64,000 bases of DNA from Argopecten irradians (Eukaryota; Mollusca; Bivalvia; Pectinida; Pectinidae): positions 2,600,001 through 2,664,000 of the forward strand of contig NC_091134.1 of NCBI RefSeq assembly GCF_041381155.1. Reading direction: 5' to 3'. Position numbers and translations under genes: made by a program. Of this stretch, positions 1-64,000 are shown piece after piece; the first letter of the stretch is position 1; every line of letters starts with the position of its first letter. The notes beneath the pieces were generated by a model. It had not been told where the DNA came from. It saw only the letters and a list, made by a program, of their open reading frames with translations, and did no database searches.

Positions 1-1214
1 TGTATAACAACTACCCCTGCTCTGATCCTCTCTGAAGACACTTGTATTTTATTTCAGTACAACAGGTGCCCGTTATATGACATCAATTAAGTTGAATTAA
101 TTGTCTTCAAGAGCCCCGGCGACGACCGTTTTGCACATTTTCATCTTCTCTAAATCATCGATTTGTTCTACAGCATTAACTTATCATCTAATTACATAAG
201 CTTTTAAAAATTTGTTTTACTTTTTAAAACCATAAGCATAGTAACTTTTTAACTAGTACGAATCAAGGATGTACGAATGTAACTTATAAATCCAGTTGTT
301 TGAACATTTAAAATTTAGCATAGCCTATAGTAGCCGCTATCATGTGTTACGTACGTAATACTAGGCCTATTTTAGAATATATAGGTCTACTTTTTACTGT
401 TGGGAATCTATTTTATTTCCTGATATAACATATAATATTATAGCCAGCTGAATACAAGGTGGATGAGAGGTGCAAAAAAGGGACGGTCAACTGATCATGA
501 GCATGTCACATTATATATATGTTATTTACTTATTTAGACCTAATTAGATTTTATAATGTACATACACAACAGTCATATTTATGTTATTTCATTATACATA
601 GCAAATTATCAGCAAATGATTTGTTCCTCGGCCAGTTTTCAAGAAGACGTATATATACATATACGTTCTTGGTTTCCAAAGAGATAATCAAAAAAATAAA
701 TTTACAATATATTGTTCGGTCTCTTTCATTCATTACCAATGTGAAGCAGATTCTATATGTATGTTTCTAAGATATATATGTAGTTTTAATATCCAAAATA
801 AATACAAATGTCGGCCTAGCGATGGCGTAATTTGCGTTATTTCTTTCCAAGGATTTATAAGTAAGTCTCATTTCTTTCGTTCGCAATTTTTCGAAGCCAA
901 CTTGACTTCTGTATCTTTTGAAAGGTCAATCTTGAAGGTTACTTAGTATCGAGTAATCCCCATGCTTTTGTTTTCGCTCAGTTGGCAAGGACAACACAGT
1001 CGTGTCTTTGGACGACATGTTCTTGATACAAGAACACAGGACAATTTCGATTTTAAAAAAATCGCCCACACGCAATAAACATGAAACGAAAACATTGTTC
1101 TCGGAACAAAATCTCACACCACCTCCAATGCAGGAGCATGAAGAACACACAAGAACAAAAATGACGGCAAATTTAAAGTAATGGTTAGTTTTTCGCTTCT
1201 CTGTGGCGGTCAAG
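1..1214. other. AT-rich intergenic sequence, no gene seen
   Basis: No coding exon, RNA gene or clear transposon end is visible. One minus-strand frame around 926-1213 is open, with a hydrophobic cysteine-rich stretch, but it has no ATG at its head and no splice context, so it is not called. Confidence 0.5.
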
Positions 1215-1235
1215 CATATTTTTTTGCCCCCCCCC

Positions 1236-2070
1236 CCACCTTTTCGCCGAGTGAAATGTTCTAAAAATGCACATTTGAAAGAAAAAAGAGTCGTCCTGCA
1301 TATTTTTCTTATTTCATTTTAGATTTTTCCGCTGCGAGGCGCGTTTTCTAAAATATTTAAGCACGTAATGTTCAAATATTTAATAATGAAAATTCAATAC
1401 ACACGAACTAGACTAAAAATGTCCATCAAGGGATTATACCATAAAAAAAAAATGTCTCTTAAAACGTTTATTTGTTTATATGTCTTAGCAAGACAATTAA
1501 TTCATTATTATTTCGAGTTACACAGCATGTTCAGATCGAGCAGAGTTGCATTATGGTATGAGGACATTCACAATTATCATTTCGAAATAGGTGTAATTTT
1601 AAATCGAAATATTATCGTGTTCAGAACGCTTTAAAATCATCAAAATACATTGTAAAACTCATCTCAATCATCCTAAATCGCAATTCCTCCCCCCCCCCCG
1701 AGGAAGACCCCTGGACCCCCAATCACAAAAATTTCGCGTCTTCGGCGCTCGCAAAAAAATCAAAATACATCGTAAAACTCATCTCAGTCATTCTAAATCG
1801 TAATTTTTTTTCACGGGACCCCCAAAATTCCTTAAACCAGGGAGACTATAGGGCGCCCGTAAAGTAATCATTGATTTCCCGTTGGCGACGCCACTGTCTA
1901 TAGATGTGTATAAGATGTTATATGTAATGATATCGGGAAAAGGTATATAAAGTATCTCCTGTGGATGCGTGGGCGCGGGGTAGGGGGGGGGGGCGGGGTT
2001 ACAAAATATTTAGGACCTTTAGGACCTTTGCCCCCCCCCCCCCCTTACGTTTCATCTTCCTACGCCACTG
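1236..2070. mobile_element. Non-autonomous DNA transposon, copy A (left end missing)
   Basis: This stretch is closely similar to the complete copy at 6932-7950. Shared landmarks are 'ttttcgccgagtgaaatg' near the left and 'cttcctacgccactg' at the right end. It contains C-runs near 1690 and 2030 and a G-run near 1983. The left terminus is lost or diverged. No transposase frame is present. Assignment to hAT-like rests on the right-end sequence CAGTGGCGTAG (reverse complement) and on the 5-bp duplication seen at the sister copy. Confidence 0.6.
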
Positions 2071-2545
2071 TAAGGCACTTGCCTGATATTTACAGAAAGT
2101 TTCATGAAGCTGCGTTGAACGGTTTTGGAGTTATAGTCCGGATCTATTAAACTAAGTTTCCTGTAACAGAAAAAAATCCCAAAATGCAAAATGGAAGTCC
2201 GCCGTCACAGCTAGGGCACTTGTCTGTTATATCTGTTACATTCAAAAATTTTCATGGAGCTGCGCTAAACGGTTTTGGAGTTATAGACCGGGAACAAAAG
2301 GACGCAGTAATTTTTTGTATTTTTGACTAAGTTTCCAAGGTAAAAAAAAATAATAATAGAAGGTCCGCAATAGCAAAATACACAACTAGGACACTGTATA
2401 CAGAAAGTTTATTAAAGGAGCAACGTTGAACGGTTTTTTGAGTTACAGCCCGGAACATATCTCGGACGGACGGGCTGACGGACGGACGGATAGACAGAGT
2501 CCAAAACAAAATCCCCCGCAAACGCGTTTCGCGGGGGATAAAAAT
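2071..2545. repeat. Interspersed repeat of three degenerate modules ending in a hairpin
   Basis: Three imperfect modules each contain 'gaacggttttggagttata' or a close variant (about 2118, 2268 and 2430). They are followed by GGAC-rich DNA (2462-2490) and a GC hairpin at 2511-2539 with arms ATCCCCCGC and GCGGGGGAT. The arrangement looks like one interspersed element with a structured 3' end. No coding capacity is seen. The hairpin recalls Helitron 3' ends, but a CTRR terminus is not evident. Confidence 0.5.
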
Positions 2546-2677
2546 ACTTATGTGAAAGTTAATTTATAAAAAAAGTAATAAAATGCTGTGAAGTTTGTTT
2601 ATTGACGATTTTTCCAGTGATTTCTTTATATTGACGTAAATAAGTGAAATCTATTTTATCGAATCCGAAATATTTTT

Positions 2678-2716
2678 AAATGACCCTGGCTTTTAATAGG
2701 ACGTTAAACTTAAAAA
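2678..2716 (+). repeat. SINE tail fragment
   Basis: The text 'aaatgaccctggctttt' followed by 'aataggacgttaaact' matches the 3' tail of the tRNA-derived SINE found whole at 42292-42529. The head is absent, so this is a 5'-truncated remnant. Confidence 0.6.
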
Positions 2717-3161
2717 AGGACACTCAATATAATCATGGACTCACCAGAGTGTCCTAAGACCATTTTGGGCGAAAGGGGTCCTAGACAAAAAAAAATCAGT
2801 AAAATAACATACTCCACATGGTGCGATATACATCTGTACGTAAAGGGTGGAAAGCTCCCCGACACCAAACGTATACCCACCTATGTTTAGCTGAATAAAA
2901 ATCCCATCTCTAGCACGTTTTCATGGGAAAAAAACACCAGTTTACTACCGTTGGACACTAAGCAATATTTTTTTTCCTTTTAAAATCACCCTACACATAA
3001 GACGAAAGACCCCCCCCCCCTTCCTTCTTACAAAAAATTGGGCCCGATCGGTGTCTAGAAATCGAACCGTGCTGGCTACATTATGGTTTAAGGATAGAAG
3101 ATATAGGAATTTCAGAAAGATGGCGTGACGTCCAACAGATGTATATATTTATATAATTTTG

Positions 3162-3523
3162 TTTAAAGATGCTCCACCGCCGACAGAGCATAAAATGGAT
3201 ATTATCATTTGAACAAAAATTGGTTGTTTAAATCGTGATATATATGTTAAAATTAACACAAAAATTAAAAAAAAAATAATTTACATCGCTTTGTGCATCG
3301 CAATTAGTACTTCATTCCATAATAGGATATAGTGGCACGAATTTTCGGATGCAATTAATTATTTTTTATTTTTTAACTTGAAAGTAAAATTATAAGATCA
3401 ACTTTCATGGTGGTAATGGTCTAAAGAAAGTAACTTTTTTAAACTGAAGAAAAATACTAATCGTCTGCTCCTGTTTTGATAGTGAAAAAAATACCAATTC
3501 TTCAGCGGTGGAGCCTCTTTAAA
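3162..3523. mobile_element. MITE with GCTCCACCGC terminal inverted repeats
   Basis: The left end reads 'aaagatgctccaccgccga'. The right end, reverse-complemented, reads 'aaagaggctccaccgctga'. Both ends lie in TTTAAA, compatible with a TTAA or TA target duplication. The ~360-bp interior is AT-rich and non-coding. The superfamily is not settled; TTAA would suggest piggyBac- or Kolobok-like elements. Confidence 0.65.
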
Positions 3524-5699
3524 TATTATAATTTACCACTTTTAAAAATTAAAATAACGCAATAGTTCTCGATTGGCCGTAACATAATTATTACAATAAA
3601 ATGAAAACACACATCTCAATCGGCTGTGTTCCACATGTTAATGTGTACAGATATATACGTAGTTGTAACCTTTGAGCGCCCGATTTACCTTTGTATGACT
3701 CATCGCCATCTTTTCTAAATCTCCTATAATATCATTCATATTGCTGCCTTTCTTGTTTCCACTACAACTCTTGTCCAGGGAAAAATATCGCACAACGTGG
3801 TCAACCAGTGCGTTTTGTTTTTTTTGTTTTTTTTTTTTGTTGGGGTTTTTTATTCTACAGTCCTTGGCCCTAACTAAGCACGCTAAACCTGACTAAGAAA
3901 AAACAAAAATGCAAACAAACAAATAAAAACTACACGAATACCTACCTTTTGTCCAGGGACTCTGCTAGCAAAGGCGGTTATTTTGCACAACCAAAAGCTA
4001 AAAGAATGTAATCAAACTGGGATCCCAAATTTAGTTGTCCCCTCTAACAACAACGGCGAAATCGTTACGCACTCCGCTGCAGGTTATGACCAAATTGAAT
4101 TGTGTTGGTTTTCATCTATTTGTTCCCACAAAGTTTTAAAATGATAGATTTTGGTATGTTTAATTATCCGTTTCAATAGTACGGATGATGAATACTTACC
4201 CATGACAACCTGCTACATGTAGACTATCTGATCCAGCAAAGCTAAACCGTATTCCCAATGTTACAGAATTACTGGAACACGCTAATGGGTTTGAGAATAG
4301 GCTCTTGTAATGTTTGATCACGGCACCATCCATATCGAGACCTACCATGTTAAAGGTTTCTGGCGAAGATACGTTAAGGCCGAGTTCGTTAACATGAAGG
4401 ATTACCTTTTCAGATTGCGCACCTTTTCCTTTATAAGTTTACATCACATAAATTTGTCTCTTTGGTCCCAGCTTTAACTGTTCGTATCCTATTATGTAAT
4501 CGTGTTCGGTTGTTTGTCTGAAAAAGGGAAATCGCCCTCGGAAAAATTTGACAATTTTGGTTTGTCCACACGGTGATTTACTCCTTGTCCCTTGATATCC
4601 CATATGAAAAAGGAAAAAGAAGGGAAAATAAAGAGGGGAAGGAAGGAAAGAAGGACAAGAAAGAAAAAAAAAAAAGAGGGAGAAAGTGGAAAAAAAAATT
4701 AAGGAATTAGATATAGAGTGGGAATTAGACAGAAAGCTCCATATCCTACCTTTACCGTTTGATTTTATCATTTTAAAATCTAAATGTATTCGACTTTGTG
4801 GTACATACATGCATGAACATACTTGTATCCAGGCGCAATGGAATAATTATATATTTTTTTTGGTGTAAGTTAAGGTTTTATCTCCATCGCCTTAAAAGGT
4901 ACAATGTAAAATCCCTTCAAGTATTTATTTTTACAAAAAAAACAAAAAAAAAAAAAAAACGATAAAATCCCAATAAATTAGATAATTTATTGTCATTAAT
5001 ATTCAATTTTGACAGGTTACTATCTCGATATCCTTAGCAATAAAAGAAAAATGGGGAGGGGGTGGGTGGAAGGAAATTGTAGCTGGCCATGAGTCTTCGT
5101 TGGTTGACTATATGTCATGCCCTTCGTTTTCCAGGTTGTAAATGATATATTACACATTTTTTTAATCAGCATTAAAGTCCTGTATTAAATCCCTACTATC
5201 AATTCACAAATGTGTGCGTACTTTCAAAACGCCAGCTTACAAGATCACTACTGACGCCGAATGCTTCTAGAAGCCTTTTATTTGTCCTAAGAAAATGTTT
5301 GTAAAGAAAAAATGGAATGCGACAGAGAATGAGAGCTTCTAGGGTCTAGGTGCACCCCATGGCCAGATGCCTTCCTTTTTTGTTTCAATAAAAAACTTAT
5401 CCTAACAGATAATGTTATAAGGATTAGGCAAACGACGTTTTAAAAAATTTATGCACATAACAAAAGGCTCACTATCTTAGAAAACAGTATGAAAGCAATG
5501 TTTCCCTGGCACCGTATGGCCATAGAACAAGACCACTAGCCTTCTTTTTCTTTCGTTGTCCCAATACACGAAATTATGAAGATTTTGTGTAAAGTTAGGG
5601 AAAATGAATTATCAAATCTGACAGATTAATGTTATAAAAGCTAAAAGCTTATATCGTTAAAAAAAGTTCACATACACTTTCATTAGTCCTATAAAAAAC
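3524..5699. other. AT-rich intergenic stretch with a purine-rich tract
   Basis: No gene is recognised. 4605-4700 is a nearly pure purine tract (GGGAAGGAAGGAAAG-type). Open frames there are low-complexity shadows of it. Poly-T (3818-3838) and poly-A (4938-4959) runs are present. Confidence 0.45.
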
Positions 5700-5910
5700 C
5701 TTCGATAGGCGACTCCCTAGCTGCAATATTGTAGCTCAAAAGACTTTATAGACTGAAAATGGTGTCTTCTTTAGAGAGCTACAATAATTGTTTCCCTATT
5801 ACTTCAAAACCTTCAAAAAAAGTATGAAAAACTGTGCCCGAGTGATTTTCGGAGGCAGTGCTCCACTACGATAATAGGGACAATTCGTACCTCCCTAAAG
5901 ACATAGTAGG
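5700..5910. repeat. Interspersed repeat, copy 1 (pair with 8125-8590)
   Basis: 'cgagtgattttcggaggcag' and 'tgctccactacga' recur at 8535-8560. 'aatattg' followed by 'agctcaaaagac' recurs at 8131. The two copies share both ends but differ in the middle, so they are members of one non-coding family. Confidence 0.55.
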
Positions 5911-6574
5911 CCGGGTACGTATATTCGTTTAGGCGGCCCCCCAGACCCCCATCCTTTTCTTTGCTTCGTGCCTCTATGAATAGATATTCAGATTTTAGTT
6001 AGTGCAATTCTTAACTTTGGTATTCAAAATATGACATCAAAAATAATAAACGAAATCTTTTATTCTTACATGGCTTCAATTATTTTTTGGAAAAAGTATA
6101 CATTTATTCGAGGGCTTCTGGGGGGGGCTAGGCGGCCCCCAGACCCCCCCCCCCGTTCGCTATATGTCCATATAAATATTAAGAATACTTTTGATATTGC
6201 AATTTTCCGAGTAAATAAATAAAAAATGGACAAAGAAAAAAAAAATCCTGCAAGTATGTAAAAGTATAAGTTCATCCGATCTAGTAAAAATTGATAAAAA
6301 GGGAGGTGCTGTAACTCCCTGTACAGTGTTACATCATCCGCTGGTGGTGAATCGACATGACGGGTGGAATTTCCCTATGGGAAACGTTAAATATTCGTGC
6401 CGGTAAATTTATAAAGAATCTATTCTTGCGACTTTTTTGTGTGTGTCTTTAAATGATTCTACACATGAATTATGTACAAAAGTAAAATAAGCTGCTCATT
6501 TTCATGTTCAGTTCCAAAGATGCATACATCTAGCTAGCTATTTTTATGGTACGTTGTAGAACCCGTTTCCGGTT
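5911..6574. other. Repeat-rich non-coding DNA
   Basis: Two short stretches (5934-5955 and 6112-6160) share 'ggcggcccccagaccccc' within C- and G-runs, suggesting two remnants of one element. Nothing else is recognised. Confidence 0.35.
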
Positions 6575-6929
6575 TTAACACAACGGAGAGGATATTATAG
6601 GTACTATGAGGAGTTTTGAATTTCTGTTCTGGTGACATTTTTTCAGCAATATTTGTGGTTTCGTGGTTTTCGTAATACTTAGCTTTGACTTTTTGTGTCG
6701 TTGTTTTGTTAGGTACTCGTCTGGGGATATTAATGGTAGCATCCCCTCCACCACTTTATATAAGAAGGTCACTCTCTGTTTTTCACATCTTGTCTGAAGT
6801 GGTGGTAGTTTCAGATTCTCTAGCATTCTTGTGACGTATTCTTCCTCCCTGGTATTGTAGTTGTTGGAAATGAATCTGGCTGCCAATCTTTGTATTCTTT
6901 CAGGTTTGTCAATGTCTTTTTCTATGTAA
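6575..6929 (-). pseudogene. LINE reverse transcriptase ORF, C-terminal fragment
   Basis: On the minus strand the translation contains 'DIDKPERIQRLAARFISNNY' and 'LPPLQTRCEKQRVTFLYKVV'. These match the C-terminal region after the RT domain of Jockey-like non-LTR retrotransposons ('lERIQRRAARF...REE...ML..L..P.L..RR...RL..lYK'). The preceding part of the same element lies at 7956-8110 ('LVHSILEYGEIVY' on the minus strand), now separated by the transposon at 6932-7950. The RT core is at 8565-8890. The family is recognised from memory of the consensus and the clade is not certain. Confidence 0.7.
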
Positions 6930-6931
6930 AG

Positions 6932-7950
6932 CAGGGGCGTAGGAAGCGGGGTGTGGTGGGGGCGCAATTGCCCCCGTTCCCCAGGACGGGGGGGGGGGGG
7001 GGGGCGCACATGTCTTTTCCCCCCCCCCCCCCCATTTTCGCCGAGTGAAATGTTCTAAAAATGGACATTTGAAAGAAAAAAGGGTCATCCTGCACATTTT
7101 GTACTTAATTTTATAAAATTTTCCGCTGCGCGACGCGTTTCCTAAAACGTTAAAGCAAGTAATGTTCAAACCTTTAATAATGAAAATTCAATACACATGA
7201 ACTAGACTGAAAATGTCTATCAAGGGATTATACTATTTCAAAAAATGTTTCTTAAAAGATTAATTTGTTTATATGTCTTAGCAAGACAATCAATTCATTA
7301 TTATTTTGAGTGCCGATGGTGTGAATCCGGTATGTTCAGAACGAGCTGGGTTGCATAATGGCATATGCCGGCACTCACAATTATCATTTCATAGCAGGAA
7401 ACTTTAAATAAAAAAAATACCATGTTAAGAACTCTCAATAAAAATCATCATAATACAAAATCTCGCGCCTACGGCGCTCGCTAATTCAACAACATTCTGA
7501 ATCGTAAAATTTTCCCCGGGGGAGTACCCAGGATCTCCCAAACAACAAAATCTCACGGCTTCGGTGCTCGCAAATTCATCAAACTCTTCTCTGCCACTCT
7601 AGATCGTTTATTTTTTCCCCGGGGAGACCCCCGGATCCCTCAAACACCAAAATCTCGCGCCTTCGGCGCTCGAAAAATTATCAAAATACATTGTAAAGCT
7701 CACCTCAGTCATTCTAAATTCTAATATTTTTCCAGGGGATACCTCGGACCCCCCATACTCGCATGCTAATTTGCGTATTCATTAGTTTCTTGTTAGCGAC
7801 GCCACTGTGTGTACGAGGATTATATGTAATAGGTATATCAAGTATCTCCTGTGGGGGGGGGGGGGGGGGGGGTGTTACAAAAAATTGAGGGTTACAAAAT
7901 ATTGAGGATCGTTGCCCCCCCATTACGTTTCATCTTCCCCTACGCCACTG
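6932..7950. mobile_element. Non-autonomous hAT-like transposon, copy B, inserted in a LINE
   Basis: The left end CAGGGGCGTAGGAAG and the right end (reverse complement CAGTGGCGTAGGGGAAG) form terminal inverted repeats. TAAAG at 6927-6931 is repeated exactly at 7951-7955, giving a 5-bp target-site duplication. About 1 kb long, it has long G- and C-runs (6989-7033 and 7854-7872) and no transposase. Removing it rejoins a LINE reading frame. CAG-starting ends with a 5-bp duplication fit the hAT5 type described in repeat databases. Confidence 0.75.
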
Positions 7951-7955
7951 TAAAG

Positions 7956-8110
7956 TAATAAACTATTTCACCATACTCAAGAATGGAGTGCACCAACTTA
8001 TGAATTATATGTTTTTGCATGTAGTTGGGTAGAGTTTGAGTTGAGGTTCCTTTTGAAAAAGCCTATTGTTGAACTGGGTTTTCTTTTTCTTTTTTTTTTC
8101 TTTTTTTTTT
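7956..8110 (-). pseudogene. LINE fragment, thumb region before the C-terminus
   Basis: The minus strand reads 'KLVHSILEYGEIVYYFT', equivalent to the 'LVRSxLEYGxxVW' block that precedes 'DIDKLERIQRRAARF' in this LINE type. It is contiguous with 6575-6929 once the inserted transposon is ignored. Confidence 0.6.
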
Positions 8111-8124
8111 TAATTTTGCAATAT

Positions 8125-8590
8125 TGAAGCTCAAAAGACCTTTTGACAGAGAATGATGTCGTCTTTAAAGCTACAATTGGTGCCTATTACTGCTAATGGA
8201 GCAAAGTAATGATTATGCAAACCATTATTAAACGTTTGTTTGCATTTTTATTGTACTTGTTTAATATCGCTTACCTTCTAGGCAATAAAACTGAACCACA
8301 TAAAATATCAAATTCTCATCGAGGCATTATTTTTTCACATAATATATATGAAGGTCTTTCTGAAGGGAATTTATACGGCAAGTCCACAAATTGTAAATTT
8401 AACGTCTTGTGAGCGGTACGGCAGATATTAAGAATGGTAGTTATGTTTGTTTTTGATAAAAACCATATGTAAATGCATGTATACGCACAAAATAATTGGA
8501 AACCTACAAAAAAGTAAAGAAAACGATGCCCGAGTGATTTTCGGAGGCAGTGCTCCACTACGACACATAGGGACCAATTCGTACCCGGCC
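8125..8590. repeat. Interspersed repeat, copy 2 (pair with 5700-5910)
   Basis: It shares both terminal stretches with 5700-5910 and lies between two LINE segments, so it probably inserted into the LINE. No coding capacity is seen. A plus-strand frame at 8209-8412 is open but unlike any family I know. Confidence 0.5.
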
Positions 8591-8893
8591 GAAAGGTATA
8601 TAAGGTGTAGAATTTGTGACTGTTTTCTTGTAGCACTTTTTTGTATTAAATTTCATTCCCCAATTCTTTGCCCATTGTTCAATATTGTGAAGTTCATCTT
8701 GTAATAACTGATGGTCTTGGTATTTGTTGATTTCTCGATATAGGAGACAGCTCATCAGCAAAGAGTCGTACTTCTGAACTAACACTGTCAGGTAGATCAT
8801 TGATGTGACATAGAAACAATAGTGGAGTTAGTACTGTTCCCTGTGGGACTCCTGAATCTTCCGCGGGGCTCTCCTTCAAGGTCTAGGTTTGGA
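8565..8893 (-). pseudogene. LINE reverse transcriptase core fragment
   Basis: Minus-strand translations show 'DSGVPQGTVLTPLLFL', 'INDLPDSVSSEVRLFADE' and, in another frame, 'LLYREINKYQDHQLLQDELH' then 'WAKNWGMKFNTKKCY'. These are the RT blocks around the FADD catalytic motif of Jockey-like LINEs. The frame changes between RLFADE and LLYREI, and the second catalytic Asp is Glu, so it is non-functional. It belongs to the same decayed element as 7956-8110 and 6575-6929. Confidence 0.75.
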
Positions 8894-9042
8894 GCCACTT
8901 GTGTCAGTAAGGTTGAGAGCCACAGTGTAAGAGATAGGCCTAACAAAAAACCCAGAAATTATATGAATATACAAAATATTTCAAAGTATCATTTTTATTA
9001 AAACATGAAGTCACGCGCAATACTTCGGCGAGTTGCATTGAT

Positions 9043-9540
9043 CAGAAACATATATACATAGAGATTGGCAACTTCGCCATTTTTACGACAGGCAGATGTA
9101 CCTCTATATGTCCTTAGGGGCTTTTAGACAAACTCTTAAATAGTTAAATACAGCAGAATAACTTTGATATGTATGTAAAAGTTAAGTAATTTTCAGATGG
9201 TTTGAGTACAATTTTGGAAAGAAAAAATAATATTTTAACTTATATATTAATAAAACAAAATGCACTTTCGTTTTTGAATGCCTGATTTTCGAAAAACCAG
9301 GTAAAATTGCTCATTTTCATACTTTCAAAAATCATATTAAATAACATCAATTGGGAAAACTGATCACATCAAACCATGATATAATGTTTAAACTTTGTGT
9401 TGATGCAAAAATATCATGTTTAAAGGAATACACTTAAAAGTGGTTAGCCAAGGGAAAATGTCTATAAACTGGAGGTCCCTCTATGCCTGTCAACATAGAC
9501 AAAGAAGGAGTTTCCAATCTCTATGTATGTATGTTTCTGC
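9043..9540. mobile_element. MITE with CAGAAACATA terminal inverted repeats
   Basis: The left end CAGAAACATATATACATA and then 'gagattggcaact' pair with the right end, which reverse-complements to CAGAAACATACATACATA and then 'gagattggaaact'. Similarity extends through 'gacaggca' further in. The ~500-bp interior is AT-rich and non-coding. It lies about 300 bp upstream of the NOP2 promoter region. Confidence 0.65.
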
Positions 9541-9769
9541 AGTGATGGACAGCTGGCGAACCGTCAAGGAGCCACTAGGGTAAAAGGGGAGTAACTCTTA
9601 CTGCGATAGATCAGTCGGTTTCTATAACATCCATCACTTGTTTCTATAACTTTAAATGGAGCTCATTAGCTTCCACTACTGTACATATAAACAATATCTA
9701 CAGAATTATCCAAATATGAAAAATGTGGCATAGTTAGTTTGCGTTACGCATCTATTTTGCGACATTACA

Positions 9770-9814
9770 CCGGAAGTTGACACACTTTTCGGTAGCTGTT
9801 TTTCTAAACACGTG
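9770..9814 (+). promoter_or_regulatory. NOP2 proximal promoter: ETS site and CACGTG E-box
   Basis: CCGGAAGT at 9770-9777 is a consensus ETS/GABP site, and CACGTG at 9809-9814 is a canonical Myc/Max-type E-box. Both lie 45-90 bases upstream of the NOP2 start. No TATA box is evident. ETS sites and E-boxes are usual in promoters of ribosome-biogenesis genes. An acceptor-like 'ctattttcag' ends two bases before the ATG, so a short 5' non-coding exon upstream is possible. Confidence 0.5.
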
Positions 9815-9857
9815 TGCTGAAAGTGTGCATCACTCAAAGTATTTACTATTTTCAGCG

Positions 9858-12800
9858 ATGGGGAGAAAAAGGGACCTGACGAACGTGGTAAAGTCGGGAC
9901 CTGGAAGGAAAACAAAGAAGCAGAAACCTCCACAGATCCCGAATGCTTTGAAGAATCTGAATGAAGATGAAGGTACTGGTTTCGTGATTAACATTCGTGG
10001 CATATCTAAAAGATTCAGTACAATATTTGTCATCATGTCTTCTTGAAGTAGTCTGCTACATGTACAATTAAGTGGCAGATAAGTGTTCTTAAAATACATA
10101 CTGTATACAGTCTATATATGTATATAGCTATTGTACCCAATAACAGGTCGAGAAGTCCTGATTTGGCTATTAACAACTTTATAAGCCCAACATGATAATT
10201 TGTAATTTGAAATACCTCTTTCAGAAAAGGTAAATGCCTTATAAGTGACAAAAAGCGTAAGTTATGGTAGGTAGTTATATGATCACTAGGTCCATCAATG
10301 AATACAATAAAACTCCTACATGTATCTCAATGTGTGATATTGGTATGGTATACAGGGGTTTCATTATCTTTCAGGAGAGGCAGTACAATTGCAATTTCAG
10401 GGGGTACTTTTCTATACTATCTGTATGCTATCAAATGTAATTTAGCCCAAATCAGGCGGTACCACAGCTAGGTTCAACCGGCAAAAAGTACTGGGTACCG
10501 CCTGTTATTGAAACCCCTGGGTATAGAGTGTATACATTTTGATATATAATTATATTATTTACCTTTTGTTTACAGATGATTCAGATAAGAAGTTATCCAG
10601 CAGACAGAAACAACGGTATTAATTTTGAACTTTAAACAGACAATGCATTCCACCCAATAAGTTGATAAGCTGCCAGGGCACGTACTTTTGCAAAACCATT
10701 ATTGCGCAAATTAATGCAATAAATCAATATGCAAAAGAAATTAAATAAAATAATATTTTTCATATTTCACTTTCAGTCTGCATTTAATTTGAGGTTAATG
10801 AAATATTAAGGCTTTAAAAGGGAGAGGAGTGCTTATTGGGTCGAATGCAGTATCTTATAAAATTTAATATTCTTTATCAAAGATGATTCACAGGTATTTG
10901 AAAAGTCTTTTAATTGTCCCAGTGCTAGATATAATAAACATAATTATCATCTTTCTCTTGCTATTATTTTAATTTGATATCTTTTGATCCATTTTTTGGT
11001 TGTTAAAAGCTACAATAATACTTACATCAAGGGATCTGTAACAGTTGCCAAGCACATATGGTTAAGGCTGTTCATCAATGTTTCCCCTTAGATGTCAATT
11101 TGCTGTCATAAGCATGAAGTCAAAACATGAATGTAATGTGTAATATTTCTTGTATACTTGTTCTTGTAAATACCTGTAAATTTCGTTTCACTTGATTTTA
11201 CAATTATTTTAAATGGTTTACAGTGCAAAGAAAAGGTTACAGAAGCAACAGGAAAAGATAGAAATAAAGAAAAAGAAACAGGAAGAAAAGCTACAACAAA
11301 AATTAAAAAAGGATAGTAACAAACCTGGAAAGTTTGCTAGGGCCCCAGTTGTCAAAAAGAAAAGAAAGATGGAAGAAAGTGAAACTGAAAGTGAGGAGGA
11401 AAGTGATGATGAGGATGACGAAGAAGATGACGAAGGTAAGCTAATATGACATTAAAAGTTGCATCCACCTTTTCATTACTGGAAAAATTACTTGTCAATG
11501 AACCATCAGGTAACAAATTTTCATATCTTTACTACAACATTTATTGGCTGGGATAGTTTGAGGGATTTGTTTTTACAATTTAATATTTAAAGTTTTTATA
11601 TGTAAACTTATTAAGTTATTATACTGTCAAATTTTAAGGATGCAGAATAAATGTTCTTACATATTTAAAAAACAAAACTAGACTATTGAATATCAAATGG
11701 AATCATTTCCATCAGAAAAAATAAATCCACAGGATTAATAAGTGATTAAGGTAATTGTAAGCCTTTTAATTCAGACGAGATTTTAAGTGTTTTATGATAG
11801 CTATTGTAGAGACCCAGTGTAATAGTATGATGTAAAATTTGCAGAGGAAAGCGATGAAGAGGAGACTAAGCCTGTCAAAGGTTACTCTGATGATAACAAA
11901 GCCTGGTTAAAGCCATCGTCTAAAAAGGCCTTGATGGATTCAGATGAGGTAGGTCAACCTGTTGTTTTACTGAGGATTCAATAAGGATTTCTCTGCTCCT
12001 TCTACCGTTACCTGTAACCATAATGAAATACATACAGGACACTGGAAACCTCCGCCATAAATTTATTTTTCTTTTGTATTGGATAAGTCCTTGACAAACA
12101 GTTTCTATTACAGACAGTGGATATTATGATGACATTATGTAAGGCCCATATTATAAAGTTATGTATGGTTTCAGCCTACTACCTAGAAACTGAATGTTCC
12201 AGAAATTAAGGTGTCAGGAAATTCTAACACTAGCCCACCACTGTACCACTCCACAAAAGGGTTTCTTCAAAAACCAAAACCTTGTGTCCTTAAATTGTCA
12301 CTGCTTTTACTAACAAGAAGGGAGAATATTACAAACAAATTAAACATGGTTATCTTCTGTCATTTATCCCATCTACACCACCGCAGGAGACAGTAATTAC
12401 TTTTACTAAAAATCTAGTTTTTATAATAAAATTTATTTGTTTGTCAGTCAGAGGAGGAGGAGGAGGAGGATGACGAGGATGCGGAGAGTGATGGTGTGGG
12501 AGGCGATGACTTGCACGATTTGGGTGTATCATCATCAGATGATGATGAAGGTGAAGAAAGCAGCGAGGAAAGTGGGGATGAAGATGTAAGTAAAATAAAC
12601 ATAAAAAAATATCTGCCTGTCTCAAAAAAATATCTACCTGTCTCAAGGACTGCTATTCCTTACTTTTATCTTTATGTAATTTAGAACATTGATTCCTAAA
12701 ACTTAAGTCCTTTGGTAGGGTAAAGGTTTTATTGGAATAGCCAATATCCTATCTACAGAGGGGCTGCGGTGGTTGAGAACTTAACATGTGCTGATATATT

Positions 12801-15800
12801 ATTACAAGCTCTCCACATTTTGGTTACAAATTCAAATTCCATGTGGAGCAGTTGCCTGGTATCAATATATTGCTTCAATAAAGATTTAAACTATGAAAAT
12901 GGTGATTAATTTTTCATGCAAATTGTTTTAATATTTTAATTTTATAAATTTTGTGTATTATATCATAGTTGTTTTTATTTTTTCAGTTATTGCCTGTTGA
13001 GAAGAAAGCAAAAAAACTGAAAAAGAAGAAAGAGGAAATTAAGTAAAGAAGTTTGCAAAACTAAAACCAGATTGTTGATTTATAAGTGATTGGAATCAGT
13101 TTCATTTTCAACAGTGATAATAATATATATTATAATCAGTTTTCAAACTTTGCAATCAATTATATTTTTAATAATAGGTCTGAAAATAAGTGTACATTTC
13201 AAGTGTTGGTTAACTTATGTGCATAGCCTTATATATATACATCTATTTGAAAATGATACATTTGTACTACAGTAGTTACCCACAGTATCATTAACACTCT
13301 TATCCGTGTTCAAAAACTCTTGAATTTACAACTTTTAACTGTCTACCAGAAATGGATGAGATGACTCTGGATTTATTGGCTTACTCTCTGATATGTGTTT
13401 TTCAGAAAACAAGCGGAAGCTGAACTTCTAACCAACATGACTAACATGGAGAAGTTTACACTTCCAAGTGGGCAAGAAGTGGAGAAGGAAAATATCCTTT
13501 ATCAGGACCACATGGTCTGTGTGGGCTGTGGTCATAAACAGATATATCACACACTAGGAAAGTCTTGCACCAAGATATCCTTTATCAGGACCACATGGTC
13601 TGTGTGGGCTGTGGTCATAAACAGATATATCACACACTAGGAAAGTCTTACACAAAATATCCTTTATCAGGTCCACAATTGTCATAATCTGTGTGGGCTG
13701 TGGTCATAAACAGATATATCACACACTAGGAAAGTCTTACACCAGGGCTGCGGAAACATTTTGAAATGTACTCGTCCGTTCGGACAAGTGCTTCATCACA
13801 ATCTACTCGTCCGAATGACATTTTTACTTGTCCGCAATATTTGTCAGATAAATAAGTAGATGTGACTGTAAATATTAGCCTACAGCGGTTTTAGATATAT
13901 CCATTTGATTGTTAGAACTGTATTGATGCCGATTCGGGATAACATGACTAACAGACAGTTTTACAAGAAGACCGACAAAACATTTAATTCCCAAACAATT
14001 TTGTATGCAAGTGTTATAAAAAAGATATCTTTTTAAAGGGTCGATATTTTAACTTACTTTCCAATGTAGTAGATATATATATTATTTTTAACTCCATTAG
14101 CTTACTGGTAAGATTTTTTTAGGCGAATGTCGCTAAAAAACTGAAGCAAATTTCGCTGTGACATCTTGTTTTTCGATACACCTCTAGACTCTTGATTACG
14201 ATATCAATAGACCTCGGATTTATTAATGTTACAATGCTTTACATGCGCATGCGCATTGAAAACAAAAGTCGGGAATTCCTAGAATGATGCAGAAAACGAA
14301 AGCTTATCATTTCTTCGTCGTATTTTTAAGAAACTGTTACGAATGTCAGACCCTATATAAATTTACCGAGAAACGATATAATTAATAAGGTGTAGGTCAT
14401 ATAGTCATTGTCAGAATTTTTCACTCGTCCGACGGACAAGCGTGATGTCAACATTCACTCGTCCGATGGCCAAATCCACTCGTCTAGACGAGCGGACGAG
14501 TACTTTTCCCCAGCCCTGTACACAAGATATCCTTTATCAGGACCACATGGTCTGTGTGGGCTGTGGTCATAAACACATATATCACACACTAGGAAAGTTT
14601 GACACCAAGATATCCTTTATCAGGACCACATGGTCTGTGTGGGCTGTGGTCATAAACACATATATCACACACTAGGAAAGTTTGACACCAAGATATCCTT
14701 TATCAGGACCACATGGTCTGTGTGGGCTGTGGTCATAAACAGATATATCACACACTAGGAAAGTCTTACACCAAGATATCCTTTATCAGGACCACATGGT
14801 CTGTGTGGGCTGTGGTCATAAACAGATATATCACACACTAGGAAAGTCTTACACAAGATATCCTTTATCAGGACCACATGGCCTGTGTGGGCTGTGGTCA
14901 TAAACAGATATATCACACACTAGGAAAGTCTTACACAAGATATCCTTTATCAGGACCACATGGTCTGTGTGGGCTGTGGTCATAAACAGACACACACTAG
15001 GAAAGCCTTGCACCAAGATATCCTTTATCAGGACCACATGGTCTGTGTTTGCTGTGGTCATAAACAGATATATCACACACTAGGAAAGTCTTACACAAGA
15101 TATCCTTTATCAGGACCACATGGCCTGTGTGGGCTGTGGTCATATACAGATATATCACACACTAGGAAAGTCTTACACAAGATACCCTTTATTAGGACCA
15201 CATGGTCTGTGTGGGCTGTGGTCATAAACCGATATATCACACACTAGGAAAGTCTTACACCAAGATATCCTTTATCAGGACCACATGGTCTGTGCGGGCT
15301 GTGGTCATAAACAGACATACACTAGGAAAGTCTGACACAAGATATCTGTTATAAGGACCACATGGCCTGTGTGGGCTGTGGTCATAAGCAGGTATATCAC
15401 ACACTAGGAAAGTCTTACACCAAGATATCCTTTATCAGGACCACATGGTCTGTGTGGGCTGTGGTCATATACAGATATGTCACACACTAGGAAAGTCTTA
15501 CACCAAGATATCCTTTATGAGGACCATATGGCCTCTATGGGCTGTCATAAAGAGATATATCACACACTAGGAAAGTCTGACAACAAGATAAAATTACAAA
15601 AGACAGTTATTGAATGTTATTGAATGTGATACTGTTAAAGCAAGGAAGTTAATTTGATCATTAGTTTGAATTCCAGTGACCATTGTAGTCAAACATTCTC
15701 AAACACCACCTGTCTGTTATGTGGAAAACATCAGTTGTTCAGCTTTTTTAGATCACCTATAGACAAAATCTTTAGTGACTTATTCTAAGCGTCTTTTTGA

Positions 15801-18800
15801 AAGGAAATGAGTCCAGCTTTACTAGAATTATTAGCCTGAGATAGCATTTTAACATCATCTCCAAATGGCTGTCACAAGGTTTTCTGCAAAGATTGTGAAT
15901 TTCATGAACCCAGGGTCTCAGATTTGCCCCTTTGAAGTGGGTCAAAGTTACTAGTAGATGTATATTTAGGGAAAACACATTTATGAGCATTATTTGGTCA
16001 ATTTTCATATTGTTGTTGACCTTGACCCCTGAGTACCTGCCCAGGCACCTGATATAGCAATGGTACAACAGAGGATCAAGGAAGTGATTCATGTCCTGGC
16101 AGAGTTCAAGGATCGACGCGAGCCTGGAAGGTAATTTTAAAATATGTCTTAATCCTAGAATTCCAAATAATGGCAAATCTTTAAATGATTATCCCCATTT
16201 GTCCAAACAAACATAAAACTAAACTGTGAACCTAAATACCAATCTTTTGAATATCATGATTTCAGGTCTCGCCAGGAATATTTACGACAGCTGAGGGCCG
16301 ATTTCTGTACTTACTACAGTTACAATGAATACCTTATGGAGAAAATAATGACCTTATTTCCTCTAGAGGTAAGTTGACAGAGCCAGTCTGACACTATTAT
16401 ACTATTCTACAATGTTCTAGTACTCAATGTGTACAATCGTTTAAGAACATGGTTGTTTATATGAAAGGAAGTAAAATAACTTTTTAATTTTTAGGTCACC
16501 TGAGAGAAAGTTTCAAATGACCTATTCTAATCTCCTTTTGTACGTTGTCATCCGTATTCTAATCTCCTTTTGTACGTTGTCATCCGTCATATGTCCGTAA
16601 ATAATTGACATTTTCTACTTCTTCTCCAAAACCGCCGAAGCATTTTCAAAGAAATTTTGCAAAAACCTTTTAAGGCATAAGACCAATTAAAATTGTGAAT
16701 TATATGGTCCCCACCCCCCAGGGGGCTGTGGGAGGGGCCAAACCGGGTTAAATTTACTAGAATTTCAATAATTTTCTCCACTCACAGATGTGGTGGAATC
16801 AAATACTCTTCATAGATAGAAAGGTCTTAAGGTCTTTTACAAAAATTGTGAATTATATGACCCTGGGGTCGCACGTTTCCACCTCTAGAGGGGGTCAATT
16901 TAGTATAGTTTATTTACTTTTAGGGAAAACACATTTTTGAGCATTTTTCAGTAATTTGTAATAGGAAATAAGTCAAACTTTGTTAGAACTATTAGCCTGA
17001 GATATCATTTTAACACCATATCCATATTGGTCCTGACCGACCCCCAGTGTCCAGAGGGGTAGATCCAAAATGGGTCTGAAGGGCTAGAATTTCAAAAATC
17101 CTAGAATTTTTATAAGAAAACTCATTTATTAGCATTATTTGCTCAATTTTCATAGAAAACGAGTCAAACTTGGTTAGAATTATTAGTCTGAGAAATAGCA
17201 TTTAAACTTATCCATATTGGTCCTGGCAAAGCGTGGCAAACAGAGTAAAAATAATTAAGATTAAAGAAAAATCTTCTTCTGAATTCACAGATTTCATGGA
17301 ATCAAATGTACTCATCATGAATTAAAAGGTCAAAGTTATAAAATCACTGACTGGCTACAAGGGCCTGACGGGCCAATATATTCCATTTAATCCATTTATA
17401 TGTATTTGTTTCCTTCTGTATCCAAACTCAGGTGACTGTTAAGGCCAATGGGCCTCTTGTATAAATAATAAATTTTTAAAATATCGGAAAATCATCTTAA
17501 TATCAATGTAATCTTACAACCTGTTCAAAACAAAGTCCTCTTGCACTTGATTATGACTAAAACAAAGTAAGAAATACTTTTTATATATGACCTAACAATA
17601 ATTCACTATTAGATAAACTTTTTACCTTTCAGGTTCAAGAGTTTCTGGAGGCCAATGAAGTACCAAGACCTGTGACCATCAGAACTAATACACTGAAGAC
17701 TCGTAGGCGAGATCTCGCTCAGGTGACAATTACCGCTTTAAATCTGAATTAGTTCCATCACCATCTCATTCTCATATCCCATATCACAACCACTGAAAAA
17801 GGCTTGAAAAAATATTTAAAGATTTCTTTAGATCAAAGTAATTAATTTATCCTTTGTACTTAAAAACTGTTCCTTGGGTAGGCTGAAGGATAAATATAGA
17901 ATCGTTAAGGATACCGTTCTGTAATTTCAGGCTTTGATCAACAGAGGAGTTAACCTCGACCCGATCGGGAAGTGGTCCAAAGTCGGATTGATAGTATTTG
18001 ATACACAAGTACCACTAGGTAAGAATGACTGAAGATTAAAGTGGCATTCATTTACCAGTGGATGATTAAAGGTTTATAACGACAAAGTCATGATTATAAA
18101 ATGTAGTAATTTTCATTCCCCATCAAGGTGCCTATAGGATATCTGTGTATAGTGAATTGATTTTGTTGATTCCCAGAGATTTGTTATAATCATGTTTTAC
18201 CGTAGATACGTAGTGTATGACCACAAAAAAATAAGAAATGGTAACCAATCTTTTGGGGAATACATTGAAATCTCTGAACATCTCGGTCTGTTAGTGAATT
18301 TATCAGGATAGTTCTCATAGTTACAGTATCTGCAGATGTTTGTGATCATATGCTCTTTATATTAAGTATTTAAATTTGAATTCAAGCTCTCATGTAAAAT
18401 TACACAAAACTTTGTTTCCACATATGACACATTTCACCTTGTCCTTGTGTATGTAACATTTCACCTTGACCTTGTGTATGTAACATTTCCCCTTGACCTT
18501 GTATGTAACATTTCACCTTGACCTTGTGTATTTAACATTTCCCCTTGACCTTGTATGTAACATTTCACCTTGACCTGGTGTATTTAACATTTCACTTTGA
18601 CCTTGTGTTTGTAACATTTCACCTTGACCTTGTGTTATGTAACATTTCACCTTGACCTTGTGTATGTAACATTTCACCTTGACCTTGTGTATGTAAATTT
18701 CATTTGACTTGTGTTGTAACACACTTTGACCTTGTGTATGTAACATTTCACTTTGACCTTGTGATGTAACATTTCACTTTGACCTTGTGTATTTAACATT

Positions 18801-21800
18801 TCACTTTGACCTTGTGTTATGTAACATTTCACTTTGACCTTGTGTATGTTACATTTCACCTTGACCTTGTGTATGTAACATTTCACCTTGACCTTGTATG
18901 TAACATTTCACCTTGACCTTGTATGTAACATTTCACTTTGACCTTGTGTTTATAACATATCACTTTGACCTTGTGTATGTAAAATTTCATCTTGACCTTG
19001 TGTATGTAGGAGCGACCCCGGAGTACCTGGCTGGACATTACATCCTACAGGGAGGCTCCAGTTTCCTGCCCGTCATGGCTCTCGCCCCACAGGAGAATGA
19101 GAGAATACTGGACATGGCGTCAGCCCCGGGGGGGAAAACCACATACATAGGTCAGTATCATATGGCAGTGTTTGAGTTTTCAGAAAATATCAATTTGGTA
19201 TCATGTAAAGAAATCAAATGAGAAAAGTGGTAAATGACATCAAATCTTGATGTAGTTTGGTTGGCCTTTCTAAAGAAAAACCACTGATCTATGGTCAGTG
19301 CTAGGCAACTGACTGACCCATTTTGGTTTCCAGCTTTAAATCGAGCGATAGTGGTAGAATACCGTTGAAGCAAATGTCATAAACACTCAGCCACTACAGT
19401 CCGCCGGTGGTGTACTTAAATGTTGGACACCTCAACCAGTTGACAACCTTAGAGGCCTTACACAATTTTAGTACTCCATAGGCTTACAGTTCTAGTTCAC
19501 AATTTCAATACAAACAGACACACTGAACAGAATATTGTAGATCCAGTTCCAATGTCCGTCTTGTCCTGTTCCGTCATGCCACTTCATGTCCTGTTCTATC
19601 CTGTTACATTACATTACATCCTGTAGCATCTCATTAAGATGTCTTGCAGATATTGTTTTAAATATAAAGATGTTTACATTTATTTACAGCTGCGTTGATG
19701 AAGAATACTGGGACATTATTTGCCAATGATGCTAATGCTGACCGGGCCAAAGCCATCGTAGGGAACATTCATAGAATGGGTATTACCAACACCATTGTGT
19801 GTCATCACGATGGACGTGTGTTCCCAAAGGTAAGCTTCTTTTGCCACTCAAGTTATTGATATAGTGTAACTTCCCAAAACCGATCCCTCTCAAAACTGAT
19901 CCTTCTCAAAACCGATCCTTCTAAAAACTGATCCTCCTCAAACCTATCCCCTCTTAAAACCAAGCACGGATGTGATGTAGGGAATAAATTCTCTTTATTT
20001 ATAGTAAATAAAACTAACCAAAATAGATTCCTTCCAAATCCGAATACTAGACCAATTTTGAGATCGGAATAGTCAAATTAAACTAAAAAAAACACTTATG
20101 AAAACCGTCCTTATATGAGCGACGCCAATGGCATGAGGTCTGATAAACTAATAAATCGACCCAAGTCTATAGCTATCGCATGCTATGCCAAGGGGTGTGT
20201 TCACAGGTGTGAAGGCTATTGAGGTGATGTCATTATTTAATCATGACTATTGTTTAGATATTTAACGAATTGAAGCATGGGACATAATACACATGTATAG
20301 TGTGTACCCTTTTTGGGCTTGTAGAGTAAACCACAAAGTTGAAGCGATAAGTAAACTGTATATATAGGTCAGTGCAGACGAGAACATCCCCAAGAACATT
20401 CACGCAACTAATTACATTCATAAATGGTAACAAAGTCAAGATTGTTGTTTTCCATTCATTTTAAACATATAATTCTCTCTAAATTCTATCAATTAGTTGT
20501 AACGGATATTAGGCACATGCATATGGTTAAACATGCCGTCTAATGTAGAATACAAGTTCTGCTCAATTAAATCTCTGTCATGATGATCAATATTCAGTTC
20601 ACTTCTCCAAACTGAACCCTCTGTAAACCGGCCAAAATTCTATGCACCAACCACATTCAGTTTAGGAAAGTTCCACTATTGTTTGTACAGTGTAACTGGT
20701 CTGAAGCAGATATCACTGGGACCAGAATATTTGGCCGATATAACCAGGTTTCTGGATTAAACAGGTTTTAATCACTATGGTTTAAGTAGTGATGGTGACA
20801 GGCGGCTGGAGAATTCAACATTCTAAAGTTCAAGCAACATGACTGCAAAAGATGGAATCATACATTTCATGTGGATCATATTATGTGATTAAACTTTTCA
20901 CCAGTCTTTTACCAACATCTTAAATCGTTTTAATTGTGTGTTGTAGATTATGAAGGGTTTTGACAGAGTTCTACTGGACGCACCTTGCAGTGGAACTGGA
21001 GTTATTTCAAAGGATGTTGAAGTCAAAATAAATAAGGTGATCATCCACTAGTGAATTATACATAATTCTGAATTATTAAACAAAAACTGTAGTAAACACC
21101 TATTGTAGATATATGTTAATTATACTGTGAATAACTGTGTTAAGTAATTTCAGTATGTGACACAATAACGTTGACCATAAAGGTGTGAAAGTAAGATGAA
21201 AGTAAGAAATGTAATAAGAATTGAATAGAAACTGGTGATAATTTGAAAATATTCAAGAGCATTTTTTTGCTAATTTGTTATGATGCATCTTTTATTTCAT
21301 TTTGATATGCAATTTTTGGATAATAAATCAAGTAATTTGATAGCATTCATTAGGCAATCAGTACCTAAGGTTAGTAAATCAACCTCATTTCAAGGGAGAT
21401 AACTGAGATTATTATAATTTCATTTTAGGATGAGAAGGACATCCTACGCTGTGCACATCTACAGAAAGAATTATTGTTATCGGCCATAGACTGCTGTGAT
21501 GCTAACTCTAAGACTGGCGGATACCTGGTTTACTCAACATGTTCTGTTCTGGTATGCTTCCACCTTCCAATTTTTTATTTGTATCTGCCCTTGCGGTTAT
21601 ATAACAGATTTATCTGCCATTGCGGATGTGTATTGATGTGTGAAGTTATTTGTTTGCGAAAATTATCGTTAAGGTAATACTTTTCATCAAAAAAGACGTT
21701 CATAAAATAATGACATCACAATGGATACCTACCCAGGAGATAACTCTGTAATATGCATAGACAGAATAATTGTTTGTTAAATTCAATGATGTTCTGTACT

Positions 21801-24800
21801 GAAACGTTGAATACAGAAAATATAAACTCTAATCTTATGTTTCTTTCCTTGTAATAGATGCCATTATTTCACTAAGATATCTATAAATGAATAATAAATT
21901 ATACATGTTGTTTAATCTGATGGGTAGACTCTAACAGGGAGTTGAAAGTGGCCAGAATCAATCATATTCTTTAAGTAAATTATTTTTCAACTGCACAGTA
22001 GCTTAAGTATTCTTGTGATATAAATGTTTTTATTTTTATCTAGACTGAGGAGAAATGTATAATTATGATATAAATGTTCCTTTTTTTATCTAGACTGAGG
22101 AGAAATGTATAATTATGATATAAATGTTCCTTTTTTTATCTAGACTGAGGAGAAATGTATAATTATAATATAAACGTTGGTATTTTTATCGAGACTGAGG
22201 AGAAATGTATAATTATGATATAAATGTTCGTATTTTTATCTAGACTGAGGAGAAATGTATAATTATGATATAACCGTTGGTATTTTTATCTAGACTGTGG
22301 AGAAATGTATAATTATGATATAAACGTTTTGGTATTTTTATCTAGACTGAGGAGAAATGTATAATTATGATATAAATGTTTGTATTTTTATCTAGACTGA
22401 GTAGAAATGTATAATTATGATATAAATGTTCCTATTTTTACCTAGACTGAGGAGAATGAGGCTGTGATCGAGTATGCGTTGAAAAAACGGAATGTGAAGC
22501 TCGTCCCAACAGGTCTTGACTTCGGCCGAGAAGGATTTGTAAAGTATGTTTTATTTGTTTCTCTTTATTTAGGAGGTGGTCTGTAATAAACGTGTATTCC
22601 TCAGCATTCTGTTACCTTAAACTCATGGGGGGCAGTTTTCTTGTATTAACCATAGCGTGATGGGTCTTTCTTTGAATACTCCAGATATGGTCTACCACCA
22701 AAACCGGACTATTCTATGGTGGCATATTCCTGCTACCACTTATATTTAGCAAGATGATTATCTTGCCAAAGTTATCACGATAATTTGTCTTATCCTGATA
22801 ATTGTGTCGAATTATTGTGATAATTATGTTGACTTGTTTAATGATAATCAAGATGATTTTTCTTGATGTTGTTAGTCAACATATCTTGCAATCTGATTAA
22901 AATACAGATCATTATTATCACTACGTTGGATAAGAGGATCTGAGAACATCCCATTAGGGGTCACGTCAAGATGACCTTTTGAAATTGCCAATCAAATTGG
23001 CATTGCCAGAATCTTGGCTGGGGACGAAATAGTTTGAAAAAGCTGTCCAAAATATTTTCGTGTATGTAGTCATCTCGCCCGAAGTGCACAACAAAGCTAA
23101 TTGTATATGTATACTGGGACGAAAAGACGTTTTCAATTGCTGTTGTAAGGTGTAGAAAACGCATTTGCTCTGAAATACACGTGGTATTAAGGTCATCTGG
23201 ACGTGGCCCCTTATGGGATATTGTCAGATCCTCTATTGAACGGAATGGTTATAAGGATCTGTGTTTTAATCAGATTGCATATCTTGATGACTAAATTGAT
23301 TTATTGCATTAGTTAACTTGCTAAGGCGATATATTTCAATAAATATCTTGCTTCCTGTTTCAGATTTAGTTTGATGGCCTGTTCAGCCATGTCATACGGC
23401 CATGTCATAAATATTGTAAGACACATGTGTAATAACTATGATGAAGTTATATGTAAATAAACTAAATTTGACGTCATAATCTATATATGACGTCATATGG
23501 TTGTCTTAGTAGATGGAAACGTCACATACGAGCTAGATTTCTACTGTTTTACAGAGACAAAATCAAAATTTTCACTTACATTTCTATAATTAAAAGTTAT
23601 GTGATAAATAGAGTCTTACACTCGTTACTATGTGATTTATCAAACTCGTTAAATAATTTAATATGCCACTAGCCTAAAGGCTCATGCCATATCAAATTAT
23701 TGAACTGGTTTGATAAATTTCGTATCACATAGCTACTCATGTAACATTCTCTATATCTATGCTGCCTTAACAAGATAACTAACACAATAAGTCGACCTAT
23801 TATGATAAGTTTGGCGAGATACCGTATTCGACCTAATAAGCGCTCATGTCCCTATAAGCACCCCTCCCCCTTTATGAGGCCTCGATTTCAATTGGCCAGG
23901 CATAAATTAAGACCAAAACTACACAAAAATGTTAGTACATATACATGCATATTATGCAGGTTAACACCATGGCATGCTATGTAATGTTTTATATATGATG
24001 TAACATAAGGTACAACTTGATGTTTTAAGTATTGTGAATGAATGCGTATGCAAGTGTTTGTGTGATGGTGTCCATTTATATATACTGTGTAAAATGTTTG
24101 AAAATAAAAAATTAAAAAAAAAAAAAAAACTACACAAAAATGTATAGATTTGCAATACAATTTCGTTCTTTTAGCACCTTTTCATTCTTTTCATTTTGTA
24201 TATGCCCTGGGCGCTTGTTGGGTCGAATACGGTAATTATGGTGAAATGTCGCCTAATTTTTCACGATAGGTTGATTTGATTATCACGACAAATCAACATG
24301 TACAGTATATTGGTCTTACTAATAAGCAGGCAGATATTTTATCTACCGGTAGTTATATCATCATCGTCACTGCCCATCACCTTCTGTATGTGTTTTACAG
24401 TTGTATAAATATATCCACCTTCTGTACGTGTTTTACAGTTGTATAAATATATCCACCTTCTGTATGTGTTTTACAGTTGTATAAATATATCCACCTTCTG
24501 TATGTGTTTTACAGTTGTATAAATATATCCACCTTCTGTATGTGTTTTACAGTTGTATAAATATATCCACCTTCTGTATGTGTTTTACGGGTGTATAAAT
24601 ATATCCACCTTCTGTACGTGTTTTACAGTTGTATAAATATATCCACCTTCTGTATGTGTTTTACAGTTGTATAAATATATCCACCTTCTGTATGTGTTTT
24701 ACAGTTGTATAAATATATCCACCTTCTGTAGTGTTTTACAGTTGTATAAATATATCCACCTTCTGTATGTGTTTTACAGGTGTATAAATATATCCACCTT

Positions 24801-27800
24801 CTGTATGTGTTTTACAGGTGTATAAATATATCCACCTTCTGTACGTGTTTTACAGGTGTATAAATATATCCACCTTCTGTATGTGTTTTACAGGTGTATA
24901 AATATATCCACCTTCTGTATGTGTTTTACAGTTGTATAAATATATCCACCTTCTGTATGTGTTTTACAGGTGTATAAATATATCCACCTTCTGTATGTGT
25001 TTTACAGGTGTATAAATATATCCACCTTCTGTATGTGTTTTACAGGTGTATAAATATATCCACCTTCTGTACGTGTTTTACAGTTGTATAAATATATCCA
25101 CCTTCTGTATGTGTTTTACAGGTGTATAAATATATCCACCTTCTGTACGTGTTTTACAGGTGTATAAATATATCCACCTTCTGTACGTGTTTTACAGTTG
25201 TATAAATATATCCACCTTCTGTAGTTTTACAGGTGTATAAATATATCCACCTTCTGTATGTGTTTTACAGGTGTATAAATATATCCACCTTCTGTACTGT
25301 GTTTTACAGGTGTATAAATATATCCACCTTCTGTATGTGTTTTACAGGTGTATAAATATATCCACCTTCTGTATGTGTTTTACAGGTGTATAAAATATAT
25401 ATATCCACCTTCTGTATGTGTTTTACAGGTGTAATAAATATATCCACCTTCTGTACTGTGTTTTACAGGTGTATAAATATATCCACCTTCTGTATGTGTT
25501 TTACAGTTGTATAAATATATCCACCTTCTGTATGTGTTTTGTGTTTTACAGGTGTATAAATATATCCACCTTCTGTATGTGTTTTACAGTGTATAAATAT
25601 ATCCACCTTCTGTATGTGTTTTTACAGGTGTATAAATATATCCACCTTCTGTATGTGTTTTACAGTTGTATAAATATATCCACCTTCTGTATGTGTTTTA
25701 CAGGTGTATAAATATATCCACCTTCTGTATGTGTTTTACAGGTGTATAAATATATCCACCTTCTGTACGTGTTTTACAGGTGTATAAATATATCCACCTT
25801 CTGTATGTGTTTTACAGGTGTATAAATATATCCACCTTCTGTACGTGTTTTACAGGTGTATAAATATATCCACCTTCTGTACGTGTTTTACAGGTGTATA
25901 AATATATCCACCTTCTGTATGTGTTTTTACAGTTGTATAAATATATCCACCTTCTGTATGTGTTTTACAGTTGTATAAATATATCCACCTTCTGTACGTG
26001 TTTTACAGTTGTATAAATATATCCACCTTCTGTATGTGTTTTACAGATGTATAAATATATCCACCTTCTGTACGTGTTTTACAGTTGTATAAATATATCC
26101 ACCTTCTGTATGTGTTTTTACAGTTGTATAAATATATCCACCTTCTGTACGTGTTTTACAGTTGTATAAATATATCCACCTTCTGTACGTGTGTTTTACA
26201 GGTGTATAAATATATCCACCTTCTGTATGTGTTTTACAGTTGTATAAATATATCCACCTTCTGTACGTGTTTTACGGGTGTATAAATATATCCACCTTCT
26301 GTACGTGTTTTACAGTTGTATAAATATATCCACCTTCTGTATGTGTTTTACAGGTGTATAAATATATCCACCTTCTGTATGTGTTTTTACAGGTGTATAA
26401 ATATATCCACCTTCTGTACATGTTTTACAGGTGTATAAATATATCCACCTTCTGTACGTGTTTTACAGGTGTATAAATATATCCACCTTCTGTACGTGTT
26501 TTTTACAGGTGTATAAATATATCCACCTTCTGTATGTGTTTTACAGTTGTATAAATATATCCACCTTCTGTATGTGTTTTTACAGTTGTATAAATATATC
26601 CACCTTCTGTACGTGTTTTACAGTTGTATAAATATATCCACCTTCTGTATGTGTTTTACAGGTGTATAAATATATCCACCTTCTGTACGTGTTTTACAGG
26701 TGTATAAATATATCCACCTTCTGTACGTGTTTTACAGGTGTATAAATATATCCACCTTCTGTACGTGTTTTACAGGTGTATAAATATATCCACCTTCTGT
26801 ACGTGTTTTACAGGTGTATAAATATATCCACCTTCTGTATGTGTTTTACAGGTGTATAAATATATCCACCTTCTGTACATGTTTTACAGGTGTATAAATA
26901 TATCCACCTTCTGTACGTGTTTTACAGGTGTATAAATATATCCACCTTCTGTATGTGTTTTACAGGTGTATAAATATATCCACCTTCTGTACGTGTTTTA
27001 CAGTTGTATAAATATATCCACCTTCTGTATGTGTTTTACAGGTGTATAAATATATCCACCTTCTGTACGTGTTTTACAGGTGTATAAATATATCCACCTT
27101 CTGTATGTGTTTTACAGGTGTATAAATATATCCACCTTCTGTACAGGTGTTTTACAGTGTTTGTATAAATATATCCACCTTCTGTATGTGTTTTACAGTT
27201 GTATAAATATATCCACCTTCTGTACGTGTTTTACAGGTGTATAAATATATCCACCTTCTGTATGTGTTTTACAGTTGTATAAAATATATCCACCTTCTGT
27301 ATGTGTTTTACAGTTGTATAAATATATCCACCTTCTGTACATGTTTTACAGGTGTATAAATATATCCACCTTCTGTACGTGTTTTTACAGGTGTATAAAT
27401 ATATCCACCTTCTGTATGTGTTTTACAGGTGTATAAATATATCCACCTTCTGTATGTGTTTTACAGTTGTATAAATATATCCACCTTCTGTATGTGTTTT
27501 ACACTTGTATAAATATATCCACCTTCTGTATGTGTTTTACAGGTGTATAAATATATCCACCTTCTGTACGTGTTTTACAGGTGTATAAATATATCCACCT
27601 TCTGTATGTGTTTTACAGGTGTATAAATATATCCACCTTCTGTATGTGTTTTACAGGTGTATAAATATATCCACCTTCTGTACGTGTTTTACAGGTGTAT
27701 AAATATATCCACCTTCTGTACGTGTTTTACAGGTGTATAAATATATCCACCTTCTGTACGTGTTTTACAGTTGTATAAATATATCCACCTTCTGTATGTG

Positions 27801-30733
27801 TTTTACAGTATGTATAAATATATCCACCTTCTGTACGTGTTTTACAGTTGTATAAATATATCCACCTTCTGTATGTGTTTTACAGATGTGTATAAATATA
27901 TCCACCTTCTGTACGTGTTTTTTACAGTTGTATAAATATATCCACCTTCTGTACGTGTTTTACAGTTGTATAAATATATCCACCTTCTGTACGTGTTTTA
28001 CAGTTGTATAAATATATCCACCTTCTGTACGTGTTTTACAGGTGTATAAATATATCCACCTTCTGTATGTGTTTTACAGTTGTATAAATATATCCACCTT
28101 CTGTACGTGTTTTACAGGTGTATAAATATATCCACCTTCTGTACGTGTTTTACAGTTGTATAAATATATCCACCTTCTGTATGTGTTTTACAGTTGTATA
28201 AATATATCCACCTTCTGTATGTGTTTTACAGTTGTATAAATATATCCACCTTCTGTATGTGTTTTACAGTTGTATAAATATATCCACCTTCTGTATGTGT
28301 TTTACAGGTGTATAAATATATCCACCTTCTGTACGTGTTTTACAGGTGTATAAATATATCCACCTTCTGTAAGTGTTTTACAGTTGTATGTATAAATATA
28401 TCCACCTTCTGTATGTGTTTTACAGGTGTATAAATATATCCACCTTCTGTATGTGTTTTACAGGTGTATAAATATATCCACCTTCTGTATGTGTTTTACA
28501 GGTGTATAAATATATCCACCTTCTGTACGTGTTTTACAGGTGTATAAATATATCCAGTGTTTTACAGTTGTATAAATATATCCACCTTCTGTATGTGTTT
28601 TACAGGTGTATAAATATATCCACCTTCTGTACGTGTTTTACAGGTGTATAAATATATCCACCTTCTGTATGTGTTTTACAGGTGTATAAATATATCCACC
28701 TTCTGTACGTGTTTTACAGTTGTATAAATATATCCACCTTCTGTATGTGTTTTACACTTGTATAAATATATCCACCTTCTGTATGTGTTTTACACTTGTA
28801 TAAATATATCCACCTTCTGTATGTGTTTTACAGTTGTATAAATATATCCACCTTCTGTATGTGTTTTTTACAGGTGTATAAATATATCCACCTTCTGTAT
28901 GTGTTTTACAGGTGTATAAATATATCCACCTTCTGTATGTGTTTTACACTTGTATAAATATATCCACCTTCTGTATGTGTTTTACTATTGTATAAATATA
29001 TCCACCTTCTGTATGTGTTTTACAGTTGTATAAATATATCCACCTTCTGTATGTGTTTTACAGTTGTATAAATATATCCACCTTCTGTATGTGTTTTACA
29101 GGTGTATAAATATATCCACCTTCTGTATGTGTTTTACAGTTGTATAAATATATCCACCTTCTGTATGTGTTTTACAGTTGTATAAATATATCCACCTTCT
29201 GTACGTGTTTTACAGTTGTATAAATATATCCACCTTCTGTATGTGTTTTACAGTTGTATAAATATATCCACCTTCTGTATGTGTTTTACAGTTGTATAAA
29301 TATATCCACCTTCTGTATGTTTTACAGTTGTATAAATATATCCACCCTGTTGTGTTTTTACAGTGTATAATTATATCCACCTTCTGTAGTGTTTTACAGG
29401 TGTATAAATATATCCACCTTCTGTACGTGTTTTACAGGTGTATAAATATATCCACCTTCTGTAGTGTTTTACAGGTGTATAAATATATCCACCTTCTGTA
29501 TGTGTTTTACAGTGTATAAATATATCCACCTTCTGTATGTGTTTTACAGGTGTATAAATATATCCACCTTCTGTATGTGTTTTACAGTTGTATAAATATA
29601 ATCCACCTTCTGTACGTGTTTTACAGTTGTATAAATATATCCACCTTCTGTACGTGTTTTACAGGTGTATAAATATATCCACCTTCTGTACGTGTTTTAC
29701 AGGTGTATAAATATATCCACCTTCTGTATGTGTTTTACAGGTGTATAAATATATATCCACCTTCTGTACGTGTTTTACAGGTGTATAAATATATCCACTT
29801 TCTATCCCCAGTTTCCAGCAGCATCGTTTCCATCCTCATATGAAGCTAACCAGACGGTTCTACCCACATACACACAACATGGACGGGTTCTTCGTAGCAA
29901 AACTCAAGAAGTTTTCAAACAAAATTCCAGGAACAGGTAAGCCATACAGGCATTCACTCCTACTTGGCTTAGAAATTGCTGTTTTTATCGTAAAAAAATT
30001 GCAAATTTACTTATAACTTGATATATTAATCCTTTATGGTCATAATCAAGGCAACTGTATCTCATTTTGGTATTTGTTTGAAAATTGTTGATTTATGCCA
30101 CGACTTCTGAATTGTTGATGATACAGGCATTATGTAAAGCAAAGATGGCCCTTGCCCTCAGTGTCAAATGTCTATGAAATAACCCTAACTGATTTGGAGC
30201 ATGTTAGCTGAAACCATGATGCTGCAAGCTTTCAAGCATATTACCATGCTTCGTTACGGCATATGCTGCAAACAATTCTGTATGGAAGGGAGATAATAAA
30301 CATCATGGACTTCTAGATATAGGGACATGTTGTATACTTGAATCACACAAAGTCTTTAAGGTGCAGTTTTTCATGGTCATATAGAAGTCATGATCCAAAG
30401 ATCAGAGGTAAAATTAGCCAGGTTCAAATAAGTCCACTTAATGATTAAAATTCTACTTAATTAATAAAAAATAACTTCTTTATTATAGGTACTGTGGCTG
30501 ATGAGGAAACAGAAGAAGACAGCTCAAAGGTTACAGATCAGAATAGTTCAACTCAAAATACCAAACAAAGTGAAAATGTGAAACAGGATTCAGATAGTGA
30601 CAGTGATGAGGAAGAGGAGAAAGGAAAGTCAACTAAAAAAGACAAATCCAAAAATAAGTGGTTAGCAAAGAAGTCAAACAAAAAGCAATTTAAACCTGGA
30701 AAATTCAAGAAATTTAAATCTGGTGGAAAGTAA
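9858..30733 (+). CDS. NOP2: NOP2 (p120/NOL1), 25S/28S rRNA cytosine-C5 methyltransferase
   Basis: This nucleolar SAM-dependent enzyme methylates a conserved cytosine in large-subunit rRNA and is needed for 60S assembly. Coding exons: 9858-9972, 10576-10615, 11224-11435, 11845-11948, 12448-12585, 12987-13042, 13406-13491, 16037-16130, 16266-16368, 17633-17722, 17931-18018, 19010-19150, 19690-19829, 20947-21036, 21429-21551, 22446-22543, 29812-29936, 30489-30733. Phases agree throughout and total 695 codons plus stop. The start [18 protein letters not shown] is typical. An acidic/lysine-rich N-terminus (exons 3-6) precedes the NOP2 domain. Motif I reads [11 protein letters not shown] (~409-419), motif [10 protein letters not shown] (~479), and motif VI STCS (~536, second catalytic Cys). 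NMDGFF closes the domain and a K-rich tail ([14 protein letters not shown]) ends it. All introns are GT-AG except intron 7, which is AT-AC. Introns 7, 11, 15 and 16 contain splice-site-linked tandem arrays. Confidence 0.95.
10353..10519. mobile_element. Short hAT-like MITE in NOP2 intron 1
   Basis: CAGGGGTTTCAT at the left and 'tgaaacccctg' at the right are inverted repeats, and internal 'aggcggtacc'-type sequence is partly palindromic. GTATA precedes the element (10348-10352) and recurs at 10521-10525, one base after its end, suggesting a 5-bp duplication. 167 bp, non-coding. Confidence 0.6.
10640..10856. mobile_element. MITE of the ATTCGACCCAATAAGC family (NOP2 intron 2)
   Basis: The left end 'atgcattccacccaataag' and the right end 'cttattgggtcgaatgcag' are inverted repeats. 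The same terminal motif bounds the element at 23820-24234 in intron 16. Both copies are non-coding. Confidence 0.6.
12758..12895 (+). repeat. Degenerate tRNA-derived SINE (NOP2 intron 5)
   Basis: 'ggggctgcggtggttgagaa' resembles the tRNA-like head, 'ttacaagctctccacattt' resembles the linker seen in the array at 39211-39700, and 'caaattcaaattcc' resembles a B box. It is followed by 'gttgcctggtatcaatat' and an A-rich end. Diverged. Confidence 0.5.
13492..13500 (+). promoter_or_regulatory. U12-type (AT-AC) 5' splice site of NOP2 intron 7
   Basis: No GT donor fits after exon 7, but ATATCCTTT starts here, a perfect match to the minor-spliceosome AT-AC donor. It leaves exon 7 one base into a codon. 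With the AC acceptor at 16035-16036 this gives '[16 protein letters not shown]', which aligns with 'MEQDAQAPD' of human NOP2. Human p120 intron F is the textbook AT-AC intron, so this is a conserved U12 intron. Confidence 0.88.
13492..13742 (+). repeat. ~82-bp tandem array, first block (3 units), starting at the U12 donor
   Basis: Units begin ATATCCTTTATCAGGACCAC and continue through 'ggtctgtgtgggctgtggtc' and 'cacacactaggaaagtct'. Donor motifs stand at 13492 (the real one), 13575 and 13657. The exon 7 frame stays open across the first unit, then stops near 13640. The block is cut from the second block by the transposon at 13743-14518. Confidence 0.9.
13743..14518. mobile_element. Non-autonomous hAT-like element inside the U12-donor array
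   Basis: The left end CAGGGCTGCGGAAA and the right end (reverse complement CAGGGCTGGGGAAA) are inverted repeats. TACAC at 13738-13742 is repeated at 14519-14523, and joining the flanks restores the array unit 'gtcttacacaagatatcc', so the 5-bp duplication is secure. 776 bp with no transposase. Sub-terminal regions carry many copies of ACTCGTCCG and its complement, as at transposase-binding sites. Confidence 0.85.
14519..15600 (+). repeat. ~82-bp tandem array, second block (13 units)
   Basis: Units start at about 14527, 14610, 14693, 14776, 14858, 14940, 15018, 15100, 15182, 15265, 15342, 15425 and 15508. Eleven keep ATATCCTTT intact; those at 15182 and 15342 are changed. Lengths vary between 77 and 84 bp and units are highly similar. 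The whole block lies in NOP2 intron 7. Confidence 0.9.
15748..16010 (+). repeat. Truncated copy of the AGGTCACCTGAG interspersed repeat
   Basis: 'ttagatcacc' at the left and internal text such as 'attattagcctgagatagc', 'attgtgaatt' and 'agggaaaacacattt' match the fuller copy at 16489-17464. Similarity stops near 16010, only about 10 bases upstream of the U12 branch site of intron 7. Confidence 0.65.
16019..16036 (+). promoter_or_regulatory. U12 branch site and AC 3' splice site of NOP2 intron 7
   Basis: ACCTTGACCCC (from 16019) matches the minor-spliceosome branch consensus TTCCTTRACYCY, with the likely branch adenosine at 16025. The intron ends AC at 16035-16036, 11 bases downstream, inside the short window usual for U12 introns. 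Exon 8 then reads CTGCCCAGGCACCTGAT, giving 'AQAPD' in frame. Confidence 0.82.
16489..17464 (+). mobile_element. Interspersed repeat with AGGTCACCTGAG ends (NOP2 intron 9)
   Basis: The left end 'aggtcacctgag' and the right 'ctcaggtgac' are inverted, and the right end continues 'aaggccaatgggcctcttgt'. A 31-bp internal direct repeat ('attctaatctccttttgtac', then 'gttgtcatccgt') occurs twice at 16525-16586. No protein is encoded. I recall this as a very abundant bivalve family. It occupies most of intron 9. Confidence 0.6.
18429..19009 (+). repeat. ~27-bp tandem array ending in the exon 12 acceptor
   Basis: The unit is 'catttcaccttgaccttg' plus 'tgtatgtaa', in about 21 copies with slippage variants. 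Each contains CTTGACC, which fits a branch-site consensus. The final unit reads TGTATGTAG, and that AG is the acceptor of exon 12 (exon starts 19010). The other units end TAA at this place and so lack a usable AG. Confidence 0.88.
19867..19965 (+). repeat. Short ~17-bp tandem repeat (NOP2 intron 13)
   Basis: Five to six degenerate units of the type 'cttctcaaaaccgatc' are present. Related text ('ccaaactgaaccctctgtaa') occurs at 20607-20627, so the stretch may be the end of an interspersed element. Confidence 0.5.
22020..22445 (+). repeat. ~50-bp array duplicating the intron 15/exon 16 junction
   Basis: Each unit contains 'tatttttatctag' followed by 'actgaggagaaatgtataat' and 'tatgatataaatgtt'. 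The real junction is 'tttttacctag' then ACTGAGGAGAATGAG. Eight extra acceptors lie at about 22041, 22091, 22141, 22191, 22241, 22291, 22343 and 22393, all keeping AG. Use of an upstream copy would read T-E-E-K-C-I-I-M-I and then a stop, because the copies carry AAATG where the true exon has AATGAG. Confidence 0.92.
22889..23281. mobile_element. Foldback/MITE with ~90-bp inverted arms (NOP2 intron 16)
   Basis: 'tgcaatctgattaaaataca' to 'cacgtcaagatgacc' on the left matches, in reverse complement, 'ggtcatctggacgtgg' to 'gttttaatcagattgca' on the right with few mismatches. The ~210-bp spacer is non-coding. Confidence 0.7.
23820..24234. mobile_element. MITE, second copy of the ATTCGACC-AATAAGCGC family
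   Basis: 'accgtattcgacctaataag' then 'cgc' at the left, and 'gcgcttgttgggtcgaatac' then 'ggt' at the right, are inverted repeats. A TA precedes the left end and TAA follows the right, consistent with a TA duplication. It is related to the element at 10640-10856. Confidence 0.65.
24374..29800 (+). repeat. 38-bp satellite array of acceptor-like units (NOP2 intron 16)
   Basis: The unit is 'tgtataaatatatccacc' + 'ttctgtatgtgttttacag', with variants (tacg/tatg; cagg/cagt). About 5.4 kb gives roughly 140 copies with only occasional indels. Every unit resembles a 3' splice site: a pyrimidine-rich run, then TTTTACAG. Many continue GTGTAT, creating an AG|GT junction. The array stops at the real exon 17 acceptor, where the last partial unit reads 'tatccactttctatccccag'. 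Confidence 0.95.
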
Positions 30734-30746
30734 GACTACTTGTAAA

Positions 30747-31168
30747 TGTTGTGCTGTATAACGACAAAATTTACAACAGGCGGTATGTTGTGTTGTTTAT
30801 ACCTAGATGTTGTGCTGAATAACAACAAAATTTACAACAGGCGGTGTTTGTTTCTAACGGGATTCTAAGAAATGGAACACTTCAGGAACATTGGCTATTA
30901 ATACTGAACAGAAAATGGGTCCAAAAAGTTCCCCGTCATGGTGATTGTAAAAAGTTAACAATGAGCAGACTTCAGTGAAAAAGTAATTGTGATGGCTGTC
31001 CTGTTAAAGATGTATACAACTCGGTCATATTCATTGACTTTGAAACAAAAAATATCATGCATTATTGAATACCTGCATTTAGAATTCATTGTTGATATAT
31101 TTAAAGAAAAAACCCATTGAATACCTGCATTTAGAAGTCATTGTTGATATATTTAAAGAAAAATAAAG
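30747..31168 (+). other. NOP2 3' UTR with short duplications and poly(A) signal
   Basis: 'aatttacaacaggcggt' plus flanking text is duplicated (30747-30785 and 30807-30845). A second duplication, 'tacctgcatttagaa' to 'tatttaaagaaaa', spans 31069-31110 and 31121-31163. AATAAA at 31162-31167 is the first good poly(A) signal after the stop, about 430 bases downstream. Confidence 0.5.
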
Positions 31169-32284
31169 AAAGAAAAAAATGAACAGTCTTATCGTTGAGT
31201 ATAAATGTGACTTGGCTTTTATTAATTACACTTCGTTATCATAGAGTACTGAAGGGATCATTTTAAAATGTTCATAATATACAAATGTAGGTTTCCCCTT
31301 GTGCCTAGGTAAGCATGCAATATGCTAGAATTGTATTTTGATATGATTAGAAAATAAGATGGCTGCCTTTTGGAAAATTGAAGTATGTTATCCATATTTA
31401 TCTGAAATTTCACAATCATGTAGTTTTTCAAGTCATACTTAATTTGTTAATGATAAGAATACAACATGACTGATAAGCAGCCATCTTTGATCTGTTATGT
31501 GTAGTTTCCAATGAAAAATGGAAAGACGTGGAAACAGAATATTTCCATCTGAATTTTACTTAATTGACAGATGTTGATATCATTCCATAATGCACACCTA
31601 GATAATATCCTCTGGAATCTCAGTTTGAAAAAAACTCAACTTTCAATTTTTTCAAAGCTAAAATTTGATATTACATGTACAACCTATTGATGCTGAGAGA
31701 AAAATGGATAAATATTCTTGTTTGATATAAATGTCTGATGAAATCAAAGGCAAAACACTTATCAACATGTAATACTTTTAATTGCTTTATGACATTGCAT
31801 ATCATCAATGAATCGCTGAACTTGTCACAACTTGACTTTGACAAGATAATTACAAAAATGAGAAGCCTATCTGTATGGCACAACCACAGCTGTACATTTG
31901 TCTGAAGACCATACATAGTCAGAGAGCAACAAAGCATTATCTCTCCATGATCAGAAACTTTTAATAAGACTAGCTGAATTGTAACCCACTATACATTGTA
32001 TAAATACTGATTAACGACTAACGTTTGTAAGATTTGATTCATATTTTACAAGCCATATAGTTACAAAATTATAAGGACAACAAACATTGATTTAAAAACA
32101 AAACATAATTTTGATTGCACGTTTTAATTTAAAGAACAACTGAGAAAATAGTTTAAAAATTTCTTTTCCTGCTAAGAAAAGGTGAAGACAAGTGATTATC
32201 TGTAGATTAACTAAGTATCATGATATACATGTATTCAAAATCTTAACACACAAGTTAACATCCAGTAGGACCAGTTTCACATGT
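31169..32284. other. Intergenic, no feature seen
   Basis: AT-rich DNA between the converging genes. A minus-strand frame at 31671-31937 is open but has no recognisable domain or splice context. Confidence 0.4.
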
Positions 32285-33665
32285 TACATCAAGGAGATAA
32301 TCTACAGTCAAACCCATCTATAAAGACCACTGCAAGGAGATGATCTACAGTCAAACCTGTCTCTAAAGACCACTCCAAGGAGATGATCTACAGTCAAACC
32401 TGTCTATAAAGACCACTCCAAGGAGATGATCTACAGTCAAACCTGTCTATAAAGACCACTCCAAGGAGATGATCTACAGTCAAACCTGTCTATAAAGACC
32501 ACTGCAAGGAGATGATCTACAGTCAAACCTGTCTATAAAGACCACTCCAAGGAGAAAATCTACAGTCAAACCTGTCTATAAAGTCCACTGCAAGGAGATG
32601 ATCTACAGTCAAACCTGTCTATAAAGACCACTCCAAGGAGATGATCTACAGTCAAACCTGTCTATAAAGACCACTGCAAGGAGATGATCTACAGTCAAAC
32701 CTGTCTATAAAGACCACTCCAAGGAGATGATCTACAGTCAAACCTGTCTATAAAGACCACTCCAAGGAGATGATCTACAGTCAAACCTGTCTATAAAGAC
32801 CACTCCAAGGAGATGATCTACTAGTCAAACCTGTCTATAAAGACCACTGCAAGGAGATGATCTACAGTCAAACCTGTCTATAAAGACCACTCCAAGGAGA
32901 TGATCTACAATCAAACCTGTCTATAAAGACCACTCCAAGGAGATGATCTACAATCAAACCTGTCTATAAAGACCACTCCAAGGAGATGATCTACAATCAA
33001 ACCTGTCTATAAAGACCACTCCAAGGAGATGATCTACAGTCAAACCTGTCTATAAAGACCACTGCAAGGAGATGATCTACAGTCAAACCTGTCTATAAAG
33101 ACCACTCCAAGGAGATGATCTACAGTCAAACCTGTTTATAAAGACCACTCCAAGGAGATGATCTACAGTCAAACCTGTCTATAAAGACCACTCCAAGGAG
33201 ATAATCTACAGTCAACCTGTCTATAAAGACCACTCCAAGGAGATGATCTACAGTCAAACCTGTCTATAAAGACCACTCCAAGGAGATGATCTACAATCAA
33301 ACCTGTCTATAAAGACCACTGCAAGGAGATGATCAGTCAAACCTGTCTATAAAGACCACTCCAAGGAGATGATCTACAGTCAAACCTGTCTATAAAGACC
33401 ACTCCAAGGAGATAATCTAGTCAACGTCAAAGACCACTCCAAGGAGATAATCTACAGCCAAACCTGTCTATAAAGACCACTGCTAGGAGATGATCTACAG
33501 TCAAACCTGTCTATAAAGACCACTGCAAGGAGATGATCTACTATCAAACCTGTCTATGAAGACCTCTCCAAGGAGATGATCTACAGTCAAACCTGTCTAT
33601 AAAGACCACTCCAAGGAGATGATCTTACAGTCAAACATGTCCTATAAAGACCACTCCAAGGATAA
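32285..33665. repeat. 43-bp tandem array between NOP2 and SRM
   Basis: The unit is 'aaggagatgatctacagtca' then 'aacctgtctataaagaccac' then 'tcc', in about 31 copies with small deletions near 33410-33430. The part 'cagtcaaacctgtctataaa' resembles the terminal sequence of a MITE I recall as common in molluscs, so the array may be an expanded transposon end. It sits about 1.1 kb past the NOP2 poly(A) signal. Confidence 0.9.
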
Positions 33666-34814
33666 ATCATACAAACTGGAGGACAATTAAGAACAAACAA
33701 AATTTGTATGATAAAACGAACACACATGTATTCTCAGAGTAAATGATTGCTTTTTGTAGAATCACAGACCTATTTCATAGATCAACGTCCAAATTACAAC
33801 AAAATCACATTAAAGACGAAATGATTCTAGAAAAATTTGTGATTAAACCCTATCACCAATAAGACTTCAATACGAGTACAAGGAATTCAATATCTCCATG
33901 CTGATTATCATTGAATGACCCAACCCCTCATTAATTACTTACTGGATTAAGTCTAGTGTTCCTATATTTACAGCGTGAATGTTCAATATATTCAAATTTA
34001 TTTTTGAACACATTGAGTATTTTATGTTCTGAGTTGAGGATGAGTACATTCTGGTCCACATAAACCATGCATTCACTTTGCGCATTCGTACCGGTTGTAC
34101 TTAAGTGATGTGGCACCACCTAATGGAACGCATTTGGATTTTTCCTTGATGGCATTACTCATATGATTGATACCATTGAAATACAAAAGCCAAGTATTTT
34201 TGGTGTTAACAATTTAAAATGGATGTAAAGGTAATACCTATTAAAAAGTTTTACCATATAATGGCATATATTGAAATAGATAATCCATGTAATTTCATCG
34301 GATATAAAAAATTCTCTGTCTTGTTTTCAACAAAGAAAACATTTTGATGACAAATGAAAAATCTTGCGTCTGTCATCTTGGATCAAAGTGGTATGCTTCT
34401 GAAAATGAACCACTTGTACCGTACAGTTCTGCTGGTATGGCACGTTCTATTTGAGATACAGCAGATTCATATTGATACAACTGGTACGAATGTACAAATG
34501 AAACGCACAAAAGATTCAATTACCATAACATGAATATGAATTAGAAGAGGCTTGTACACAGTTATACAAAAACATGTACAAAACAGTACGTAAGTGGTGA
34601 TACATGTATTACAACCCTATTCCTTTGCTCATTTGAGAACATACTCAATACATTTTTTCACAAATAATAAATTTCAAATATTACACAGCTTTATTCTTAA
34701 ATAAAATTACCAGAAGAAAACTGAAAGTCATTGAACAGAGTCTGCTGAGGAAACAGTTAAGTTTTCAGTTCTGTTTGTGACAAAAATGGATAAAGGAAAT
34801 TAAGTAACTTTATT
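33666..34814. other. Intergenic, no feature seen
   Basis: AT-rich sequence beyond the array. I see no exon, RNA gene or clear transposon ends here. Confidence 0.4.
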
Positions 34815-35232
34815 AAAGGCCCACTACCATTCCGAAACAGCTTTTATTTTTTTTCAAATGGGAATGTAAAACGACATTGATAATTTTGTAGAATGGCAAA
34901 ATTTATTAACTTAACGTTAATACTACACTTATTATCACCTCCTTAATACTACACTTATTATCACCTCCTAAACAATTTAATTAAAATAAATTTAATGTTA
35001 ATTTTCGTAACGCAGGTCGTCTTATGTTTCCTGCTGTTGTCCTAAATACCGTGCGTTAGTTGATTTATCACTGCGCCAGATGGCAAACATTTCTCTGTCA
35101 ACATAGATTACGCAGGCAAACTTTCATTTGTTTGGTGTTGTAACCTCATCTTAGGCCATCGATATAATTTTTCTTTTACATTATTGTTTTTAAGAAACCT
35201 TTATTTTTTGTTTAGGAAAAGTAGTGGGCCTT
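34815..35232. mobile_element. MITE with AAGGCCCACTACC ends, next to the SRM 3' UTR
   Basis: The left end 'aaaggcccactaccattcc' and the right 'ggaaaagtagtgggcctt' are inverted repeats. Inside, 'taatactacacttattatca' plus 'cctcc' is directly duplicated (34918-34967). On the minus strand it supplies AATAAA at 35205-35200, about 200 bases after the SRM stop, so the SRM transcript may end within it. Confidence 0.65.
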
Positions 35233-35401
35233 GAAGAGTTCTATTTCTGCCCAGTGAAAAAACACTTGTATAAATCAGAGTGTCCAACTTGATTCTGATT
35301 GGATCCTCAGTGGTCCCAGCAGAGGTCAGATGGAGGTAGAGGTCACACTGGTCAGTGTCCAGTGCGTCACACTTACAGTCAGAAAACAAAAGCAGTGGTC
35401 A

Positions 35402-43491
<8,090 letters not shown>

Positions 43492-43700
43492 TTAAAGATG
43501 CATGTAAACACCGACAAGATTATTTTTCATTCTGCGTATTGCTTTTTTTAAACAAAGTTAATTAGTATAAAATGACTTTATAGCCAACTAAAGAGACTGG
43601 TATTGACTGCCATCCATAGTGATACGATAAAAGTACATGTATATATAGAGACAGTGTAGGTTACCTCCCTTACATCATGTCAGAGACATGTTTCTTTTTT

Positions 43701-43794
43701 ATGTTATGGAGATAGCACAGAAATCTGAGTGTACTCTATATAAATATTTATGATGAGGGTACACTAAGATTTTTGTATTATATTCCCATAACAT
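43701..43794. repeat. Palindromic foldback upstream of SRM
   Basis: 'atgttatggagatagcacag' then 'aaatctgagtgtac' pairs with 'gtacactaagatttttgtat' then 'tatattcccataacat'. Arms are about 40 bp with mismatches around an AT-rich loop. Confidence 0.55.
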
Positions 43795-45599
43795 AAAACA
43801 TCTATTCAAATTAATCCTTATAGTTCAATTTACTAAAGATAATCTCTTCAATATTCAAAATTCATTTTGGGACTCTTTTGTCTATGGAATCATTACGCCG
43901 TCATCTCAGCCAATCAGAAGCAACGTTACAAACGGCGACGCCATTGTTTCCTATAAGGGCCGATAAAGTATTTTTTTTAAGTCAATAAAAATGTTCGTAA
44001 CAAACAAAATTGAATTATATATACATAAAGATTAGAAACGTATTGATATAATCATACAATTTGCAAGGGTCTGTCATTTGGACAGGGATATCTCATCCCG
44101 AGTGAAAGATTTTGACTGGTCAACCCGAAGCTTGCCGAGGGTTGACGGCCAATATCTTTCTCGAGATATTTTACATTATGAAAATCTTTTTTTAGAAACA
44201 TTTTCAAAGGGTTGAGATTTCCATGTCCTACTCTAGGTAGAGAATGATCCCTTTTCTGCCCCTGTAATTCCCCCCATCCCAGTGTTGAAATAAAACAAAA
44301 ATATGCGATAAAAAAGAAAAAAAAAAAAAAAAAAAAAAAACGAAGAATAATCAATACATCGACTTGGAGATTTCTATTTAACTTTGTTAAAATCTTTGTT
44401 AAACTTATTGTTCTGTGACAAACAAGAATGTAAGTAAATTTAATATATTCACAGGCATAAAAATCTTTAATGATATTGTATGAAAAAAGTCTTTCTGCCA
44501 GGTAAATATCAAAGAAAAATGTGAAAGTAGGTGGAATTCCAATTGTGATGATCACTAGGTCAAAGTTCAGCACATGCATGAAGCACGAGCTCGAGTTCGA
44601 ATGTGATATTGATTGTCCAAGTGGACTGCACAGGCTAATTTTTATTTGCATATTACGTTTTATAACTTCCGGTGTATCACGCGAATATGTTCTACGCGTG
44701 CAGGCTTTCTTGTCCTGGATAAGACAGAGACATTTTACCCTCACCTAAAGTAAATATCCCTATCCTTCATATCCATATATGAAAGAGTCTTTTAATCTCT
44801 TCCCTAGCAACCGCGGAATAACCCTGTCAAGTATGGGAGAATGATTATATCTCAATCCCTTCTGATGGACGTTCAATATTTTACACCTTCGCAGAGAAAC
44901 GCAGTGCCCCATTAGTATATGATTGCCAGTTGCTCATGAATAATCGCTGAAGCGTCACTCTTTGCACATCCAAGTGTTTCACCAAGGGTTAAATTAAATA
45001 CCACTAACACCATGAGTGGAACAACGAAGGATATTGTAGGAATTAGAAAAGCAGACGATACGTAACTCAAATTCTCTACCCACATGTCAAATGGATATAG
45101 AGGCGTAGCAACATTGTGGAGTAAGAAAACAAACCATATACCGATAAAAGTAATATATCAGCATCTGGATCTCTATATGATGGTTTCCAAAGGACCTTCA
45201 GACATACATATGGCGATTGTAGTTTTAAGTAAATGAGAGAACTTCATGAGTATGTGCTAAAACAATTAGTAGTTAACATGCGTTTTCATTATTTTGAAGG
45301 ACTCTTCATCAACGGAAACATGAGCATAGACAACGAAACAGAAAAATAAAGGCTTCAAGATATTGTTCTTGAGCATGATGTGAACTTTCAGCGTGAGGAC
45401 AAAACATTAGGTTGTTCCAAATGTTGTAGATGTTACAACTATAAGAGTTTATCGCGGTTCAATCTTTAGTTCAGAAATCAAGAGTCACCTGGAGTTATTA
45501 GCCAATACCTCAAGCCAGTATATCACATATGTTTACCAGTAGGAATCAGGTCGTAAAGAGGTTCTGTGGAATAATATACACTACACTATTGCCACCCAA
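43795..45599. other. Intergenic with poly-A tract; no gene seen
   Basis: A run of A (44316-44340) splits the stretch. 44090-44170 has degenerate inverted text ('gatatctcatcccgag' / 'ctcgagatatttta') reminiscent of the palindrome at 45776-45910. A long minus-strand frame (44052-44744) owes its length to the poly-A tract and shows no domain. Confidence 0.4.
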
Positions 45600-45770
45600 A
45601 AACGTCAAAGACAAGAGAAGGTGTGGATGCTTTAAATTCTAAAACGTCAACGACAAGAGAAGAGGTGGATGCTATACTTTCGAAAACGTCAGAGACAACA
45701 TAAGGGGTGATGATATTGAATGATATACATTCGAAAACGTCGGAGACAACAGAAGGGGTGAATGATATTA
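45597..45770 (+). repeat. ~48-bp degenerate tandem array, left part
   Basis: Units contain 'cattcgaaaacgtcggagac', 'aacagaaggggtgaatgata' and variants with 'aagagaagaggtg'. The array resumes at 46484-46715 after an inserted segment. Confidence 0.65.
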
Positions 45771-46483
45771 TACAATTATCGACCTATTTTCAGGTGGATA
45801 CGGTGAGTTATAAACCCGAGTAAGTGATATATCCCGAGGCCGGAGGCCGAGGGTTATATCATTTTCGAGGGTTGATAACTCACCGTATCCACCTGAAAAT
45901 AGGTCGATAACTGTTTTATTATATGACACTTACATGATATTAAGCCGGCTCTTCAAAAAGACTTTTAAAACTACAAAAAACAAGATGATATTTGCAAACA
46001 TTCTGTTTACAAAAGCAATTACATGTAGTATATGGTAAATATCCAAATGCTTCTTCTTTAGACTGGTAGAACTGGAATATTGTATCAACTGCAGTCCGTC
46101 TGGCATTCTTGAACGTTTTCCATAAATTGAAGTTTGCAGTTGTCACCGTTGATCGCAGTAAACTTGCTGCCTTCCGCCATATATGTTGCCGACTATAATA
46201 TTGACGTCACAATAGATTATCCCGACGTCATTGAATGAGGGAAATTCCTGTTACGCTATATTTGGGTACGACTTGACGTCAAAAGTGATTATGACGTCAC
46301 ATTTCAAGGGAGTTTTCCTCGATCTATTTTTGACACAGGTTACTGGACTCGCGAGAGGTATCTGGACTGAGTCCAGTAACCTCGCGTGCTTTTCGCCGCC
46401 GATTTCGGGGTTGATATCGCAGTTGATGAATACTTCTGAGAAACGTATTGACCAATCAAAATACAGCAAAAGCACCAGTCATA
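45771..46483. mobile_element. Inserted element with a large palindrome, splitting the array
   Basis: It begins with a perfect 36-bp inverted repeat: arm 45776-45811 ('ttatcgacctattttcaggt' ...) and its complement 45875-45910. The 63-base loop is itself palindromic ('cccgaggccggaggccgagg'). A second hairpin with 14-bp arms AGGTTACTGGACTC lies at 46337-46350 and 46369-46382. 'attatatgac' near 45917 recurs inverted at the right end. Non-coding; class not identified. Confidence 0.6.
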
Positions 46484-46715
46484 TAATAATGAATGATATA
46501 CATTCGAAAACGTCGGAGACAACAGAGGGGTGAATGATATTGAATGATATACATTCGAAAACGTCAGATACAAGAGAAGAGGTGAATGATATGTATTCGA
46601 AAATGTCAGATAAAAGAGAAGAGGGGAATGATATACATTCAAAAACGTCAGAGACAAGAGAAGGAATGAATGCTTTACATCCGAAAACGTCAGTGACAAG
46701 AGAAGAAGTTTCCTT
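46484..46715 (+). repeat. ~48-bp degenerate tandem array, right part
   Basis: It continues the units of 45597-45770: 'gaatgatatacattcgaaaa', 'cgtcagatacaagagaagag', 'gtgaatgatat'. Five to six copies. A reading frame through it is a repeat artefact. Confidence 0.65.
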
Positions 46716-46835
46716 TTGTTTATTAACCAGTAGATGTTTTTAGTTGGAAAACAGTTGGATTGAATGACCATCTCTGACATCAGGGTTTTATCAAGGTGAT
46801 TCACTGAAGGTCCCAAAAAGCTATAAAGACGCAAA

Positions 46836-48155
46836 GGTAAGGCCTAGTGTTCGGCGCTCGCTCATATGGTAAAGGTTCTGAGTAAAGGTTCTGAGCTAAG
46901 AATGCTATAGTCTATAAAGTACCAGTTCTGCTCAGCATAAATGGACTGCGACGACCGATATAGCCGTTGTCGGGAAAATTGCGATCGGTTGGGGTGTGCT
47001 TGTTCGGAGTCTTCGGCGGCATGCTTGAGTTAGCCCGAGAGACTCTGGCCCTGACACCAGACTTAGACATTATGACAGATAGATGTCTGGTTTACGGTCA
47101 GAGCGCAGTGCTATATCAAAAGGTGGAACTCGCCGACACCGTTTGGTATCGGGCCAGGTCATCTCCTATTGAGACTGCTTACAAAACATTACCACCGAGA
47201 AGAGTCACTTTACTTTGTCTTTTCAACAAGTGAATAATTTGTCTACCCAAAGCAATCCATTTTATCATGCATGCACGTTATATTATATCAATACAACTCA
47301 GACATCTATCTGTCCATAACGTCTAAGTAAGATGGTGTCAGGGCCGAGTATCACGGGATAGCTTGAGTTAGATATCACTTAAGGTTGTATTCTTCTGAGG
47401 TTTTAGTCCCGTTGAAGTCTCGTTTTTGACATAGATCAAAGAAGTTATGAGATTTTCAAATAAAATCTATCAATATCTGTAGGAAGTTACCAGTTGCAAA
47501 ATTTTGTCATAAAATATTACATTTCTAGTTTTAGTAGTTTTTTTTATATGGGGATTTTAAGAAATGGCCAATTGGCGGCCATTTAGAAATTCTGTCTTTT
47601 TTCGCTTTGAGTAGAGCCACAGTTTTACCAATTTTTATGAAATTGTTTTTTACTTAAATCATCACTGCGCCAGCATTTCTAGCTGTATAGAGGTAATTTT
47701 TGCTGTAAATCTTTACTGGGGTTAGTGGTAATTAAAATATTGAGCATTAATGTGTGATATGATACACTTTTGTCTCTTTATTTCTACATTTAATGGTAAT
47801 TTGAGGCACAATTATTTTTTACTCGAAATAATATTGAAAAATAACAAATATTCAAATGGGGGCTCTAATGTCTGGTGTCAGGGCCAGAGTATCTCGGGCT
47901 AGCTTGAGTTAGATAGCACTTAAACGGACAAGGGGTCAACTATTATAAAGAAACACAATAAGAATATACCACAGCCTCCAAAAACATACTATCATTCACA
48001 CACGCAACACATACATAGGAGGAGGTCCTTACATAACCCTAGATGTTAACAGGCCCCTAAACCAACCAACCAACCTATCCATCTAGCGATATCTTCTTGA
48101 ACAGAACTCAGAACCTTTATCACACAACCGAGCGCCAAACACAAGTCCTCAAATG
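46836..48155. mobile_element. ~1.3-kb element with long nested inverted repeats
   Basis: The outer left 'gttcggcgctcg...aaaggttctgag' pairs with the outer right 'ctcagaacctttatcacaca' then 'accgagcgccaaacac'. An inner pair, 'gcttgagttagcccgagaga' then 'ctctggccctgacaccag' (47024-47062), is inverted at 47875-47918, with a third partial forward copy at 47333-47372. An open frame through the inner left arm (to 47233, ending 'TLPPRRVTLLCLFNK') matches nothing I know and is probably element sequence. Confidence 0.55.
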
Positions 48156-48159
48156 AGGC

Positions 48160-49240
48160 GGTTTCGAAGGATACGTTAGAAAGAAGAGAAAATATAAGAT
48201 ATCAAATTTAGTCGCCTTTTACTATCATTCACTGAGGACAGCAGGTACCCTACCAACGTGTTTGCAGAGGATAGATAAAGAACGTAGACGATCAATATAA
48301 AAGAATGTTCAAGGATCTCTTTGTCATATTTGCTAATTTATTTAACTGTTGATATTTAGAAGAACAGTGTATCAGGCGATTTTCTTCATCGTGTGAGACA
48401 GTTACTCGAAGTCTGCCACCAAACAACATGAGAGTTGGTAACCTTGCAATACCGACATACATTTTATCAATTTTGTTGTATAATCGATCACAAAAATTCT
48501 GATTATGACGTGATGATCAAACTGATATTTCTGTATTGAAGAATGACAAATATATAACAAACATATAACGGTCTTTGTCAAATAGGAAGACATTCAGCCA
48601 TTCTGGTATTTGGCTGCTCAGCATCAGTCAATATCTGTCCAACTTTACTTTGCTTCAAGCCTGTCAGTCGTGTTCGCTGGCATTCATCTATCACTAAGCA
48701 TATCTACTCGACAGTCTCGCGTATGATTCCATTGTTTTTGGTTACATTGCAGAATATTTAATAGTCAGCATAGTCGTGTAGGTTAACTGGAGACAAAACA
48801 ACCTTATCTACTGAGACCGTACATTCAGATTGAGATTGACTATTGATTTTTTTTAAAGTTTCGTTTGTTTCCATTATACACATTAATACAATATAATAGA
48901 ATAAATAAATGTAACTCTTGCTGTCCTTTCCTCATTTTGTAATGAAGGTACCAGTGGAACCTGAAGTGAGTTAGGGTCTTATTTCAAACGAAGAGCTGCC
49001 AGATGTGAAGAAGACTGAACAATCCAGGACGGAATAGGTGCCAGGAAAGCAATATAGATAGCGAAGCACCAATGTGATCTTGCATAGAGATGACGCAAGA
49101 GATCGAGTACATATTTGCACATAATGTGAAAGCAATCCCGATCGTATTGTATCGTTAAACCTTCTAAGCTTCAGCGGTATTGTATTTTTACATACAAGAG
49201 ATCAAATTTCGATAAGCAACGCTATCCTATCATACATTGT
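48160..49240. other. Intergenic, no feature seen
   Basis: No gene, repeat family or RNA is recognised in this AT-rich stretch. Confidence 0.35.
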
Positions 49241-49282
49241 ATACACCATTACCATACCGAACATATCAACTCTACACAAGCA

Positions 49283-49485
49283 GTGGCAAAACACATTCTC
49301 AATCGACTAGGAAATGTCGAATATATCGTTAGCGGTGTCACCAATCTGCGACAGACGCTTGAGATTGACATTTACACCGGAAATAGGTCTGTAATTATGA
49401 TAGGAATGGGCGGGATGGATCACGTGAAAGAGAAAGGAGGCACGCTCCTGACTGACCCCAATTTAGAAGGTGACCACAAGAAAAA
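49283..49485 (+). CDS. Unidentified exon-like ORF
   Basis: I do not recognise this protein. The frame reads 'AKHILNRLGNVEYIVSGVTN', 'LRQTLEIDIYTGNRSVIMIG' and 'GMDHVKEKGGTLLTDPNLEG', with balanced, non-repetitive composition unlike the random frames around it. It meets a plausible donor, AAAAA|GTATGT, at 49485/49486. The frame is open upstream to about 49250 and an AG stands at 49282-49283. No partner exon was found on either side, so it could be one exon of an undetected gene, a retroposed fragment or a pseudogene piece. Confidence 0.3.
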
Positions 49486-49599
49486 GTATGTAATGTTTAT
49501 ATTAGCCGAAATATTTGCAATGCTACCAGATCATGCAATGCTTTGTTTTTCCAATTTAGAACGGACTTGTATCAGAACTATCGAATGGTTATAAACCAA

Positions 49600-51747
49600 G
49601 ATCTAAAGTAATGGCCGAAATATGAGTTTGAGATCGAAATCCCTATTTGACCTTTATTTTCGTAGAAAAGTGAAAAAAAAGAAGAAAAAGAAGGTTCTGT
49701 GTTAAAAAATAAGGATCGGTCGGGTAACCCTAAACAGACATATTTTTTTGGCCTAAGGAAAATAAAAAATGTGTCGCAATCTACAGAGCTTTTGTAAATA
49801 AACCAGTCATTGATATAACAGAGAACTATCCTTTGTAAAATACATTGTGGAATATAATGCCTCAATAAGCCAACTCACAAATTATTATCTAAAAGGAAAA
49901 GTTTTACACATGATGAACAAAGCACACCCAAAGATGTTCCACTACGTTTTATCTACGTCATGTAAGACTTTTACGAGGGATTTTAAGATAATGAAATACT
50001 AGATACTTGCAAACTTGAATTATTATTCCCGAGTTCAAATAATAAATATCGGTGTAAGTGATGTACCGGGCAACAATAGATATTTAACGGATCGGACTCG
50101 GATTCCTCGAAACACAAAGCACCAATAAACTGAAGTTATCTTCATTATGTAACTTAAGTTATGTGTATCTCACTCATTTTAGAACGTAAGATAGTTTAAA
50201 TGCTTTTCTATGACAAATTGAGAGCAACTCATAGACCATACAATTCTAAGTAAACATTTCTGACTCAAGTCTGTGTTTGACCCAAGTTTCGAGAAATCGG
50301 GATCAGATCGTTGTTATCAGCATAATAAAGTAAAATCTTTGTTAACCAAAAGATAAGTACAAAGCCAGTCTTTAGTGATGTCATACCTTGTCATCCCCAC
50401 AGGTAATGTTATCCAGTAGTTAAACACCTACGCTTAGGTGTACTAATGTTGTAAAGACCAAATTAAATGAAATAACAATTAACCAAGATCTTTTGCATGA
50501 CTTCCGGACTTAAAAAGTCATTTAGGTATTTGTCACAATGTTCCGGGAAATATTTCGTTTTACCTACCGGCATCCTATACGATGGAATTCCCGACCGGCC
50601 TCCGCGGGTAATTACCGGCGAATTAATTAGTGTAGATACCATGGAGGTGTACTCGCGTTAATTAATTCCATTGTGTGGGCACTACCTAGCTGGACACATT
50701 TAATGTGTTAAGGTGCGGATGATGAAAATCCTCATCTCTAGGCCGCTAAGTGATCCTGAGGTATGGATGTCACGTAATGAAATAAATATTATCTTCCCCT
50801 TATACTACACATATGAACTTAGAAGAAGTAAAAAGGCCCGGTATTATGCAGGTTTGTAAATATCAATCTTATACAGTTAGCAACAATGTTTCATTATTAT
50901 CAAATAAGTAGCTGTAAATATCGTTATAGAAACCTATCAAATAAGTAGCTGTAAATATCGTTATAGAAACCTGTCAATAAAATAATGAAATATCGGTGTG
51001 AGGGACCCATGGTTAAAATGTCACCGTGATAATTCTCGTTCTGGTTTGGGACATATATCTGAAATTCATACCACCCTGTCGATGGTCCTTTTTTCCTTGT
51101 AAAAACAAATTCGTTATCTATATTTCATTCTATGTTACCAAATAATTTTATTCTAGGTGACCAAATCTAAAATATGTAACAATAAAGTTGAATCCTTTTT
51201 ACAGATACAGAACTATTTATATCATCGCGATTGTGATTTGTGCTCAACCAAAATTCACCAATGAAAAAAAAGAAAGAAATGAAAAAGTGTTTACATAGAA
51301 AATATAACCAATGAAACAGTTTTGTAACATATGAATGATACATGTTTGCAATATGTTAATCCTATTTATCAATATCCATTTACATGTAACTGAAGAATTT
51401 TTGTATCATTAATATACAATTGTATACTAAGTACTTATTATGGAAATATTTTTTTCTTTGTTTAGTCATTGGTTTATTCATTGATTTCATAAAGTTCATC
51501 ATATTGCCGTAAGAATATCCAAAGTTAAAATTTCAGTAAAAGTTGAAATAATTCTTTTTATCGGAAGATAATATCAATAATGTCATTGGCGTTGATTAGA
51601 TTAAAATTTTAAGGCATACAATATAGCATCGATTTTTCCCAAAGTAATGCAACTGTTATCATTTAATTTTAGTTTGTACACAGATAATCATCAATACATT
51701 TATTATCTAGTGTACCTGACTTGGTCTGCGTATTGTTTATAATTGTT
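49600..51747. other. Intergenic; one short exact duplication
   Basis: A 37-bp sequence ('atcaaataagtagctgtaaa' then 'tatcgttatagaaacct') occurs twice in tandem at 50899-50935 and 50936-50972. Around 50580-50720 the DNA is richer in GC with TTAATTA motifs. Nothing else is recognised. Confidence 0.45.
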
Positions 51748-51935
51748 TTACCGCATGCTTTATTACTGGTTACTGAATCATGTTTAGCGTGATAATTTGA
51801 AGTAATTTTTATGTTTGTTGAAGCCAAGTATTCTAGCGGTTTTTGGTTTTAACCCGGATCCACAGGATTGGATGGTGTCTAAGGTTACCGGACGGAAGTA
51901 TGACAATGATACGCTCTAACAGTTCATAAGTACTG
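51748..51935 (+). repeat. Direct repeat, copy 1 (pair with 53342-53515)
   Basis: 'ttttaccgcatgctttatta', 'agcggtttttggttttaacc' and 'taaggttaccggac' recur in the same order and orientation at 53342-53515. Non-coding. Confidence 0.7.
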
Positions 51936-52202
51936 AATTATACAGTGACTATAACAGGTCATAAGGTCATTAAGGACCAAACTACAAGGCAGGCATTAAT
52001 AATGGGATATAAAAAAACTGTATCTAAAAGATCAGGATAAGAAAAAAGACAAGTAAAAGCTAAAACACAAATTGTAAATGTTGATTAATAAAAAGAGTTG
52101 CATAGGATAAAATAGTTTTGGCTAAAACACATGAGAAAACGCATGCACAATGTTGATGAAACTATGAGCGTTGCGTTGATATGATGATAAGATGAGAAAA
52201 CG

Positions 52203-52830
52203 TTAAAATTTTGTTAAATATGTGTGTCCAGTTCGGATCCGAGAGAGAACAACTTCCTCTCTGCGGCCTCTCCGACTGCACAGTTTAGCATTAAGTGCAG
52301 GTTGTATTTTAAATAGTTTATTGTTTGTTTCGGTAGACCACCTTTGTTGCCAATGGTGTTTGATAGCTGACTGAGTAGAAGATTTGAAATCAGTGTAGGA
52401 AAGTTTCAAATCTATTTGTGCTATGCGAAAGGCAGTCTTAGCTGCTTTATCGACCTTTTAATTCCCCTTTATACCCACATGACGGAGAATCCAGAGATAA
52501 GTAATTTGAGTTTTAGAAGCTTATCGAAATGTTTTGGATTGATGCGTTTCTAGGGTTTCTTGATTTCAAAGCCTGAAGAACCGAAGAGAGTCGGAACAGA
52601 TGATTGCCTTTTCAATGCGGTGTTCTTTGATATGGTCAAGCGCCAGACCGATAGCACATGCTTCCGCAGAGAAAATGGAGGCAACATCCGGAAGTCGGAT
52701 AGAGGAACAGTGATTAGATATACAGCATGCTACCGCAATATTATCACCATCTTTGGAGCCGTCAGTGTAGATCTGGAAAAGCCCTACTCAGGGAAAGCCC
52801 TAATGCATTTTCATTTGTAGAAAGGGCTCG
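52203..52830 (-). pseudogene. LINE fragment: RNase H domain and C-terminus
   Basis: The minus strand reads 'IYTDGSKDGDNIAVACCI', 'ASIFSAEACAIGLAL', 'AIICSDSLRFF', then 'WILRHVGIKGN' and 'VDKAAKTA', then 'SYTDFKSSTQSAIKHHWQQR' and 'RREEVVLSRIRTGHTYLT'. This is the order of an RNase H domain (D..E..D plus the HVGI.GN block) and the tail of a non-LTR retrotransposon. Stops and frame changes, for example after HVGIKGN, show it is dead. The RT part is absent, as expected of 5' truncation in reverse. Confidence 0.75.
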
Positions 52831-53341
52831 CAAAAACATAACTCTTTCCAGAGATATCTATGAAACTGCAACTAAGCATTTAAGTTAGTCAATGAAATCG
52901 CCATGATATGAAAACGTTTGAGCCAATAATTGTTTTACATCTGCATATAATAGGAACATTATAACGTTGTATACTTAACCTCGGATTAGGTTGGTCATAT
53001 TGTATGTCGATCTTACACATTATTACGTGTGTAATACATTTTCTTGTATTTAAGTGAATCAATGAAATGTCTGAAAACATTTTAGTATTTGTATGTGTTT
53101 ACACCAATAATGTATCTCAAGTCTCCGATTACCTCAATAAATACAAGACAAGGTTTCTTATCACTATTAATATGTAATAACAAGAAAACTAATTAACTGT
53201 TTCTGAAATAGATTAAAGTTTTCCTTTGCACAAATGATAAAATTGTACTCTTCAAATTCCATTATTTGCACTGAACATTAGAAATACATCTTTTATGTAG
53301 TAGTATTGTGCACATGACTTGACAAGCGTATTTGATCTCTT

Positions 53342-53515
53342 ATTTTACCGCATGCTTCATCACTGGTTAATGAATCATAATGTTATTGTGATAAATTTTC
53401 TTGTTTGTTTGTTGAGGCCAGATATTTTAGCGGTTTTTGGTTTTAACCTGGAACCACAGACTTGTGCCTAAGGTTACCGGACTGAAGTCAGACAATAAAT
53501 CGCTATCAGTTTATA
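53342..53515 (+). repeat. Direct repeat, copy 2 (pair with 51748-51935)
   Basis: It is about 75-80% alike to copy 1 by eye, with small indels. The LINE fragment lies between the copies. Confidence 0.7.
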
Positions 53516-56500
53516 ACTTCAGCCAGGAATAATGAAAATGAATTTTACCGAGTTGTACCAAAATATAACTTTCTGTAATATAAAATTCTAAAACAAAACA
53601 CAATCCTTTACAGATATCTATACAACTGTAAGTAGGATTTTAAGTATATAAATTAAAAAAAAAACTAATGAAAAATGCCCAGGAATGGCTATACGTGCTC
53701 TAACAAATGCATACCGATATATAGGGGCATTTATTACTAAAAAAGATCGTAAACAGGTTCCCAAGTATCAATAGTTATACATTGTACATGTATTATTCGT
53801 AATTTGATAAATGGGAAAAAGGGGAAAAAAATCAAGTAAACATCTTTGTAAAGAAATAGTAATTAAATCATTTTTTTTTGTTTCCACAAATTGACATGTT
53901 AGAGGTATAGTTAGTACTAAGTTTGAAACAAGTGTGCTTTGTAATGACGTGATTCCCCGGGATACACGTTTTTGTAATCAGAGTCAGAGGCTGACTGAAA
54001 TAGGAGTAAGATTAGTCAAAAATGACAGAAAAATAGCGTTTATCTACTGGCTGGTCATTCAAATCATGAAGAAGTAAATTTAAAATAATTGACATACGTA
54101 GTTTCAATTTAGATAGGTTTTAAGTTTACTCAATTATATGATATTAGCAATTTATTGATAAAAAGAAATCCTTTAACTCACATGTTCTACAAAAAGATAC
54201 GTCCAAATTCCTTGTAACGGTGTTTACAGAAACCAATAGATATCAATCTATATCACTCTATTTTCCATAATTGATATGCATATTTGGTTTTACAACCATT
54301 CAATGACTAAGTATAAATCTGTATTTGCTGCTCACAGCCTGGGGTTGGTTTGCTAGGGGTAGGAGACGTTATAGGCAGGGGAGATGTGAGGTGGGGGTAA
54401 CATACTTCGTTGTGTAGGATTTGATATCCAGCCAGCAAAAACACAATTAATCAGAAGATTAGAAATAAACTTTTATTTCATTTTAACATCAACCAGTAAA
54501 TTTCGGCATTCCTAACTCTGCTCCAAAATTCCTTGGACTTTTTTTTTTACCAAAGCAATGTTTATTTTAGTGCTATAAATCCTAGAGACAATGGGAGGAA
54601 CTGGACTATGTCTTGGGCGACGATCTAGGGGCCTTTACTGGCCTTTACCAGGTGACAGATCCGTGCCCAGATAAACCCGGACTTACGCCTCTTTAAAGCT
54701 ATTAGCGTCAATTAACCCTCTGCATTGACAAGGAGGCGATTTATGAGGACATTTCAAAGGACTTCAATACACCCTAATTAAAGGCTGGGGGTAAATTTGA
54801 TTTAACACACATATATTTGTAAGGGCATCGACATTCCGATATATCACATGATCAGCTAAATAAAGGAACTACTGATGGATGTAAAGTCAAAAAGAAATAA
54901 CTATTTATAAAAATATAAATTAATTGAAAGTGATATCGAAAATTTTAAAATAAGTTTTGTGAAACAACCGAAGAAATAATCCACTTCTCTGTTGATTGAT
55001 AAGAAGATGGAAACTAACATTAAAAAGGAACATTTTCAAAATATAAAGCTTTATTGCGTGTCTTTAGAAAGTCATTAATTTGAAAAATTGAAATTATCAA
55101 AAAATGTTTTTGTTATTGCAATGGGACATAAACGTACGATGTTAATTCTGCAACTACCTAATAATAATCCGTTACTTGTCCACTAATTGAGGAAGAACAT
55201 CAAAATAATAGAGAATTAATTTCATTTAAAAGGTAATGAGATGAAAAAAACAACATTTTGACGTCATATACTGATGTTTATTAACAAAAGAATATTCAAA
55301 ACAGCGATTTAAATAAATAAAATCCTTATAAAGGAAATCATGAGGATTGGTCTTTAGTTTCTTTAGTTAGCACCCTGCTGCTGTACAGTTATCAGTAACG
55401 AGTGTGACAATGCTTAATTTCATGTCTTTATATCGATAACCTGAACATTTTAATGTATTTTGCAGAAATTTTAAAACACAATGTGGGAGGTGTGCTCAAC
55501 AGCAATAAAAGTAAAAAAACTTATTTTCCCACTGATAATGTCTACAAGAACATTTATCACACAGAAAAATAATGAATGTCAACAAAAAAGGTACAACAAA
55601 GAGATCATTGCACATTTATAACGGCATCAACTTTAACAAGATTAACATAGCAAACGAGAGTAGAAAAACGGACAAATATTTAATATATCAAACTAAAGAA
55701 CATAAGACTTAAGTCTATAACTAATACTGAGTATGTTTTACCTAAATTTAGGTGCTTAGACATTTGTCTAGAAACGCTGAGACACTGAGAAACTGCCATT
55801 AAAAGAAAAATATCACAAGTCCTTGTGAAGCTGAAATTAAACTATTGATTTGCGGTTTCATAATAATTTTCAAACTGTTAATGTTTTTGGAATTAATTAA
55901 TGAATGCGACTCGGATAACCACATTTAATGTGCATCAATCACATACACACTATACCTCTGTGATATATCTATCATATACCTGTCAGTGTACATGTGTGTA
56001 TAAAGGACAGTTTTCTAATATGATAGCAAAATACACTAATAACATAGAACCATCGCCCAATATCGGGAAAAGAACAAGGCATCCTCCAACAACATAACGA
56101 AATTTGTTTTAAAAAAGTGTCGGCAGTGAATTAGAGAAAAAAAAAACGTTTCTTTCGGAACTTCTCGTTCAATATTTTGTTGTACCATAACATTAATAGC
56201 CATTTCATGAAATGCTGACATTTACCACTGAGCATTGGGGTATGGCGCTACAAAGGTTCAAAACTTGTGCACATTTTCATTCGAATGTTTTGGTAAAACT
56301 AATTAAAACTAATGACTATGCAATGCTTTGGCGTCTTTCTGTTAAGATTGAAGTTCTGTTATTTTGCCGTTATAACTTTTTCGTTAAACTTTGCTGATAA
56401 AATCTTACACTAACGCAAATTGTTTAAATAAAAAATCCTTCGTAAAATAAAAATAGCAGTATAGCTTGTTGTCTCAGTAAGTTTTCTAAAAATACTCAAT

Positions 56501-57200
56501 TTAGTAATTTCATCCTGATAAACATATTTATATCAGAAGATTTTGACGTAAAAGAAATGTTCCCTATAATGTCAAAATTGATTAAAACAATTTGACCTTT
56601 CCAAAAATAATTTTCAAACATAATAGAACTATCCCCAACATAGGTAAACATATCCAATATCAAAAGCTGTTGACGATAGGAATATATATTTTGGTATACC
56701 TGTATTTTTATTTATGATATCAATAAGATCATCGTGGTATTGTTTATAACCATCCGTGAAATCAATACACATTACCTTGTGTCCATGTTATAGAGGGCGT
56801 CTCTTACAAGATCGTACAGGCATAGTCAACTTAACGTAACGGGACCGTGAAATATGTAAACAAGTAAACGGGAATTATTATTTTGATTTTAAAAAAAATG
56901 AAAAAAAAAACCATAAATACAAATGATCAGAATTGCAATCAACTGAACAGGATTAATTGTCATTGTAGAATTGAGTGCAAATTCTTATGTTATATTTTGG
57001 ACATTGAAGTTAGGGGCATTTACTCTATAGTAAATAAACTCCAGTGGTTAAAAGAAAATAAATAACATTTGCTAGCGATGTTGAAAATTATTATGTAAGT
57101 AATTTATTCGTTAAGTTTATAAGGAGACTTTACTACCAGGCAGAGAGCCCCAGGAATATAGATTTTACATGGTAGCGCAGACTAAGCTGGTAAGAAAGGC
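53516..57200. other. Intergenic; possible conserved non-coding stretch
   Basis: No exon is recognised. The piece at 54590-54790 has balanced composition with 'gctattagcgtcaattaacc' and 'caccctaattaaaggctggg' (homeodomain-like TTAATTA/TAATTA cores), which stands out from the AT-rich surroundings. This is suggestive only. Confidence 0.35.
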
Positions 57201-57228
57201 GTCCACATACACATGGAGGCGTTGTCAG

Positions 57229-57325
57229 CCAATCGTTGGGCGATAGATTTACGGACATTCATACGCTGTTCCTTCGTCATGTATCCTGTATTTACATATG
57301 ACCTCATTAATTATCCTCCTATAAA
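57229..57325 (+). promoter_or_regulatory. TATA promoter with CCAAT box for the secreted-protein gene
   Basis: CCAAT at 57229-57233 and TATAAA at 57320-57325 are spaced as in a Pol II core promoter, putting initiation near 57350 and leaving a ~180-base 5' UTR. A homeodomain-like TTAATTA lies between them (57307-57313). Alternatively 'actataaagg' at 57503 is a nearer TATA-like match, but it is only about 30 bases from the ATG. Confidence 0.45.
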
Positions 57326-57530
57326 TGGGACAGCGATGCCGAATCTTACAGCAAAGACTAACTCGTCATTAACAGAGCAAAGTAATAGCGAGCGACGGCA
57401 TTGTCGATACTGATACATCTTTGCACAATTTGGCTTTCGAGTTAATTCTTGAATAACATCTAGTGGAATCGGCGAATGATATTCGAAACATAAAGAAAAA
57501 AACTATAAAGGATCTTCATTCCATACCGAC

Positions 57531-57636
57531 ATGGGAGTCTGGACATTTTTGGCTGTGGCGATTCTGTTCACCAATGCCATCAATGGTCAAAATTCAAATG
57601 GAATCGGCGGACAAAACACAAGAATGGTGACTGGAG
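57531..57636 (+). CDS. First coding exon of a secreted protein (partial gene)
   Basis: The ATG at 57531 opens MGVWTFLAVAILFTNAINGQ, a classic signal peptide with a hydrophobic core and likely cleavage after NA-ING. It continues 'NSNGIGGQNTRMVTGG', a polar Gly/Asn-rich start of a mature chain. The exon ends CTGGAG|GTAGGT at 57636/57637, a good donor. A TATA box and CCAAT box lie upstream. I could not identify the family, and no confident second exon was found before the window end, so the first intron may exceed 6 kb or later exons may be short. Confidence 0.6.
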
Positions 57637-60600
57637 GTAGGTCGAGCTTTCTTTTTTCGCTAAAAGTCAAAAATTGTGTCTTCACTAAGGCCGGTTTACC
57701 TGTTGATTAGCTATGTCAAGGACAAGGTATTATATATACATGTGTTTTATGACAATGCGATTTGCCGGCGATTTTCATGATGTCAACTTCATGATGCTAA
57801 CTATAAAGTATTGTCCCATTGAGAAACAAACTGTCGGAGAGTTTGTATATGTTATAACACTTCTATTCTGTCTCGATGCCATCAACCACTTTTATTTTTT
57901 ATTTTTATTTTTAACATTTTTTTTTTCAAACATTTTTTTTTTCAAATTGCTAATCTGTTCATTAGTTATCGGTTTAATATATCATAAAATAAATTAATCA
58001 GCATTGATGATACTAACGATCAGAAAAGGATTTTGGTTTTATTAGTTTAACGTCCTATTAACAAGCAGGGCCATGAAAACGATGATAAATTAGAAAAAAG
58101 TTTGTTATCATTGTAATGAAAATAGTAGTATTTTAGTACAAGACGTCTGTCGGTATGTACATATATTTATACTGACTGATGAATTTTAAAGTAAAGAGAA
58201 AAAATATGTAAATACTAAATGAATTAAGGGAGTTACTTTTAACGTTGTTCCAAATGATCAGCAACATGCAAAATGGCACTTTGAGTTATTAATGTATTTG
58301 TTATTCTAGTAAATTGAGTTTTATCTGATTCTTTGATATATATGACATAGACATTGCAACTTTGTCGATAGAAATCAAATAATATAACATGTTACACGTG
58401 TTATAGTGTTAATCGTTAATTAATTTATACCGAAGATTCTGGTGCTAATTGGACGCATGTGTTGACAGTCAAGGTTTCATAATATGTTATTGACTAAGCA
58501 GTTCATTACTTAGTGAACGACGAACACAGTTATGTAAACTAGATAGGGGAAATTAGATTAATGGTACATAATTACTCCATTAATACAGTCACGTGACTTA
58601 ATGAAACTCCAAAGGTGACAAGATTGCAGTCTGTTGGGTCTATACGGCTTAGTATTGGTACACGGAGTTCATCAAGGTTTTAAGACAATGCTGTGTATTT
58701 TCTGTGTTATTTCCGCACTTGAATCCCTTTAATTCATTTATCACTAATTAAGGCATTGTCGTAAGCAATAGCTACGGGATGTCATCTGATTAAAGTAGCC
58801 GACGGAACTCGTTCATTTAAATGTCGGAAATGCCGATTTATTTACCTTCAAGTTTATTGCGTATGGTAAGGTCAAATTTAATGCGTAAATAACTAGACAA
58901 GTGAATGAATAAAATTGTATAAATATGGAAACTAGGCTTTTGTTTACATCCTCCTGTTTATTGGGTGTAACTTTTATTACAACTTAAGTATTACCACACA
59001 ATTTAGTTGCAATTTATGCAAGTTCAACTATAATATTACATTAAACTAATGAAAACATGATAATTAGGATATCTATATCAAATATATATCTCCGCCTATA
59101 GTCAATGGGACAGTAGTATACATGGACCAAACATATACAATAAACTGCCCCCACAGTACATTAATGAATAAGAAGCATCGTTATTAGTGACGCACATATC
59201 TGACTGGTCAGGCGATATGTTACACCTGACAAATGTACGGACAGGTATGGCGACGGTCTACTGTAAAAAGAACGGGCCATATACAGGTCGTCATGGATGT
59301 ATATGGTTTTTATACACACCATATATGGTTATAGGTGTTGTCGCTTCGTGTGGTCAAAGGTAGCGCATAGTTTTTAACAGACATTGTACTTATCTGCTGA
59401 TAATATTAACAGATACTCGTGGTTTATTTTCTTATTTAATTGTCTTTCCCAGACAATGCTCAACATAACAGTACAAACATATTCTGGGATATTACGCGTG
59501 TATTTTATGTGACATCCTACATCATTAATAAACAACATTTCGGGAATAACAAAGAAAACATTGACATCTCTTATAAGGTTAGGGCTTGTGTGGCATGTAA
59601 ATATATTAAAACGTACGTTATTTATAAACATTGTACTTAAGCGACAATTTATTTTTTGTTATCGAGTTTCTTCCCCGCGCAATCACACTCGTTTATGAAC
59701 ATTACGATGCTTTGTGTATTGTTTCCTATAGCAAATTTTACCGGGCATTTAATGTTGCGTAATGAACACAGCGAAAGCAATGGAAATTACCTGTTTGATG
59801 TCAAAATTAATTCGTATGACTATAAGATGTGTATTGGTGTTTTGATATCATCACATGACACGATTACACATTTAACTTTTACTGTTACACAACATCAGAC
59901 AATGTCAACAACACAGCGGTTGATATAACTCAATCTGTACAATCAATGTCTGTCAGTAGAATGTACATTATGTTTTATATGAGAGATCTAATTGTATGTT
60001 TAATCTTGTGGTTCATAATCAATTCACCTGTTTTTATTACGGAATAGGACACTGTATCACAAATCATAAATATGTGTTGAAATGAAGTTTTATTGGACAT
60101 TAATTGCTCGTTTATAAAAACGTATGTCACATAGACATCAGAAACACTTACTAGATACCTAGATATTTAACCATTAAGGCATAATGCTAAACAAGGATTG
60201 CTCTGTCGATCTTGAAGTGCTTTATATACTGACACCGTCTGAAGTCTTTACTGATTTCTTTCTTACTGAAGGCCTTGAGGATAGGAAATATGTTTCAAAT
60301 TAACCAGATTTCAATACAATCAAGGATAGGCGTGAACAGGAATTATAATTTCTTTCAGATTAAGCAGTACCAGTATTTCAATATAACCGTTTTCAAATTA
60401 ATTGGGTTCCACTTTATCTATCATACTATGTGATTTGATAAACGCTCTGAAATATCTGTACAGGGCATAATGTAACTCTTGGCTGATGGTAGATTAAATA
60501 ATATTTAATGCTTCGCATATGTAAAAATATCAGGCAAACTTGAATGTAGCTAGTAACCTGAACGTTATATACATAGATGTAGTAATTTGTTTTACGAAAA

Positions 60601-63600
60601 CATGGCCCATTTGCCAAGTGTGTTGTTCAGCAGTTTCTTTTGGTCGGTCCAGCCTTTGAATTGTAAAACTATATTCTGTATTTCATTTTTTCTATCACCC
60701 AACATTTTCAATTGTTGAACCCATTAATCAATATTTCAGAGGTCACTGGCCGTTTCACCGATACCACTGATGAAATCCTTCATGGATGCTCTTTTATATC
60801 GTTAAAGATTTCATATCGGCTTCAGGGCATTTATCTGAAAGCATTAACTCAAAGGTCATTCATATTCAATAAGACCAAATTTTATTTGCTATTTTCTGAC
60901 TCGGTGATTTATCGAAAGCAATGCAATGCAAACGACAATCAGACGACAATGAAAGTCAGTCTGGCTCTCTATAGAAAGCTGTAATTTGATGCAAAACCCA
61001 TTATGTAATGAACATTCCTTCAAAGGCCAGCGTCAGTCTGCAGGGATATGAACGCTCCAAATCTTGTCAGTATGTCATTGCTCATCATGTATGTTTGTGT
61101 TGTGTTAACCATTTTTCTTATACAAAACTGAAAGTATTCAAATGGGTTGTATCTTTATAGAATAAAACGATATTTAAAATACCCCAGGACCTGAGTTATT
61201 GGTTCAATATTTCTAGGTTTCTTAAAGTATTTTGCGCGCTCGTGATTTGTTTCCGATTATATTTCATATTTGACTTAACCATATCACAATCACTTTAAAT
61301 GGGCTATTGGCGATTGGACAATACCAAATTCTCCTCTTCGAAGCCAATCCAGCTCATGCTGTTATGGCTATGTACCAGATAGCTGAAGGTCAAGGTTATG
61401 ATTCGACTTCAAAGTGGGAGGAAATGCAAATTCAAATATGGTTTTCAGAGTAATAATCAGAAACGTTCATTGTCAAATAAAAAGTGACTTTAAAGTGCCT
61501 TCTTTATCTACAAAACCAGCTTCCAAACACACCATCCCATAGTTTAAAAAAAATCATGAAATCCCTCTCTCCGCTCGCCTGTATTTGTTGTCTAAGTTTA
61601 CTTCTAATTCGATCGAGTCACAGCAGCATCATAAGAAGGTTTTATTGTGTTGACATACCATAATATATATATATAAAAAATGCTGAAATCACAAGAAATC
61701 CATCAAGCCCTTAGAATTCTGTTTTTTTTTTTTTTTTTTTTTTTGCTTCTAAGCTTCATCAATAATTTTATATTAAACGATACGAAAAACGGGATTAATT
61801 GTCGAATAAGTTTAATGCCTTCTATTCCACTTAAGCCATCATTGTAATCTCCTCTACGGGGTGGGTTTCTAGGTTACACCGTGTAGGGAAGCTTTTGTCA
61901 ACATTATTAGAGCTATCTCTACTCCCGCCAATCGGGAGACAGATGGTAGTAGGGTATTAAACTGTTTAAAGTCGACTGAAATGGCATATATTGGCATTTA
62001 AATCTCCATGTGTTTGCTACATAGCAAAATATCTCTCATAAACACTGCTTTGTCTCCCTCGACATGTTTAAGTAAGAGGATTACACGGTTAACATTCACA
62101 TCAATAATTGAATCAAAACACGTAATCTAAACAAAGTGGAAAAGTAATAGCTCTCGTGAACTCCTCACTAAAGGACAGGTAATTGTATCTGGAGCTTAAA
62201 ATTCTCATATAATGTTTTAAACAGTCAATATTATGAAGGGTAAACTCAAGACTGAATACGTACATAGATAAATGTTCATTCCGTTTTTAGATTGAATTGA
62301 ACACTTCAGACAGTAGAGATGGCGACTATTCTATCATGAAGTCCTAAATCAGAAATATATAATGACTATCGAATTGTCTCGATATCACATTTATGCTAGA
62401 TGCTTTGCCTCTAACCTTTAGAACGTTGTTTTTAACCAAAGGTATGGGATGTTCCTCAATAAATTGATTTTCCCACATATAACCGTGGTGACGAAATGCG
62501 GATGACCAGTTAGGACACTTCTGTCAGAATTTATGGCAGCGGTTACAACGACGTATATATAGAAGAGCTGTTCTCATTGGTCAATGTAATTATTATTTTA
62601 TAAGGTCTATTAGTAAACATGATAGCAGCCATTTTATTATCATGGTATTAGGTCTTTCTTGGGCCCTTTATGTTTTTCAAGTGTGTTGTGTGGATTGGTG
62701 TTGATTTCTCAGTCTTGTTTATTGTTTTCTTTTGTTTAGTCCTTACTGCTTTGACATTTATTGCTTGATCTACATATTGCCCTTACTGGAACATCCGGAA
62801 GGCTTTTCTACCTTGGTCTTCAGGCGGACATTGAGAGTAACACTTCATTACAATAAACGTATACAATCATTTATCAAAGTGCGATGTCAGTAAACTGTAG
62901 ATCAATGTCTTTAAATCAGTGTGAGCATAAGCTCAGTCGTATGAACAAACATTAATTATAAATCTAGACATTTAAATTAATTTTCAAACTTTTTTTCACA
63001 GCGAAGTTTAATTTTGATTGACGGATATATTGTGTTTAGTTGACAAGTGTCAGTTTTAAAAATGCAACATCTTGAACTGTTCAATATGGTTGTTATTAAA
63101 TGCTTATAATTCTGCCTAAGGGTATAGATCAAAAGGAAACAGTTTGGCAGACTTATTTTTCATTTTGTGTGGTCTAAGTAGCGGGTTCTTGTCTTGTTAA
63201 AATCCATTAAATACGACTACGTTATATTTGAATGACATTTTTAAAACTAAAGACTATTGCAAACCACATCGATTCATTATTTCTATAAGTGGTACTCTTG
63301 TACTCCCGATTTAGAAAAACTATCATTAGTGACTTATTTTCAGATATTGTAATAGATTTTAATATTAAATAGAAATTTAATTCGGACATTTAATTCAAGG
63401 CATCCTCAATTTGTCCGACAGTAATGCCTGAAACCACTAGATACAATAATTTTTTAGCCAAGATACAAACAACGATGTCTGCTTTCATTTTGATGTAAAC
63501 AGTTTTTATTGTTCGTTTTGTAATTATGTTATAATTTGTCTGTTCCCTCTGTTGTTAAGGATCCATAACCGACATTTATGTATCGTATTCTGGCTGAATC

Positions 63601-64000
63601 GATCAAACAAACCGAACTGTTTGAATGACCAAATGATGTTTAAAGAGATCTATTGTGTTTGTTTTCCATCCAGATCGGACACTGACCACAAAGTACCTTT
63701 GTTTGATTGTGTACTCGTGTCACTGTAATAAACAGGTCGTTAATCTGTAAATCACGTGGCGTCCTTAATTATATTCTGTGGTAATTCACAATCAATTAAC
63801 ATTTCAAAAGTAAGGACACGATAATATAGAGGAATGTAATCATAACAACCCGCTATATACTCCTTCTTTAGACACAAGTGTAGCATCATTATGTAATAAA
63901 TTGAACGCAATGAATATAATTATGATAATTCGACTAAGAAAATTAAAGCAATTTCATTAAGCTGCCTCTAAGATAAGACAAAGACAGCAAATATCTAAAG
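57637..64000. other. Probable intron/intergenic DNA; a SINE tail only
   Basis: AT-rich throughout. 58029-58075 ('ttggttttattagtttaacg' then 'tcctattaacaagcaggg') is the reverse complement of the SINE tail. A frame at 60739-60984 follows an acceptor-like 'aatatttcag' but has no recognisable domain. Poly-T lies at 61722-61744. 62440-62640 has more balanced composition, without an exon signature. Confidence 0.4.

What the first reader, a model, noticed from the sequence alone, without database searches (positions are those of the whole stretch)
13406..16130. NOP2 intron 7 is a U12-type AT-AC intron whose 5' splice site has been amplified into a tandem array
Seen: exon 7 has no GT donor, but ATATCCTTT stands at 13492, ACCTTGACCCC at 16019 and AC at 16035-16036, which joins phases and gives the conserved 'AQAPD'. 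Known: human p120/NOP2 intron F is the classic AT-AC intron. Seen: the same ATATCCTTT opens every ~82-bp unit, 16 copies in all, 14 intact. Inference: the minor spliceosome must choose the first of many identical donors. The next donor would shift the frame and later ones run into a stop near 13640. I know of no described array of U12 5' splice sites.
Basis: partly seen in the sequence, partly recalled or inferred. Interest (0 to 1): 0.93.

Follow-up and report, generated by a model that had tools for sequence, protein, structure and literature searches.

The report
Splice donor copied into tandem array
In a probably molluscan gene for the ribosome-building enzyme NOP2, the start signal of a rare kind of intron has been copied into a row of sixteen, a natural test of how the minor splicing machinery picks the right copy, though a similar row is known for the ordinary machinery.

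Summary
The gene is NOP2 (human chain 8fkt, E 1.9e-36). The intron 13492-16036 is best read as U12-type AT-AC: donor ATATCCTTT, branch core CCTTGAC with its A 11 nt before the end, terminal AC. Of 26,082 donor-acceptor pairs 119 stay open; AT13492/AC16035 fits human NOP2 best, narrowly over AT-AG 16032. The donor opens an interrupted array of 16 units of about 83 bp, 14 with intact ATATCCTTT. Each of the 15 downstream donors leads to a premature stop.

The donor copies look passively carried: 3 changes in 135 positions versus 34 in 1022 (p=0.79). The array is one of seven tested in two genes (NOP2, spermidine synthase) whose ends lie 0-135 bp from a splice site (Fisher p=1e-6; 1.7e-5 without this one). 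One is nine copies of a major-class acceptor.

'No described array' needs narrowing: the human ABCA7 VNTR is a donor-anchored array of the major class, and USSE elements are tandem U12 donors bound by U11 but not spliced. A long U12 donor array at a real exon looks like a new variant of a known kind. No RNA or cross-species test was possible.

The parts
13406..13491 (+). NOP2 exon upstream of the U12 intron (86 nt; ends GAA A, phase 1)
   Evidence: acceptor tgtgtttttcag|AAAA
13492..13500 (+). U12-type AT-AC donor ATATCCTTT, first copy, in phase with the downstream exon
   Evidence: 0 mismatches to RTATCCTTT; the 14 other NOP2 introns examined 2-6
13489..13744 (+). array units 1-3, ATATCCTTT at 13492, 13575, 13657
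13743..14518 (+). insertion between units 3 and 4: ends CAGGGCTGCGGAAA / CAGGGCTGGGGAAAA in inverted orientation, flanked by TACAC on both sides; reads as a non-autonomous hAT-like DNA transposon (name recalled, not tested)
   Evidence: ends printed; boundaries read by eye
14519..15590 (+). array units 4-16; motifs intact except 15182 (ATACCCTTT) and 15342 (ATATCTGTT)
16020..16026 (+). U12-type branch core CCTTGAC, branch A 11 nt before the intron end
   Evidence: 0 mismatches to CCTTRAY; the 14 other introns examined 1-3; on the full 9-mer 2 mismatches, which the intron at 29937 equals
16035..16036 (+). AC acceptor of the U12-type intron 13492-16036
16037..16130 (+). NOP2 exon downstream (CT GCC CAG GCA CCT, giving T A Q A P), GT donor follows
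18429..19008 (+). 27-bp array whose end lies 1 bp from the last intron base; acceptor TGTATGTAG|GAGCG at 19009/19010
22016..22456 (+). 50-bp array: nine copies of a major-class acceptor (seven TATCTAG, one TATCGAG, the last TACCTAG) with exon start; only the last continues into the exon at 22446, the eight others meet a stop
24378..29803 (+). 38-bp array (142 units by TRF, 135 TTTTACAG) ending 8 bp before the last base of the intron (acceptor 29811/29812)
36664..37210 (-). 60-bp array in a spermidine synthase intron; 29 bp from the acceptor by TRF, a partial copy seen by eye runs up to TATCTAG|GAGAGTGCC

Best explanation
This is the minor-class (U12, AT-AC) intron of NOP2, in which the first ~83 bases of the intron, beginning at its first base, were tandemly multiplied to 16 units. 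The start of the duplication can be placed in a three-base microhomology: ATA opens the intron, and ATA also follows the last unit. Each unit therefore carries a whole donor (14 of 16 still intact) and no exon bases. The array is a minisatellite. Its donor copies are carried along passively, with no sign of being kept or purged. Splicing is inferred to use mostly the copy joined to the exon, because that copy can pair across the 86-nt exon with the upstream acceptor. Occasional use of later copies would make transcripts with premature stops that decay removes. The same kind of process has amplified an acceptor elsewhere in this gene and placed arrays near other splice sites. Shown: intron class by sequence signals, array, copy number, junction sequences, frame consequences, substitution pattern. 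Inferred: which donor is used, exon pairing, NMD, and how the array grew.
For: Gene identity and junction: phmmer to human NOP2 8fkt E 1.9e-36. Exhaustive donor/acceptor test: 119 of 26,082 joins stay open; AT13492-AC16035 scores best (94), AT13492-AG16032 93, best GT-AG 86 with NILYQDHM inserted. Of the 15 NOP2 introns examined only this one has 0 donor mismatches (others 2-6) and 0 branch-core mismatches (others 1-3) (donor at 22544 re-read, 2 mismatches). Microhomology at the junction. No departure from neutrality: in copies 2-16, 3 of 135 donor positions changed vs 34 of 1022 others, p=0.79, five columns at the unit end being dropped for register slips; with all 83 columns 3/135 vs 46/1089, p=0.35. 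22 of 74 nine-base stretches are intact in at least as many copies as the donor, itself included. All 15 alternative donors give a premature stop. Precedent for the choice rule: in ABCA7 the first two VNTR bases are the canonical donor; use of a second donor (one unit retained, out of frame) is about 2 +/- 1% and not changed by VNTR length, and PTC transcripts rise with cycloheximide (PMC5954066, passages and section 21). Generality.
Against: No RNA shows that the first donor is used. AT-AC scores only one point better than AT-AG at 16032, so the acceptor rests on the U12 signals and on human precedent. On the full 9-base branch consensus this intron has 2 mismatches and the intron at 29937 equals it. 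The neutrality test has low power: about 4-6 changes expected, 3 seen, and the rate is on the low side in both versions. A published P120 minigene with two competing U12 donors showed choice by subtype, but the text I read gives no outcome for two identical donors (PMC8280824 section 11). The fold of exon plus first unit is more stable than 199 of 200 shuffles (z -2.7) and pairs 6 of the 9 donor bases with the exon end, which would not favour the first copy; five single units folded alone show nothing (z -0.19 to 0.14). In ABCA7, longer arrays go with more skipping of the next exon and lower expression, so such an array may not be silent.
Confidence: 0.75

Rival explanations
1. USSE-like platform: the array of U12 donors recruits many U11/U12 di-snRNPs that are mostly not spliced but strengthen recognition of the upstream exon's acceptor, or make NOP2 output sensitive to the level of the minor spliceosome.
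For: USSE elements in SNRNP48 and RNPC3 are tandem U12 donors that are bound by U11, not used as donors, and activate an upstream U2-type acceptor (PMC5473595 passages; PMC8329584 passages). Here 14 intact donors lie downstream of a U2-type acceptor, the first of them 86 nt from it.
Against: No significant excess conservation of the donor motif, with low power. USSEs were reported only in these two genes in the reviews seen (2019, 2021). An array of major-class acceptors in the same gene calls for no U12-specific cause.
Confidence: 0.12
2. Recursive (ratchet) splicing: most units end CAAG directly before ATATCC, so removing whole units would recreate the same donor and give the same mRNA.
For: Removal of unit 1 would regenerate GGAAA|ATATCCTTT (sequence).
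Against: The best U12 branch-core matches in the 16 units have 2-4 mismatches; in 500 shuffles of unit 1 most (336) have 0-2, so the units are no better than shuffles; the 2-mismatch cases lie 7 or 30-35 nt from the unit end.
Confidence: 0.03
3. The intron is major-class GT-AG and the ATATCCTTT match is incidental.
For: A GT13515-AG16043 join is in frame and scores 86 against human.
Against: It inserts NILYQDHM, its donor GTCTGTGTGG looks poor, and it leaves unexplained a perfect U12 donor, branch core and spacing at the conserved junction.
Confidence: 0.03
4. The unit is a dispersed satellite or element that happened to land at the exon end and supplied the donor.
For: Mollusc genomes are rich in such repeats (recalled).
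Against: blastn (E 0.01) finds no copy elsewhere in the window; the donor equals the U12 consensus at a conserved junction; a 31-base unit pattern has 0 exact matches in viral contigs and genome contigs, which are collections of viruses and of bacteria and archaea, so this says little. The rest of this genome could not be searched.
Confidence: 0.07

Closest known systems
Human ABCA7 intron 18 VNTR (PMC5954066; abstract, passages and section 21 seen)
   Same: Tandem array whose first two bases are the canonical donor of the exon; unit not a multiple of three; use of a second donor gives a frameshift and a premature stop.
   Different: Major-class GT donor, 25-bp unit, about 12-427 units, polymorphic; here a U12-type AT-AC donor, ~83-bp units, and a transposon-like insertion inside.
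[quoted passage not shown] passages seen)
   Same: Tandem repeat of U12-type donor sequences downstream of a U2-type acceptor.
   Different: USSE sites are not used as donors, lie in minor-spliceosome genes and are highly conserved; here the first copy is the inferred real donor and the copies look neutral.
p120/NOP2 intron F, the model U12 AT-AC intron (PMC4980772 passages; PMC8280824 passages and section 11; PMC6717393 passages)
   Same: Same gene; a U12-type intron with CC at donor positions 5/6.
   Different: The human intron was picked as a model for its small size (quoted in PMC6717393); here the intron is 2545 bp because of array and insertion.

Membership tests
U12-type (minor) AT-AC intron | Donor close to RTATCCTTT | tested here: met
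   ATATCCTTT, 0 mismatches; the 14 other introns examined 2-6. Consensus recalled.
U12-type (minor) AT-AC intron | Branch site close to TTCCTTRAY, roughly 10-16 nt from the 3' end | tested here: met
   core CCTTGAC 0 mismatches (others 1-3), full 9-mer 2 mismatches (equalled by the intron at 29937), branch A 11 nt from the end. Consensus and spacing range recalled.
U12-type (minor) AT-AC intron | Orthologous position in NOP2 | tested here: inconclusive
   The junction falls in VEKE-TAQAPD, aligned to human EMEQD-AQAPD; human exon ends were not available to compare base for base.
U12-type (minor) AT-AC intron | Excised by the minor spliceosome | not testable with these tools
   no RNA data
Donor-anchored VNTR (ABCA7 type) | Array begins at the first intron base and its units carry the donor | tested here: met
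   14 of 16 donor motifs intact
Donor-anchored VNTR (ABCA7 type) | Length varies between individuals; second-donor transcripts are seen | not testable with these tools
   one assembly, no RNA
USSE | Tandem U12 donor sequences | tested here: met
USSE | Lies in SNRNP48 or RNPC3 | tested here: not met
   gene is NOP2
USSE | Bound by U11 and not used as donors | not testable with these tools
   no RNA or binding data; the first copy is the only one of sixteen donors that gives an open frame
USSE | Donor copies conserved by selection | tested here: inconclusive
   3/135 vs 34/1022, p=0.79, or 3/135 vs 46/1089, p=0.35; within one array only, low power

The most novel reading that the evidence does not exclude
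In this genome tandem amplification is drawn to splice sites: arrays start or end at or next to the exon-intron border, multiplying a minor-class donor (16 copies) and major-class acceptors (9 copies, and 135 acceptor-like TTTTACAG in another NOP2 intron). The spliceosome would then routinely have to tell the exon-joined copy from many near-identical neighbours, and exon borders would act as barriers where spreading arrays pile up.
Probability: 0.35. Interest if true: 0.72.

Novelty: new variant of a known kind. Interest (0 to 1): 0.52.

Why it matters
U12 donors are so constrained that minor introns are found largely by that motif. Fourteen identical intact donors in one intron would show that the motif is not enough and that position next to the exon decides. 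It gives a ready substrate for measuring donor choice by the minor spliceosome as a function of distance and copy number. The wider pattern, arrays lying at splice sites in two neighbouring genes, would be a testable rule about where minisatellites can grow in genes.

Tried and rejected
RNA folding of five of the 16 units gave no structure beyond shuffles. The exon-plus-first-unit fold is stronger than 199 of 200 shuffles and pairs 6 of 9 donor bases with the exon end; I could not tie it to function. Recursive splicing was tested and not supported. A search for the unit in viral contigs and genome contigs gave 0 matches. Whole-genome search was impossible because no genome is held. Promoter scan, tRNA and Rfam gave nothing useful. 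In six Pfam scans of both strands of 30734-60735 spermidine synthase domains were the only families above cut-off; one weak FlgE match was below cut-off and disregarded. The stretches 1-9857 and 60736-64000 were not scanned.

Counts and dropped rows: the anchoring test used the 7 TRF loci with at least 3 copies inside introns of the two gene models, overlapping rows merged. The 5 two-copy loci in those introns show no effect (p=0.28), and all 12 together give 7e-6. Four loci with at least 3 copies outside these introns were not tested, for want of gene models: 8079-8111, 32290-33662, 44310-44340 (poly-A) and 46541-46706. The test was devised after seeing the arrays, so its p-values are optimistic. 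An earlier version with NOP2 alone gave 1.9e-6 on 5 arrays. Five end columns were dropped before the first neutrality count; the count with them is given beside it.

'U12-type' with 'minisatellite' and 'splice site' gave 0 papers; the others were seen as listings, most of them capped. Most subscription papers are not held, so absence there is weak.
Full report
WHAT IS THERE. The gene on the + strand between about 9.86 and 30.73 kb encodes NOP2. A peptide joined from four consecutive window exons matches human NOP2 (8fkt, E 1.9e-36) and three other NOP2-type chains, the only 4 distinct PDB sequences at E up to 0.001. The exon model from 11224 to the stop at 30733 reads cleanly once one exon end is set at 22543. 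The source is probably a mollusc: the motif CAAGGGAGATAAC, which I recall as common in molluscs, occurs near 21400 and in the array at 36693-37210. No tool named the species.

THE INTRON. Between the exon ending GAA A (13491) and the exon starting CT GCC CAG GCA CCT (16037) I tested every GT, GC or AT donor from 13440 to 15699 with every AG or AC acceptor from 15592 to 16084. Of 26,082 pairs, 119 stay in frame without a stop. The best against human NOP2 is AT13492-AC16035 (score 94), then AT13492-AG16032 (93), then two joins from AT13501 (91, 90), then the best GT-AG (86), which inserts NILYQDHM. The donor is a perfect ATATCCTTT, and CCTTGAC puts the branch A 11 nt before the end. Of the 15 NOP2 introns examined, the other 14 have 2-6 donor mismatches and 1-3 branch-core mismatches; on the full nine-base branch consensus this intron has 2 mismatches and the one at 29937 equals it (the donor there read one base off at 22543 is GTATGTTTT, 2 mismatches). 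By its signals this is a U12-type AT-AC intron. Human p120/NOP2 intron F is U12-dependent, a standard model, with CC at positions 5/6 of the donor (PMC4980772 passages; PMC8280824 section 11). Molluscs are reported to show relative minor-intron enrichment (PMC10639083 passage).

THE ARRAY. Sixteen units of 77-88 bp begin at 13492, 13575, 13657, 14527, 14610, 14693, 14776, 14858, 14940, 15018, 15100, 15182, 15265, 15342, 15425 and 15508. Fourteen keep ATATCCTTT. Mean pairwise divergence is 5.8%. A 776-bp insertion with inverted ends CAGGGCTG and a flanking TACAC on each side separates units 3 and 4, so I infer that the array is older than the insertion. blastn finds the unit nowhere else in the window. 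The last unit is followed by ATAAAATT and the first is preceded by GAAA, so the founding duplication can be placed inside a three-base ATA shared by the intron start and the sequence after the last unit. That would explain why each unit has the whole donor and no exon bases.

DO THE COPIES MATTER? In copies 2-16 the nine donor positions carry 3 changes in 135 and the others 34 in 1022 (p=0.79, five end columns dropped), or 46 in 1089 with all columns (p=0.35). 22 of 74 nine-base stretches, the donor included, are intact in at least 14 copies. So there is no sign that the copies are kept or purged, though power is low. With the corrected model, joining any of donors 2-16 to 16037 gives a premature stop: donor 13575 in the downstream exons, the other 14 at 13638, where intron retention stops too; donor 13492 reads open to the last codon.

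WHICH DONOR. This cannot be seen without RNA. The closest measured case is human ABCA7: a 25-bp VNTR whose first two bases are the exon 18 donor, about 12 to 427 units. [quoted passage not shown] Neither changed with VNTR length, and PTC transcripts rose with cycloheximide; but skipping of the next exon rose and expression fell with length (PMC5954066, passages and section 21). I infer the same rule here: the exon-joined copy wins, with low leakage to decay. One result does not favour this: the predicted fold pairs 6 of 9 bases of the first donor with the exon end.

THE WIDER PATTERN. The same gene has a 50-bp array at 22016-22456 that is nine copies of an acceptor, including exon bases (TTTTTATCTAG|ACTGAGGAG and variants). 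Only the last runs on into the exon; the eight others meet a stop within ten codons. A 27-bp array ends 1 bp from an intron end at 19009, and a 38-bp array with 135 TTTTACAG ends 8 bp before another. The neighbouring minus-strand gene is spermidine synthase. Its 60-bp array lies 29 bp from an acceptor by TRF and by eye runs up to it; its other array is 135 bp away. Placing the seven arrays uniformly in their own introns gives Fisher p=1.1e-6, and 1.7e-5 without the array of the finding. By simulation 4 of 7 lie within 10 bp (p=3e-5), or 3 of 6 without this array (p=5e-4). The test was devised after the pattern was seen; five two-copy arrays do not show it (p=0.28); and four further loci were not tested. 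Still, it points to a process that is not special to the minor spliceosome.

WHAT IS KNOWN. Tandem repeats of U12 donors exist as USSE elements in SNRNP48 and RNPC3, bound by U11, not used as donors, activating an upstream acceptor (PMC5473595 passages; PMC3584512; PMC8329584; PMC6865273). Variable tandem repeats at exon-intron borders are described in human duplicated genes (PMC2812944 passages). A major-class donor array is ABCA7. In the listings of ten searches I saw no long U12 donor array at a functional exon. I therefore rate this a new variant of a known kind.

VERDICT. The surprise is smaller than claimed because close relatives exist, and the donor choice remains an inference. The more interesting lead is that arrays in this region lie at splice sites in general.

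Noticed in passing
22016-22456: Nine tandem copies of a major-class acceptor with exon start; the eight upstream copies meet a stop within ten codons. The mirror image of the finding, in the same gene.
   Followed up: partly
18429-19009: 27-bp array (22 copies by TRF) runs to the acceptor of the GATPEYLAG exon; most units carry TTGACC, similar to part of a U12 branch core, although the intron's donor is GTAAGAATG.
   Followed up: partly
24378-29803: 142-unit 38-bp array with 135 TTTTACAG, 74 of them followed by GT, in the NOP2 intron ending at 29811.
   Followed up: partly
35846-43404 (- strand): Spermidine synthase gene: seven modelled exons give an open protein, last exon end uncertain; its 60-bp array lies at the acceptor at 36664.
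   Followed up: yes
39221-39740: 60-bp array whose unit holds TGGCCGAGTGGTTAAG, resembling the start of a tRNA gene (recalled); ARAGORN finds no tRNA in the window.
   Followed up: partly
13743-14518: Insertion with CAGGGCTG inverted ends and a flanking TACAC on each side, hAT-like by recall, inside the donor array.
   Followed up: partly
9858-11224: The first NOP2 exon reaches the exon at 11224 in phase only through a weak donor at 10037; a small exon may be missing between them (read by eye).
   Followed up: no
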